From positions 186,001 through 250,000 of the forward strand of contig CACNPC010000001.1 in NCBI GenBank assembly GCA_902622245.1: 64,000 nt of DNA. The letters are read 5' to 3'. Of this stretch, positions 1 through 64,000 are shown in pieces (the first letter of the stretch is position 1; every line of letters begins with the position of its first letter). Origin of the DNA: an uncultured Pelagibacteraceae bacterium (GTDB lineage Bacteria > Pseudomonadota > Alphaproteobacteria > Pelagibacterales > Pelagibacteraceae). Made by a program: the position numbers and the translations under genes. Below the pieces are notes generated by a model that worked only from the letters and a program-made list of their open reading frames with translations, was not told the origin of the DNA and made no database searches.

Positions 1-1669
1 GATATTTCAAAATAGAAGTCGCATCTTCAGGTTCATATAACTGACCGTCTGGTGAATATATTCCAATTTGTGAAAATAAATTAGCCATTCCAAAAGTCCT
101 TGCTTCATCAGCAACTATTGGGACAACTCTTTTTCCAAACTCTTTATCTCTCATTACGTTTCCTAAGGACCTTACCAATCCTGTTGTGGTTGAGTATTCT
201 CTATCACTTTCTTCGAATAGAAAGTTTGAATGTTTTTCAATTTTTGGAGTTGCTAATTGAATTTCTTTAAAGCTTCTTTTGGGTAATGATCCTCCTAAGG
301 CTTCTCGTCTTTTCTTTAAATATTTTATTTCCTCAGAATTTTCATCTGGTTTATAAAATTCCATATTTTCTAATTTATTATCTGGAATATCTAATTGAAA
401 ACGATCCCTAAATTCTTTCAATGCATCAAGATTTAATTCCTTTTGCTGGTGGTTAGTCATTTTTGACTCTCCTGCTTTACCCATGCCGTAACCTTTTTTA
501 GTCTTAGCTAAAATTACTGTAGGTTTGCCTTTGGTTTTAACAGCAGCATTAAATGCAGCATAAAGTTTTTTAAAATCATGACCTCCTCTTTTGAGTTTGT
601 CAATTTCATCTTTGCTTAGTGAAGAGACCAATTTTAAAACTTCCGGATCTTCTGCAAAAAAGTTTTTAAGATTGTACTCTCCATCTCTTGCGCCTAATGT
701 TTGATATTTTCCATCCACAGTTTTGGCAAAACGCTTTAACAACAAATGATCTTTATCCTGCTGAAATATTTTATCCCATTCAGATCCCCAAAGAACTTTT
801 ATTACATTCCAGCCATTAGCTTTAAAGATTGTTTCAAGTTCCTGAATTATTTGTCCATTACCTCTTACAGGTCCATCTAATCTTTGGAGATTACAATTTA
901 TAATAAAAGTTAAATTGTCTAATTTTTCTCTGGAAGCGATAGACAATCCAGCCAAACTTTCAGGTTCATCCATTTCACCATCTCCAAATAAACCCCATAC
1001 TCTTTTATTAGTTTTTAATAAGTTTCTATTTTCTAAATATTTCATGAAACGAGCCTGATAAATTGCATTAACTAGACCTATTCCCATTGATGATGTGGTA
1101 AATGTCCAATAATCTCGCATCAAATAAGGATGGCAGTAAGAAGAGAGTCCTTGCTCGTTTAATTCTTGTCTATAATGTTCCAAATGATTTTTAGTTAATC
1201 TTCCCTCTAAAAAAGATCTTGCATATATCCCAGTTGTACACTGCGATTGATAAAAAATTAAATCTGCTTCATCACCACCTTTAAAAAAATGATTAAATCC
1301 TGTTTCAAATACTTCAGCGAAAGATGCATAACTTGCTATATGTCCTCCAAGCCCACCATAATTTTTATTTGCTTTCATAACCATAGTTAAAGCATTCCAT
1401 CTTAAAATTGCTGTTATTTTTTCCTCCATTGCTAAATCTCCAGGATAAATTCCTTGATCATATTGAGATATCGTATTTCTGTATGGTGAATATGGAACTG
1501 GTGAATATAATACTCTTAAATCTTTTGCTCTTTTCTCAAGTTTTTCTAAAATTAGTTTGGCACCCTCTCTACCATGATTTTCAACTACTGCATCAAGAGA
1601 GTCTAACCAATCATTTAACTCTTGATTATCTAATTTTTGATTTTGATTAGCTTTAAATTCTTTGCTCAT
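1..1669 (-). CDS. aceE: Pyruvate dehydrogenase E1 component, homodimeric type (3' end runs off the window)
   Basis: Read by hand on the minus strand from ATG at 1669: MSKEFKANQNQKLDNQELNDWLDSLDAVVENHGREGAKLILEKL...NTISQYDQGIYPGDLAMEEKI...GGLGGHIASYASFAEVFETGFNHFFKG...WGLFGDGEMDEPES. This is the AceE family. It is not in the ORF track because the frame is open at the window edge. Confidence 0.93.
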   Translation of the reverse strand, partial: MSKEFKANQNQKLDNQELNDWLDSLDAVVENHGREGAKLILEKLEKRAKDLRVLYSPVPYSPYRNTISQYDQGIYPGDLAMEEKITAILRWNALTMVMKANKNYGGLGGHIASYASFAEVFETGFNHFFKGGDEADLIFYQSQCTTGIYARSFLEGRLTKNHLEHYRQELNEQGLSSYCHPYLMRDYWTFTTSSMGIGLVNAIYQARFMKYLENRNLLKTNKRVWGLFGDGEMDEPESLAGLSIASREKLDNLTFIINCNLQRLDGPVRGNGQIIQELETIFKANGWNVIKVLWGSEWDKIFQQDKDHLLLKRFAKTVDGKYQTLGARDGEYNLKNFFAEDPEVLKLVSSLSKDEIDKLKRGGHDFKKLYAAFNAAVKTKGKPTVILAKTKKGYGMGKAGESKMTNHQQKELNLDALKEFRDRFQLDIPDNKLENMEFYKPDENSEEIKYLKKRREALGGSLPKRSFKEIQLATPKIEKHSNFLFEESDREYSTTTGLVRSLGNVMRDKEFGKRVVPIVADEARTFGMANLFSQIGIYSPDGQLYEPEDATSILKY

Positions 1670-1728
1670 CAAATTAATTATACACAAAAAATTAAAATTT
1701 ATATCTGTAAAAATTGTCTTAATTTAAT

Positions 1729-2679
1729 TTACTCAATGACCCTTTTTGGTTTACCAGATATAAAACTATCAAGATTCTCTATCATTTGAGTGTAGAAAGT
1801 TTCATAATTTTCGGCAGTTACATAACCAATGTGAGGAAGTAAAAGAGCATTCTGTACGAATCTAAGCTTATGGCTCTCAGGAAGTGGTTCTTTTTCGTAA
1901 ACATCTATGCCTGCGCCAGCTATAATATTTGTTGATAATGCTATAATTAAATCATCTTCATTAACTATTTCACCTCTTGAAGTGTTTATTAAATATGAAG
2001 TTTTTTTCATTTTCTCAAATTCTTTAATAGTAATACAATCTCTATATCTATCTCCTCCTTGAACGTGAATTGACAGAAAGTCTGAATTTTCAATTAAGTC
2101 GTCTTTGCTACAAGGTAAAACATCAAGCTCTTTACATTTATCTAAGTTTAAATTTTCACTCCAAGCCATAATTTGCATACCAAAAGCTTTACCAATTTTT
2201 GCAACTTCAGAACCTACTCTACCCAATCCAAGTAAACCTAATATCTTACCTTTAAGCTCCACTCCAATAGTTGACTGCCAGTAACCTTGATACATATTAT
2301 CTATTTCTGTTTTAAAATTTCTTGCAAGTCCCAGAATTAAAGCCCAAGTTAACTCTGGCGTTGGGTTACTATTGATTTCAGTGCCAGTAACCAAAATTTT
2401 ATTTTTCTTAGCTGCATCTAAATCTATAGATTTGTTTCTCATTCCACTTGTAACAATTAGTTTTAATTTTTTTAAACTTTCTATTAATTGTTTTGTTATT
2501 TTTGTTCTTTCTCGCATTATAAAAAGTACTTCAAATTCTTTCAGTTGTTCTATTGCATCATCCTCATTTCCAAAAGGCTGATTAAAAATTTGAAATTCAT
2601 ATTTTGAAGATAATTTTTTAAGATCAATAAAATCTTTTGCAATGTTTTGATAATCGTCGAGTATAGCTACTTTATGCAT
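1729..2679 (-). CDS. D-isomer specific 2-hydroxyacid dehydrogenase family protein
   Basis: GLLGLGRVGSEVAKIGKAFGM Rossmann motif; LINTSRGEIVNEDDL; GAGIDVYEKEPLP; LLPHIGYVT. Start trimmed to MHKVAILDDYQ (CAT at 2677-2679) because the longer ORF runs into the upstream gene. Confidence 0.87.
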   Translation of the reverse strand: MHKVAILDDYQNIAKDFIDLKKLSSKYEFQIFNQPFGNEDDAIEQLKEFEVLFIMRERTKITKQLIESLKKLKLIVTSGMRNKSIDLDAAKKNKILVTGTEINSNPTPELTWALILGLARNFKTEIDNMYQGYWQSTIGVELKGKILGLLGLGRVGSEVAKIGKAFGMQIMAWSENLNLDKCKELDVLPCSKDDLIENSDFLSIHVQGGDRYRDCITIKEFEKMKKTSYLINTSRGEIVNEDDLIIALSTNIIAGAGIDVYEKEPLPESHKLRFVQNALLLPHIGYVTAENYETFYTQMIENLDSFISGKPKRVIE

Positions 2680-3577
2680 TTTTTTTGTTTGAAAGTAATA
2701 TCCCTGAAATAATAAATATTCCACCGATATAATGATAAAATAGTAATACTTCATCAAATATTATCATCGCTAGAATTGCTGCAAGAATTGGCATTAAATG
2801 TAAATAAATTCCTGCTCTATTAGCGCCTATTAAAGCAACACCTTTTATCCAGAAAAAAAAAGAAATTATTCCAGGTAACAAAACAACATAAGATAAAACA
2901 AGAATGAAATTTGTATTAATTATAATTCGATTACCAATGTAAATATAATCTATTGCATACATTGGTATAAGAAATATTACACCAAGACCAATAACAACTT
3001 GAAGTAAAGTTATTGGAGATAATCCATAATTTTTTTTCTTTAAAAGTGCTGAATAAAGTGACCATGATATCATTGCAAATAATGCAAATAAATCTCCTTT
3101 TTCAAAAGCTAAATTTTTAAAGACTTCAAAATCTGCTTTTGAAATTATAAATAATACACCTAGTAAAGAAAATATTACTCCCAAAACTTGAAAGGTATTT
3201 GTTTTTTCTATTTTTAAAATAATTGAAAATAAAATAATCATAACTGGGACAGTTGAGATCATAAGTACACCTGTAATCACTTGTGTAGTTTTCAAAGAAT
3301 AAAAAAGTGCTGAATTAAAAATACTGACTGCTGTTATTCCTAAAAAACATAAGAGATAAATATTTTTAAAAATTAATTCCTTTTTTTCAATCATCTCTTT
3401 ATAAGTAAAAGGTAATAAAATTAGAAACGCCAGTGACCACCTTAATATGTTTAATGAAATTGGAGGTATGTCATTTAAACCTGCTATCTTTCCAACAATA
3501 AAATTTCCTGACCAAAACAGAGCTGCTAAAAAAAGCAAAATAGATGCAATTATGATATTACTTTTATTTTCAAGCAT
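2672..3577 (-). CDS. DMT superfamily (EamA-type) transporter
   Basis: 301 aa, about 10 hydrophobic segments, FWSGNFIVGKIAG N-terminus and WSLYSALLKK second repeat typical of EamA proteins. Confidence 0.85.
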   Translation of the reverse strand: MLENKSNIIIASILLFLAALFWSGNFIVGKIAGLNDIPPISLNILRWSLAFLILLPFTYKEMIEKKELIFKNIYLLCFLGITAVSIFNSALFYSLKTTQVITGVLMISTVPVMIILFSIILKIEKTNTFQVLGVIFSLLGVLFIISKADFEVFKNLAFEKGDLFALFAMISWSLYSALLKKKNYGLSPITLLQVVIGLGVIFLIPMYAIDYIYIGNRIIINTNFILVLSYVVLLPGIISFFFWIKGVALIGANRAGIYLHLMPILAAILAMIIFDEVLLFYHYIGGIFIISGILLSNKKNA

Positions 3578-3604
3578 TAAATAGAGTACTATAAAAGATT
3601 AATT

Positions 3605-4846
3605 TTAACTAAACCTTATTGAACTGTATGGTTGTAGATCTAAGTTAGTATTCTCCCCTGAGATCATTTTAGATATGATTTTTCCTGATATTGCACCAAG
3701 TGTCCAACCTAAATGATGATGACCAAAAGAATAAAAAACATTTTTATAGTTTTTTGAAGGCCCTAAGACTGGTAGAAAATCTGGCAATGTAGGTCTAAAA
3801 CCAAGCCACTCATCTTTATGCTCTGGTAAACCATCTAGCATATCTTTTGCGTTTAAAATCAGGTTTTTTATTCTCGACTTAGATGGGGAATTTTCTAAAC
3901 CTCCAAATTCTACCGTACCAACAACACGTAAACCCTGTTCCATTGGTGTCATTCCAAAACCTCTATTTGCATAAACAATTGGTCTTGAAATTAAATGATC
4001 ATAATCTTTGAAGTGAACATGATAACCTCTTTCAGTATCTAAAGGAATGTTTTCATGTAACTTGTCGGTTAATCTTTTTGAAAATGCTCCACATGCTACT
4101 ACAAGTTTATCAAAAATAAATCTTTGTGTTTCGGTTCTAAGAACCGGTTTTTCTTCATCAAAATCTATATCTTGAATATTTAATTTTAAAAATTTTCCAC
4201 CTTTGTTTACAAAGTTCTCAAACAATTTAATTAAAATTTTTCTTGGATTTCTCGCGTGTCTTGCATAATCATAAAAAACTCCACCATGATAAAATGGTTT
4301 TAAGTTTGGCTCTAAATCGTGAATTTCCTTTTTGTTAACTAATTGTTGTTTTACACCAAGCTGATCTCTAATTCTAATTTCTAGTTCTCTACTTTTCATA
4401 TTTTGATCAGTCCATACGTAAAGAATTCCATTATTTTCTACTAATCCTTCAAGATTAATTTCATCAAACAATTCATCAAATGCTGGCAAAGACTGATCTA
4501 AAATTTGGTGCATATTTTTAGCTGTATGCATCATTTTTTCTTCTCTGCAATTTAATATAAATCTTACAAACCAAGGGATCATCTTTGGCACATAGTTCCA
4601 CTTTAAAGCTAATGGTCCTCTTGAACTAATTAACATTGAGGGAACGTCTGCTATTACGTCTGGTCTATTTAAAGGAACAGATGCATAAGGAGAAAAGTGA
4701 CCAGCATTTCCATATGACGCTGCACTTCCTGGCTCTTCTCTATCAAAAAGTGTTACTTGAAAACCTTTTTTTTGAAGAAATAAAGCATTGCAAACACCTT
4801 GTATACCGGCGCCAATAATTCCAATTTTCAGATTTTTTTCATCCAC
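3605..4846 (-). CDS. FAD-dependent D-amino-acid dehydrogenase-like oxidoreductase
   Basis: GIIGAGIQGVCNALFLQKKGFQVTLFDREEPGSAASYGNAG FAD-binding motif; C-terminal GHHHLGWTLGAISGKII typical of DadA-like enzymes. Confidence 0.85.
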   Translation of the reverse strand: MDEKNLKIGIIGAGIQGVCNALFLQKKGFQVTLFDREEPGSAASYGNAGHFSPYASVPLNRPDVIADVPSMLISSRGPLALKWNYVPKMIPWFVRFILNCREEKMMHTAKNMHQILDQSLPAFDELFDEINLEGLVENNGILYVWTDQNMKSRELEIRIRDQLGVKQQLVNKKEIHDLEPNLKPFYHGGVFYDYARHARNPRKILIKLFENFVNKGGKFLKLNIQDIDFDEEKPVLRTETQRFIFDKLVVACGAFSKRLTDKLHENIPLDTERGYHVHFKDYDHLISRPIVYANRGFGMTPMEQGLRVVGTVEFGGLENSPSKSRIKNLILNAKDMLDGLPEHKDEWLGFRPTLPDFLPVLGPSKNYKNVFYSFGHHHLGWTLGAISGKIISKMISGENTNLDLQPYSSIRFS

Positions 4847-4918
4847 GCTTATAATATATTTTCTAAGAAATAGTTATTATATATGATATTTGATCGCGGG
4901 TTTATTTTACTTAAATTC

Positions 4919-5050
4919 TTAATTGCCTATAGAAATTAGGGTTAGGTTGTCACTTAGCTAATTATCCACAACTGTATTAATTACCTTATTTGATATATCT
5001 GATAGTTGTTTGTTAGAATCTGTATTAAAATTTTGCTCTATAATTTTCAA
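4919..5050 (-). pseudogene. Remnant of the C-terminus of an Amt-SpoIIE phosphatase (third, decayed copy or tail duplication)
   Basis: Minus-strand frame from 5050 reads LKIIEQNFNTDSNKQLSDISNKVINTVVDN*LSDNLTLISIGN*. It aligns without gaps to the C-terminus of the 7702-9852 protein (IQIIEKNFNMDIKKQLNEITKEVVKVAGENKLSDDLTLISIGK*), 23/43 identical by hand count, with one in-frame TAG. Confidence 0.82.
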
Positions 5051-7284
5051 TGCCCAATTCCAATGATAGTTAAATCATCATCAAGTATATCGTTATTTGC
5101 TTTTATACCAGTCTCTTTGTAATCTTTTTTGAGACTTTTAAGTCTTATTTCCTCTGTAGAATTTTCAAGTTCTTTTTGTAAAGAAGAATTTTGATGATTA
5201 AGTAAAAGTTTCTTAACTCCATCAATACCTATTTCTTTTTTATTTTCGTCCATACATTCTGAAAAACCATCAGTAAAACAATATATTCTTCCTCCATCTA
5301 ATTTAAAAGTATCTAGCTTATAAACATTTTCATTTTTATGTTTGACTATTGCAAGAGGAGTAGAGGAAGATGAATATTCAACAAAATCCTTTCCTTTTCT
5401 CAACAAAGCTGGTTGATGACCTGCATTTGCAATTTCAATAATGTCTGTTTTAATATTATAGCATCCGACTATTGAGGTTATAAAGGTGCCTGGCGGATTA
5501 GTTTCATTTAAATCATTGTTCATTTCAAGTAGGATTTCATTAGGTTTAAATTTTAATCTAGAAAAAATTTTAAATAAAGTAATTGCCTTAGCCATAACCA
5601 TACCAGCATTAACTCCTTTGCCAGAAACATCTGACAATGTGAAGTAAACAAGATCATCATGTAAATAAAAATCGTAAAAATCTCCTGAAATTTCTCTGGC
5701 TGGAATATTTAGTCCATAAATTGGATAATTAGACAAATCTCTATTTGGCATTAAACGTCTCTGCACATTCATTGCTAATTTAATTTCAGATGAAACTCGG
5801 TTTTTCCATTTATTTTTTTGTTTTTCACTTTGTTCTAATTTTTCCATCAAAAAATTGTATTGGGTACCAATAATACCACTATCAGTAAATGGATCTTGGG
5901 GAGCTCTTAATGAATAATCCTCAGTTTTTGCTTGATTGGTTAGTACTTCGAGTAATTCGTGAGTATCTGTTGATGCGTTGTGTTCTGATATATTTAAACC
6001 AAGCTCCTCTTGGATTTTACCTACTCGAAGTGGATAAATATAATTTATAGATTTAAAAATTATGTATGAAGCAAAAAAGCAAAATCCACCAATGCTAAAT
6101 GTTCCTATGATTTGAATTGTTAATTGTTCTAATCTTGTTTTATCTAATCCCATCATTTCGAAATCACCAAATATCGCAACTGATATAGTTCCCCACATGC
6201 CTCCTACTAGATGAACAGGTATAGCGCTAACAACATCATCAATTTTTAATTTCTCTAATAAAATAATTGTTGAGCCTGATAAAATTCCTCCAATTGCTCC
6301 AATATATATTGCCTCTGATGGATTAACATAAGCGCAACTTGCTGTAATCGAAACTAAACCAGCCAAAGGACCTGTAATCATAAATAATGGCTCTGGTTTT
6401 TTCATTACGATAATACCCATTGCACTTGAAAAGATTAAACCAAATGATGCTGATAAAAAGGTATTAATTAATATCAATGGAATTTTTAAATCCATTGCTC
6501 CATTTGCGCCACCATTAAATCCAAACCAACCGAACCATAAAATTAAAGCACCAAGAGCAGCAATTGGTGTATTGCTTCCTTGAAACAATTTTTTATCTTT
6601 ATCTTTTCTAAATCTACCTGTTCTACTTCCAATAATGAGTAATATTGCTAATGCCACCCAACCTCCAACAGAATGAACAACGGATGCACCTGCAAAATCT
6701 AAATAACCCATCTTACCTAGCCAACCAAATTTTACTGTTGGATTCGTAAAATCAAAAGCCCACGCCCAATGGCCTACTATTGGGTATAAAATTCCTGAAG
6801 TAATAAAAGTAATTATTACGTATGAGAAAAATCTAAGCCTCTCAGCAACAGCTCCGGATATGATAGTTGCTGCTGTTGCAACAAACATTGCCTGAAATAC
6901 AAAATATGTTTGATAACCAGCAACCTTGGTTGTAAAAAAATAAAATTTATTACCAAACAAGCCCATCACACTGGTTCCATACATTAATGCAAAACCAAAG
7001 GCCCAAAAAGTAACTACGGCTATTCCAAAATCTGTAATATTTTTAAGAGCAACGTTAATGCTATTCTTGCTTCTTGATAAACCAGATTCTAAACACATAA
7101 ATCCAGCCTGCATCAAGAAAACTAAAATAGCGCAAATTAATAACCAAAATGTATCTAAATTCGCTTGTAGTACAGCTTCTAATCTAAACTCTGTTGCTTT
7201 GATAGCTCCCTTACTTGTGAGCTCTAACTGACTTATTTTAGACTGTAGCTTATCAACCAAAATTTGGAGTTCAGCTACAGTCAT
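5047..7284 (-). CDS. Ammonium transporter (Amt) domain fused to a SpoIIE/PP2C-type serine phosphatase domain
   Basis: Amt core: FQAMFVATAATIISGAVAERLRFF, FAGASVVHSVGG, WFGWFGFNGGANG, IPVHLVGGMWGT (twin-His positions present). Linker EIKLAMNVQRRLMP, then SpoIIE phosphatase AREISGDFYDFY...FTLSDVSGKGVNAGMVMAKA...NAGHQPALL...FTDGFSECMD...DDDLTIIGIG. Confidence 0.93.
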   Translation of the reverse strand: MTVAELQILVDKLQSKISQLELTSKGAIKATEFRLEAVLQANLDTFWLLICAILVFLMQAGFMCLESGLSRSKNSINVALKNITDFGIAVVTFWAFGFALMYGTSVMGLFGNKFYFFTTKVAGYQTYFVFQAMFVATAATIISGAVAERLRFFSYVIITFITSGILYPIVGHWAWAFDFTNPTVKFGWLGKMGYLDFAGASVVHSVGGWVALAILLIIGSRTGRFRKDKDKKLFQGSNTPIAALGALILWFGWFGFNGGANGAMDLKIPLILINTFLSASFGLIFSSAMGIIVMKKPEPLFMITGPLAGLVSITASCAYVNPSEAIYIGAIGGILSGSTIILLEKLKIDDVVSAIPVHLVGGMWGTISVAIFGDFEMMGLDKTRLEQLTIQIIGTFSIGGFCFFASYIIFKSINYIYPLRVGKIQEELGLNISEHNASTDTHELLEVLTNQAKTEDYSLRAPQDPFTDSGIIGTQYNFLMEKLEQSEKQKNKWKNRVSSEIKLAMNVQRRLMPNRDLSNYPIYGLNIPAREISGDFYDFYLHDDLVYFTLSDVSGKGVNAGMVMAKAITLFKIFSRLKFKPNEILLEMNNDLNETNPPGTFITSIVGCYNIKTDIIEIANAGHQPALLRKGKDFVEYSSSSTPLAIVKHKNENVYKLDTFKLDGGRIYCFTDGFSECMDENKKEIGIDGVKKLLLNHQNSSLQKELENSTEEIRLKSLKKDYKETGIKANNDILDDDLTIIGIGH

Positions 7285-7294
7285 AAAATTTTTT

Positions 7295-7624
7295 TTAATC
7301 TATAAGTTTTCTTGCTTCTTCAGCGTCTGTAATTATGCCATCAACACTAATTACTTTAACTACTTCAAATCCAGTACCTAAAATTGCATTTTTATATTCA
7401 TCCTCAGATAAATTTGATTTATCTGCAAAAGTAGATACTGCAACCCCTTCTGGCCAAGAAACATTAACTGTAGCATCAGGACAAGCCTTTTGTAATGCTT
7501 CAGTGACCATTTTTTGACACTTGATACATATCATACCATTTACTTGTGCGATTTGCGTTTGGGCTGCAAATAAGTTAGTGCTAAATAATAGAAAACCTAT
7601 AGTTAAGATTATTTTTTTAAACAT
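7295..7624 (-). CDS. Secreted/periplasmic heavy-metal-associated (HMA) domain protein
   Basis: Start trimmed to MFKKIILTIGFLLFSTNLFAAQ (signal peptide). HMA-like motif NGMICIKCQKMVTEAL followed by a MerP/CopZ-like fold pattern. Confidence 0.75.
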   Translation of the reverse strand: MFKKIILTIGFLLFSTNLFAAQTQIAQVNGMICIKCQKMVTEALQKACPDATVNVSWPEGVAVSTFADKSNLSEDEYKNAILGTGFEVVKVISVDGIITDAEEARKLID

Positions 7625-7701
7625 AATTTCCTTATTGTTTTTTATAAATCGTATCATTTATACAAAAAACATACAAAATAAATTAGATCAAAATGGGGAA
7701 A

Positions 7702-9852
7702 TTATTTTCCAATCGAAATTAACGTTAAATCATCACTTAATTTATTTTCACCTGCAACTTTAACTACTTCTTTTGTGATTTCATTTAGTTGTTTTTTTAT
7801 GTCCATATTGAAGTTTTTCTCAATTATTTGAATTGATCCATCTATTCCTATTTCCTCACCTGAGCTATTTAAGCTTTCGGATAAACCATCAGTGAAAGCG
7901 CAAAACCTTTTATTTTCTAGCTTAACTTTGTGAGTTTTATAGACTGACTTATCCTTTTGAAGTATTACACCCATTGGTGGAGAATTACTTTCAAATTGCT
8001 CATAATTTCCAGATGATGATCTGATTAAAGCTGGCTGATGACCGCCATTTACCCATCTTAATTCATCTGTCCTCATATTATATTCTCCTAATATACTAGT
8101 AACAAACATGCCACCGGTTTTAGTTAAAAACAGATCATTATTCATATGAAACATCATTTCATCCGGATCTACTTGGTCTCTAGACATAATTTCAAAAAGA
8201 GTTGATGCTTTTGCCATTACCATTCCAGCATGAATTCCTTTACCTGCAACATCTGCAATAATAAAGTAAACGCTATCATTGTGAGGATAAAAACTAAAGA
8301 AGTCTCCTGAAACTTCTCTAGCAGCGATATTAATTCCATGCACAGGGTAATTTTCTAAATTCCTCTTTGGTAAAAAGTTTTCTTGAACTTTTACTGCAAG
8401 TTTTACTTCATTTGATATTCTATCTCTCCATACTTTCTTTTCAGCTTCACTAGTTTCTAGCTTACTCATCAATCTGTTGTAATAAAGCCCGATCACACCA
8501 CCAGCAGTAAATGGATCTTGTGGACCTCTAATAGTTAAGTCACCAGACTCAGACTGTTTTTCTAAAATTGTAATTAAATCGTGTTCTACAGAAGTTGCAT
8601 TATGCTCAGCAATATTCAAACCTAACTCTTCATGTAGCGGACTAACTCTTAATGGATAAAAATAATTTAAAATTTTTAATAAAATATATGAACCAAAAAA
8701 CGAGAATACACCGATCGAAACAATTCCAATAAACTGTGCTTTGATTTGTTCTAATCTTGTTAATCCTGTTCCAAGTATTTCAAGATCACTAAATAATCCT
8801 ACAGCAATAGTTCCCCAAACCCCTGCTGCTAAATGAACAGGTACAGCACCAACAACATCATCTATTTCAAATTTATTTAAAAATTCGTTTACAAAAATTG
8901 CAACTACCGCTCCTATAATTCCAACAAATATTGAAGTCACAGATGTCATCGAATTACATCCAGCCGTAATTGCAACTAACCCTGCGAGTGGTCCAAGTAT
9001 AACGTAATAAGGATCTGGTTTTTTAAATAATGCAAATGAAATTCCAAGGCCCGTTAATAATCCAAAAGAAGCTGCCAGAAATGTATTTATTAAAATAAGA
9101 GGAACTGCCTCATCCATAGCTCCATTACTTCCACCATTAAAACCAAACCATCCAAACCATAAAATTAGGGTTCCCAAAACTGCTAAAGGAAAACTTGATC
9201 CTGTGAACTTTCCTTTGTTTGCATCTGAATATTTTCCTATTCTTGGACCTAAAATTAAAACAGCAGAAAGCGCGATCCATCCACCAACAGAATGAACTAT
9301 TGTACTTCCAGCAAAGTCAACAAATCCAATATCTGTCAGCCATCCAGTAGTTTTAACTTGCCCAGTAACCGCAAGTAATTGTCTTGTAGCATCGATATTA
9401 TTTAAATAACTCGAAGACCAGGCCCAATGACCAACTATTGGATAAATAATACCTGTAGCTATAATAGTAATTATTAAATAACCGTTGAACTTCATTCTTT
9501 CAGCAACAGCTCCTGAAACAATTGTAGCTGCAGTTGCAACAAACATTGCTTGAAAGACAAAGTAAGTCATGTACTCAGCTTGATCAGTTTTAAAAAAGAA
9601 TAAATCAGTTCCAAAATAGCCATTAAAACTTTTTCCAAACATCAAACCAAAACCAAATAGCCAAAAAATTACAACCGCAAGACCAAAGTCAGCAGCATTT
9701 TTAAGAGCAACGTTAATGCTATTTTTATGTCTTGAAAGACCAGTTTCCATACACATAAAACCTGCTTGCATTATGAAAACTAAAATTGCGCAATCTATAA
9801 CCCAAAGGGTATCAACAAATGATTTTACTGATTCCAAATCTACATTCTCCAT
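7702..9852 (-). CDS. Ammonium transporter (Amt) domain fused to a SpoIIE/PP2C-type serine phosphatase domain (paralogue)
   Basis: Amt motifs: FQAMFVATAATIVSGAVAERMKF, FAGSTIVHSVGG, WFGWFGFNGGSNG, VPVHLAAGVWGT. SpoIIE motifs: AREVSGDFFSFY, IIADVAGKGIHAGMVMAKA, NGGHQPALI, FTDGLSESL, SDDLTLISIG. Confidence 0.93.
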   Translation of the reverse strand: MENVDLESVKSFVDTLWVIDCAILVFIMQAGFMCMETGLSRHKNSINVALKNAADFGLAVVIFWLFGFGLMFGKSFNGYFGTDLFFFKTDQAEYMTYFVFQAMFVATAATIVSGAVAERMKFNGYLIITIIATGIIYPIVGHWAWSSSYLNNIDATRQLLAVTGQVKTTGWLTDIGFVDFAGSTIVHSVGGWIALSAVLILGPRIGKYSDANKGKFTGSSFPLAVLGTLILWFGWFGFNGGSNGAMDEAVPLILINTFLAASFGLLTGLGISFALFKKPDPYYVILGPLAGLVAITAGCNSMTSVTSIFVGIIGAVVAIFVNEFLNKFEIDDVVGAVPVHLAAGVWGTIAVGLFSDLEILGTGLTRLEQIKAQFIGIVSIGVFSFFGSYILLKILNYFYPLRVSPLHEELGLNIAEHNATSVEHDLITILEKQSESGDLTIRGPQDPFTAGGVIGLYYNRLMSKLETSEAEKKVWRDRISNEVKLAVKVQENFLPKRNLENYPVHGINIAAREVSGDFFSFYPHNDSVYFIIADVAGKGIHAGMVMAKASTLFEIMSRDQVDPDEMMFHMNNDLFLTKTGGMFVTSILGEYNMRTDELRWVNGGHQPALIRSSSGNYEQFESNSPPMGVILQKDKSVYKTHKVKLENKRFCAFTDGLSESLNSSGEEIGIDGSIQIIEKNFNMDIKKQLNEITKEVVKVAGENKLSDDLTLISIGK

Positions 9853-9916
9853 CTTTATCCCTTAGGTTAATATTAAAAGATTATACATTAAATAATTCTG
9901 GTGCTCAAAATAGGTT

Positions 9917-10165
9917 TTAGTTGTCTTTTTTCTTCCAGATAAAATAGAATAAATAAGGTGATAAAGCAGGGACTAATCCAAACCAAATCCACTCATCCCA
10001 CCTAAAACTTTTATCTAAACTCGGATTCCTTAGTCCATTCCACCAGGTTAAATAACCGATAAATATTATCCAACCTAAACTGAGTGTGTAATAAATTTTT
10101 TGATTTTTTGTTGTTTCAGAATTTATGAAATTAGAAATTAGTTTTTTTACTGGCTCTAAATTCAT
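9917..10165 (-). CDS. Small predicted membrane protein (two hydrophobic segments)
   Basis: 82 aa ORF tightly packed between the pilin gene and the Amt-SpoIIE gene on the same strand; no family recognised. Confidence 0.6.
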   Translation of the reverse strand: MNLEPVKKLISNFINSETTKNQKIYYTLSLGWIIFIGYLTWWNGLRNPSLDKSFRWDEWIWFGLVPALSPYLFYFIWKKKDN

Positions 10166-10170
10166 TTAAA

Positions 10171-10611
10171 CTAACACTTATTATTTCTTTCAACTCTAGT
10201 ATCAGCGAATAATTCTATTTTACACCCACTACGATTATTTTCTTCTATAGCTTTTGCTTTAAAACCTGAAGCATCATTAGAAATACAAATCCAATATCCG
10301 TTTAATGCTTTTTTACCTTTTGGATCTATTATTGTTTTCGAACCACCCAATAAATTAGTTTCTATTGATTGAGACGTAGTGACGGTAGCTGTGCAGTCAC
10401 CACTGGTCTTATCATAATAGTATATTTGATTGTCTGAATAATATTCGGTTTGAGCTAACGCTATTTGTCTTAGAACGTTTTCAGTTGATTTTTTCTTAGT
10501 TGATGAAACGTAGCCATTATAGCTTGTTATTCCAATGGCAGCTATAATTCCTAAGATTGCTACGACAACCAAAAGCTCAATGAGTGTAAAACCCCTGCTT
10601 TTGGCTGTCAT
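10171..10611 (-). CDS. Type IV pilin (prepilin with class III signal peptide)
   Basis: MTAKSRGFTLIELLVVVAILGIIAAIGITSY: canonical G|FTLIE prepilin cleavage site and hydrophobic N-terminal helix. Confidence 0.92.
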   Translation of the reverse strand: MTAKSRGFTLIELLVVVAILGIIAAIGITSYNGYVSSTKKKSTENVLRQIALAQTEYYSDNQIYYYDKTSGDCTATVTTSQSIETNLLGGSKTIIDPKGKKALNGYWICISNDASGFKAKAIEENNRSGCKIELFADTRVERNNKC

Positions 10612-10624
10612 AAGAAATTTCTTA

Positions 10625-11086
10625 TTATTCTATGGTAACGTTACCAGTTAAGATGTCTTCATCTTTTTTAGTGCACGATTTTACCTGAACTGTAGTTCCA
10701 TCATCCGTTACATAAGTTTCACCTTCATTTCCTGTTGCTTTGCAATCAGAAAAAGCTGTTAAAGTTATTGCAGACTTAGATGTTTTATATGGATTTTTAA
10801 ATTCAGTGCCTAATGCGTTTGAAACTCCTGTGGCAACTACTCCGCCATTTTTTCTGTCATCACATTTTAAGTTGTTTGACATTACATTTGTCTCACCAAG
10901 CTCACATTTTTTTAACTCAGCTGCAACGTATTTAACTATAGCTGCTTGATTAGATTTAACTGCTGATTTTTTTGCTCCTGATGTGTAACCAGAATAAGCA
11001 ACAACTCCAACTGCTGCTAAAATACCAATAATTGCTACAACGACCAATAATTCTATAAGTGTAAAACCTTTATTATTTTTTTTCAT
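10625..11086 (-). CDS. Type IV pilin (candidate major pilin)
   Basis: MKKNNKGFTLIELLVVVAIIGILAAVGVVAYSGY prepilin motif; first gene of the leftward pilin-Amt gene string. Confidence 0.92.
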   Translation of the reverse strand: MKKNNKGFTLIELLVVVAIIGILAAVGVVAYSGYTSGAKKSAVKSNQAAIVKYVAAELKKCELGETNVMSNNLKCDDRKNGGVVATGVSNALGTEFKNPYKTSKSAITLTAFSDCKATGNEGETYVTDDGTTVQVKSCTKKDEDILTGNVTIE

Positions 11087-11112
11087 AAATGTTTATCCTA
11101 TCGTAAATAAAA

Positions 11113-11128
11113 ATATGTATATACATAT
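11113..11128. promoter_or_regulatory. Perfect 16-bp palindrome in the divergent promoter region between the pilin and STAS genes
   Basis: ATATGTATATACATAT is its own reverse complement and lies in the 141-bp intergenic region 11087-11227. Confidence 0.4.
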
Positions 11129-11227
11129 AATTTATATATTTTAAAAGACAATATCTACACTCTAAAAGTAATCAAATTGGGTCATTTTTGTTGATTTAGC
11201 TATGAAATTTAATAAATATTAATATTT

Positions 11228-11527
11228 ATGTCATATAAAGTTACAGAAGAAGGAGATGTATCCATTGTTCACCTTGATGGTGAAATTGACATGGATGTAA
11301 CTGAAAAAGCAAAAGAAATTATAATGCCTTTAATTGAGGCAAAGAAAGAAGTTCATCTTAATTTAAAAGAAGTTCAATATATGGACTCATCCGGCATCTC
11401 TGTTCTTATTGAGAGTCATCAAAAAGCGAATGAGTTGGGAAAAAAAGTAATTTTAAAAGATATTAGTAAATCAGTTTTAAAAGTAATTATGATGGCAAAA
11501 CTCGAGCAAATATTAAATTTAGGATAA
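11228..11527 (+). CDS. STAS-domain anti-sigma factor antagonist-like protein (RsbV/SpoIIAA type)
   Basis: VSIVHLDGEIDMDVTEKAKE and VQYMDSSGISVLIE with the conserved phosphorylatable serine region. Confidence 0.92.
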   Translation: MSYKVTEEGDVSIVHLDGEIDMDVTEKAKEIIMPLIEAKKEVHLNLKEVQYMDSSGISVLIESHQKANELGKKVILKDISKSVLKVIMMAKLEQILNLG

Positions 11528-11530
11528 ATA

Positions 11531-11959
11531 ATGGTTGCACTAAGACAAATTTCAGAACAACGAGACTTTGTTGTTAGTTCTGCAAGTTTGAAGGACGTAA
11601 GATCATTTTCTAGAGAAGTATTTGAAAAAGTAAATATCGAACAAGATTTAAAAGATGAATTAGTCCTAGCGATTGCTGAGGCTGCACAAAATATTGTCAA
11701 GCATGCTTATCAAGGTGAAGACACTGAAGATAAAATGGAGATAAAAATTTCTTTAAAGAACGGTGAATTAGAGATAGGTTTTTTTGATAAGGGAAGACCT
11801 GTTGATAAAGAAAATGTTCGGCACAGAAAAATTGATGATGTTAAACCAGGTGGTTTAGGAACTTTTTTTATACAACAAATTATGGACGCAGTAGTATTTA
11901 AAGAAGGTGAAAAGCCTTGGATAAATCATTTAATTTTAACAAAGAAAATAAATTATTAA
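11531..11959 (+). CDS. RsbW/SpoIIAB-like HATPase serine kinase (anti-sigma factor type)
   Basis: ELVLAIAEAAQNIVKHAYQG (N box), IGFFDKGRPVD (G1-like), KPGGLGTFFIQQIMD (G2-like). Follows the STAS gene by 3 bp. Confidence 0.9.
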   Translation: MVALRQISEQRDFVVSSASLKDVRSFSREVFEKVNIEQDLKDELVLAIAEAAQNIVKHAYQGEDTEDKMEIKISLKNGELEIGFFDKGRPVDKENVRHRKIDDVKPGGLGTFFIQQIMDAVVFKEGEKPWINHLILTKKINY

Positions 11960-13197
11960 CTTCCAATAATCGCACCAACGTTGAATATTGGTGAGTACAT
12001 CGCAATCATTAATCCACCAATCATTGTTCCCATGAATACAATCATTATAGGTTCAATTAAACTAGACATGTTATCAACTGCGGTATCAAATTCTTCCTCA
12101 TAATAAGCAGAGACAGAACTAAACATCTCATCTAAATTTCCTGTTTGCTCTCCAACAGAAATTAATTGGCTAAACGTTGGTGGAAATACAGGTTCTTTTA
12201 AAAAAAGTTTAGTTAATGTATCTCCTGAAAATACTCCTTTTTTAACATTTTCTAATGCTTGTGTTACTACATCATTGTTGCTGACTGATTTAGCAATCTC
12301 AATACTTTCAAGTAAATTAACACCTGCAGCACTTAAGTTTCCCATGATCAATGAAATTCTTGCTATTAAAGACTTTAAAATCATATCACCAAATACTGGC
12401 ATTCTAAGAACTTGTTGATGCCATTTATATCTTACTGCTGGCATCTTAGTGGTTGTGTATTTAAAAATAATAAATATTGTAAGTAGAACTAAACCTAAAG
12501 TTAAACCACCAGCACCTCTCATAAAGTTACTTGCAGTCATAATTACGGCAGTTGGTGTTGGTAATGCAACACCCATTCCATCGTACATTTTAGCAAATAC
12601 TGGAACAACTTTAATTAACATGAAAACCATAACTATTATGGCGACTGAAAACATAACCACTGGATAGGTTAATGCACTTTTAATTTTCTTTTTTACTTTT
12701 TCTCTTTTTTCAAGAGAATCGACTAATTTAAGCAAGAAAACATCTAATTTACCACTGGCTTCGCCCGCTTTGATAAGATTTATGTAAACATTATCAAATA
12801 TTTTTGGGTATTTTTCAAAACACTTTGATAAAGTAATACCACCCTCAAGATTTTTTCTAACATCTTCAATAATTTCTTTCATTGTGGGATGCTCAATTTG
12901 ATCTCTTAACATTCCCAACACATTTAATATTGGCAATCCAGCTTTTACCATTGTTGCAAATTGTTTGGAGAAAATCATTACATCTTCTGGCTTTACTTTC
13001 TTTTTTCCAAATGAAAATCCACCACCCTTTTTTTTATCTTTTTCTGCTTTTTTCTTTTTAACTTTTGTTAAATTTGTGATTATTACTTTTTGTTCTTTAA
13101 GTTTAAACGAGGCTTCCTCTTGATTAATTGCCTCAATCTCACCCTCTATATATTTACCTGCAGATATACCTTTATATGAAAATGTTTCGGATGACAT
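11956..13197 (-). CDS. pilC: Type IV pilus inner-membrane platform protein
   Basis: T2SF family: FSKQFATMVKAGLPILNVL, GGITLSKCFEKYPKIFDNVYINLIKAGEASGKLD, C-terminal SSLIEPIMIVFMGTMIGGLMIAMYSPIF. Confidence 0.93.
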   Translation of the reverse strand: MSSETFSYKGISAGKYIEGEIEAINQEEASFKLKEQKVIITNLTKVKKKKAEKDKKKGGGFSFGKKKVKPEDVMIFSKQFATMVKAGLPILNVLGMLRDQIEHPTMKEIIEDVRKNLEGGITLSKCFEKYPKIFDNVYINLIKAGEASGKLDVFLLKLVDSLEKREKVKKKIKSALTYPVVMFSVAIIVMVFMLIKVVPVFAKMYDGMGVALPTPTAVIMTASNFMRGAGGLTLGLVLLTIFIIFKYTTTKMPAVRYKWHQQVLRMPVFGDMILKSLIARISLIMGNLSAAGVNLLESIEIAKSVSNNDVVTQALENVKKGVFSGDTLTKLFLKEPVFPPTFSQLISVGEQTGNLDEMFSSVSAYYEEEFDTAVDNMSSLIEPIMIVFMGTMIGGLMIAMYSPIFNVGAIIGS

Positions 13198-13199
13198 TT

Positions 13200-14948
13200 T
13201 TAATCCATCGATAGAACTCTATCGTATTCTCTAAAATTCAAGTCTCCTGTTAAAATAAGCTCTCTTCCCATATCTTGCATTGTTCTAAAACCTTCATTGG
13301 CAGCAATTTCTTTTAACTCAGGAGTGGTTGCTTTTCTTAAAATTGCTTCTTTAATTGGTTTTGTAACATTTAAAATTTCATAAATTCCCATTCGTCCTTT
13401 ATATCCACTATCTTTGCATTTAGCACATCCTTTACCCTTTTGAACTTTTGCTCTTGATGCTTGTTCTACAGTAAATCCTAAGTCAGCAAGTGCTTTTGGT
13501 GTAATATCTTCATCTGGCTCTCTACATTCAGTGCAAGTTTTTCTTGCAAGCCTTTGTGCTAGCACAAGTGAAACAGCTGCACTTATTAAATAATCTGGGG
13601 TTCCCATGTTTTGTAATCTAGTAATTGTGCTTGGTGCATCATTTGTGTGTAAAGTACTAAATACTAAGTGTCCTGTTAGTGCTGCCTTTAATCCAATATC
13701 TACAGTTTCTTTATCCCGCATCTCACCAACAAGAATAATTTCTGGGTCTTGTCTTAAAAAAGATCGAAGTGCTGCAGCAAAATTTAAACCAATATCATCT
13801 TTTATTTGAACTTGTCCAACACCATCCAATTCATATTCAACTGGGTCTTCAGCAGTTAAAATATTTAAATGTGGTTTAGAAACTTCTTTAAGAATACTAT
13901 AAAGTGTTGTTGTTTTTCCTGAACCCGTTGGTCCTGTTACAAGTACTAATCCCTGCGTTCCATGAATTGCTTTTCGTAAATTAGATAAATCTGTTTCTTC
14001 AAAATTTAATTGTTCTAAACTTATGTCTCCCGCATCTTTGTTAAGTACCCGCATTACAATTCTCTCATTGTTTGCAGTTGGTAAAATAGATAATCGAAGA
14101 TCAACTACTTTTCCGTCTATTTTAAATGGTATAGCTCCATCTTGTGGTAACCTTCTTTCAGCAATATCAAGTTTACCCATAATTTTAAAACGTGTAACCA
14201 CTGCCCCATAATTTGAATGTAGAAATTTTGCAAAATGCTCTTGTTCAGTTAAGATACCGTCCAATCTATATCTAACTCTTGATGAAAATCTGTACGGTTC
14301 AATGTGAATATCTGATACACCCGATTTAATTGCTTCTGCAACTACAGCAGTACTAAATTTGATAACATCAGACTCATTTTCTATAGCCTCAATGTCTTCC
14401 TCTGGTTTCTCCTCTAGTACTTCAGCGTTTTCATCAACGTCATAATCAAAAGTTTTAGTTTTTTCGCTATTAGCCTTTTGAATAGACTCCATTGTAGTTT
14501 CACCATCAGCTAATAATCTGTCTATATAGGATGAAATATCTGAAATTTTAGCAGCGTGTAACTCAATATCTTTTTTTGTGATAGTTTTTAAATTTCTCAT
14601 CAAACTTAATTTTGAACTGTCTGGAATTGCTATATGTAAAATATTTCCCTCAATTTTGAATGGGGCTATAAAATTCATATTTATATAATTTGAAGGAAGA
14701 ATAGATTTTATTTCATCAGTGATTTCAACAGTCGATAAATCGATTATATCTAGAGATTGTTCATTTACTAAAAGATCTAAAATTTTTTGTTCGTCAGTTA
14801 ACTTTAATTCAAATACTGCTTCTATTTGAGATTTTTCCCCCTCTGAAGAGGCTTTCTTGATATCAACTAAATCCTTTCCAGAAATAATATCCTGATCAAT
14901 GAGAATATTAATTAAATTTATTTCAGACTCTCTACTAATTTTTAGCAT
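13200..14948 (-). CDS. pilB: Type IV pilus extension ATPase
   Basis: GSPII_E family: Walker A GPTGSGKTTTLYSIL, DPEIILVGEMRDKETVDIGLKAALTGHLVFSTLHTNDAPS, zinc motif CTECREPD...CAKCKDSGY. Confidence 0.95.
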   Translation of the reverse strand: MLKISRESEINLINILIDQDIISGKDLVDIKKASSEGEKSQIEAVFELKLTDEQKILDLLVNEQSLDIIDLSTVEITDEIKSILPSNYINMNFIAPFKIEGNILHIAIPDSSKLSLMRNLKTITKKDIELHAAKISDISSYIDRLLADGETTMESIQKANSEKTKTFDYDVDENAEVLEEKPEEDIEAIENESDVIKFSTAVVAEAIKSGVSDIHIEPYRFSSRVRYRLDGILTEQEHFAKFLHSNYGAVVTRFKIMGKLDIAERRLPQDGAIPFKIDGKVVDLRLSILPTANNERIVMRVLNKDAGDISLEQLNFEETDLSNLRKAIHGTQGLVLVTGPTGSGKTTTLYSILKEVSKPHLNILTAEDPVEYELDGVGQVQIKDDIGLNFAAALRSFLRQDPEIILVGEMRDKETVDIGLKAALTGHLVFSTLHTNDAPSTITRLQNMGTPDYLISAAVSLVLAQRLARKTCTECREPDEDITPKALADLGFTVEQASRAKVQKGKGCAKCKDSGYKGRMGIYEILNVTKPIKEAILRKATTPELKEIAANEGFRTMQDMGRELILTGDLNFREYDRVLSMD

Positions 14949-16498
14949 TATAAAATTCTTGGTGCTATAAATATAAGCAATTCCTCCAAATTGTCTTCAT
15001 TCTTTTTATATTTTAATAGATTACCAATTACAGGGACATTTCCAAGACCTGGAACCTGTTCATTTGCTTTTGTCACATTATTTGATTTTATTCCACCAAT
15101 TACAACAATATCTCCATCAGCAACCAATAATTTCGTGGTAATTTCCATCTTAGTTATAGGAGGTTCTGACTGAGAAGTATCAGCATCATCATTATTTACC
15201 TGAATATCTAACAACACATTACCATCTCCAATTATGCTAGGTGTAACTTGAAGTTTTAATGCTGCCTCTTTAAATGATGTTGATGTTGTACCTTCAGATG
15301 TTGTTTCGTAAGGAATTTCTTTACCTTGCGTAACCGATGCTGGTTGATTGTTGATTGTAAATACTTTTGGATTTGAAATTGTCTCTACTATGCCTGTTTT
15401 TTCTAAAGCTGTAATTTCAGCTTTTAATACAGCCGATCCTGTTCTTTTTAATACTCCAATACCACTTGTCGCTCCAATTGCAGGTAAATTTGTTAAACTA
15501 TCTTTAGCTGTTTGAACAAGTGCAGCAGATGTATCATCTAAAGTTCCTGATGAGCTTGTTGTACCAACAACTCCACCGATTTGTTCTTGTTGTCTTTGGT
15601 AATATCCACCTAGTCTTGTTCCAAGTTGTCTCTCAAATTCAGAAGTGGCTTTTACTACAAATGCTTCGATAAGAACTTGCTCAGTTTTAATATCTATTTC
15701 TGTTAGTACTTTATCTACAGTATCTAAATCTCTTTCCTTACCTCTAACTATAATTGATCTAGTGGCTGTCTCTTCTGTAATTTTTATAGGAGATGTTGAT
15801 GCTTCTCCTGAACCAGTCTGAAATAGTTCTTCAATTGTAGCTTTTGCTAACTCGGGAGATATATAATATAGTCTAAAAATTTCAGATATAATTGGTTCAA
15901 CACTATCCTCTAATTCTACTTTATTTTTAACTGCCTGTGCTCTTTCAGATTTGTAATTTTCTTGTGCAGTTAATGTTTCAGGAGAGTGAATTCTAATTAA
16001 ATTGCTATTAACATCTATGTCAGAAGCATAATTTTTCATGTCTAAAAGAGCTTGGAATGCTTTATCCCATGGCACATCAACTAACTCAGCTGATATTGCA
16101 CCAGCAACCTCATCTCCTACTAAAACATTAATTTCGCCAATTTTACCCATCATTTTCATTGTTTCTTTAAAATCTAAATTTTTAAATTTCAAAGTTACTC
16201 TTTGTTTAAGTAATGGGTAGCTTTCAGGAATTAAAAGATAATTTCTCTGTGTTTCAGATGTTATTTTTCTTCTTTTCTTTAATTTGACCGCATCACCATC
16301 AACTGGCTTAGGTCCCATTTCTAAGGTTTTAGCAATTTCTGCTTGACCTGTTTGTCTTATATCATTTTTAATTAAAGGTGTGTTGTGTTTAAAAGGTTTA
16401 TTATATTTTTGATTAAATTTAGAGTTTGGACCACAACTATTTAAAATTATTGCTAATATTATTAAGTATGCAGATGTAATTATTTTCTTAGTATTCAT
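14948..16498 (-). CDS. pilQ: Outer-membrane secretin (PilQ/MshL-like)
   Basis: Lipoprotein-like start (LNSCGPNS), STN-like region, secretin core VLIEAFVVKATSEFERQLGTRLG...ISNPKVFTINNQPASVTQGKEIPY...VPGLGNVPVIGNLLKYKKNEDNLEELLIFIAPRIL. Confidence 0.9.
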   Translation of the reverse strand: MNTKKIITSAYLIILAIILNSCGPNSKFNQKYNKPFKHNTPLIKNDIRQTGQAEIAKTLEMGPKPVDGDAVKLKKRRKITSETQRNYLLIPESYPLLKQRVTLKFKNLDFKETMKMMGKIGEINVLVGDEVAGAISAELVDVPWDKAFQALLDMKNYASDIDVNSNLIRIHSPETLTAQENYKSERAQAVKNKVELEDSVEPIISEIFRLYYISPELAKATIEELFQTGSGEASTSPIKITEETATRSIIVRGKERDLDTVDKVLTEIDIKTEQVLIEAFVVKATSEFERQLGTRLGGYYQRQQEQIGGVVGTTSSSGTLDDTSAALVQTAKDSLTNLPAIGATSGIGVLKRTGSAVLKAEITALEKTGIVETISNPKVFTINNQPASVTQGKEIPYETTSEGTTSTSFKEAALKLQVTPSIIGDGNVLLDIQVNNDDADTSQSEPPITKMEITTKLLVADGDIVVIGGIKSNNVTKANEQVPGLGNVPVIGNLLKYKKNEDNLEELLIFIAPRIL

Positions 16499-16952
16499 CT
16501 GCCTCTCTTATTTGGTTATTAAAATCTATAATTATGTATGATTTATCTTCTTTTAAAAAGATTGCTTCTGTTAATCTTAAGTCAATTAATTTTACTTTCC
16601 CAAGATATTGACCAAGTGTTATAGTCATTACATCCCCTGATGCATCTGTAAGACTTATATAGCTCGCATTTGCTCCTGATATTAATCCTGATAATTTAAA
16701 ATTATATAAACTCATTGGATCTCTTTCTTCTCCAGTTTCAGGATTTAAAGATGAATTAGATCCTTCATTTCCAGCAAATGGATCATTCAAAGGAACATCC
16801 TCTTCCTCTTCTTCAACTTTTGTTTCTAAAGTTTTTGTAATCTCTTTTGCCTTTTCGACAAGTTCAGCATTTGTAGAATGATTATCTGCAAAACCAATGT
16901 TTGGGATACAGAAAAACAAAATAAAGAATAATATTTTTTTAAAAGAATTCAT
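16488..16952 (-). CDS. Type IV pilus assembly PilP-like protein
   Basis: Signal peptide; DPFAG...DPMSLYNFKLSGLISG...ASYISLTDASGDVMTITLGQYLGKVKLIDL typical of PilP; position between secretin and PilO. Confidence 0.75.
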   Translation of the reverse strand: MNSFKKILFFILFFCIPNIGFADNHSTNAELVEKAKEITKTLETKVEEEEEDVPLNDPFAGNEGSNSSLNPETGEERDPMSLYNFKLSGLISGANASYISLTDASGDVMTITLGQYLGKVKLIDLRLTEAIFLKEDKSYIIIDFNNQIREADEY

Positions 16953-17613
16953 CCGGTATTCCCACTATTGTAAGTTCTCCTTTTGCAATTATCGCTCCAG
17001 TTGAATCGTTTTGTACTATACTTATAGTCTCCTTGTCAAAATTTAACATTTTCTTGGATTTTGCAATTGATCTTTTAAATTTAATGTAGCCTAAAAAGTT
17101 ACCTTTTATCTCATATTCGACAGGTATTTGATAATAAGAGATATCAGATTTTTTTAACAGTTCTTCTGCTTGTTGAGCAACACCAGGTTTTAAAATAGGT
17201 TTTGGTTTTTTCTTTTCTATTTTTGAAATCGTCAAACCATTTATGCCTGCAAATCTACTTAGGCTTTGATACAATCCTTCAACTTCAGCTTTTGAGTGAA
17301 ACAACGTTGAACTTTCTTTAAATTGAGGTTTTAGTTTCTTTAATCTTTTTTTGTTAGTAATTATCTCATCCTCGAATTGAGTAATTTCAGACTCTTTTAA
17401 AACCTTGTCTTCGTATAACGCTTTTTTCTCTTTAACAATTGGATTTAAGATTAAGTAATACCCAATTAAAAAAATTATAATTGCAAAAAAACCAGCTCCA
17501 AATTTAATAAGAGTTTTTTTATCAACAGTTTTTAACTTTGCAGCTATATCACTTACATTTATATTTTTTAAATCTATATTTTTCAAATCCATTATGCGTT
17601 CTCCAGAATACAA
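16939..17613 (-). CDS. pilO: Type IV pilus assembly PilO-like protein
   Basis: One N-terminal TM, coiled coil, ferredoxin-like C-terminus (VEGLYQSLSRFAGINGLTISKIE...YYQIPVEYEIKGNFLGYIKFKRSI); position in the pilMNOPQ order. Confidence 0.82.
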   Translation of the reverse strand: MYSGERIMDLKNIDLKNINVSDIAAKLKTVDKKTLIKFGAGFFAIIIFLIGYYLILNPIVKEKKALYEDKVLKESEITQFEDEIITNKKRLKKLKPQFKESSTLFHSKAEVEGLYQSLSRFAGINGLTISKIEKKKPKPILKPGVAQQAEELLKKSDISYYQIPVEYEIKGNFLGYIKFKRSIAKSKKMLNFDKETISIVQNDSTGAIIAKGELTIVGIPDEFF

Positions 17614-19307
17614 GCTATTTTAAATCCCTTCATTGTTGGGGCTCCAGCAGTTTGACCATCTGGTAAAGTCATTGTAGCTAATTGTGCTTGCATTATTAGT
17701 TTTTTATTATTTAAATTACTTATTAACTTTAAAATATCTTGGTCACTTGATGCTGTTCCTTGTATAATAATCTGATTTGATCCGTTGTACTCTATTGAAT
17801 TGAATTTTACTCTTTTTGGAACAGCTGAAGCTATTTGAGCCAGAACTCTAAAACTTACTTTTTTGTTTGATTTTATTGATTTACTAATTTTTAAAGATTT
17901 TAAAATTAAAGCTAATTCTTTTTCTACTTTATTTTTTTCTAATGTTCTAAGTTCATGTGTTTGAAGAATATCATCATATCCAACTAATTGTTTATTCAAT
18001 GTATTTATTTGCCAAAAAGAAAGGCCAAATAATACTATATAAATTATTGCGATAACTCCTATTGCACCTTTGAAAGCAAAATTAGAAAATACTTTAGCTT
18101 TTTTCTGTGCTATCATACTATCTCTATTAGGAAGTAGATTTATATTTTTTACAGCAGTTACAAATTTGTAATATCCAAACACATCAAGTTTTCTAAACGC
18201 CAATCCAATAACAGTTGAGAGATAAGACCTATTATCTAACTTAACGCTCTCTTCTAGTTGTGCTGGAACTTTTATTTCTTTAATTGGATCTAATAAATTA
18301 AATCCTGTATTTGTTAAATTTTTTCTAAAAGTGCCGAGATAAGTTTCTACATTTTCTAAATTTGACACTACTTTCAGGTTTCTAATTCTTTTTTCATACT
18401 TTGTTTCAAAATCTTGCACCGCTTGCTTAACTTGAGTTACATATCTTCTAACTAAAGCATCCATCTCTTCCTGATTATCTGAATTTTGAAGAGTATTTCT
18501 ATCCTGAGATCTTATAAATATATCTGTGATGATTGGATTATTTTCATACAAAATCATTACATAGTTTTCATCTAATCCAAATTCTAAAACTGCAGTTAAG
18601 TTTGCATCCTCAATTGAGCCAGCTAATTGATTCATTTGGTCGACTGCAGATTTAAGAGCAAAACACTTAACATCAATTATAACTGCATTTAAACCGCCCT
18701 TCTTTATTATTGCTGTATAACTATTGATATCTGATAGTTTCGATGCAACGAATAAAATATCCATTGTATTTGCGGTTTTATCTCTATTTATTACTTGATG
18801 AAAAATTGAATAATCATTTAAGTTATCTGTTAATTGTACAAGGTTTTCCCAAAGAGAGTCTGTGTCTATTGCTTTGCTCAGCTCTTCATCTGTCATTAGG
18901 GGTGCTGTTACAACTCTGATAATTGCACTAGTTACAGGAATGGCAATCGCAGCATTTGTCGTAGTTATTTTAGATTTTTGAAGAGCAATTTTAAGTTCGT
19001 CTCCAAACTTATCTTGATTATCTAAAACAGTAGCACTTTTATCTAGACCTTCAATTGGGTGAATAAAAAATTTTTCTAAAACCCATTTGTTGGATTTATC
19101 AGTTGTTAGTTGTGCTAACCTAATTTCTGTTGGTGAAAGCTCAACACCTACAATTTCTTCTCCTTGAACTGCAGATTTTCCAATCCTATTTTTAAAAAAC
19201 TTACCTAAAAAACTTTCTTTTTTCTTTTTTTCCTCTTTTTTTGGAACGGGTGTTTGTTCGCCTTCTTTAGATTTCTTTTTGAATAAATTAGCAAAAGGGT
19301 TTTTCAT
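17592..19307 (-). CDS. Fused PilM-PilN type IV pilus assembly protein
   Basis: N-terminal actin-like PilM region (VQGEEIVGVELSPTEIRLAQL...NAVIIDVKCFALKSAVD) followed by PilN signature INLLPNRDSMIAQKKAKVFSNFAFKGAIGVIAIIYIVLFGLSFWQINTLN. Confidence 0.82.
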   Translation of the reverse strand: MKNPFANLFKKKSKEGEQTPVPKKEEKKKKESFLGKFFKNRIGKSAVQGEEIVGVELSPTEIRLAQLTTDKSNKWVLEKFFIHPIEGLDKSATVLDNQDKFGDELKIALQKSKITTTNAAIAIPVTSAIIRVVTAPLMTDEELSKAIDTDSLWENLVQLTDNLNDYSIFHQVINRDKTANTMDILFVASKLSDINSYTAIIKKGGLNAVIIDVKCFALKSAVDQMNQLAGSIEDANLTAVLEFGLDENYVMILYENNPIITDIFIRSQDRNTLQNSDNQEEMDALVRRYVTQVKQAVQDFETKYEKRIRNLKVVSNLENVETYLGTFRKNLTNTGFNLLDPIKEIKVPAQLEESVKLDNRSYLSTVIGLAFRKLDVFGYYKFVTAVKNINLLPNRDSMIAQKKAKVFSNFAFKGAIGVIAIIYIVLFGLSFWQINTLNKQLVGYDDILQTHELRTLEKNKVEKELALILKSLKISKSIKSNKKVSFRVLAQIASAVPKRVKFNSIEYNGSNQIIIQGTASSDQDILKLISNLNNKKLIMQAQLATMTLPDGQTAGAPTMKGFKIACILENA

Positions 19308-19461
19308 TTTTTAATTAAGTAATAATATTAAACCATTATTATATATTTACATTAAATCAACTAATACTCGAACTTTCAAGCAAAGTGTCTGAAATGGGTT
19401 TTTGCAAATATTTATTAGTAATTTAATGACAATTTATTGTACTAAAGTATAAACTATTAAA

Positions 19462-20478
19462 ATGTTTGAAAAATTAGAGCAGTTAGCGAAAGATAATAAG
19501 AAAATTTCTGATTTTCATATTAGAGCGGGATCTCCACTAGCATATCGACAAACTGGAGAAATCGTAAAAGTTGAAGGCACAAATGTTACAGCTCAAGATC
19601 TAAAAGATTTAATCTCAATGAATTGTAACGAACACGAAGCTGAAAAATTTGAAAAGACTCATGAGTTAGACTCTGCAGTCATGTTAAGCGGATTAAGATT
19701 TAGAGCAAATTTTTATAAAACGATTAGTGGACCAGCTGCAGTATTAAGAAGAGTTGAAAGTAAAATTCCAGATATGGATCAATTTAGTCTACCGCAAGCT
19801 CTTTATGATATAGTAGATTTCCATAAAGGACTGGTGCTTGTAACTGGACCAACTGGTTCAGGTAAATCAACAACACTTGCAGCAATCGTAAATGAAATTA
19901 ATAAAACAAGAACATCAAATATTATAACTGTTGAGGATCCAGTAGAATTTATTCACAAAGATAATAAAAGCATTGTTTCTCATCGAGAAGTTGGAAAACA
20001 AACTCAATCTTTTGCAGCAGCGCTTAAAGCTGCGTTAAGAGAAGATCCAGATGTAATTCTTGTTGGTGAGATGAGAGATCTTGAAACAATTAGTTTAGCG
20101 CTTACTGCTGCAGAAACTGGTCACCTAGTTTTTGGAACTTTGCATACAAGTGGTGCGCCAAGCACAATAAATAGAATAATTGATGTTTTTCCTCCAGAGC
20201 AACAAGAACAAATTAGAGCTCAAATTTCTACATCACTAAAAATGGTAGTTACCCAAAGATTGTTAAAAACAAGAGATGGTGCTGGTAGGGTTGGTGCATT
20301 TGAAATCATGAAGTGCACTGCGCCAATTCAGAACTTAATAAGAGAAGCAAAAATTCACCAAATACCAAGCATTATGCAAACTGCTGTGCGTGATGGAATG
20401 ATCACTATGGAAAAATCACTGGAGGAATTAGTAAAGTCGGGTAAGATAGATCCAGGTGCAGCAAGATCAGGACATTAA
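19462..20478 (+). CDS. pilT: Type IV pilus retraction ATPase
   Basis: GPTGSGKSTTLAAIVNEIN, EDPVEFIH, ALREDPDVILVGEMRDLETISLALTAAETGHLVFGTLHTSGAPSTINRIIDVFP. Confidence 0.95.
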   Translation: MFEKLEQLAKDNKKISDFHIRAGSPLAYRQTGEIVKVEGTNVTAQDLKDLISMNCNEHEAEKFEKTHELDSAVMLSGLRFRANFYKTISGPAAVLRRVESKIPDMDQFSLPQALYDIVDFHKGLVLVTGPTGSGKSTTLAAIVNEINKTRTSNIITVEDPVEFIHKDNKSIVSHREVGKQTQSFAAALKAALREDPDVILVGEMRDLETISLALTAAETGHLVFGTLHTSGAPSTINRIIDVFPPEQQEQIRAQISTSLKMVVTQRLLKTRDGAGRVGAFEIMKCTAPIQNLIREAKIHQIPSIMQTAVRDGMITMEKSLEELVKSGKIDPGAARSGH

Positions 20479-21187
20479 AGGTTTCACAATTTTAGAATTG
20501 CTAGTTGTTATTGCAATTGTAGCAATCATATCTGGTGTAGCGTATCCAAGTTTTTCAAAATGGAGCACAGAACGAAAAGTAAGAGCTGCAACAGAAAAAG
20601 TTGCAAGCATGATTTCTAATATTGCAACACAAACTCAAAGAGGAAACTTAGCTTATAGCCAATTAATGGTACAAACATTTACAGGCTCTAAAAACCAAGA
20701 AAGCTCAATTTTTGTATCAAAGGGAATGGGAGATAAAAATTTCAAACAAAAATTGCAGAATGGACAAATTAATTGTCCAGTATCCTCATCAGGTTATTGG
20801 GATGATTTTGGTAAACCACGTAAAAATATTGAGGGAACAAATTTTAGTGAGTATTACGAAATTTTCAATCCTGAGGAAAATGTAATTGGCGAGTCTAAAA
20901 TTGCAGTTCATTTTCTATTAACATCTGCAATATGTTTTGGTAAAGGAGGAAATTATTATAAAGCAACCAATGCTCTTTCAAAAGGAAGTAACGTTAACAT
21001 CATTGTTGAAGGTAGCGCTACTCCTAATTACATTGTTATTTGCACTTATGAGAACGCAAAAAAAAATGGAAACAAATGTCCTACAAAAGGAAAAGCTCTT
21101 AAAAAACCAGCCTATTTAGTAAAATGGTCAAGATTTGGTAATGTAAGTAAATTTAAATGGAATGGAAGTGATTGGAATAGACAGTAA
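20456..21187 (+). CDS. Minor pseudopilin (FimU/GspH-like)
   Basis: KGFTILELLVVIAIVAIISGVAYPSFSKW prepilin motif; GTG start overlapping pilT by 23 bp. Confidence 0.85.
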   Translation: MQQDQDIKGFTILELLVVIAIVAIISGVAYPSFSKWSTERKVRAATEKVASMISNIATQTQRGNLAYSQLMVQTFTGSKNQESSIFVSKGMGDKNFKQKLQNGQINCPVSSSGYWDDFGKPRKNIEGTNFSEYYEIFNPEENVIGESKIAVHFLLTSAICFGKGGNYYKATNALSKGSNVNIIVEGSATPNYIVICTYENAKKNGNKCPTKGKALKKPAYLVKWSRFGNVSKFKWNGSDWNRQ

Positions 21188-21803
21188 ATTAAAAGAAAAG
21201 GGTTTAACGCTTTTAGAAGCTTTAGTTGCAACGGCTATTGTTGGAATAGGTTTTATAGCGGTTTTTCAGATGGTCAATTATTCAGTTAGATCAATTGATG
21301 TTTCTGGGGAAAGAACAAAATCTAATTATATCACTGCTATGATAGCAGAAGATTTAATTGGAGATGCAAATTCAAAAAAAGGTGATGATAAACTTTATGA
21401 ACATCTAGCTAACTTAACGGATAAGAATGATTACGCTTGGCAAAATGCAGAATGTAAACCGAAAAAAAATATAACAGGCAATCCTTATAAAGGTAAAGAT
21501 ATTGCAATTGATAATAAAACACAAAAATGGAATTTGAGAGTATCAAGCGACAGAATTAAATGCAAACCCACAAGTATTAACTCAACAACAACCAAAGATA
21601 CAAAAAAATTAAAAGTTTATGAGATTTGTAGAAATAACGTAAAAGAAAATGGGAAGAGTAGACCAAACTGTGATTATCGTAATGATGATATTTGGGACAA
21701 AACTTATATCGGCAGAATGGAAATATTAATGCCAACTACAGGGACAGATACTAAAGGTGAAACTGTTCAAAAGAAAAAATATTTATATTTTCAAATGAAC
21801 TGA
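21162..21803 (+). CDS. Minor pilin, PilV-like
   Basis: KEKGLTLLEALVATAIVGIGFIAVFQM prepilin-type N-terminus; position in minor-pilin operon. Confidence 0.82.
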   Translation: MEVIGIDSKLKEKGLTLLEALVATAIVGIGFIAVFQMVNYSVRSIDVSGERTKSNYITAMIAEDLIGDANSKKGDDKLYEHLANLTDKNDYAWQNAECKPKKNITGNPYKGKDIAIDNKTQKWNLRVSSDRIKCKPTSINSTTTKDTKKLKVYEICRNNVKENGKSRPNCDYRNDDIWDKTYIGRMEILMPTTGTDTKGETVQKKKYLYFQMN

Positions 21804-22600
21804 TGAAAAAATTTAATTCAGAAACTGGAGTAACGCTAATTGAAATTCTTATTGGGGTTGTGATTTCAATGATAATGATGGCTGCTATGTTTACATCTTA
21901 CAACGCAGTTAATAATAGTTATTCCCAAGTAATTGATCGAGCAAAGATTAGTCAGACAGGAAGAGATATGATTGGAATGTTAGTGAGAGATATAAGAATT
22001 GCAGGTTTTAGATATTTTGATGATGTCAGTAAAACCCCAACAAATTACGTTCCAATTTTAATTACAAAAGCTCCAGGTAGTGGTTGTGATAAAATTGAAA
22101 TAACTTACGGTGATAGAATTAGAGATCCTAAAAATCTTAACGCTAAACCACCAGTTTTTTTATATAAAACATACAAAGTCGTTTACGAGTGTAAAGCATC
22201 AAATATTGTAGACAAGAAAACTAACAAAAAAATTAATGCATATGCCATTTATAAATCAAAATATGAATGGAATGGATCTAGCTGGACGGCACCAACACAA
22301 TCAACTGATGACTTGCTTTATAAAGATGAATTGGTGGTTGATTACGTTCAAGAATTAATTTTTATTCCAATTGATAGTAAGGGTAAAGTGATGAATCCAA
22401 TTCCTAAAACACTTAGCGATAGCAACAAGATTAAAGTTGTTGATATAATGGTATCTTTAAGATCTCAGGGCGAGTTTTTTAGAAAAGAGAATGAAAGACC
22501 ATTTAGACTTTTAGGTCAAAAATCTAATAAGAAATTCACAGATAAGTTTTTAAGAGAAGCTTTAGTCGTATCAGCACACACAAGAAATATGGGACTATGA
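21803..22600 (+). CDS. Minor pilin, PilW-like
   Basis: ETGVTLIEILIGVVISMIMMAAMFTSY; position. Confidence 0.83.
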   Translation: MKKFNSETGVTLIEILIGVVISMIMMAAMFTSYNAVNNSYSQVIDRAKISQTGRDMIGMLVRDIRIAGFRYFDDVSKTPTNYVPILITKAPGSGCDKIEITYGDRIRDPKNLNAKPPVFLYKTYKVVYECKASNIVDKKTNKKINAYAIYKSKYEWNGSSWTAPTQSTDDLLYKDELVVDYVQELIFIPIDSKGKVMNPIPKTLSDSNKIKVVDIMVSLRSQGEFFRKENERPFRLLGQKSNKKFTDKFLREALVVSAHTRNMGL

Positions 22601-23355
22601 TAATTAGAAAATCAGAAAAAGGATTTGCAATGGTTTTGTCTTTAGTTTTGCTATTGGCAATGTCATTGATGGGTGGAGCATTGATATTAATTTCATCAGG
22701 TGACCATCAAAGTAATAATAACAGTGATCAATATCAACAAACATTTTATGCTGCAGAGATGGCGCTTGTACAAGGAGAAAAATATATTTTAAATGAGAAA
22801 AGTGGACCATGGGACGGAAAAAGCACTAGAGATACTTCAAAAGCAAATTTACCAGAAGATCATACCTCTCCTTTTTTAGGAACTATGAGTGCGCAAAACT
22901 ATAATCCAGGTGCTAAATATAAATTTACATCAACAATTGATCGAAAATTTATAAATACAGGTACATCTTGTTTTAAAAGCTATAGAGATATTGATAGAGA
23001 TAATCCAGACGACAAAAAAAGGATGAGAGTTATAAAGAATGAAACCACGAAAAAAGAAGTGGCTCACAGTTTTAATCTTGGAGTAATTCTTGAAAATACC
23101 TTTAGAAATAAAGGTAAAGATTTTGAAAAAGAGGAAGCAGTTAGAATGAAAAGTTATTATTATGAGTACTTTATTGAAAGAATTGGTGCCGCGAGCACAC
23201 AAGCAATCGGATCCAGCATTAAATTAACGGCATCTGATGCTTCAAAGAATGGTATTGCTTACAGAGTTTATGGTTGTGGTATTTATGGAGCTGAAAAAGA
23301 AAAAGATAGAATGATAGTTTCGTTAGAAAGTGTGGTAGTTTTACCTAAAAATTAA
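22597..23355 (+). CDS. PilX-like pilus assembly protein
   Basis: KGFAMVLSLVLLLAMSLMGGALILISSGDHQSNNNSDQYQQTFYAAEMAL matches PilX/PilX_N style N-terminus. Confidence 0.78.
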   Translation: MIIRKSEKGFAMVLSLVLLLAMSLMGGALILISSGDHQSNNNSDQYQQTFYAAEMALVQGEKYILNEKSGPWDGKSTRDTSKANLPEDHTSPFLGTMSAQNYNPGAKYKFTSTIDRKFINTGTSCFKSYRDIDRDNPDDKKRMRVIKNETTKKEVAHSFNLGVILENTFRNKGKDFEKEEAVRMKSYYYEYFIERIGAASTQAIGSSIKLTASDASKNGIAYRVYGCGIYGAEKEKDRMIVSLESVVVLPKN

Positions 23356-23403
23356 GGTTTTTAACTAATAAAATATGAATAAAATAAGATAATATATACG
23401 TTT

Positions 23404-23952
23404 ATGAAAAAAATTATTTTAATAAGCTTCATATTCCTTTTCTCAATTCATGCAAACGCAGCTTGTAAATTTGATTTGGACTTTGGTGAGGATATCTCAA
23501 AAATACAGGATAAATATGGCCCAGCAATGCCACTAGAAAATTTTGGAGAAGATGAATTGAGCATGGTCATTGCTGTTGCTGATGAAGTCTGCCCAAACCA
23601 CAGGTTAAAAGATGTTGCTATTGAGTATAGATTTTTAAACGACAAACTAGCTGCGGTTAATTTAATTAGTTTAAATACTGAAAGCGACACAAAAAAATCT
23701 GAAAAATTAACTATAATGAAATATGTAAAAAGAAATTATGGTGACTTTGATACAGGTCAAACTCCAACCTCATATCTTGGATATGAAGTATTTGAAAAAA
23801 CAAAGCAGTTTATAGTTTACCAAAGAATTTTGGATGATCTTGGATTTATTGAAGAGCAAATGTATCTTTCTAACAAAAAATATGATGAGTTACTTGGAAT
23901 TTTCTACAATCAACTTGAAGAAGAGATGGCGAAAAGTGAGTCTCAAAATTAA
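23404..23952 (+). CDS. Secreted hypothetical protein in minor-pilin/pilY1 operon
   Basis: Signal peptide MKKIILISFIFLFSIHANAA; 182 aa; stop overlaps start of the PilY1-like gene; no family recognised. Confidence 0.7.
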   Translation: MKKIILISFIFLFSIHANAACKFDLDFGEDISKIQDKYGPAMPLENFGEDELSMVIAVADEVCPNHRLKDVAIEYRFLNDKLAAVNLISLNTESDTKKSEKLTIMKYVKRNYGDFDTGQTPTSYLGYEVFEKTKQFIVYQRILDDLGFIEEQMYLSNKKYDELLGIFYNQLEEEMAKSESQN

Positions 23953-26900
23953 TGAAATTTAAAATTTTTATATCCAGCCTAATACTGTTCTTTTCTTTTT
24001 TTGCATCAAACTTACATGCAAAATTATTGCCGCCAGGCACTGGAACACAAGCTGATGTTCCTTCCAACTTATTAATTCTTTTAGATAAATCTGGAAGTAT
24101 GGGGTGGAGAATGAGTAACGCACAATCAATCAATAGAATGTTTGATGGTGTTACGGACAGTTCAGGAAATATTTATATTGCACAATTTGCAAGATATGGA
24201 GTTAGAAAAATAGATTATACTACTGGTAAAACTGATACTTCTTGGGGTTCAAATGGAAGAGTTGGTATGAGTGGGTCATGTCGAACTTACTATCCTTACA
24301 GTGCAGATGTTTATAACGGGGTCATGTATGTGGCAAGTTTATATGACCATAGAATTAGAAAGATTAGACTTTCAGATGGTGCTTGTTTAGGAAGTTTAGC
24401 TACTGGCACTTATCCTAGAGGTGTAACAGTTTATCAAAATTTTTTATTTTCCACTTCCAACAGTGGTTTGTATTCAATGAACCTGAACACTAATAGTGGA
24501 AGACGTTGTAATTTCCATAATGAATGGAAATATTCATATGCTATTGCAGGAAGTAACAATACTCTTTACAGTCACTATGGTCGTCGACTTTATAGTGCTC
24601 CTTTAACTAGTGTTGGAGGCACTTTGTGTCCTTCAGGAAGAGCTAAAAATTTTAGAGATAATGGTTCAGGCTGGGTTTATGGAATGGAAGCAGACCCTAA
24701 CACAAATGATGTACTTTATATTATGGCTCGTAGCTATAATAAGATGCGTAAAATAACTGTTAACTCGTCTAGAACTGGATACACATTAAATTGGGACAAA
24801 GGCAGATACCGGTACATGGGTGTTTCAACTGCAAGTAATACATTTTTTTATTATCCTTGGGGAATTAGTTATGATCATAGCAATGATAGGATTATTACCT
24901 ATGGATATAATGCAAAAAAAGTTCAGGTCTTTGATGAAAATGGAACATATATAAAGTCTATTGGTGGATATGCTGCTACTACAAGAATGGCAGCAGCACA
25001 TAAAGCCATAAAAGCAGTGGTCACAGACTCAAATTTAACATCAGGTGTAAATTTTGGCTTTGGTTATTGGTCAAGTTCATGGTCATCGAAAGCATGGCCA
25101 CCAGGTTTTAGTTCATGGTCAGGGGATATAACCACAGGTAGAGCAAAACCTTGTGATACCCAAAACTGTTTAAAAGTAAGAGTTCATAATGATGGAGCTG
25201 CGCAAATTAACAAAATTATTTCGTCAGTTAATGCAAGAGGTGGAACTGATGCCTATACATTTATGAAAATAGCTCAAGACTATTATCTTCATGGGAGTTT
25301 AAGCCCAATTGATAAAAATTCACCTTGTCAAAAAAGTTATGTCCTCGTTATTGGAGATGGTGATTGGTACAATCACTCAAAAGCTGTGTCTATGGCAAAA
25401 AACTTATTTAATAATTATAAGATACCCACATTCGCTATTGCTTTTGGAACAGGAATTAGCAATAGAGGAATGAGGTATTTTAATGAACTAGCTGTAGCAG
25501 GAGGAACAACAAAAGCTATTGTTGCTCCAACAGCAGAGTCACTCAAAACTCAACTAGCTGCTGCTGTTTCGCAAATAATTGCATCTAAGTTATCTTTCAC
25601 AGCGCCTGCTATTACTGCAACATTAAACTCTGATGGATCATTGTATCAAGCGCAGTTTGATTATGCTCAAAATAAAGAATGGACTGGAACTATTAAGAGA
25701 ACAAAAATAGATAAAAAAGGAAATCTTGATACAAAAGATAAAGGTAACTGGTCAGCTGTTGATGTACTGCCTAAACCAGGGAATAGAAAGATATGGAGTC
25801 CAATTCCTGGAACGGATTATTCGACAAATTATAACAACTGGGTAGAAAGTAATTCTTCAGCGATTGAAAGTATCTTAACTCTAAAAGGGTTTGATATTCA
25901 GGACTATCACAGAAAAACTAAAAATACTGATAATTCTATAAATAATAAAAGATGTGCAAACACAAGTGGTGTGGCTGATGGAACAGATGATGATTTAAAA
26001 GGCTTAATTAATTTTATTAGAGGAACAGATTATTTTGATTATGATGCAGATTGTAATCTGACAGAAGCAAGAGCTAAGCCAATGGGAGATGTTTACCATT
26101 CACAATTAGTTGTTGTAGGACCACCAACTGCAGAAACAGCTTTTACAAGTGAAAATCAAGAGGCTTATTGGAGATCAACTAAGGGATATGATAGTTGGGC
26201 AGAATCACAAAGATTGAGAAAACCTGTAATTTATGCTGGATCAAATAGTGGAGTTTTGCATGCTTTAGATGCAGGCTCAGGAGTAGAATTGTGGGGATTT
26301 GTGCCACCATTTATAGCATCAAGATTACCTACAATAATGAATACTAACTTAAATGAAATTAATCCAAACAAAGGAGGTTCAAATGCAATTTATGGTGTTG
26401 ATGGATCTCCCGTTCAACATGATATTTTCTTTCAAAGTCCACATGATACATCTGCAAATTGGCATACCGTATTGTTTGTACCTTATGGAAGAGGAGGTAG
26501 TGGTTTCTCTGTATTAGATGTGACTGATCCTGCAAAACCAGAGCATTTAGTCTCAATATATAATGATATGATTAATAATCAGGTGTACAGAATGGATCAT
26601 GCAAATAATGTTTTTGTATATGATTATATAGGTACATCTTATCCTCTAAGTGAATTTCTAGAAGCACAAGAAGTAGGTAACGTTTATGCTCCAGATAAAG
26701 ATAATGAAGTAGCAAGTAAGCAAACTTGTGATGATACACAAACTAAGTATTGTTACGAAAGCACAAAATGGACTTTACCAGTAAAAAGTCTAACTAAAAG
26801 TATGCTATCAGTTCTTGAAGATGGAGTTGATATAACAAATAGCATTACAATTAGCTATGATACATCTGGAAACACTCAAATTAATTTCAACAAAAAAATG

Positions 26901-28088
26901 AAATTTGATGCTGACGAGTCCAAAACTCAAAGAGACAACTCACCGATAGGAGTGAATATAAAACAAGGAGCAGTTGGTACTGGAGTTGTAACAGACCCTG
27001 AATGGGACTACAGTACTCTTGGAGAAACATGGTCAGATCCAAGAATATTTAGACTACCTAATGCTGGTGCTGGAGACAATGTCAGAGATGACGATATATC
27101 AGTCGCTGTAATGGGTGGAGGTTTTGGTGCTCAATTCTCAGGAGCTGGTAGTAATGTATTTGTTATTGATCTGCAATCAAAAGATAAGTTTGGACAATTA
27201 ATAAAGACAATTACGGTAGAAGATACTACTGCAAGCGATATTGATAATTCTGTTCCCGCATCATTAACAGTTATTACTCCAGATAAAGCAAGGGGTGCTG
27301 ACTTTGCAGGAGCACTTGTATACTTGTCTGATTTAGAAGGTAAAATTAGTAAATTAAATTTAACAAATATGAGTACAGATCCTCAAAATGTACCTATAAA
27401 AATGTATGACATAACAACATTATTTAAAGCAGGAGCAACTAAATCAAATGGTAGATACATGTATAAACCATTAGATGCTTCAATTGGTGGAACAACAAAT
27501 AATTTATGGTTGTACGCTGGAACTGGGGATGCTCAAAGATTGAATGCAAGAGTAAAAGGAACAAATAACTTAATGATTGGAATAAAAGATCCAGATTATC
27601 CATTCTATAAATCTATCGCAACTCCAAAAAATGCAGATGATATTACAAAATGTCAAAATACATCAAATGATAGAAGCGGAACTTCTTGTAGAGTGACAGA
27701 CAAAGACAGAGGTTGGTATGTTGTATTAAAAGATTTTGCTAAAGTTACTGCTCAACCAAAAGTAAACAATGGTATGGTTTACTTCCCAGTTTATAGACCA
27801 TCTGTATCTCAAAACAAATGTGATTTGGGAGATGCATTGATTTGTGTAACTGATGATGAATGTGGAACACATGACTCGTTTATCGGATTAGAGTCTAAAA
27901 GAACAGAACAACAAAAAACTTTATGTAGATTTGTTGGTAAAGGGGTCTTATCAGAAATCGTACTTTTCGCTGGCAAAATTTTTGCAAATATATCTGGTAA
28001 ATCGTTAGGAGCAGTTGCTGACCTTGTTACTTTAGAAGCTGCTACTGGTGAAGTTCAAACTTACAGAAAGTCTTGGAGAGAAAATTAA
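23952..28088 (+). CDS. pilY1: PilY1-like tip adhesin: vWA domain with inserted NHL-type beta-propeller plus PilY1 C-terminal propeller
   Basis: Signal peptide; LLILLDKSGSMG MIDAS motif; repeats such as GVTDSSGNIYIAQFARYGVRKID; vWA-like resumption AAAHKAIKAVV...RGGTDAYTFMKIAQDYY; PilY1 C-terminal PVIYAGSNSGVLHALDAGSGVELWGFVPPF. Confidence 0.85.
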   Translation: MKFKIFISSLILFFSFFASNLHAKLLPPGTGTQADVPSNLLILLDKSGSMGWRMSNAQSINRMFDGVTDSSGNIYIAQFARYGVRKIDYTTGKTDTSWGSNGRVGMSGSCRTYYPYSADVYNGVMYVASLYDHRIRKIRLSDGACLGSLATGTYPRGVTVYQNFLFSTSNSGLYSMNLNTNSGRRCNFHNEWKYSYAIAGSNNTLYSHYGRRLYSAPLTSVGGTLCPSGRAKNFRDNGSGWVYGMEADPNTNDVLYIMARSYNKMRKITVNSSRTGYTLNWDKGRYRYMGVSTASNTFFYYPWGISYDHSNDRIITYGYNAKKVQVFDENGTYIKSIGGYAATTRMAAAHKAIKAVVTDSNLTSGVNFGFGYWSSSWSSKAWPPGFSSWSGDITTGRAKPCDTQNCLKVRVHNDGAAQINKIISSVNARGGTDAYTFMKIAQDYYLHGSLSPIDKNSPCQKSYVLVIGDGDWYNHSKAVSMAKNLFNNYKIPTFAIAFGTGISNRGMRYFNELAVAGGTTKAIVAPTAESLKTQLAAAVSQIIASKLSFTAPAITATLNSDGSLYQAQFDYAQNKEWTGTIKRTKIDKKGNLDTKDKGNWSAVDVLPKPGNRKIWSPIPGTDYSTNYNNWVESNSSAIESILTLKGFDIQDYHRKTKNTDNSINNKRCANTSGVADGTDDDLKGLINFIRGTDYFDYDADCNLTEARAKPMGDVYHSQLVVVGPPTAETAFTSENQEAYWRSTKGYDSWAESQRLRKPVIYAGSNSGVLHALDAGSGVELWGFVPPFIASRLPTIMNTNLNEINPNKGGSNAIYGVDGSPVQHDIFFQSPHDTSANWHTVLFVPYGRGGSGFSVLDVTDPAKPEHLVSIYNDMINNQVYRMDHANNVFVYDYIGTSYPLSEFLEAQEVGNVYAPDKDNEVASKQTCDDTQTKYCYESTKWTLPVKSLTKSMLSVLEDGVDITNSITISYDTSGNTQINFNKKMKFDADESKTQRDNSPIGVNIKQGAVGTGVVTDPEWDYSTLGETWSDPRIFRLPNAGAGDNVRDDDISVAVMGGGFGAQFSGAGSNVFVIDLQSKDKFGQLIKTITVEDTTASDIDNSVPASLTVITPDKARGADFAGALVYLSDLEGKISKLNLTNMSTDPQNVPIKMYDITTLFKAGATKSNGRYMYKPLDASIGGTTNNLWLYAGTGDAQRLNARVKGTNNLMIGIKDPDYPFYKSIATPKNADDITKCQNTSNDRSGTSCRVTDKDRGWYVVLKDFAKVTAQPKVNNGMVYFPVYRPSVSQNKCDLGDALICVTDDECGTHDSFIGLESKRTEQQKTLCRFVGKGVLSEIVLFAGKIFANISGKSLGAVADLVTLEAATGEVQTYRKSWREN

Positions 28089-28100
28089 TAAAAAGGTGTA

Positions 28101-30749
28101 ATGAAAAAAATATACCTTAGCTTAATTTTATTTTTTTTATTTAGCTCTCATAGTTTAGCAGGTCCATGTTTAACAACTATTGCTAGTGCATCAACTAATC
28201 AATTGGCTTGTGCAGATGATGATATTTTAAATATTACTTCTGCTGGTTCTATTACCTACAATGACCATAAGGCTGTTGATCTAGAAGATGAAACTGGAGT
28301 TCAGATTACAAATGATGGAACAATTGAAACTGAAGATGGAACTAATAAACAAAAAGCAATTCATGCTCAATCATCTTTAAATACAACAATAACTAATAAT
28401 GGAACTATCAACTCAGACAATAATGAGGGAATTTATATAGATTACGCAGAAAATATAACAATCACAAATAATGCGGGTGCCACAATTAGCGCTGAAGCAG
28501 GAAATGCGATTGAGGGTCGAAATGTTGGTTGGTGTGATAAAGCTGGAAATAACGATAATTGTCAATCTAGTTTATCATCCTCGGGCTCTACTGCAGTTGG
28601 GCTAATATTACATAATCACGGTATGATTAGTGCAACACAAGGAACAATTTTGTTAGGCACTGGAGCAGGAGGAAACCCACGAAGTCGAGGTGTTAAAATT
28701 TATAACTATGATGGAGGAACAATTAAATCTACATCAGGTAATAACCCAATTATCGCAAAATATCTTACAGATAGTGAAATTATAAATTATGAGGGAGGAA
28801 CAATCGAGAGTGCAGGTAGATATGGTATACTAGCTGAAAATGGATCAAATATTACAATAGATAATCGTGCAACAATAACTTCAGATAGAAATACTATTTA
28901 TTGTAGAGAGTGCTCTGGAGTTACATTTACAAATTCAGGGACAATTAGCTCAACAAATACAGGTACTAATACAGGCACGGTTCTTATTGATAGACAAGGA
29001 GATAGTGACGACGCTCACACCATTACTAATAGTGGCACTATTGAATCAGCGTTTGGAGCGGCAATACAAATAGCTAGAAACACTGGTGGAACAACTATCG
29101 ACAATACTGGAACAATAAAATCATCAACAGCTGCTATTGGAGCTGGTAGAACAAAGAACCTTACCATAAATAATTATGGAACGATAACATCAACAGGTGA
29201 GAATAATACAGGTCACTTTGGAATTGGATTTGGTAACGATTCAACATCTGTAGAAGCTGGTGAAAATGTAGTTCTAAATAATTTTGGAACAATTAGCGCA
29301 ATTAATGGTGATGCAGACGGAATTAAAATTGGAGATTATCACGCCAATAAAAACTTTGATGACTTAACAATTAATAATTCAGGAACTATTTCAGGAGGTG
29401 ACAATTCTATTGTTATGGCAAATTCAAATAACACAGGATTAGAAATAGTTACTAAGGGCGATGGAACTTATATAGGTGAAATTGAATTAAATAGTACCAC
29501 TACTACCATGACATTAGATTGCAGTATTTCAAAAGATCAAAAAATAGAAATTCATAATAAGACAAATATGGTAATCACAAATAATCTTTGTGGAAATGAT
29601 ACCTATGAAATATTAGATAGTAACAGTAATTCAGATGCAGATAATTCAGAAACTAATGGTTTCTTATATGTTTATGGTGAAGATTTAGATATTGATAGTC
29701 ATAACAAAAAGTATAGATCTGAAATATTTTTATCGAATTTAAACGATATTTTTAACTCAGTTTCAGAAAAAAAAAAATCTAGTGGATATTACTCTGTTAA
29801 AAAAAGAGATAATATTTATAAAAGTGAAACAAGTGGTGTAACGGGGGACTTTGAAATTGAAAATGATAATTTTACACCGTTCTTAAGTTATTCATCTCAG
29901 CAAGCTAAATTTAATAATGGAGAAGCTTTAGATAGTGAAAATTTAGCTATCGGTTTAAAAAAAGATATTGATTACGAGAAATTTAAATTTTCTGTAGTTT
30001 CAATTTTTGGGTTAACTCAAAATAAATATTTAGATCTTGAAACTGAAACACAACAAACTATTTCAAAAGAAAATCTAGGTCAGTTTGCTGCTGTAAATTA
30101 TAAAGCATCTAAAGAAATAGAAATTGATGATAGTCAAAGTTTAAATATTGAAGTGGATGGTAAATATGGTCTAAGAAGACTTCCAACTTATCTAACATCT
30201 TTTACAGATGGGGATCTTTCTGTTGATGATGCTGTGGATCAAGTATTGTCAGGTGGATTTAACGTTGAGTATTCAAAATCTTTTGAAAATGGCTTCGTTC
30301 TTAAGCCATATACAGGCCTATCTTTAAATCAAACTTTGAGTGAAAAAATTGACATTGTTGCAGACGGTGAAAGGAAAGACATGGCCCATTATATGGATGA
30401 TGATTTAGCAGTAAAAGCTGGTTTAAATATTAGCAAAAATACTGATAATTTCGGCCTAAACTTTAATCTAGAGTTTAATGAACAAAATGGACTTAAAGAC
30501 AGCCAAGTAAGTATTTCATTAACTAAAGTAATTCAGAATAATATTAGCAAAAAAATAGAGGGTCTACCTATTGATCCAGAACTAGAAAAATTATTTGATC
30601 AATTGCAGCTAGCTAAAGAAAATGAAAGATTGGCTGAGATAAGTGGTAGAGCAGTTGAAGAGAATAGAATAATGAAAGAAATGATTATTCAGTTGATCAA
30701 AGAAAATAATAAACTCAAGACTGAAAGAAATCTTTTGCTAAAAAACTAA
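28101..30749 (+). CDS. Secreted autotransporter-like surface protein: beta-helical passenger, putative barrel, C-terminal coiled coil
   Basis: Signal peptide MKKIYLSLILFFLFSSHSLAG; many repeats of the (T/I)TNNGTI(S/T/E) type; amphipathic strands at about aa 575-815; C-terminal LAKENERLAEISGRAVEENRIMKEMIIQLIKENNKLKTERNLLLKN coiled coil. Confidence 0.72.
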   Translation: MKKIYLSLILFFLFSSHSLAGPCLTTIASASTNQLACADDDILNITSAGSITYNDHKAVDLEDETGVQITNDGTIETEDGTNKQKAIHAQSSLNTTITNNGTINSDNNEGIYIDYAENITITNNAGATISAEAGNAIEGRNVGWCDKAGNNDNCQSSLSSSGSTAVGLILHNHGMISATQGTILLGTGAGGNPRSRGVKIYNYDGGTIKSTSGNNPIIAKYLTDSEIINYEGGTIESAGRYGILAENGSNITIDNRATITSDRNTIYCRECSGVTFTNSGTISSTNTGTNTGTVLIDRQGDSDDAHTITNSGTIESAFGAAIQIARNTGGTTIDNTGTIKSSTAAIGAGRTKNLTINNYGTITSTGENNTGHFGIGFGNDSTSVEAGENVVLNNFGTISAINGDADGIKIGDYHANKNFDDLTINNSGTISGGDNSIVMANSNNTGLEIVTKGDGTYIGEIELNSTTTTMTLDCSISKDQKIEIHNKTNMVITNNLCGNDTYEILDSNSNSDADNSETNGFLYVYGEDLDIDSHNKKYRSEIFLSNLNDIFNSVSEKKKSSGYYSVKKRDNIYKSETSGVTGDFEIENDNFTPFLSYSSQQAKFNNGEALDSENLAIGLKKDIDYEKFKFSVVSIFGLTQNKYLDLETETQQTISKENLGQFAAVNYKASKEIEIDDSQSLNIEVDGKYGLRRLPTYLTSFTDGDLSVDDAVDQVLSGGFNVEYSKSFENGFVLKPYTGLSLNQTLSEKIDIVADGERKDMAHYMDDDLAVKAGLNISKNTDNFGLNFNLEFNEQNGLKDSQVSISLTKVIQNNISKKIEGLPIDPELEKLFDQLQLAKENERLAEISGRAVEENRIMKEMIIQLIKENNKLKTERNLLLKN
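28300..29420 (+). repeat. Degenerate protein-level repeat region (I-x-N-x-G-T-I) within the surface protein
   Basis: Recurring ITNDGTIET, ITNNGTINS, FTNSGTISS, ITNSGTIES, IDNTGTIKS, INNYGTITS, LNNFGTISA, INNSGTISG in translation. Confidence 0.8.
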
Positions 30750-32633
30750 CTTTAAAACTTTTAAAAAACTTATTTGGTTATTTGAGTAAATTTGCTCTTC
30801 GTAAAATTTAAAGAAATTTTTGTATTTTGATTTATCTTTTTCCATCATTTTAAGATAAATCTCTTGGATAGTATCCGAATTTTTTATTTGAAGTTTTCTT
30901 TTCTTTCCTAGAAGAATGAAAGCTAATTTTAGCTTCATCAAATTAGTTGAATTGAAATTATATAATAATTTTATGCTTACAAATAATAATATTGGTACGA
31001 ATATCCAAACAACGATTTTTGAAAAATTTAAATTTAGTAATTCTTTTATAAAATTTTTTCTTTCATTATCATCATATGATAGTAAATGTTGTGTCCACAC
31101 AAAATCAACATAGTTAAAATAAAAATTCATTATTTTGAAAAAATTATTAGAAAATATCGTGTTTGAAGAATTATCATTGTTTACGAAATAATTATTTAAT
31201 GAGTTTCTAATATTAGAATTAGGTATTGCCCTAGTTGGATCAATTCTAACCCACCCTCTTTCATCAAACCAAACTTCTGCCCAAGCATGCGTATCTTTTT
31301 GTTTAAATTTGAAAAAATTCCCTATCTCATTTAAATCTCCACCATAGTAACCTGTCACTATCCTGCTTGGAATTTGTGCTAACCTTGTAAGCAACACAAA
31401 CATTCCTGCATAATATTCGCAGTATCCTTCTTTAGAATTAAAGAAAAAGTTTTCATATTTATTATTTGAGTTTATCTGAGGACTAAGGTTATAAAAATAC
31501 GATCCATCAGAAAATCTTTTATAAATTTTTTCAATGAATTCTTCTTTGGTACTTACATTATTTTTATCTACCCATTCTTTTATTTTTGGTGATATGTTTT
31601 CTGGCAACAAAGTATAATAATTTTTAAGTGGGTTATCCAAAGAATAATCAGATTTATTCATTTTAAAAATTAATTTCTTCTTTCTGTCAATTAGTTCCCT
31701 ACTTACAAAAGACTGGTTAAAATAATCTTTTGTAATTTGAATATCATTAGTGACTAATTTTGAGTTTTTTAAACTTGGTATCCATTTTTTTTTATATGGT
31801 TCTAAAATAATCTGATAATTTTTATTTAAATCTTCATTACCATTTATTCTCAAAGAATTTTTAAATTCACTAAAAAGATAGTAACTTGAGGAAGGTCTCC
31901 AAGATTGATCTTTTTCCATATAATCAAAGATTTTGACCCTAAAATAAAGATCCTCCTTCTTAAAATTGTTATTTATTAAAGTAAAAACTTCTTCGTCTGA
32001 GTTCGAAAACTGGCTAAATGAACCAAGATCTATGCTATCTGGAATACCTACTGAGCTTGCAGATGTATCAAATAATCTGAAATTTACCTCTGCCCTAGGA
32101 AATACAAGATAAAAAATAATAATAATCGGAAATATACTAAGAGCAAATCCTAAATATTTTAAAATATTTTTTAAACTGAAATCGAGAATTTCCTTTTGTT
32201 GAATAAGATACATGTTAACAACTAAAAGTATTAAGATTAGAAAGGAGTTTAATGTACTTAGTATATCTTGACCCTTAATTAAACTTGCTACAGCAATAAT
32301 CATAGAGATTAAATTATATGACAAAAGATTATTTTTATTTTTAAGTTCTGAGAACTTTATTATTAGCAAAACTCCAAGGCAGTTTAGAAAAAAATCTTCG
32401 GACAAAACATATTGATTGAAAATCAATTGAATATATAGAGCTCCCAAAGCAAATACTCCAACTGCTATGGACTTGAACTTAAAGTGTATTTTTGAAAAAA
32501 TGAAACTTAAAAAAAATAAAGTGCCCCAAAATATTTTATTAGTTAATATTAAATCTGTAGACAACGAAACTAGGCAAAAGAATAATATAATATAAGTAAG
32601 AAGACTAATATTTTGCGATTTAATTTTTAACAT
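30738..32633 (-). CDS. Transglutaminase-like membrane protein (TgpA/DUF3488 type)
   Basis: Multiple N-terminal TM segments, DSIDLGSFSQFSNSDEEVF, transglutaminase core GYCEYYAGMFVLLTRLAQIPSRIVTGYYGG...DTHAWAEVWFDERGWVRIDPT. Confidence 0.88.
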   Translation of the reverse strand: MLKIKSQNISLLTYIILFFCLVSLSTDLILTNKIFWGTLFFLSFIFSKIHFKFKSIAVGVFALGALYIQLIFNQYVLSEDFFLNCLGVLLIIKFSELKNKNNLLSYNLISMIIAVASLIKGQDILSTLNSFLILILLVVNMYLIQQKEILDFSLKNILKYLGFALSIFPIIIIFYLVFPRAEVNFRLFDTSASSVGIPDSIDLGSFSQFSNSDEEVFTLINNNFKKEDLYFRVKIFDYMEKDQSWRPSSSYYLFSEFKNSLRINGNEDLNKNYQIILEPYKKKWIPSLKNSKLVTNDIQITKDYFNQSFVSRELIDRKKKLIFKMNKSDYSLDNPLKNYYTLLPENISPKIKEWVDKNNVSTKEEFIEKIYKRFSDGSYFYNLSPQINSNNKYENFFFNSKEGYCEYYAGMFVLLTRLAQIPSRIVTGYYGGDLNEIGNFFKFKQKDTHAWAEVWFDERGWVRIDPTRAIPNSNIRNSLNNYFVNNDNSSNTIFSNNFFKIMNFYFNYVDFVWTQHLLSYDDNERKNFIKELLNLNFSKIVVWIFVPILLFVSIKLLYNFNSTNLMKLKLAFILLGKKRKLQIKNSDTIQEIYLKMMEKDKSKYKNFFKFYEEQIYSNNQISFLKVLKLVF

Positions 32634-33540
32634 TTGAAATATACTTTAAAATTTTATTTAGAGAGTTTTTATTTTCGTTTAAATGGAACACATTATCTTT
32701 GTGTTTAAAGGTTAAATTTAGACTTTTTGTGAAATAATAATCTAAAATAAATACTGAATAACTTAATAATTTCTCAAATTCTATATGACTGTATTTGTTT
32801 AAATCTAGGATTGATTTTTTTGAGCTTTTAAAAGACTTAAATTCTTTTACAAATTTTTTATCTCCAATAGTTGATTTTTTCCAAGCGATTTTTGAGTAAC
32901 TATCTCCTTTTTTGTACTCATCTATACCGTCAAATTCGTCAGAATTATTATTTTGGTGAATTTTAAATTCTTGTAATAATTCTTGATTAGGAATTAATTT
33001 CTGTGGAAATACATATACTTTACTAAAAGGTTGATAATTTATTTTTGTCCTTATTATTCCAAATGGATATATTGATTTTAAAATTATTTTATTTAAAGAA
33101 TAGACGCCCCTTTTGTCGTAATTATATTTTATATTAAATTCTTTTATTTTATCTGATAAATTAAAATTTTGTAATATTGATTTATTGGTCTCTAAATCGA
33201 TATTTAATTTTTTCTCTTTTGCATCATTAATTATCTTAAAGTTTATATGTTCTGTTTTATTTGCTTCAACTAAGTATTCTGTTAGAAAATTTATTCTTAA
33301 ATTGTTAATATTTTGATGTGAGATAAAAATTGAAATAAAAAAAATAAAGAAAATAACAATTGAAATAAGAAGTCCTGAGTTATTTTCATAAAATACAGAT
33401 ATTAAAAAGCAAAAAAATACAAACAGTCCTAATAATAGTCCTTGAAGATTGGGATATATGTAAACTTTAAGTTTTTTATTTAGATTAATTAAATGCTTAA
33501 AGTCTAAGTTCGTTAACCTCTGTACTAGCTGATTAACCAT
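32620..33540 (-). CDS. DUF58 family protein
   Basis: YPFGIIRTKINY and DEFDGIDEYKKGDSYSKIAWKKSTI motifs; neighbour of MoxR ATPase and transglutaminase. Confidence 0.83.
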   Translation of the reverse strand: MVNQLVQRLTNLDFKHLINLNKKLKVYIYPNLQGLLLGLFVFFCFLISVFYENNSGLLISIVIFFIFFISIFISHQNINNLRINFLTEYLVEANKTEHINFKIINDAKEKKLNIDLETNKSILQNFNLSDKIKEFNIKYNYDKRGVYSLNKIILKSIYPFGIIRTKINYQPFSKVYVFPQKLIPNQELLQEFKIHQNNNSDEFDGIDEYKKGDSYSKIAWKKSTIGDKKFVKEFKSFKSSKKSILDLNKYSHIEFEKLLSYSVFILDYYFTKSLNLTFKHKDNVFHLNENKNSLNKILKYISNVKN

Positions 33541-34420
33541 TAGTTATTTTTATTTTTTGAAGTATTTCCTCATTAATGAAGTTGATCTTATCTTCCTGGT
33601 TAAGATATTTAATTCTATGTCTTAATATGTAAGGCAGAGTTTCCTTGATATCTTGATGAGTTACATAATCTTTTTCATGAATAATTGCCCAACCCTTAGC
33701 TAAATCCAAGATTTGCTTTAAACATCTTGCAGAAATATAAATTTTTTGATCAAGCGTTTGAATTACCTGCTCTATTTCAACAACATATTTAAAAATTTCA
33801 TCTTTTATGGTTAGTTGATTTTTTTTTTGTTTAATTGTCTCCCAATCAACAGCTTTTGATGAAGCACCATTTAATTTACTTGTATTTTTTAACATCAAAA
33901 TTTTATCGTTTTCATTTAAATCAGACAAAGAAAATGAAATCATAAATCTATCAAGCTGGGAATCTGGTAAAGAACTTGTACCTGAAGAATCCATAGGATT
34001 TTGAGTAGCAATAACAAAAAATGGTTCAGGCAGTTTATAGCTTTCACCATCTATTGAAACATTTTTTTCTTCCATTGCCTCAAGGAAGGCACTTTGTGAT
34101 TTTGGACTTCCGCGATTAAGTTCATCTGCTAAAACTATATTTGTAAAAATTGGACCTTGTTGAAAGTTTAACTTTCCATCTGAAAGAATATTAAATCCAA
34201 GAATATCACTGGGTAATAAATCAGAAGTAAACTGTATCCTTTTAAAGTTAAGACCAAGATTTTGCGTAATAGCTTTTGCAAATGTTGTTTTGCCTGATCC
34301 TGGATAGTCTTCAATTAAAATACTTCCTTCAGAAACTATTGCAGCCAATGTCAATTTAATTTTATCTACATTAGAAATTATAATTTTCGATGTATTAGCT
34401 ATTATTTCATTAAATATCAT
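33533..34420 (-). CDS. MoxR family AAA+ ATPase
   Basis: ILIEDYPGSGKTTFAKAI, FTSDLLPSDILGFNI, LADELNRGSPKSQSAFLEAMEE, VIATQNPMDSSGTSSLPDSQLDRFMI. Confidence 0.94.
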   Translation of the reverse strand: MIFNEIIANTSKIIISNVDKIKLTLAAIVSEGSILIEDYPGSGKTTFAKAITQNLGLNFKRIQFTSDLLPSDILGFNILSDGKLNFQQGPIFTNIVLADELNRGSPKSQSAFLEAMEEKNVSIDGESYKLPEPFFVIATQNPMDSSGTSSLPDSQLDRFMISFSLSDLNENDKILMLKNTSKLNGASSKAVDWETIKQKKNQLTIKDEIFKYVVEIEQVIQTLDQKIYISARCLKQILDLAKGWAIIHEKDYVTHQDIKETLPYILRHRIKYLNQEDKINFINEEILQKIKITNG

Positions 34421-34432
34421 TTTGATATTACC

Positions 34433-35194
34433 TTAAAATATTAAAGATTTAATATTACTTTCAAAAATAACATATATCAATGTGGCTAAAATGATATACG
34501 GACCAAAGGGAATTTGTGAAGATATATTTTTTGATCTATTTAATAAACTAGGAATAACATGAATAAGTGCAGTTATAGAAGACAAAAATATTATAAAAGG
34601 AATAGATACCCATCCAAACCAAAATCCAATTGCTCCAAATAACTTCGCATCACCCAATCCCATTCCTTCTTTTTTTCTAAAAACTTTATAAATAAATATG
34701 ATCGACCATATAATTCCATAACCAAAAATTCCTCCAATTAAAGAGTTCATATAATTGGGGAACATTGAATTTAAATTTGGATCAAAAGATTTTATAAATC
34801 CTATTATCATTAAAAAAAAAGTTAAAACATTTGGAATTATAAAATGTTTAAGATCTATAAAAAAAATAATTAAAAAGGATAGAGAAAGTATTATTAAATA
34901 TAAAGTGGTGAGTGAAGCACCAAATTTATAATAAATTGAAGTAAATAGAATTATACTTAAAGTTTCTACAATAAAGTATTGAGTAGAAATTTTTTTTTTA
35001 CAGCTCCTACACTTTCCTCCTAGAACAATATAAGAAATTAGAGGAATATTATCGTACCAATTGATTTTTGTTTTACAATTTGGGCAAAACGATCTTCCGG
35101 ATACAACGCCTTCATTGTTTGGAAATCTATATATGCAAACATTTGCAAAACTACCCCATAGTCCTCCAAAAACTATTACGAATATAAAGTCCAC
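34433..35194 (-). CDS. pilD: Prepilin peptidase (leader peptidase)
   Basis: SFANVCIYRFP, CPNCKTKINWYDNIPLISY...CRSCKKKIS zinc-binding pairs, FFIDLKHFIIPN, GMGLGDAKLFGAIG aspartate motif. Confidence 0.93.
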   Translation of the reverse strand: MDFIFVIVFGGLWGSFANVCIYRFPNNEGVVSGRSFCPNCKTKINWYDNIPLISYIVLGGKCRSCKKKISTQYFIVETLSIILFTSIYYKFGASLTTLYLIILSLSFLIIFFIDLKHFIIPNVLTFFLMIIGFIKSFDPNLNSMFPNYMNSLIGGIFGYGIIWSIIFIYKVFRKKEGMGLGDAKLFGAIGFWFGWVSIPFIIFLSSITALIHVIPSLLNRSKNISSQIPFGPYIILATLIYVIFESNIKSLIF

Positions 35195-35204
35195 TTAAAT
35201 TTGA

Positions 35205-35318
35205 TTATAATTTAATGTTTGATGAGATGTGAATTAATCCGTCGATTACATATTGTACCAGTAAAACTGCATCTTGAAGATGAATATATAAATTTGGCGT
35301 ATAGACGATAATCTCCAT
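35205..35318 (-). CDS. Possible small ORF (37 aa) upstream of pilD
   Basis: Frame ATG 35318 to TAA 35205: MEIIVYTPNLYIHLQDAVLLVQYVIDGLIHISSNIKL. Sits in the pilD / GAF-SpoIIE intergenic gap, absent from the ORF track because of its length. Confidence 0.3.
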   Translation of the reverse strand: MEIIVYTPNLYIHLQDAVLLVQYVIDGLIHISSNIKL

Positions 35319-35362
35319 TGTTGAAAAATTTATCAAAAATTGTTTAAATTGCTAGTAAATAA

Positions 35363-36652
35363 ATGATCTTTTTTAAGTCAAAAAAACCTATCGAGCCAGA
35401 AAAAGAAGTTTCACAAGTTAATGTGGATCTAGAACTGGTCACAAAAATGAATCAGGATTTCGCTTTATCTCTAGATTTGAATGATACCCTAATGAATGCA
35501 CTTAGAGTTATTATTGCAAGACTAAATGCACAAGCTGCGAATATATTTTTAATTAATGAAGACAAGAAAAAATTTGAATGTATCGCATCATTACATCAAG
35601 ATTATTTAGATGAGTATGAGCTAAATTTAAAAGATGGAGTTATGGGTAAAGCTGTCGAACAAAGGAAGTGTATCCGTGTTGGTAACGTTAGAAAAGATGT
35701 ACGAGAAATAGCAGAATTTTATTTTGACCTCGATAATAAAACAAATTTTACAACCTACTCAGTTTTATGTTCTCCTTTAATTGCTGCAAATGAATGTATT
35801 GGAGTCATTCATTGTCTAAATAAGAAAACTCAAGACAAATTATTTATAGAAGATGACAGAAAACTTTTAGAAACACTTTCAGCGCCAGCTGCTTTAGCAA
35901 TTAGAAATGCAAAGATGGCAAAAGAAATGGTCGAAAAAAATAAAATTCAAAAAGAAGTAGAAATTGTTGGAGAAATTCAAAGATCCTTATTATCTAAAAA
36001 TAAAGAGAAAGACTTTCCTATATCTGGAATAAATATCCCTGCCAAAGTTGTTTCAGGTGACTTTTATAATTTTTCTGATTTAGGAGATGGTAAATATGGA
36101 TTTGGTGTTGCTGATGTATCTGGAAAAGGTATTAAATCTTCACTACTAATGTCGAAAGCATCTAGTCTTTATAGATGTTTAAGTAAAACTAATTTTTCTG
36201 CATCTGATTTACTATTTCAATTAAATAATGAGATATGTGAAACTATTTCAAGAGGGATGTTTGTTACTATGTTAATTGGAATATACGATTCAAATAAAAA
36301 AGAGCTATTGTTATCTAGTGCAGGTCATGAGCCACCTTTGATTTTGTCTGCTGATGGAACTTTTAGTAATTTCTCAGAAGCTGGCCCTCCACTAGGCATT
36401 ATGCCTAAAACAAAATATCCTGAGCACACTATACCTTTCGAAAATAGCTCGATGTACATTTTTACAGATGGGATTACAGAGATAAAAAATCCAAATGGGG
36501 AAATGTTAGGATCAGAAGGTTTTGAAAATTATATCAAAAAATATCAATCAACTTCGATCAACGATAGACTTAAAACTATGATAGATGATATTTTAGGAGC
36601 AGGCCACATACAAAAAGATGATTTAACGATTGTTGCTATAGATGGAAAATAG
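35363..36652 (+). CDS. GAF domain - SpoIIE/PP2C serine phosphatase
   Basis: GAF region LNAQAANIFLINEDKKKFECIA...VLCSPLIAANECIGVIHCLNK; EIVGEIQRSLL linker; phosphatase VSGDFYNFS...FGVADVSGKGIKSSLLMSKA...SAGHEPPLI...FTDGITEIKN...KDDLTIVAI. Confidence 0.92.
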   Translation: MIFFKSKKPIEPEKEVSQVNVDLELVTKMNQDFALSLDLNDTLMNALRVIIARLNAQAANIFLINEDKKKFECIASLHQDYLDEYELNLKDGVMGKAVEQRKCIRVGNVRKDVREIAEFYFDLDNKTNFTTYSVLCSPLIAANECIGVIHCLNKKTQDKLFIEDDRKLLETLSAPAALAIRNAKMAKEMVEKNKIQKEVEIVGEIQRSLLSKNKEKDFPISGINIPAKVVSGDFYNFSDLGDGKYGFGVADVSGKGIKSSLLMSKASSLYRCLSKTNFSASDLLFQLNNEICETISRGMFVTMLIGIYDSNKKELLLSSAGHEPPLILSADGTFSNFSEAGPPLGIMPKTKYPEHTIPFENSSMYIFTDGITEIKNPNGEMLGSEGFENYIKKYQSTSINDRLKTMIDDILGAGHIQKDDLTIVAIDGK

Positions 36653-37783
36653 CTAGTATACTGATATTTGTTCCTGATTGTATATTTTACAACTCATAAC
36701 AATACTTAGGCCCAACATTATAGATAATAAAGATGATCCACCATAAGACATTATAGGTAATGGTGCACCGACAATTGGTAGCATTCCTAAAACCATTGCT
36801 ATGTTAACAAATACATATAAGAAAATTGCGGTAGCAAAACCAAAGCAATAAAGTTTTGCAAAGAAGCTTCTTGATACTAATCCAACATTAATTATTCTGT
36901 AAATTAACAATATATACAGAAGCAAAAGAATTATTGATCCTAGAAATCCAAATTCCTCAGAAAATAAAGTGAATATAAAATCTGTGTGTTTTTCAGGTAA
37001 AAATTCCAGATAACTTTGTGTCCCTTTTAAATATCCTTTTCCAAAAAAACCACCAGATCCAATAGCTATTTTCGATTGAATTATTTGATATCCAGCTCCG
37101 AGGGGATCTCTATCAGGATTAAAGAAGGTTAGAATTCTTGACTTTTGATAAGGTTTTAAAACGGAAATAACAAAAGGCAATGATACTAATAACAACAATC
37201 CAGAATAAACAAAATATTTAATATTAAGACCTGCTAACCAAATTATAGCGATACCACTACCTGCGATTAAAATAGAAGTTCCTAAATCAGGTTGTTGAAT
37301 AACAAGATAACATGGAATGATTAAGAGAATAATTGGTTGAATTAAAAATTTATAGCTTTGAATATCTGAACTTTGAATTCTATGATAATATCTTGCAAAA
37401 CATATTATTACTGCAATCTTCATTAATTCTGACGGTTGTAAATTTAGAAAGTATAAGTTTATCCATCTTGTTGCACCTGAGGCTGAAATTCCAAAAAATA
37501 AAACTGTTATTAATAAAACTAATCCAACAATATAAAATAAGTAAGCATTTTTATACCAGGTAGAAACTCTGACAAATGATAAGACTAAAAATAAACTAAA
37601 AAATACAGATAATCTTATTATGTGATTTTTAGTATAAAAAGAAAATTTTCCTCCCTCTGTTGAGTAAATTGCAAATACACTAATTGATCCAATAGCAATG
37701 ATTAATAATATCAATAAATAATCAATAGATCTTAATTTATCAATAAAACTGTAATTACTAGATTGTATTCTCTCTCTTAACAT
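36653..37783 (-). CDS. rodA: Rod shape-determining protein RodA (SEDS glycosyltransferase)
   Basis: LNLQPSELMKIAVIICFARYYH, QPDLGTSILI, KGTQSYLEFLPEKHTDFIFTLFSEEFGF, GAPLPIMSYGGSSLLSIMLGLSIVMS. Confidence 0.95.
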   Translation of the reverse strand: MLRERIQSSNYSFIDKLRSIDYLLILLIIAIGSISVFAIYSTEGGKFSFYTKNHIIRLSVFFSLFLVLSFVRVSTWYKNAYLFYIVGLVLLITVLFFGISASGATRWINLYFLNLQPSELMKIAVIICFARYYHRIQSSDIQSYKFLIQPIILLIIPCYLVIQQPDLGTSILIAGSGIAIIWLAGLNIKYFVYSGLLLLVSLPFVISVLKPYQKSRILTFFNPDRDPLGAGYQIIQSKIAIGSGGFFGKGYLKGTQSYLEFLPEKHTDFIFTLFSEEFGFLGSIILLLLYILLIYRIINVGLVSRSFFAKLYCFGFATAIFLYVFVNIAMVLGMLPIVGAPLPIMSYGGSSLLSIMLGLSIVMSCKIYNQEQISVY

Positions 37784-39732
37784 TATGCTAAACTTGTATT
37801 TCCGTTATTAAATTGTTCTCTTAATTTATGTCTGTCGATAATTCTTTTGATCAATTTGCTTGCAAGCGGAGCGGCTGCTTTACTTCCAGAGCCTCCATGT
37901 TCAATAATAACACTTATTGCATATCGTGGATCCTTATATGGCGCAAAAGCAACATACAATGCATGGTCTCTTTTTTTATACTCAATTTGATCAGTATCTA
38001 AGTCTAGTTCTCTATCAAGATCAGTTATTCTTCTAACTTGCGATGTTCCAGTTTTACCAGCAAATTGATATTTGGGATCATCATAACGAGATTTGTATGA
38101 TGTTCCATATTGCTCATTTGTAGAGCCAAACATTGCATCTAAAACAAAATTAATATTAGACTTTTTGTGATACATTCTTTGATAAAATTCAACTTTTATG
38201 TCATCTAAGTAATTTTTTTCATGCAATGGAAAATTAGATTGATCTAATTTTATTTTATTTATTACGTCCTTATAATTTATAGACTCGTCTTTTATGATGT
38301 GAGGTTTAATTTTATATCCTCCATTTGCAATTTGTGCAGTCATTAGACAAAGTTGTAGTGGTGTAGTTTGAATATAACCTTGTCCAATACCATTGATAAC
38401 AGTTTCTCCTAAATACCAACTTTGCTCCAATGCACGTCTCTTCCATTTAGTATCTGGAACCAATCCATTTTTTTCGTCGTTATAAAGATCTCCAAGTACA
38501 TTAGTCCCTAGCCCATATCTTTTTGCAATTATAGATAATTTATCAACACCTAGTAATCTTGCCATTTCATAAAAGTAAATATCGCAAGATTGTTTGATTG
38601 CATTTCTCAACTTCATATAACCATGACCTTCTTTTTTCCAACAATGATATTTAACTCCATATAGTTCATATGGATGCTTATGACCTTTGCATCTTATTGT
38701 TTTATTTGGATCTAATATTCCATATTCAAGAGCTGCTAAAGCAACTAATGGCTTAAAAGTTGAACCAGGAGAATAAAGCCCTGCAATAGACTTATTTATC
38801 AATGGTTTTAGAGGATTATTTTTAATTTCTTGCCAATCTTTTTGATTAATTCCGTGTGTAAATTTATTTGGATCATAGGTTGGTGATGATGCCATTGTAA
38901 CAACTTCTCCAGTATATATGTCCATTGCACATATTGAACCTGCTTTTCCTTTAAGCAGCTCTTGGGCATATTTTTGAATTTCTATATCTATAGTTAAGTT
39001 AACTTTATTACCTTGTCTTTCTTTAATATAATCTATTTGGCTTATTCTTTTTCCAGATGCATTAACTTCATATCTTTTAATACCGTAGTTACCTATTAAC
39101 ATTTTCTCTTGAGAATTTTCTATTCCATATTTCCCTACTTTTAGACCTGGAACAAAATTTTCTTTTATCTCTGGTTTTTCAAGATCTTTTGGACTAGCAT
39201 CACCAACATAACCAACTATATGTGCTAAGTCATTTGCATAAGGATAGAACCTGGATGTCGATAATACAGGTTTTGCACCTTCTAATTCATGTAAATATAA
39301 ATTAATTTTTGAGAATTGTTCCCAAGTTAAATTGTCCGAAACTACTAATGTATCCCAAGGTTTTAATCTTTCCTTCTTTTTATATAATTTTTTAATTTGA
39401 AACTGATCTAATCCGATTATATTTTTAATTTTAAATATTGTTACATCAAAATCATTAATTTCATCTAATATTAAGTGTAGCTGAAAAACTCTATCGTTGC
39501 TTGCTAGTACTTTATTAAAGTTATCAACAATTATTCCTCTCTGAGGAGGAGTTTTCCATTCACGTATTCTATTTTTATCAGATAAAATTTCATATTTTTC
39601 TCTATCAGAAATTTGTAAATTATATAATCTTGATGAAATACCTGCAAAAAGCAATATTTTTGCTGCAGCCAGTATAAACATCCTCCTTGTTATAACTCTG
39701 CCTTTCTCTATGTTTCTCCCTCTATTCAACAT
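37783..39732 (-). CDS. mrdA: Penicillin-binding protein 2
   Basis: PPQRGIIVDNFNKVLA, YSPGSTFKPLVALAALE (SxxK), YHKKSN region, FAGKTGTSQVRRI (KTG). Confidence 0.94.
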   Translation of the reverse strand: MLNRGRNIEKGRVITRRMFILAAAKILLFAGISSRLYNLQISDREKYEILSDKNRIREWKTPPQRGIIVDNFNKVLASNDRVFQLHLILDEINDFDVTIFKIKNIIGLDQFQIKKLYKKKERLKPWDTLVVSDNLTWEQFSKINLYLHELEGAKPVLSTSRFYPYANDLAHIVGYVGDASPKDLEKPEIKENFVPGLKVGKYGIENSQEKMLIGNYGIKRYEVNASGKRISQIDYIKERQGNKVNLTIDIEIQKYAQELLKGKAGSICAMDIYTGEVVTMASSPTYDPNKFTHGINQKDWQEIKNNPLKPLINKSIAGLYSPGSTFKPLVALAALEYGILDPNKTIRCKGHKHPYELYGVKYHCWKKEGHGYMKLRNAIKQSCDIYFYEMARLLGVDKLSIIAKRYGLGTNVLGDLYNDEKNGLVPDTKWKRRALEQSWYLGETVINGIGQGYIQTTPLQLCLMTAQIANGGYKIKPHIIKDESINYKDVINKIKLDQSNFPLHEKNYLDDIKVEFYQRMYHKKSNINFVLDAMFGSTNEQYGTSYKSRYDDPKYQFAGKTGTSQVRRITDLDRELDLDTDQIEYKKRDHALYVAFAPYKDPRYAISVIIEHGGSGSKAAAPLASKLIKRIIDRHKLREQFNNGNTSLA

Positions 39733-40243
39733 TTTCTTGCTTTAAACCTAATAAATAAATTTGATTGAATAATTTTGCCACTGCTGGATAAATTAAAAAT
39801 GAAAAAAAGGCCGTTGACATTAAAGCCCCGTAACTAATACTTCCATCAAAAAAAATTGCTAATACTGAGAAATGAATTGAGCTAATAATTAATATTGCGA
39901 TAAAGAATAGTATCCAATCATAAATTAGATTAGGAACTAAAGTTCTAGTCCTAAAAAAAGATGCAATGACACATAGTAAAAGATAATTTATTGATGAAAC
40001 TCCAATTGGTAGGTTTTGTACAACATCATTAATTACACCTGCAAAAAAAATAAGGCCATAACCAAGCATTTCAGGTTTCCTTAAAACCCAATAAAAAACA
40101 ATTAAGTGAATAAAATTAAAAGATATATTAATTTTGAAAATCTGGAATGAAAATGAATAACCTGTCAAAGCAAAGAAAAATAATAAAATAATTGGAAAAC
40201 CATTTAACAAAAATTGATAAAATTTTGTATCTCCTCTAGCCAT
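39722..40243 (-). CDS. mreD: Rod shape-determining protein MreD
   Basis: Small polytopic membrane protein between mreC and mrdA; position-based plus GLIFFAGVINDVVQNLPIG. Confidence 0.85.
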   Translation of the reverse strand: MARGDTKFYQFLLNGFPIILLFFFALTGYSFSFQIFKINISFNFIHLIVFYWVLRKPEMLGYGLIFFAGVINDVVQNLPIGVSSINYLLLCVIASFFRTRTLVPNLIYDWILFFIAILIISSIHFSVLAIFFDGSISYGALMSTAFFSFLIYPAVAKLFNQIYLLGLKQENVE

Positions 40244-40244
40244 T

Positions 40245-41081
40245 TTACTTATTTACCTGTACATAATTTAGTTGATTTAAGTTACTGTAAAACTTCACAT
40301 ACTTTTTATTATCTTTTATTATTATTTTTCCAACAGGAATTGATGCTGGAATTGTGCCATCTGAACCTGAAGTATACACAATTTCATTCTCTTTTATTTC
40401 ATTGTCTTTTGGTAAGTATTCTAGTTCTGCATACTCATCATTTCCATTTCCTGAAAGTATAGCATTAATTCCACTTGGCTCGATGATAATCGGGATTTTG
40501 CTATTTAGATCATTGGCCAATAGTACTCTTGAGCTCAAAAAGTTAACATTTACAACCTTTCCAATGTAATATAGCCGATCTTTAACAGCTGATCCTAACT
40601 TAACTCCATTTTTTTGACCTTTATTAATTATTAAAGACTTTAAATAAGGACTTTGTTTATCCAATAAAATTTTTGTTAGCATATATTCTTTAGAAAAAAG
40701 ATCTCTTTCATCTATTAATTTTTTTAATAAAGCATTTTCTGATTTATAAAAATCAACTTCTTTTCTAAGCGAGTCAAGATCAAGGTTCTTATCTCTCAAA
40801 ATTGAAAATTCTTCATACATGCTCATATGATCTTGGAAGAGGTAATATTTATCTTTTGCGTATTTAAATGGGCTTGATACAACGTATGAACCTCTAAAAA
40901 TAATATCTTTTGTTATAGATCTAAATTGATTAACCGGACCAGTTTTAAAATACTCTAATGATAAAACTAAAATAGATATTATTAATAAAGTAAATAAAGA
41001 AAACTTCTGTCTATTACCTTTTTTTAGAAATGCTGAACGAATAGCAATAATAAAATCATCTCTACTCGTTTCTGTTGACAT
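40245..41081 (-). CDS. mreC: Rod shape-determining protein MreC
   Basis: One TM, coiled coil, LLANDLNSKIPIIIEPSGINAILSGNGNDEYAELEYLPKDNEIKENEIVYTSGSDGTIPASIPVGKI. Confidence 0.93.
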   Translation of the reverse strand: MSTETSRDDFIIAIRSAFLKKGNRQKFSLFTLLIISILVLSLEYFKTGPVNQFRSITKDIIFRGSYVVSSPFKYAKDKYYLFQDHMSMYEEFSILRDKNLDLDSLRKEVDFYKSENALLKKLIDERDLFSKEYMLTKILLDKQSPYLKSLIINKGQKNGVKLGSAVKDRLYYIGKVVNVNFLSSRVLLANDLNSKIPIIIEPSGINAILSGNGNDEYAELEYLPKDNEIKENEIVYTSGSDGTIPASIPVGKIIIKDNKKYVKFYSNLNQLNYVQVNK

Positions 41082-41086
41082 AATAT

Positions 41087-42118
<1,032 letters not shown>

Positions 42119-42122
42119 TTAA

Positions 42123-43697
42123 TTATATTCCTTTCACTTTTTGGTGTTTAATATTTTGAGATGGTGCTTTTTTCTCACGTTTTATAAGCATTTTATTCAA
42201 TGCATTTAAATATGCATTTGCTGATGCAACTAAAGTATCTGTATCAGCTGATTGACCCACTGTAGTCCTGTCATTTTCCTCAATTTTTACACTAACAGTT
42301 GCTTGGGCATCCGTACCTTCTGTTACTGCGTGTACTTGATAAAGAGATAATTTTACATCGTGAGGAAATAATTTTTTTATACATTTAAATATTGCATCAA
42401 CTGGTCCATCACCTGTTTCTGTAGTATTTTTAATATCACCGTAAACATCTAATGTCATTTCAGCTTTTTGTGGTTCCCCTGTGCCAGCAAATACTTTTAA
42501 AGATTTCAAATTAATTGCATTAATTTTATTATCTACAATTAAACTATCATCAACTAACGCTACTATATCTTCATCATATATATGTTTCTTTTTATCAGCT
42601 AAAACTTTAAATTTTCCAAATGCAGCTTGGATAATATCGTCTGTAAGATCCGAATAACCTAAATCAGATAATTTATCTTTAAAAGCATGTCGTCCTGAAT
42701 GTTTACCCATAACAAGTGAGGTTTTCTTAACGCCTACACTTTCTGGAGTCATAATTTCGTAAGTTTCTCTATTCTTTAACATTCCATCTTGATGAATTCC
42801 TGACTCATGAGCAAAAGCGTTTTTTCCAACTATTGCTTTGTTAAATTGAACTGGAAAACCAGTTGCATTTGAAACTATTTTAGAGGCTTTACTTATTAAT
42901 TCTGTTTTAATGCCTGTATTATATGGCATTAAATCATTACGTGTTTTAATTGCCATTACTACTTCCTCTAATGCAGCATTTCCTGCTCTTTCACCTATTC
43001 CATTAATTGTACATTCTATTTGTCTTACACCTTCTGAGACTCCAGCTAATGCATTTGCTACTGCTAAGCCAAGATCATTGTGACAGTGTGCAGATAATAT
43101 TGCTTTATCTATATTTGGAACATTATTTTTTAAGTGTTTAATTGTTTTTGCAAATTCCTCAGGAATAGAATAGCCAACTGTATCTGGAATATTAATTGTT
43201 TTGGCCCCACATTTAATTGCAAGTTCAACAGTTTTACACATAAAATCCATATCTGTTCTAGTTCCATCCTCGCAGGACCATTCAACATCATCAGTAAAGT
43301 TTCTTGCATATGTAACACTTTCTTTTATTGCATCTAGAACCTGATCATTTGTCATTTCAAGTTTGTGTTTCATATGTAAAGGACTAGTAGAAATAAAAGT
43401 ATGAATTCTAAATCTTGGAGCATGTTTCAACGACTCATGGCATGCATCAATATCTTTCTTTAGTGCTCTTGAAAGACCACATGGAATTGAGTTTTTCATT
43501 ATTTTACTTATTTCAGAAACTGCCTCAAAATCTCCTGGTGATGCTATTGGAAAACCCGCTTCAACAATATCTATTCCCATTTCATCAAAAACTCTAGATA
43601 TCTGGATTTTCTCTTCGACACTCATAGATGCGCCTGGCGACTGCTCACCATCTCGCATGGTCGTATCAAATATGTATAATTTTTCTTTATCTGACAT
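42123..43697 (-). CDS. leuA: 2-isopropylmalate synthase
   Basis: [65 protein letters not shown]. Start trimmed to [13 protein letters not shown]. Confidence 0.96.
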
Positions 43698-43782
43698 TGT
43701 ATTTTTTAGCTCGAGCATAATACATGCTCTCGTTCAGATTGCAAAATAATTTGAGAGAATTTACCCCAATTTTAACATTAAG

Positions 43783-44823
<1,041 letters not shown>

Positions 44824-45372
44824 TTATTTAAATATATCTGCACCTCTTGTCATAGCTACGGCTCCTGTTCTTGAAACACTCACCAATCCAAATTTTTTTA
44901 AATCCTTTGACATTTTGTCTATTTCTCGTCTTAAGGCTGTTATTTGAATAACATTCGATTTTTTTGTTTTGTCTAGTAATACAGGATTATATTTTTTACA
45001 GGCTTTTAATGCACCTTCTAATTTAATATTTGGACCAACAATTTTAAATAACGCCATCTCCTTAAAGATGACTGCTTTATCTTCTCTTTTAAAATCTGCA
45101 ACTTTATGAACGGGCACAAGTTTTCTTAATTGAAGCTTAATTTGATTAACAACTTGTGGTGTTCCAGTAGTAACAATTGTTATCCTTGATATCTTTAACT
45201 TTTCATCAACTTGGGCAACTGCTAAACTTTCGATATTATAACCTCTACCAGAAAATAGACCAACTACTCTAGCCAATACACCAGCTTCATTGTCGACCCA
45301 AACGACTATAATATGTGTATCAAATTTTTCTTTTTTATTGGAAAAACTATACGCTGATTTTGAATTAGGCAT
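44824..45372 (-). CDS. ilvH: Acetolactate synthase small subunit
   Basis: VDNEAGVLARVVGLFSGRGYNIESLAVAQVDEKLKISRITIVTTG. Confidence 0.95.
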   Translation of the reverse strand: MPNSKSAYSFSNKKEKFDTHIIVVWVDNEAGVLARVVGLFSGRGYNIESLAVAQVDEKLKISRITIVTTGTPQVVNQIKLQLRKLVPVHKVADFKREDKAVIFKEMALFKIVGPNIKLEGALKACKKYNPVLLDKTKKSNVIQITALRREIDKMSKDLKKFGLVSVSRTGAVAMTRGADIFK

Positions 45373-47138
45373 TAAACTAAGGACTTACCTTTACCAGTAA
45401 TCTTCTGATTTTCTTGATCTTTGGGTCCTAAAATCATCTGATTATGAGGCTTTCCTGATGGTATCATTGGAAAACAATTTTCTACTTTATCAACCATACA
45501 ATCAAATATTACAGGTCTATCTGTATTCAACATTTCAATAATCTTATCATCTAACTCTTCTGGTGTTTTTGCTCTTATACCAACACAGTTATATGCTTCT
45601 GCTAATTTAACAAAATCTGGTAGAGCAGCAGTATAACTTTCAGAATAGTTTTTATCATGTAAAAGTTCTTGCCATTGTCTAACCATGCCCATGTATTGAT
45701 TATTCAATATAAATATTTTAATTGGAAGGTTGTATTGTACAGCTGTAGACATTTCCTGTATTGTCATTAATACTGACGCCTCTCCCGCAATATCAATAAC
45801 TAATTTTTTTGGATGAGCAACTTGTACACCCACTGCTGCTGGTAAACCATATCCCATTGTACCTAAACCACCAGATGTCATCCAACGATTTGGTTTGTTA
45901 AATTTATAATGTTGTGCAGCCCACATCTGATGCTGTCCTACTTCAGTTGTAATATAGGAATCTTTATCTTTAGTTAATTCATATAATCTTTCAATCGCAT
46001 ACTGAGGTTTTATAGTCTCTTCACTTCCAATATAATCTAAAGATCTAACCGACCTCCATTTTTGAATTTTTTCCCACCACTTAGAAGTCTTTTGTTTATT
46101 TGATTTTAAAAATTTTGATTTTTTTTGTTTTAAACTTTTTAAAGTAGATGAAAGAACGGTTTTTACATCTCCCACAATGGCTAAATCAACTTTAACATTT
46201 TTATTAATAGATGATGGATCTATATCAATGTGAACTTTTTTTGAATTTGGTGAAAATTCATCTATTTTTCCTGTTATTCTATCATCAAATCGTGCCCCAA
46301 TATTAATCATTAAATCACAATCGTGCATTGCATTGTTTGCTTCATAAGTTCCATGCATACCCAACATTCCCAAAAATTGATTATCATCACCTGGGAAAGA
46401 TCCTAATCCCTGTAATGTTGATGTGATAGGAAAGCCTGTTGCATAAACAAGTTCTCTTAAAAGTTCGCTAGCCTTAGGTCCAGAATTAATCACTCCACCA
46501 CCGGTATAAAAAATAGGTTTTGAAGATTTGCTCATTAAATCAATTAACTGATCAATAGTATTTTGATTAAAATGATTGTGAGATTTACCGTTTAATTTAT
46601 TTTCTTTTTTGGGTTTCTTATATTTTGTTTTTTGAAATTGAATATCTTTTGGTATATCGACTAAAACTGGCCCTGGTCTACCTGTAGTTGCTACTTCAAA
46701 TGCTTTATGTATTGTTTCAGCTAAATCATTTATATCTTTGACTAACCAATTATGTTTAGTGCAAGGTCTGGTTATTCCAGTTGTATCACATTCTTGAAAT
46801 GCATCTGTACCAATTAAATGAGTTGGAACTTGTCCAGAAATACAAACTAATGGAATCGAATCCATATATGCATCTGTCAAAGCTGTAACTACATTTGTTG
46901 CACCTGGACCTGAAGTTACTAAAATAACACCAGGTTTGCCTGATGATCTTGCATATCCTTCTGCTGCATGACCAGCGCCTTGTTCATGTCTAACTAAAAC
47001 ATGTTTGATTGATTTAAAATTCTGTAATTCGTCATAAATTGGAAGAACTGCACCACCTGGATAACCAAAAATATGATCAACATTTTGATCCTCCATACAC
47101 TTAAATACAATTTCAGCACCTGAGTATAATTTTGACAT
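45372..47138 (-). CDS. ilvB: Acetolactate synthase large subunit
   Basis: IFGYPGGAVLPIYDEL, RHEQGAGHAAEGYARSSGKPGV, ThDP motif DIAGEASVLMTIQEMSTAVQYNLPIKIFILNNQYMGMVRQWQ. Confidence 0.96.
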   Translation of the reverse strand: MSKLYSGAEIVFKCMEDQNVDHIFGYPGGAVLPIYDELQNFKSIKHVLVRHEQGAGHAAEGYARSSGKPGVILVTSGPGATNVVTALTDAYMDSIPLVCISGQVPTHLIGTDAFQECDTTGITRPCTKHNWLVKDINDLAETIHKAFEVATTGRPGPVLVDIPKDIQFQKTKYKKPKKENKLNGKSHNHFNQNTIDQLIDLMSKSSKPIFYTGGGVINSGPKASELLRELVYATGFPITSTLQGLGSFPGDDNQFLGMLGMHGTYEANNAMHDCDLMINIGARFDDRITGKIDEFSPNSKKVHIDIDPSSINKNVKVDLAIVGDVKTVLSSTLKSLKQKKSKFLKSNKQKTSKWWEKIQKWRSVRSLDYIGSEETIKPQYAIERLYELTKDKDSYITTEVGQHQMWAAQHYKFNKPNRWMTSGGLGTMGYGLPAAVGVQVAHPKKLVIDIAGEASVLMTIQEMSTAVQYNLPIKIFILNNQYMGMVRQWQELLHDKNYSESYTAALPDFVKLAEAYNCVGIRAKTPEELDDKIIEMLNTDRPVIFDCMVDKVENCFPMIPSGKPHNQMILGPKDQENQKITGKGKSLV

Positions 47139-47179
47139 TCAGACAATCTAGCTGAAGTTGTGCTTATAGGTCAAGCAAT

Positions 47180-48100
47180 CTATGCTGATTTAGGAAATTT
47201 TTTTAAAAATGATTTAAGAGTATTAAATTTTATTTTTTGCCAATCAGACATTTGTCCTCTTGCCCAAGTGGACTGTCTCTTGGCATATTGCCTTGTTTTT
47301 ATTGATATTTTTTCTTTCAATTTAGTAAGATCTATTCTTTTGTCTACATATTCTTTAATCTCACTTAGACCAATAACTTTATTAGATGATAAATCTTTCT
47401 TTACTCTTAATTTATAAAACCTCTTAGCCTCTTTTATTGCTCCATCTCTTAACATTTCATTTGTTCTGAAGTAGATTCTCTCTATTAACTTATCTCTAGG
47501 ATAATCAATATGCAGCTTTATAAAGCTGTCCTGATTAAAATCAGAGTATGTTTCACTATACCAATCAAACAAAGATTTATTTGTAAACTTTTTTACTTCA
47601 TAGGCTCTTATTGATCTTTGAGAATCATTTTTGTTAATTTTTTTTTTGCAAAGTGGGTCTAGCTTAATAAGTTCAGAATAAAATTTAATTTGTCCTATTT
47701 TTGATTGTTTTTTTCTTATTTTATTTCGAAAGGTAGGTGGAATATCAGGGATTTTAACTATACCATCGATAAGTGCTTTAAAATACAAGCCAGTACCACC
47801 AACAAGAATTGGAATTTTATTGTTTTTCTTAATATTATTAATTTTTTTCTTGGCATCCTTAAGCCAATTTCCTGTAGAATAATTATCCTTTACACTTTTA
47901 AATCCATATAAGTGATGTTTTATATTCTTTAAATCTTTTCGCTTAGGTCTTGCAGTAAGAATTTTTAATTCTTTAAAGATTTGCATACTATCTGCATTTA
48001 TAACTTCACCATTTATTTTTTTTGCAAGCTGTGTAGCAAATTTTGATTTTCCAGATGCTGTTGGTCCTGAAATAAGAATTATTTTGGACTTTAGGTCCAT
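47180..48100 (-). CDS. miaA: tRNA dimethylallyltransferase
   Basis: ISGPTASGKSKFATQLAKKINGEVINADSMQIFKEL, PILVGGTGLYFKALIDGI, TRQYAKRQSTWARGQ. Confidence 0.95.
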   Translation of the reverse strand: MDLKSKIILISGPTASGKSKFATQLAKKINGEVINADSMQIFKELKILTARPKRKDLKNIKHHLYGFKSVKDNYSTGNWLKDAKKKINNIKKNNKIPILVGGTGLYFKALIDGIVKIPDIPPTFRNKIRKKQSKIGQIKFYSELIKLDPLCKKKINKNDSQRSIRAYEVKKFTNKSLFDWYSETYSDFNQDSFIKLHIDYPRDKLIERIYFRTNEMLRDGAIKEAKRFYKLRVKKDLSSNKVIGLSEIKEYVDKRIDLTKLKEKISIKTRQYAKRQSTWARGQMSDWQKIKFNTLKSFLKKFPKSA

Positions 48101-49518
48101 TAATTTAGTTTAACACCGATATATCTTCTTTGATTATTGTTATTGTAAATTGCGATAAGTAAACTTTTATCGTTACCTTTCAAAGCCAATTTTACTATGT
48201 TATTTAGATCTCCAATGGTGTTGATTTTTTTCTTTTGTGCTTCAACAATAATGTTATTTACTTGAAGATAATTGACTGGGCTATCTTTATCGATTTCTGT
48301 AATAACTAATCCTGTTGTATTTTTAGGTAGATTTCTTTCTTTAATATCATCTTTATTTAGCAATCTAACTTTTATTTTTAAGCCATCAATTGTTTCTTCT
48401 TTTGGTTTTTCAGTTACTAAACCTTGGGATTTAAAGTCTTCAGATGTTTCCAATCTTCCAAGTATAATTTCCTTAGTTATTTCCCTTTTATTTCTCCAAA
48501 CTTTTAGTTTTACTTTTTTTCCAACTTCAGTTTCTGCAACTATTCTCGGAAGTTCACTCATTTCATTAATTTTTTTACCATCAAATTCTAAAATTATATC
48601 TCCAGCTTTAATTCCTCCTTTATCTGATGGACTATTTTCAGCTACACTAGCAACAAGTGCTCCTCTTGGTTCATCTAATTTTTCAACATCTGCAATATCT
48701 TTTGTGACTGTTTGAATTCTTACACCTAGCCATCCTCTTTTAGTTTCACCAAATTCGATTAATTGATTAATTACTTTTTGAGCGCTATTAGAGGGAATTG
48801 CAAAACCTATTCCAATTGAACCTGATTGACCTAATATTGCAGTATTAATTCCAACTACATCTCCATCCATGTTAAACAAAGGACCTCCTGAATTACCTTG
48901 GTTTATAGATGCATCAGTTTGAATGTAGTCTTCATACCTTGAAAGACCAATACTTCTGTTTCTTGCTGAGATTATTCCAGCAGTAACCGTTCCACCTAAG
49001 CCAAATGGATTTCCAATTGCAATAACCCAATCACCAATTCTTGCAGTATCAGAGTCTCCAAATTTAACTGGGGTAAATTTCTGATCTGACTCTATTTGAA
49101 GAACTGCCAAATCCATACCAGGATCAGCTCCAATTACTTTTGCCTTTATATTTTTTTCACCATTAACTCTAACAAAAACATCCTCTGCACCCTGTATCAC
49201 GTGATTATTTGTAATAACAATTCCTTTTTCATCTATTATAAAACCTGATCCAAGCGCACTTGTCTGTCTCTTTTGAGGAGTTCCATAATCTTTGAACATA
49301 TCTTCAAAAGGAGATCCAGGAGGAAATTCAAATGGAAATGGATTAGACCTTGTTGTTACTGTTGTTGTAGTCGAGATATTTACTACTGACGGCATTAATT
49401 TTTCAGCTAGATCTGCAAAAGACGCAGGCATATTTGCTGCGCTGGAAGTAATTTGGATATTAATTGAAAATAATATTAGTAGTAAAATCTTTATGTATCT
49501 CATCTTTTTAAGTACCAA
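48100..49518 (-). CDS. degP: DegP/HtrA-type periplasmic serine protease with PDZ domains
   Basis: GSGFIIDEKGIVITNNHVI, GADPGMDLAVLQIE, QTDASINQGNSGGPLFNMDG, PDZ GIKAGDIILEFDGKKI. Confidence 0.94.
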   Translation of the reverse strand: MVLKKMRYIKILLLILFSINIQITSSAANMPASFADLAEKLMPSVVNISTTTTVTTRSNPFPFEFPPGSPFEDMFKDYGTPQKRQTSALGSGFIIDEKGIVITNNHVIQGAEDVFVRVNGEKNIKAKVIGADPGMDLAVLQIESDQKFTPVKFGDSDTARIGDWVIAIGNPFGLGGTVTAGIISARNRSIGLSRYEDYIQTDASINQGNSGGPLFNMDGDVVGINTAILGQSGSIGIGFAIPSNSAQKVINQLIEFGETKRGWLGVRIQTVTKDIADVEKLDEPRGALVASVAENSPSDKGGIKAGDIILEFDGKKINEMSELPRIVAETEVGKKVKLKVWRNKREITKEIILGRLETSEDFKSQGLVTEKPKEETIDGLKIKVRLLNKDDIKERNLPKNTTGLVITEIDKDSPVNYLQVNNIIVEAQKKKINTIGDLNNIVKLALKGNDKSLLIAIYNNNNQRRYIGVKLN

Positions 49519-49685
49519 ATAATAAAAAAACCAATCACTGCAAATATTAATCCACCAGTTCTTAACTGATTATCAGTAGCATTTTTTAATTTCATTATCA
49601 TATTTTTCATTTTTGATGGAAATATGGCGTAAAGAATACCTTCAATAAAAAGGAATAGACCAAATGCTATGATCAATTCTCTCAT
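49500..49685 (-). CDS. DUF2065 family small membrane protein
   Basis: 61 aa, LIIAFGLFLFIEGILYAIFPSKMKNMI...LRTGGLIFAVIGFFIIWYLKR; adjacent to hflC. Confidence 0.75.
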   Translation of the reverse strand: MRELIIAFGLFLFIEGILYAIFPSKMKNMIMKLKNATDNQLRTGGLIFAVIGFFIIWYLKR

Positions 49686-49690
49686 GAAAT

Positions 49691-50560
49691 TTACTCTACT
49701 TTTTGATCAATATTTCCGAAAAATTTAAAAAATTCACTGTCTGGTGAAAGTATCATTGAAGTCTCACCACCGATTAAAGCTTTTTGGTATGCCTGCATAG
49801 CTCTATAGAATGCGAAAAATTCAGGATCTTGTCCAAAGGCGTCAGCGAAAATCTTGTTTTTCAAACCATCGCCTTCACCCTTCATAATCTCAGATTTTTT
49901 TTGTGCATCTGCAAGTATAACGGTTACTTCTTTGTCAGCAGTTGAGGTAATTGTTACTGCCATCTCTGCACCTTTTGCTCTAAATTCTTTTGCCTCTCTT
50001 TCCCTTTCAGTTTGCATTCTTCTAAAAATTGCATCACTATTTGCTTGAGGAAGATCTGCTCTTTTAATTCTTACATCAACAATACTAATACCAAAATTTT
50101 CTGCTTCATTATTTACACCTTCTTGAATTAAAGACATTTGTTTTGTTCTATCTTCAGATAAAAGTGTTTGCAATTCTTGTTGACCAAGTACGTTTCTTAT
50201 CCTTGAATTTATGATTGTTGCCAGTCTTGATCTTGCAACTCTTTCATTTCCAACAGATATATAAAATTTAAGAGGATCAATTATTTGAAACCTTGCAAAT
50301 GCATCGACTATTAATCTTTTTTGATCTGATGCAATGACCTCTTCTGGTGGTGTATCTAGATTTAAAATTCTTTTATCTAAGAATACAACGTTCTGTATGA
50401 ATGGAATTTTAAAATTAATTCCTGGTTTTGATATAATTCTTTTAGGATCACCAAATTGAAGAACAATAGCTTGATTGACCTCTTTTACTATAAAAACTGA
50501 AAAGTAAATTGTTGCAATAATTAGTATGATTATTGGTAGTAAAAATTTTCCAGCTTTCAT
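49691..50560 (-). CDS. hflC: Membrane protease regulator HflC (SPFH/band 7)
   Basis: FIVKEVNQAIVLQFGDPKRIISKPGINFKIPFIQNVVFLDKRILNLDTPPEEV. Confidence 0.94.
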   Translation of the reverse strand: MKAGKFLLPIIILIIATIYFSVFIVKEVNQAIVLQFGDPKRIISKPGINFKIPFIQNVVFLDKRILNLDTPPEEVIASDQKRLIVDAFARFQIIDPLKFYISVGNERVARSRLATIINSRIRNVLGQQELQTLLSEDRTKQMSLIQEGVNNEAENFGISIVDVRIKRADLPQANSDAIFRRMQTEREREAKEFRAKGAEMAVTITSTADKEVTVILADAQKKSEIMKGEGDGLKNKIFADAFGQDPEFFAFYRAMQAYQKALIGGETSMILSPDSEFFKFFGNIDQKVE

Positions 50561-50561
50561 T

Positions 50562-51653
50562 TTAATTAGTTCCTGTCTTTAATTCTTGTAATGGTAGATA
50601 TGGTACTACACCTTCACCTGAATTTTTGTCGATTATTATCTTATTAATATCAGCTAAAACTTCTTCCATTGTCTCAAGATACATTCTTTCTTGAGTTACT
50701 TTTTTAGCTTTTGCATACTCATTATAAATTGATAAAAATCTACTTGCTTCTCCTTCTGCCTTAGCAACAACTTCTTTTTTATAAGCTTCTGCTGCTTGAA
50801 GAATTTTTGCTGCTTCTCCTCGTGCTCTTGGAATTACATCGTTAGCATATGCTTCTGCTTCGTTCTTAGATCTTTCCATATCCGCTCTGGCTGCTTGAAC
50901 ATCTCTAAATGCATCAATAACTTGGTCTGGTGGATCAGCTTTTTGAGTTTGAACTTGTGTAATTTGAATTCCACTTGTGTATTCATCTAAAATTTCTTGA
51001 ATTATTTCTTGAGTGTCGGCTTCTATAAGAGATCTACCTTCTGTCAGAATTGGTTGAATATCAGATCGAGCAATTACCTCTCTCATTGCCGTTTCTGCTG
51101 CAGCTTTTACAGTTCCTTCTGGATCTTGAATTTTAAATAAAAAATTACCTGCATCTTTAATTACCCAAAATACTGAAAAATCTATATTAACTATGTTTTC
51201 ATCACCTGTTAACATCAGACTTTCTTCTGGAACATCCGCAACTCCACCTGAAGAAAATCCACTATCCCTCTCTGACCTAAATCCAATATCCATTCGATTA
51301 ACTTTCGTAACTTTTGGGGTTAATACATTTTCAATTGGAAAAGGAAGATGATAATTTAATCCAGGTTGCGTTGTTTTAACAAATTTTCCAAATCTTAATA
51401 CAACACCTTGTTCATCAGGTAAAACTCTATAAAGACCACTTAAAGTCCAAACAACTAAAAGAATTATAAGACCGATTATTATTGGCTTAGCACCGCCTTT
51501 GCCTCCGCCTAAAAATCTATTTATTATTGATTGTAGTTTACTAATAACTTCATCAATATTTGGGGGAGTGGGACCTTTTCTAAATCCACCATTTCCACTA
51601 CCACCTCCTCCTGGAGGTGTTCCCCACGGGCTTTGATTTCTAAAATCACTCAT
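50562..51653 (-). CDS. hflK: Membrane protease regulator HflK (SPFH/band 7)
   Basis: SPWGTPPGGGGSGNGG N-terminus; GLYRVLPDEQGVVLRFGKFVKTTQPGLNYHLPFPIE. Confidence 0.95.
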   Translation of the reverse strand: MSDFRNQSPWGTPPGGGGSGNGGFRKGPTPPNIDEVISKLQSIINRFLGGGKGGAKPIIIGLIILLVVWTLSGLYRVLPDEQGVVLRFGKFVKTTQPGLNYHLPFPIENVLTPKVTKVNRMDIGFRSERDSGFSSGGVADVPEESLMLTGDENIVNIDFSVFWVIKDAGNFLFKIQDPEGTVKAAAETAMREVIARSDIQPILTEGRSLIEADTQEIIQEILDEYTSGIQITQVQTQKADPPDQVIDAFRDVQAARADMERSKNEAEAYANDVIPRARGEAAKILQAAEAYKKEVVAKAEGEASRFLSIYNEYAKAKKVTQERMYLETMEEVLADINKIIIDKNSGEGVVPYLPLQELKTGTN

Positions 51654-51707
51654 AATACGACACTCTATATAGTGTCTTTATTAGTAAAAACAAGATAATG
51701 GTAAATT

Positions 51708-52532
51708 ATGGACAAAAAAAAAGTAGGTTTAAGTGACACAACAAAGGCAAAAACTGAGCCAAAAACCTTTAGACGGAACCCAATTATTGGAACAAAGTTT
51801 ACAATTGCAATATCAAGTGCAAAAGGAGGGGTAGGAAAGTCAACATTTGCCTCGAATCTTGCTTTGGCATTAAAAAAAATGAACTTAAGTGTAGGTTTGC
51901 TTGATGCCGATATATATGGACCATCATTGCCAAAATTATTCTCAATAAATGAAAAGCCTGAAAGTGATGGGCAAAAATTAAAGCCAATTAAAAAATATGG
52001 AATTCAATGTATGTCTATAGGATTTTTAACAGATGAGCAAACACCAATGATTTGGAGGGGTCCAATGGTTATATCTGCAATAAAAACTTTTACACAAAAA
52101 GTTTTGTGGGAAAATTTAGATATTTTAATTGTTGATATGCCACCAGGTACTGGAGATACTCAACTAACTTTTGCACAAGAAATAAATATGGATGGAGTAA
52201 TAATTATATCTACACCACAAGAAATAGCGTTACAAGACGTAAAGCGTGGAATTAGAATGTTTGATAAGCTTAAAGTAAAAATTTTAGGACTTATAGATAA
52301 TATGAGTCATTTCGTTGGGGATGATGGAAAAAAATATGCAATTTTCGGTGAAGGTGGCGTAAAAAAGACTGCTGAAGAATTTAAAAAAGATTTTATGGGA
52401 GAAATACCAATTGATCCCGAAGTTGGAAGACAAGGAGATTTGGGCTCACCAATAGTAGAGAGCAAACCAGATCATGAGATATCTAAAATATATTTTAAGT
52501 TTGCTGAAAAAATTAAATCAATTTATCTTTAA
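51708..52532 (+). CDS. mrp: Mrp/ApbC family Fe-S cluster carrier ATPase
   Basis: [55 protein letters not shown]. Confidence 0.94.
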
Positions 52533-53460
52533 GATCAAAAGCTTCCATAAGTTCGTTCCATTCTCTTTTCGATAAACCTGTATCATCGATAGAAACATTT
52601 TCACCTTTTATAAGTTTTTGAATAATAATTTTTCCTTTTGCTGAAACTTCTGTTCCACCAACCCTATAATCCATAAAAGCTTCATAAGTTATTGGCACCC
52701 ATTTTTTTACAGTATCAAGCATAGCATCAGCATAAGCTCTAATCTCGTACTGAGCATGATGATCTGCTCTGAGTCTCAAAAAATTCATCAGATTTAATAA
52801 ATCTGTTTTCCAATACCATTGAGTATAAGTATTTAATGTTAAGTTCATTCTAGCAAGCTCTCTTGCTAAACCTACAGCATTTTCATCTATGGTTGATCCA
52901 TCATATCTTTCATTAAGCATAGTTTCATAATTATTATAAGTTTGTTCAGCATCTCCTTTCAATAAATTCAAAACTTTTTTTGCTTTTTCTCCATCTAATA
53001 TATCACCTCTACCTTGTCTATTACTCTGTGATTGAGCAGCAAGATGTTGTGGCTCTGGTAAATAAAATTCTTTATCTAAAATCGAGTATCTTGCAGAATA
53101 TTCATTTACATTTGCTGTTCTATGTCTAATCCATTGTCTTGCTATAAATATAGGTAGCTTTACATGATATTTTATTTCACACATTTCAAAAGGAGTGCTG
53201 TGCCAATGTCTCATCAAATATTTTATTAAACCAGCATCTGTTGAAACTTTTTTTGTGCCTTTTCCATAAGAAACTCTAGCTGATTGAACTACGGAGGTAT
53301 CATCACCCATATAGTCAACAACTCTTATAAAACCATGGTCTAATATTGGAATTGCTTCGTATAGAATTTTTTCAAGATCTGGGGCTGTTACTCTTTTTGT
53401 TGAATTTTGCTGAGATTGCTGGTCTTTTATTTCTTTTATTTGTTCGTCAGTTAACTTCAT
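52513..53460 (-). CDS. thyX: FAD-dependent thymidylate synthase
   Basis: [29 protein letters not shown] (ThyX RHRxxxxNExSxRYS motif), [24 protein letters not shown]. Confidence 0.97.
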
Positions 53461-53518
53461 GAATAATTTATTGAATCTGTTGTGTTTGGTTTTATATTAT
53501 TAATGTTGGTTTTCCAAC

Positions 53519-53765
53519 TATGACGATAAATGAATTTCGTAATAACCATTACGGACGTGGGGGCAGTACCCACCACCTCCACCATTTTCAACTTATGGGG
53601 GTGAATTAGGATCGACGGATGACTAAAAGTTATTCTTTCGTTCGGTATTGTTCCACCGTGAAGGGCTAATTTATAAATGCTAACGAAAGTTACGCACTTG
53701 CAGCTTAATTAATTTATTAATTAAGTTACGGGGTCCGGGGCACCTGGCAACAGAACGCCCCCTGA
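53519..53765 (+). ncRNA. ssrA: Two-piece (permuted) tmRNA; acceptor piece first, coding piece second; encoded tag ANESYALAA
   Basis: Acceptor piece ends CACCTCC-ACCA at 53584 with a T-arm GTGGG/CCCAC. Coding piece begins GGGGGTG at 53597 and pairs with CACCTCC (one G-U). Tag frame GCT AAC GAA AGT TAC GCA CTT GCA GCT TAA at 53679-53708. Conserved 3' end GGGGCACCTGGCAACAGAACGCCCC. Outer boundaries approximate. Confidence 0.9.
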
Positions 53766-53801
53766 AACTTTTTAGAAATATTAAAACAAGTAAGTTATGT
53801 A

Positions 53802-54884
53802 TTATTCTTCAAAAAATAAACGAATATCATCCATACCATATTTTGATGTACCTAAGCTACTTACAAATTTTTCATCTTGATTTAGATCCATAAAATTTGG
53901 ATATTCTTTTTTTATCTCAGAAATAAAGTTTTCTTTACTTAATTCTAAGTTTGCTTTTTTATTAATAGTAAATTTTTTAATCAAACTTAAAAATAAATTT
54001 AAAATAATTTCAAATTTTCTTATGATATTAATATACTTGATTTTTCTTTGATATTTGTGGCTTATTTTTTTAAAGACATAATTTGGAACATTGGAATGAA
54101 GAATAGAATTAATTATTTTAAAGCCGAAATTTTTTATATAGTAAAAATTTACAGAATTTGAAGCTCCAGGACCATTTGAAAATAAGTATATATAGTTTTT
54201 TTTAAATGAATCATTAATTACTTTATTTAGTTTGATAAAACTTATTGGAGATATCTCATTAATTACATAATTTGTAATTACACCATTTAAATTTTCTATC
54301 TTAAAATCATTTTCAAACCATAAAAAAAAAGGAATATGCAAAATTTTTTTATTTAATTTAATTTCTTCTTTTTTTTCACAAAATAAATAATCTTCATCAA
54401 AAAAGATTTTATAAATATAATTTTGATATATAAAAAGACTAGTTGTAATGTCATAAGAAATAACTTTGTATCCACTTAATGCAAGTGCTATAGCGTCTAA
54501 ACCTGATCCAGAACCAAAATCTAAAATTAAAGAACCTTTAGGTAAATATTTTTTTACAGATCGTAAAGTTTTAATAGAAGAGATAATACCGTTTTTAGGT
54601 ATTTGTAAGTTATTTTTTTCAAATTTATCAGAAATTTTAAGAACTAATTCTAGTTCCTCTTTGGAAAAAGTTTGAAGATCATTTAAATATTTTTCGCATT
54701 TGAAATTTTGATTAACATCACAAAAATAAAAAAAATTATCTTTATTTATTATATCAGTTTCAAATCTTACTTTATGATAATAATATGGAATGATCTCCCT
54801 TTTAATTTCTAGCGGTAGGATATCTCTTCTTTTTGATAAAATTGATAAATAATGTTTTTTGAATTCCTCATTAAATGTTGTCAT
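53802..54884 (-). CDS. Predicted class I SAM-dependent methyltransferase-like protein
   Basis: Motif I-like LPKGSLILDFGSGSGLDAIALALSGYKVISYDI; the rest is unfamiliar, very Lys/Ile/Asn/Phe-rich. Confidence 0.6.
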   Translation of the reverse strand: MTTFNEEFKKHYLSILSKRRDILPLEIKREIIPYYYHKVRFETDIINKDNFFYFCDVNQNFKCEKYLNDLQTFSKEELELVLKISDKFEKNNLQIPKNGIISSIKTLRSVKKYLPKGSLILDFGSGSGLDAIALALSGYKVISYDITTSLFIYQNYIYKIFFDEDYLFCEKKEEIKLNKKILHIPFFLWFENDFKIENLNGVITNYVINEISPISFIKLNKVINDSFKKNYIYLFSNGPGASNSVNFYYIKNFGFKIINSILHSNVPNYVFKKISHKYQRKIKYINIIRKFEIILNLFLSLIKKFTINKKANLELSKENFISEIKKEYPNFMDLNQDEKFVSSLGTSKYGMDDIRLFFEE

Positions 54885-54963
54885 ATCAAATTAACTTTCA
54901 AAGATAATTTAATTTAAAATTTTATAAATACCAAATAAATTTTTTTATATAATTTTAATTATG

Positions 54964-55222
54964 TTTTTTTATTTCTGCCTGTGCTGCAGCTAAACTTGCC
55001 ACAGGAACTCTATATGGAGAACAAGAAACATAATTCAATCCTGCTTTTAAGCAAAATAAAATACTTTTAAGATCACAGCCGTGTTCGCCGCAAATTCCAA
55101 GTTTTATATTTTATTTTAATTTCCCATTTTTAACAGATATTTTTATTAAATCTCAAAATCAATCATCTATAGAAATAAATGAATTAATTGAAAAAATTTT
55201 ATTATCTAAATAATCATTTTAA
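54964..55222 (-). pseudogene. Decayed duplicate of the 3' end of ppdK
   Basis: Minus strand encodes ...[13 protein letters not shown], matching the end of intact PPDK (PIARLAAAQAQLKK). The nucleotide text parallels 57390-57655 through 'catctatagaaa.aaatg...attttattatc...ataatcattt'. Confidence 0.88.
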
Positions 55223-55229
55223 ATTTACA

Positions 55230-55386
55230 ATTATAATCAGCTGTCCCGAATGAAATTTGAATCGGATTTAACTCGTGATGTTCGCTATTTAACCCCTGCG
55301 ATACTTTCTATTATTTATGCTGATTGAATAGGATTTGACTCAATCAAATTAAAAATTTCGAGGCACCTAGCAACAGAACTCCCCTA
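55230..55386 (+). pseudogene. Decayed second copy of ssrA (tmRNA)
   Basis: aGGCACCTaGCAACAGAACtCCCC at 55362-55384 matches the intact 3' end GGCACCTGGCAACAGAACGCCCC with two mismatches. Upstream 'tgaataggatttgac' resembles 'tgaattaggatcgac'. The tag-coding segment is missing. Left boundary uncertain. Confidence 0.72.
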
Positions 55387-55402
55387 AATAAATATTTGTT
55401 TT

Positions 55403-55488
55403 TGGTGCGGTCAGAGAGAATCGAACTCTCATGGGCTAGGCCCACACGGCCCTCAACCGTGCCTGTCTACCAGTTTCAGCATGACCGC
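55403..55488 (-). tRNA. tRNA-Leu (anticodon GAG), CCA encoded
   Basis: Minus strand GCGGTCATGCTGAAACTGGTAGACAGGCACGGTTGAGGGCCGTGTGGGCCTAGCCCATGAGAGTTCGATTCTCTCTGACCGCACCA. Acceptor GCGGTCA/TGACCGC, anticodon loop TTGAGGG, long variable arm, GTTCGATTC T-loop. Confidence 0.95.
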
Positions 55489-55546
55489 ATGTTATGCGGC
55501 AGATTAAATGAATGACAATTCTATTTCAAGTTGGTAAGTTTTTTTT

Positions 55547-56536
55547 ATGGAATTTAATAGTGAAATAAAAAAAGCAACAAGCTCAATTTATAACAAAGTA
55601 TCAAAAAAAATTCCTGAGATAGAATGGGCTACACATGCGCCTTATATTTATAAAATTAATAAATTAAAGAAAGAGAAGAATGCAGTAATTCTTGCACACA
55701 ATTATCAAACACCGGAAATTTATCACGGCATTTCAGATTTTTCTGCAGATTCTTTAGCTTTAGCAGTAGAGGCTGCAAAAACAAAAGCAGATATAATTGT
55801 AATGTGTGGAGTTCATTTTATGGCTGAAACTGCAAAATTAATGAGTCCTGAAAAAAAAGTTTTATTGCCAGATATGAAAGCAGGCTGTTCATTGTCTTCA
55901 TCTATAACAGGTGATGATGTTAGAAATCTAAAAAAACAATATCCTGGTGTTCCAGTAGTCTCGTATGTAAATACATCTGCTGATGTTAAAGCAGAAACTG
56001 ATGTCTGCTGTACATCTGCAAATGCCGTGAAAATTGTAGAGTCATTAGGAGTAAAAAAAGTAATATTTTTACCTGATGATTTTTTAGCTAAATATGTTGC
56101 ATCACAAACTGATGTAGAAATTATTTCTTGGAAAGGGACGTGTGAAGTGCACGAACAATTCAATGATCAAGAGATCAATGATATTAGAAAAGCTAATCCG
56201 GGTATAAAAATAATAGCACATCCTGAATGTCCTCCTGATGTAATACAAGCATCTGATTTTGCAGGTTCTACAAGTGGAATGATTAAATATGTAAGAGATA
56301 ATCAACCAGAAAAAGTTATGATGGTCACGGAATGCTCGATGAGCGATAATGTACAAATAGATAATCCAAATGTTGAATTTATTAGACCATGCAATCTTTG
56401 TCCTCATATGAAAAGAATTACTTTGCCTAAAATATTAGATTGTTTAGAAAATGAAACTAACGAATTAATAATGGACAATGAGACAATTCAAAAAGCAAGA
56501 AAATCTGTAGAGAGAATGGCAGAAATAGGCAGATAA
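55547..56536 (+). CDS. nadA: Quinolinate synthase
   Basis: AVILAHNYQTPEIYHGISDFSADSLALA, MCGVHFMAETAKLMSPEKKVLLPDMKAGCSLS, FIRPCNLCPHMKRITL. Confidence 0.96.
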   Translation: MEFNSEIKKATSSIYNKVSKKIPEIEWATHAPYIYKINKLKKEKNAVILAHNYQTPEIYHGISDFSADSLALAVEAAKTKADIIVMCGVHFMAETAKLMSPEKKVLLPDMKAGCSLSSSITGDDVRNLKKQYPGVPVVSYVNTSADVKAETDVCCTSANAVKIVESLGVKKVIFLPDDFLAKYVASQTDVEIISWKGTCEVHEQFNDQEINDIRKANPGIKIIAHPECPPDVIQASDFAGSTSGMIKYVRDNQPEKVMMVTECSMSDNVQIDNPNVEFIRPCNLCPHMKRITLPKILDCLENETNELIMDNETIQKARKSVERMAEIGR

Positions 56537-56541
56537 AATCT

Positions 56542-57378
56542 GTGTCTAAAATTCAATTAAGTAAAAATTTTATTAAATCTTCATGTAAATTAGCTTTGAA
56601 TGAGGACCTATATCCACTAGGCGATATTACTTCAGAACTAATTAATAAAAATATTAAAAAGAAAGTTAAAATGATAAGTAACCAAAAAGGTATTTTGGGT
56701 GGTATAGAATTTGCAAAAGAAACTTTTAAATTAATTGATAAAAAAATAAAATTTAAAAATATAAAAAAAGATGGATCTCCAATTAAAAAAGGAGATGTAG
56801 TTGCGACTATTGATGGTGACCTAAAAAATATTTTAACCGGCGAGAGAGTAGCATTAAACTTTGTTTCTCATATTTCTGGTATAGCAACGAAAACAAATAT
56901 GTTTGTAAAAAAGGTAGGAAAAAAAACTAAAATATGCTGCACAAGAAAAACGATACCAAATCTCAGAGTAATTCAAAAATATGCTGTTAAATTAGGTGGT
57001 GGAACAAATCACAGATTTAATTTAAGTGATGAATACTTAATAAAAGATAATCATATAAGTTCTGAAAAAAATTTTGAAAATTTAATTCAAAGAGCCATTA
57101 AAAAGAAAGGAAGAAAAAAAATAACAGTAGAGGTTGATAATTTATCTCAGTTAAAGAGAATATTGGGTCTGAAGTTTGATAGAATTCTACTAGATAATAT
57201 GAGTTCAAAAGATTTAAAAAAAGCAGTCAGAATATCTAGGAAATTTTATGAGACTGAAGCATCAGGTGGAATTAGCTTAAAGAATGTAAAAAATGTTTCC
57301 TCTACTGGTGTAGATAGAATTTCCATAGGATCTTTAACCCACTCAATGAATGCATTAGACTTAAAATTGGAAATATAG
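56542..57378 (+). CDS. nadC: Nicotinate-nucleotide pyrophosphorylase (GTG start)
   Basis: DEDLYPLGDIT-like N-terminus (NEDLYPLGDITSELI), ICCTRKTIPNLRVIQKYAVKLGGGTNHRFNLSDEYLIKDNH. Confidence 0.95.
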   Translation: MSKIQLSKNFIKSSCKLALNEDLYPLGDITSELINKNIKKKVKMISNQKGILGGIEFAKETFKLIDKKIKFKNIKKDGSPIKKGDVVATIDGDLKNILTGERVALNFVSHISGIATKTNMFVKKVGKKTKICCTRKTIPNLRVIQKYAVKLGGGTNHRFNLSDEYLIKDNHISSEKNFENLIQRAIKKKGRKKITVEVDNLSQLKRILGLKFDRILLDNMSSKDLKKAVRISRKFYETEASGGISLKNVKNVSSTGVDRISIGSLTHSMNALDLKLEI

Positions 57379-57386
57379 AATTTAAT

Positions 57387-60044
57387 TTATTTTTTTAATT
57401 GAGCTTGAGCTGCAGCAAGTCTTGCAATAGGCACTCTATAAGGTGAACAGGATACATAATCTAGACCAGCTCGTGCACAAAAGTCGATACTTTTAGGATC
57501 GCCTCCGTGTTCACCACATATACCAAGTTTGATTTTTTTGTTTATTTTTCTGCCTTTTTTTGTTGCCATTTCTATCAAATCGCCAACTCCTTCATCTATA
57601 GAAACAAATGGATCAACATTGAAGATTTTATTATCAATATAATCATTTAAAAACTTGCCACTATCATCTCTGCTAATTCCAAAAGTTGTTTGTGTTAAGT
57701 CATTTGTACCAAAACTAAAGAATTCTGCGTGTCTAGATATATCATCTGCTTTGATTGCAGCTCTTGGGAGCTCAATCATTGTACCTACTAAAAAATTTAG
57801 TTTTGTTTTAGTTTTATTTTCAACTTCTTTTGCAACCCTAATTACTAAATCTTTCATTATTTTTATTTCTGCTTCAGTTGATACCAAAGGTATCATGATC
57901 TCTGGAATAATAGATTTTATCTTTAGTTTTTTACATTCAACTAATGCATGAAAAATCGCAGTACACTGCATCTCATATATTTCTGGGAATGATATACCTA
58001 ATCTACAACCTCTATGACCAAGCATTGGATTTTGTTCATGAAGTTCTGTTATTCTACCCTCTAATTCAGAACTTTTGATGTTTAAAGCATTTGCTACATC
58101 GCTAATTTCTTTTTGATTTTTCGGTAAAAATTCATGAAGTGGTGGATCTAATAATCTAACTGTAACAGGTAGGCCATTCATAATTTTAAAGATATCAATA
58201 AAATCCTTTTTTTGAAAAGGAAGTAGTTTCTTTAAAGCACTAGCCCTATCTTCTTTTGATTTTGATAAAATCATTTCTCTTACAGATAAAATTCTCTCTT
58301 CATCAAAAAACATATGTTCTGTTCTACAAAGACCTATTCCTTCAGCTCCAAATTCTCTAGCAGTTTTACTATCAAGCGGTGTTTCAGAATTAGTTCTAAT
58401 TTTTAGTTTTCTAAATTTGTCAGCCCAGCTCATAAGTTTAGAAAAATCTCCCGAAATTTCGGGTTTAACAGTTTTAACCTCTCCTTTTATAATTTTACCA
58501 GTTGATCCATCAATTGTAATTAAATCACCCTCTCTAATTTCATTATTTTTTGTTTTAAAAATTTTATTTTGGTAATCTATTTCTATTTCGCTTGAGCCAG
58601 ATACACAAGGTCTACCCATTCCTCTTGCAACTACTGCAGCATGGCTGGTCATCCCTCCTCTTGCAGTAAGAATTCCTTTAGCTGCATGCATTCCATTGAT
58701 ATCTTCAGGTGATGTTTCTACTCTTACTAGGATTGTATTTTGCATCATTCCATTTAATCTTTCAGCCTCATCAGATGTAAATACTACTTTTCCACTAGCT
58801 GCTCCTGGGGAAGCAGGAAGGCCTTTGGCTATTACTTCTAAATTCGCTGTTTCATCTAAAGTTGGATGAAGCAAAGTATCTAATGAATTTGGTTGTACTC
58901 TAAGCACAGCCTCTTTTTTCGTGATGAGTTTTTCTCTTTCCATATCTACAGCAATTTTGACTGACGATTTTGCAGTTCTTTTTCCTGATCTAGTTTGCAA
59001 CATCCACAACTTATTATTTTCGACAGTGAACTCCACATCCTGCATATCTTTATAATGTTTCTCCAGCTTTATAAGAATATTTTTTAGATTTTTGTAAACT
59101 GCAGGCATTGACTCTTCCATTGAAAGTAGTGTTTCTTTTGCGTCTTTTCTAGCTTTCTTAGTTATATGTTGGGGCGTCCTTGTCCCTGCAACAACATCTT
59201 CTCCTTGAGCGTTTATTAAATATTCGCCATAGATTTCATTGATTCCATTGGATGGATTACGTGTAAACACAACACCTGTCGCACAATCAACACCCATATT
59301 ACCAAAAACCATGGACTGAACATTTACTGCAGTCCCCCACTCTGAAGGTATATGATTTAATTTTCTGTAAACCTTTGCTCTGTTACTCTCCCATGACAAA
59401 AAGACTGCACAAATTGCACCTAGTAATTGTTCATTAATATTTTGAGGAAAATTTTTTTTTGTTTTTTCTTTTACAATATTTTTAAAGTCTTTAATCAATC
59501 CATCCCAATCATCTTCATCCAAATCAGTGTCTAGCAAAACACCTTTTGTAAGTTTGTAATTTTCAATTAATTCTTCAAAATTATAACTTTCAACACCCAT
59601 AACAACATTTGCATACATTTGTATAAATCTTCTATAACTATCTTTTGCAAATCTCATATTTGATGTTTTATTTGCTAAAGCAATCACAGTTTTGTCATTT
59701 AGTCCAAGATTTAAAATAGTATCCATCATTCCTGGCATTGATACTCTCGCGCCGGATCTTACAGATAATAACAAAGGATTTTTCAAATCTCCAAATTTTT
59801 TACCAGAATCTTTTTCAATATTTTTTAACTCTCTATTTATTTCATTTATAATTTTAGGCTTTAATTTCTTTTTATTTTTATAAAATAAATCACAAACTTC
59901 AGTGGAAATCGTAAATCCAGGTGGGACAGGTAAACCCATCCTTCCCATTTCTGATAAATTTGCACCTTTGCCTCCTAAAATATTTTTTGGGTTTTTTATT
60001 TTTATTGTGTCTTTAGATTTAAAATTAAAAACTAATTTTGGCAT
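57387..60044 (-). CDS. ppdK: Pyruvate, phosphate dikinase
   Basis: GGKGANLSEMGRMGLPVPPGFTI, TARGGMTSHAAVVARGMGRPCVSG, GLCRTEHMFF, FSFGTNDLTQTTFGISRDD, GICGEHGGDPKSIDF. Confidence 0.97.
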   Translation of the reverse strand: MPKLVFNFKSKDTIKIKNPKNILGGKGANLSEMGRMGLPVPPGFTISTEVCDLFYKNKKKLKPKIINEINRELKNIEKDSGKKFGDLKNPLLLSVRSGARVSMPGMMDTILNLGLNDKTVIALANKTSNMRFAKDSYRRFIQMYANVVMGVESYNFEELIENYKLTKGVLLDTDLDEDDWDGLIKDFKNIVKEKTKKNFPQNINEQLLGAICAVFLSWESNRAKVYRKLNHIPSEWGTAVNVQSMVFGNMGVDCATGVVFTRNPSNGINEIYGEYLINAQGEDVVAGTRTPQHITKKARKDAKETLLSMEESMPAVYKNLKNILIKLEKHYKDMQDVEFTVENNKLWMLQTRSGKRTAKSSVKIAVDMEREKLITKKEAVLRVQPNSLDTLLHPTLDETANLEVIAKGLPASPGAASGKVVFTSDEAERLNGMMQNTILVRVETSPEDINGMHAAKGILTARGGMTSHAAVVARGMGRPCVSGSSEIEIDYQNKIFKTKNNEIREGDLITIDGSTGKIIKGEVKTVKPEISGDFSKLMSWADKFRKLKIRTNSETPLDSKTAREFGAEGIGLCRTEHMFFDEERILSVREMILSKSKEDRASALKKLLPFQKKDFIDIFKIMNGLPVTVRLLDPPLHEFLPKNQKEISDVANALNIKSSELEGRITELHEQNPMLGHRGCRLGISFPEIYEMQCTAIFHALVECKKLKIKSIIPEIMIPLVSTEAEIKIMKDLVIRVAKEVENKTKTKLNFLVGTMIELPRAAIKADDISRHAEFFSFGTNDLTQTTFGISRDDSGKFLNDYIDNKIFNVDPFVSIDEGVGDLIEMATKKGRKINKKIKLGICGEHGGDPKSIDFCARAGLDYVSCSPYRVPIARLAAAQAQLKK

Positions 60045-62108
60045 TTATGCTTCTATTTTTGAAAAGTTAAAATAATTATCGAAGCTTTTACACAACATTT
60101 TTAAAAGTTCTAGCCTGTTTTTTTTAATTAATTCTTCTTGATCATTAACTATTACATTATCAAAAAACTCATTAACCTCTATTTTGGCACTTGAGAGTGT
60201 TTTAAGACTTTCATCATAATCTTCGTCTCTACCTATGCTTGAAAAATACTTTCTTATAGTATGTATTTTTTTATAAAGATTTTTTTCATAATCATTTTTA
60301 AAGAGACCAGGATCGGCAGATCCTACAATTTCTAGTTTTGATTTACTTTCGCTATTTAAAATGTTTGCAGATCTTTTATAAATTGCAATAACATCAAGAC
60401 CGAAATCTTTTTTAATATTTTTATTCAAATTTAATGATTTATTAAAAATTTTTAGTAAATCATCTATTCCATAAGAATTAGTGGAGCATTCAATAATATC
60501 CGACCTAATATTTTTTTCTTTTAAATAATTTTTTAATCTATCTAAAATAAAATCTCCCAATTCCTCATTTATCAATTTTGAGTCAAAAGAGTAATTTTGT
60601 TCTTTGTATAAATTTATTGAATAATTTATTAGATCTCGTAATTTTATTTTTTTTTGATTTTCAATTATTAACCTTAATAAACTAATTGCCATTCTTCTTA
60701 AGGCATAAGGATCTTTTGAACTAGTTGGTTTGAGATTAATTCCAAAAAATCCAACTAAAGAGTCTATTTTGTCACTCAACGATAATGCTATGCTGTATGG
60801 TTTTTTTGGAACTTTACTATCAATGCCACTTGGTAAGTAATGCTCTGAAACAGCTAAACTTATTTCTTCGTCAAAACCTTGCTCTCTTGCGAAATATCCA
60901 CCCATCACGCCTTGTAATTCGGGAAACTCTCCAACTAAATCCGACATCAAATCTACTTTGCAAATTGAGGAAGCAATTTCAATCTTTTCTTTACTTATTA
61001 AAAGTTCATCTGATATTATTCCGCTAAGTTTTCTTACTCTTTGTATTTTATCAAAATAACTTCCCAACCCTTTAAAATAATTAATTTGCTTCAATCTAGA
61101 CACCTGTTTAACTAAATTTTGAGACTTATTTCTATTCCAAAAAAATTCTGCATCTGCCAACCTTGCATCTACAACATTTTGATTTCCTAATTTAACTAAT
61201 CCCTTTTTGTCCTTGCAATCTGCCACAACTATAAAATTATTTGTTATTTTGTTTTTGCTATCAAATGTAGGAAAATATTTTTGGTGATGCTGCATTGTAA
61301 TAATAAGTATTTCTTGAGGAATTTCTAAAAATTTCTTATTAAACTCACATACTAAAATTTTTGGTTTTTCAACAATATTTATTATTTCGTCTATAAGTTT
61401 TTCATTCACGTTTATATGAATTTTTTTTTGATTAGTTGCCCTGTTTATTTCTTTAATTATAAATTCTTTCCTTTTATCTTGATCAATTGTTACTCCTTTT
61501 TGTTTAAAAAATTTTATATAAGATTTAAAATCATTAAAACTTTTTACTTCATCTTCTAGATCTTTATCTGTAAAAGTTTTATTTGAACTATGTAAATGGT
61601 TTAATTTAAATTCAATTATTTTTTTATCAAATAAAGCTAATATTGATTTTAACGGTCTTCCCCAATATAAATCATGATTGCCCCATTTCATTGATTTTTT
61701 CCATGAAATTTTTAAAAGTAAACTTGCAATACTTTCTTTTAATAAATCGTATGTTTTTATTTTTTGTGATGGTTTGTCGTAGAAGTAGAATATGCCTTTT
61801 TCAGTGCTTTTTTTGAAAACTTTTTCTTTACTTATTTTATTGGATTTTAAAAATCCTTCCAAAGCCTTTTCTGGAGCATTTATATTAGGACCTCTAATTT
61901 CCTCTGCTTTTTTTACTACATCTTTAGATATCTTATTTATATGAACAATGAGCCTATTTGGAGTTGAATAAGTATTAATTTTACCTTTAACTATAATTTC
62001 ATTATCATCAAAAAATTTTTTAAAAATTTGTGTTAATTCATTTCTAGCATTGATTTGTAATCTAGAAGGTATTTCTTCACTAAATAATTCAAGGAAAAAT
62101 TCTGACAT
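60045..62108 (-). CDS. glyS: Glycine--tRNA ligase beta subunit
   Basis: FFLELFSEEIPSRLQ N-terminus, MQHHQKYFPTFDSKNKITNNFIVVA, DKIDSLVGFFGINLKPTSSKDPYALRRMAISLLRL. Confidence 0.95.
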   Translation of the reverse strand: MSEFFLELFSEEIPSRLQINARNELTQIFKKFFDDNEIIVKGKINTYSTPNRLIVHINKISKDVVKKAEEIRGPNINAPEKALEGFLKSNKISKEKVFKKSTEKGIFYFYDKPSQKIKTYDLLKESIASLLLKISWKKSMKWGNHDLYWGRPLKSILALFDKKIIEFKLNHLHSSNKTFTDKDLEDEVKSFNDFKSYIKFFKQKGVTIDQDKRKEFIIKEINRATNQKKIHINVNEKLIDEIINIVEKPKILVCEFNKKFLEIPQEILIITMQHHQKYFPTFDSKNKITNNFIVVADCKDKKGLVKLGNQNVVDARLADAEFFWNRNKSQNLVKQVSRLKQINYFKGLGSYFDKIQRVRKLSGIISDELLISKEKIEIASSICKVDLMSDLVGEFPELQGVMGGYFAREQGFDEEISLAVSEHYLPSGIDSKVPKKPYSIALSLSDKIDSLVGFFGINLKPTSSKDPYALRRMAISLLRLIIENQKKIKLRDLINYSINLYKEQNYSFDSKLINEELGDFILDRLKNYLKEKNIRSDIIECSTNSYGIDDLLKIFNKSLNLNKNIKKDFGLDVIAIYKRSANILNSESKSKLEIVGSADPGLFKNDYEKNLYKKIHTIRKYFSSIGRDEDYDESLKTLSSAKIEVNEFFDNVIVNDQEELIKKNRLELLKMLCKSFDNYFNFSKIEA

Positions 62109-62109
62109 T

Positions 62110-62994
62110 TTAATTTTGTGTTTCTACCCAGATTTTTCCAATTTCTCTTGTCAGATCTCTGATCCTTGCAATATACTCAGCTCTTTGAGCAACACTTATA
62201 ACTCCTCTAGCATCTAAAATATTGAATACGTGACTTGATTTTAAACATTGATCATATGCTGGAAGAGAAATTTTCTTTTCAATTAATGATTTTGCTTCTT
62301 CTTCGAGCATATCAAAAATTTTAAATAATTTATCTGTGTTTGCATACTCAAAATTATAGGCTGAAAATTCTTTTTCAGCTTGGTGAAAAACATCTTTGTA
62401 TAAAACTCCCTCATCATTCCAAATTAAATCAAAAACATTTTTTTTACCTTGAATAAACATACATAATCTCTCTAAACCATAAGTAATTTCAACAGATATT
62501 GGATTGCATTCAATACCCGCCATTTGTTGAAAATAAGTAAATTGAGTAACTTCCATACCATCACACCATACTTCCCATCCAAGACCAGCGGCACCTAAGG
62601 TTGGACTTTCCCAATCATCCTCTACAAATCTGATATCGTGCTCTTCGTATTTAATACCTACTGATGAAAGGCTATTAAGATACATTTTTTTAATATCTTT
62701 TGGTGAAGGTTTTATTAAAACTTGAAATTGATAATAGTGTTGCAAACGATTAGGATTTTCTCCATACCTTCCATCTGTTGGTCTTCTTGATGGTTGAACG
62801 TAAGCTGTTTTCCATGGTTTAGAACCTAATGATCTTAGAGTTGTTGCTGGGTGAAATGTTCCTGCTCCAACTTCTAAATCATAAGGTTGTAAAATAACGC
62901 AACCTTTTTTTGACCAATACTTTTGAAGATTTAAAATTGTATCCTGAAAAGAAATAAATGATTTTGGATTTTTTGTTTTTTTTTTAGAAACCAT
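62110..62994 (-). CDS. glyQ: Glycine--tRNA ligase alpha subunit
   Basis: [77 protein letters not shown]. Confidence 0.97.
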
Positions 62995-63790
62995 ATTTTT
63001 GCCAAATAGATCTTTCTTCTAAAACACTTATCAATTTATCCGCATGGTCTTCAGAAGACGAAAGTTTTTTGGCAAGCCATCCTTTAGACTTTTCAAATTT
63101 TTTAATTTCAACATCTTCACCAAATTTTTCTCTCAATATCTGTTCTGCATTCCCTATTCCATCTATCAAACCAAGTTTTAAAGATGTTTTGCCAGACCAA
63201 AATTCTCCAGAAAAAAGTTCAACATCAGTTTTGTTTAGTTTTGTTGATCTACTTTCCTCTACAACATTAATAAATTCTTGGTGAAGTTCCAGTTGAATAT
63301 TTTTTAATCTTTGAATGTCCTCTTCTTTCTCATCTAAAAAAGGGTCTAGAGTACTTTTATTTTTTCCAGCTGTATAAACCCTTCTTTTAACACCTATTTT
63401 TTGAATTAAATCTTTAAAACCAAAAGAAGAATAAATTACTCCTATTGATCCGATTATAGAACTTGCATTAGCATAAATCTCATCACCTGCGCATGCAATT
63501 AGATAGCCTCCAGATGCAGCAACATCTTCAGCAAAAACTATTACTTTTTTTTTGTTTTTCTTAGATTGTTCTCTAATAAATTTATATATTAGATGTGATT
63601 GAACGGGTGAACCACCTGGTGAATTAATTGAAATTGCAACAGCCTCTGCTTTTTTTAATGAAAAAGCTTTTTTTATCATTTCTTCTTGAGAGGAATATTC
63701 TATTCCTTGTTTAAACTTTCCGACATTTCCTATGACACCGGTAAGTCTTAAATGACTAACAATTTTTTTTTTTTTAAAAAATGAAAACAT
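62984..63790 (-). CDS. sppA: Signal peptide peptidase SppA-like serine protease
   Basis: [54 protein letters not shown]. Confidence 0.9.
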
Positions 63791-63898
63791 ACAAATGATT
63801 ATAAAAATTTTACTTAATTATAAAGCTACTTATAGTTGAAGAATTAGGTGCGTCAATTGATAAGTATATTAATAAACTTAATGTAATATTTTGAATTT

Positions 63899-64000
63899 AT
63901 GGGTTCAGTAGTTCAATTAAAAAAGCAAATAACGAATGCGTATACAGATTTAGTAAATTCTGTTGATGAAAAACTAAGTTTAGTTGAAGACAAAATTTCT
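63899..64000 (+). CDS. Start of a gene, possibly polyprenyl (octaprenyl) diphosphate synthase; truncated by window end
   Basis: MGSVVQLKKQITNAYTDLVNSVDEKLSLVEDKIS; N-terminal pattern only, no catalytic motif visible. Confidence 0.4.
   Translation, partial: MGSVVQLKKQITNAYTDLVNSVDEKLSLVEDKIS

Follow-up and report, generated by a model that had tools for sequence, protein, structure and literature searches.

The closest described systems are PilY1 of Pseudomonas aeruginosa and PilC of Neisseria and Kingella, whose genes lie after minor pilin genes and whose products combine a signal-peptide-like start, an N-terminal vWA domain with a metal site, and a C-terminal propeller of the Pfam family PF05567. 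For P. aeruginosa PilY1 a role as mechanosensor has been proposed, in which force-dependent signalling would pass through cysteines of the vWA domain (PMC8806160). In the searched text of a study on PilY1/ComC proteins, lineage-specific insertions of different origin are described within this vWA domain; those of the Acinetobacter ComC/PilY1 variants are a Tyr-rich finger and others, SAR11 is not covered in that text, and a propeller is not mentioned there (PMC10374093). Another pilus-associated vWA domain, that of CpaL from Caulobacter crescentus, flanks a beta-rich stretch at residues 204-384, past DxTxS and ahead of the metal-site Thr, although CpaL is a pilin-like protein of the Tad pilus and its insert consists of two beta-barrels that point away from the metal site (PMC12607857). 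Outside of pili, the alpha-I integrins combine a propeller with a vWA (I) domain by insertion of one into the other, and their ligand is bound at the metal site beside the propeller (PMC12422189, PMC10659397). Here we describe a PilY1 of SAR11 which shares the gene position, the signal-peptide-like start, the N-terminal vWA domain with its metal site and the C-terminal PF05567 propeller with the proteins of P. aeruginosa, Neisseria and Kingella, but unlike them is predicted to hold an NHL propeller in the vWA loop that follows DxSxS, and the SAR11 protein would therefore have two propellers. The nesting is the reverse of that in alpha-I integrins, with the propeller inside the vWA domain instead of the vWA domain inside the propeller, and the resemblance is a likeness of design, not of descent.

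The host is a Pelagibacter (SAR11) with a genome of 1.34 Mb in 17 contigs, and the window, meaning the whole stretch of DNA that was analysed, is 64,000 nucleotides long. An intact open reading frame of 1378 amino acids at 23952..28088 (+) is identified by its family likeness as the type IVa pilus tip protein PilY1, with a location at the tip that is presumed from the family. PF05567 was matched at residues 712-876 (26085..26579, +, the start of the C-terminal propeller) with 41.5 bits against a cut-off of 28.1 (E 1.1e-10), and the crystal structure of P. aeruginosa PilY1 (3hx6) matches residues 706-867 (E 6e-14). An earlier reading, made from the sequence only, had placed the usual PilY1 C-terminal propeller in this part; the family was indeed matched, but only over profile positions 2-172 of 411, which makes the propeller a divergent member rather than a usual one. 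The position of the gene is ordinary for a type IVa pilus tip protein. Directly upstream is a minor pilin set of five small genes (20456..23952, +), three with Pfam matches to N_methyl, one to PilX_N and one matchless, and nearby are a pilT-like retraction ATPase gene (19462..20478, +; T2SSE), pilM-pilN in a single reading frame (17592..19307, -), the genes pilC, pilB, pilQ, pilP and pilO of the pilus machine (11956..17613, -; T2SSF, T2SSE with MshEN, Secretin, a weak PilP, and PilO) and two pilin genes. The fused product of pilM and pilN carries PilM_2 at residues 53-258 and PilN at 486-565, and a pilin-like gene at 10171-10611 (-) has a weak match to ComP_DUS, a family of DNA-uptake pilins. 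Elsewhere in the window is a tmRNA gene (53489-53799, +) marked by ARAGORN with an asterisk, probably of the permuted form, with the tag ANESYALAA. Directly 3′ of pilY1, a reading frame at 28101..30749 (+) encodes a protein of 882 amino acids with a beta-repeat passenger and a barrel-like C-terminus that has no match in Pfam; in most strains with a 98-99% identical pilY1, its counterpart shows 60-76% identity and a length of 498-885 amino acids. Judging from translation and strain comparison, this product is a putative hypervariable autotransporter-like adhesin adjoining the pilus genes, and in coastal SAR11 autotransporter adhesins have been found to adjoin pilus genes (PMC12636525).

The sequence-only reading held that the vWA domain of this PilY1 is interrupted by an NHL-type propeller of about 290 residues. 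DKSGSM is found at residues 45-50, the insert spans residues 52-344 (293 amino acids), and vWA-like sequence appears again from about residue 345; the propeller-like stretches quoted in that reading are found in the translation of 23952-28088, and the interruption has proved to be more than a matter of chance. The N-terminal piece of the vWA domain (residues 24-51; 24021..24104, +) comprises the first strand, modelled at residues 38-45, and the DKSGSMG metal-site loop, with a VWA_2 match from residue 40. The C-terminal piece (residues 345-560; 24984..25631, +) starts with helix 1 (RMAAAHKAIKAVV), continues through VNFGFGYW, GGTD (T432) and VIGDG (D469), and alternates between helix and strand in the model. 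Between this piece and the C-terminal propeller lies a linker region with a beta domain (residues 561-710; 25632..26081, +), whose strands are modelled with lower confidence. The metal-site residues D45, S47, S49, T432 and D469 are invariant among 41 homologues from several genera and two SAR11 families, and an insert of 265-384 amino acids occurs at the same point in all 41 of the aligned Pelagibacterales homologues. When the two outer pieces were joined and scored against Pfam beside the C-terminal piece alone, the joined pieces of one relative (L052) reached 59.2 bits over positions 1-162 of the 174 positions of PF00092, compared with 45.3 bits from position 16 for the C-terminal piece, so that the N-terminal piece fills positions 1-15 and gains 14 bits. 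In a second relative (L110) the joined pieces scored 46.0 bits over positions 1-172 of 174, whereas the C-terminal piece had no match, and in the window protein the VWA_2 cut-off of 27 was passed only by the joined pieces (28.1 bits), a weaker score than those of the relatives. The joined pieces of L052 also align end to end with the vWA domain of ITIH4. In a Foldseek search with the whole model the top 50 matches were all propellers, which gives the vWA domain no independent support there, and its assignment rests on the profile scores, the invariant ligands and the predicted strand order. The joined-piece scores and invariant ligands point to a single vWA domain, cut between the metal-site loop and helix 1.

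Structure prediction with AlphaFold2 was carried out on residues 22-640 with an alignment of 41 sequences, resulting in a model with a mean pLDDT of 83.3, in which the insert (24105..24983, +) consists entirely of strands and its blocks reach approximately 85-95; the pTM is only 0.60, and it is from topology that the propeller's position with respect to the metal site is derived. The predicted strands, grouped by hand, fit six four-stranded blades. The best Foldseek matches are propellers, including the NHL domain of TRIM71 (9jur, TM by target 0.75, rmsd 3.4). The NHL family of Pfam was matched by 16 of 32 inserts, the best at 1.9e-23, and the window protein's own insert stays just under the cut-off of 20 (19.2 bits, E 0.0012), with clearer matches in its relatives. 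Moreover, a profile of all inserts finds solved NHL propellers in the PDB at E values around 1e-24, the best being 2.5e-25. No column of the insert alignment is invariant, and C94, G233 and G287 (insert numbering) alone come close to it. The modelled fold, the NHL profiles of Pfam and PDB and the TRIM71 match all agree with the propeller that had been claimed, and residues 52-344, which fill the loop from the DxSxS metal site to helix 1, are thus predicted to form an NHL-type propeller of six blades. In modelled fold and in the pattern of repeats it is like the NHL-repeat propellers of TRIM71, Thin and PknD, from which the SAR11 propeller differs in being a nested domain of a secreted pilus protein.

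The same loop is often long, but differently occupied, in PilY1 proteins of other Proteobacteria, as judged outside SAR11 from sequence alone. In 11 proteins of gamma/beta type, DxSxS is followed by a region of 150-230 amino acids that contains NxLYYNPxVTY and NFANWYSYYRxR and is unrelated to the SAR11 propeller, and then by helix 1; two others (L142 and L164) hold other long stretches, and in four (L136, L140, L147 and L148) the slot is empty. An AlphaFold2 model of one non-SAR11 PilY1 vWA domain (L123), made as a control for the slot with only 11 sequences, had a mean pLDDT of 45. Given these occupants and the published insertions, the slot is a known kind of place, and the architecture called unusual in the sequence-only reading is so for its NHL occupant but not for the insertion as such, which is common at this point in gamma/beta PilY1. 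The NHL propeller in the slot appears to be new and, within the sample, confined to SAR11: all 41 Pelagibacterales homologues share it, but a profile of the SAR11 vWA domain with its propeller gave partial matches only in the other genomes of a phylum sample of 349 genomes, in which scoring covered three candidates from each genome, and the open-access papers searched contain no report of a PilY1 vWA domain with a propeller inside it. Two candidates were discarded. The NHL-repeat proteins of about 1,700 residues found in one family were considered as the same architecture, and the one examined in full (L159) is an NHL-TPR protein without a vWA domain; a PA14-like stretch recognised by eye in L112 was considered as a further occupant of the slot, and the part of the reading frame that was examined contains no DxSxS. 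As for distribution, PF05567 was found in none of the 190 other genomes of a class sample and in only some SAR11 genomes, which makes the SAR11 pilus locus patchy, and it may have been acquired from elsewhere. One SAR11 genome (G043, at C1:899212-903603 and 925417-933304; L012 and L057) has three pilY1 homologues, two of them in tandem.

By alignment, the insert is seen to be the fastest-evolving part of PilY1. In 17 of 18 pairs, all but L025/L026, it ranks lowest in conservation, once in a tie, and its pairwise identity averages 23%, compared with 42-45% in the vWA C-terminal piece and the C-terminal regions. Among ten near-identical strains (approximately 98-99% over PilY1), 37 amino-acid and 17 silent changes fall in the insert, compared with 13 and 105 in the rest of the protein; pairwise omega is mostly 0.6-1.2 in the insert versus 0.02-0.12 elsewhere, and the insert shows no rise in silent divergence. 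For the neighbouring genes in near-identical strains, N/S is 0.06-0.07 in pilMN and pilT and 0.36-0.93 in the minor pilins; two minor pilin genes (20456-21803, +) reach 0.93 and 0.78, well above pilMN and pilT. With the faces assigned from the predicted model and manual blade grouping, variable sites lie on the d-a/b-c loop side of the blades at 27 of 31 sites in clade A, 67 of 81 in clade B and 54 of 74 in clade C. When the labels were slid along the insert, these counts were equalled at 4 of 276, 1 of 276 and 2 of 279 positions, respectively; the strains are related and non-independent, and Fisher p-values make the evidence look stronger than it is. For the two tightest clades, omega on the variable and the opposite face is 1.04 versus 0.17 (clade A) and 1.05 versus 0.16 (clade B), and in clade C it is 0.46 versus 0.18; the value of about 1 on the variable face has an interval that includes 1, hence positive selection is not proven. 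Most of the close strains are single-cell or metagenome-derived genomes, and amplification errors, being random, would not gather on one face. Polymorphism mapping in these three clades places the greatest variation in blades 3 and 4 (residues 157-241; 24420..24674, +), where the d-a and b-c loops belong to the most variable part of the insert, and generally less in blades 1 and 6, which adjoin the vWA domain (except for blade 6 in clade C). The single pair of clade D (L053/L054) shows no contrast between faces, and its raised silent rate in the insert suggests recombination.

Other explanations of the architecture deserve little credence. For an unrelated N-terminal DxSGSMG and a complete vWA domain after the propeller speaks the C-terminal piece of L052, which passes the vWA cut-off alone with its 45.3 bits; however, its match starts only past the metal-site strand, the same piece is matchless in L110 and in the window protein, and the metal ligands of both halves are invariant. 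Neither the first strand nor the DxSxS loop is present in the C-terminal piece, and a vWA domain from end to end is obtained only by joining, which leaves next to no room for this explanation. It is also quite improbable that the propeller is enzymatic at the pilus tip, in the manner of lactonases and gluconolactonases of related propeller families: the weak Pfam matches to SGL, Arylesterase and Lactonase, each in one or two inserts, and the Foldseek hit 2p4o, a putative SMP-30-like lactonase (TM by target 0.55), are in its favour, but the NHL matches are far stronger, and the insert alignment contains no conserved set of polar active-site residues.

The variation itself has been weighed against two further explanations. 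A propeller that fills a tolerant loop as a passive spacer or a folding module, and changes fast through relaxed constraint only, would fit the unrelated inserts that the slot tolerates in other PilY1 proteins as well as a variable-face omega near 1, which is compatible with neutrality. General relaxation should, however, affect both faces, and the opposite face is constrained, with omega of 0.16-0.22 that is much alike in clades A and B and low in clade C as well; moreover, the insert is kept in every one of the 41 homologues examined, and we consider a mere spacer unlikely. Somewhat less unlikely, though still doubtful, is that the insert is swapped between strains as a recombining cassette, its variation then consisting of imported alleles and not of local selection. 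The insert has a higher silent divergence than other regions in L008/L010 (0.52 versus 0.21-0.33) and in L053/L054 (0.43 versus 0.13-0.14, recomputed as clade D at 0.33 versus 0.12), and recombination, as read from these alignments, clearly contributes in some lineages. On the other hand, silent divergence of the insert is not raised in clade A (0.01-0.06 versus mostly 0.03-0.15), while its amino-acid divergence there is from several to more than 10 times that elsewhere, and restriction to one face is not predicted by recombination alone.

The reading that we favour, and regard as probable, is that SAR11 PilY1 has a vWA-nested NHL-type propeller which acts as a diversifying recognition head beside the metal site. 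In the usual topology of propellers, the first strand of blade 1 begins, and the last strand of blade 6 ends, on the d-a loop side, which is where the chain comes in and goes out. With entry and exit on this side, the metal site, whose loop gives rise to the insert, should lie near the variable face, and the two would then be on the same side, possibly forming one composite surface for binding at the outer end of the pilus. The variable face, as assigned from the model, is diversified between close relatives with the opposite face and the vWA core held constant, and variability on one side is as expected of a surface that recognises or evades something. The selective agent might be a changing ligand preference, for particles, glycans or other cells, or escape from a tip-binder such as phage. 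The force of the pilus would pass through the vWA domain, where force sensing could conceivably take place; the idea of a sensor stems from the work on P. aeruginosa PilY1 (PMC8806160). A bolder version of the recognition head, which we put forward tentatively and would not rate as high as even, is an “inside-out integrin” at the SAR11 pilus tip, in which a propeller face under positive selection would make up one binding surface together with the metal site, and the rapid change among co-existing strains would record either an arms race, with pilus-binding phage for example, or a strain-specific choice of ligand.

SAR11 cells are usually regarded as free-floating. The findings give SAR11 pili a defined head domain, and the face and the loops likeliest to contact a partner are now named. 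More generally, the loop after the vWA metal site of PilY1 has served as a slot for domains of quite different kinds, a point relevant to the way type IV pili acquire new binding specificities. If the “inside-out integrin” were true, it would concern the most abundant bacteria of the surface ocean.
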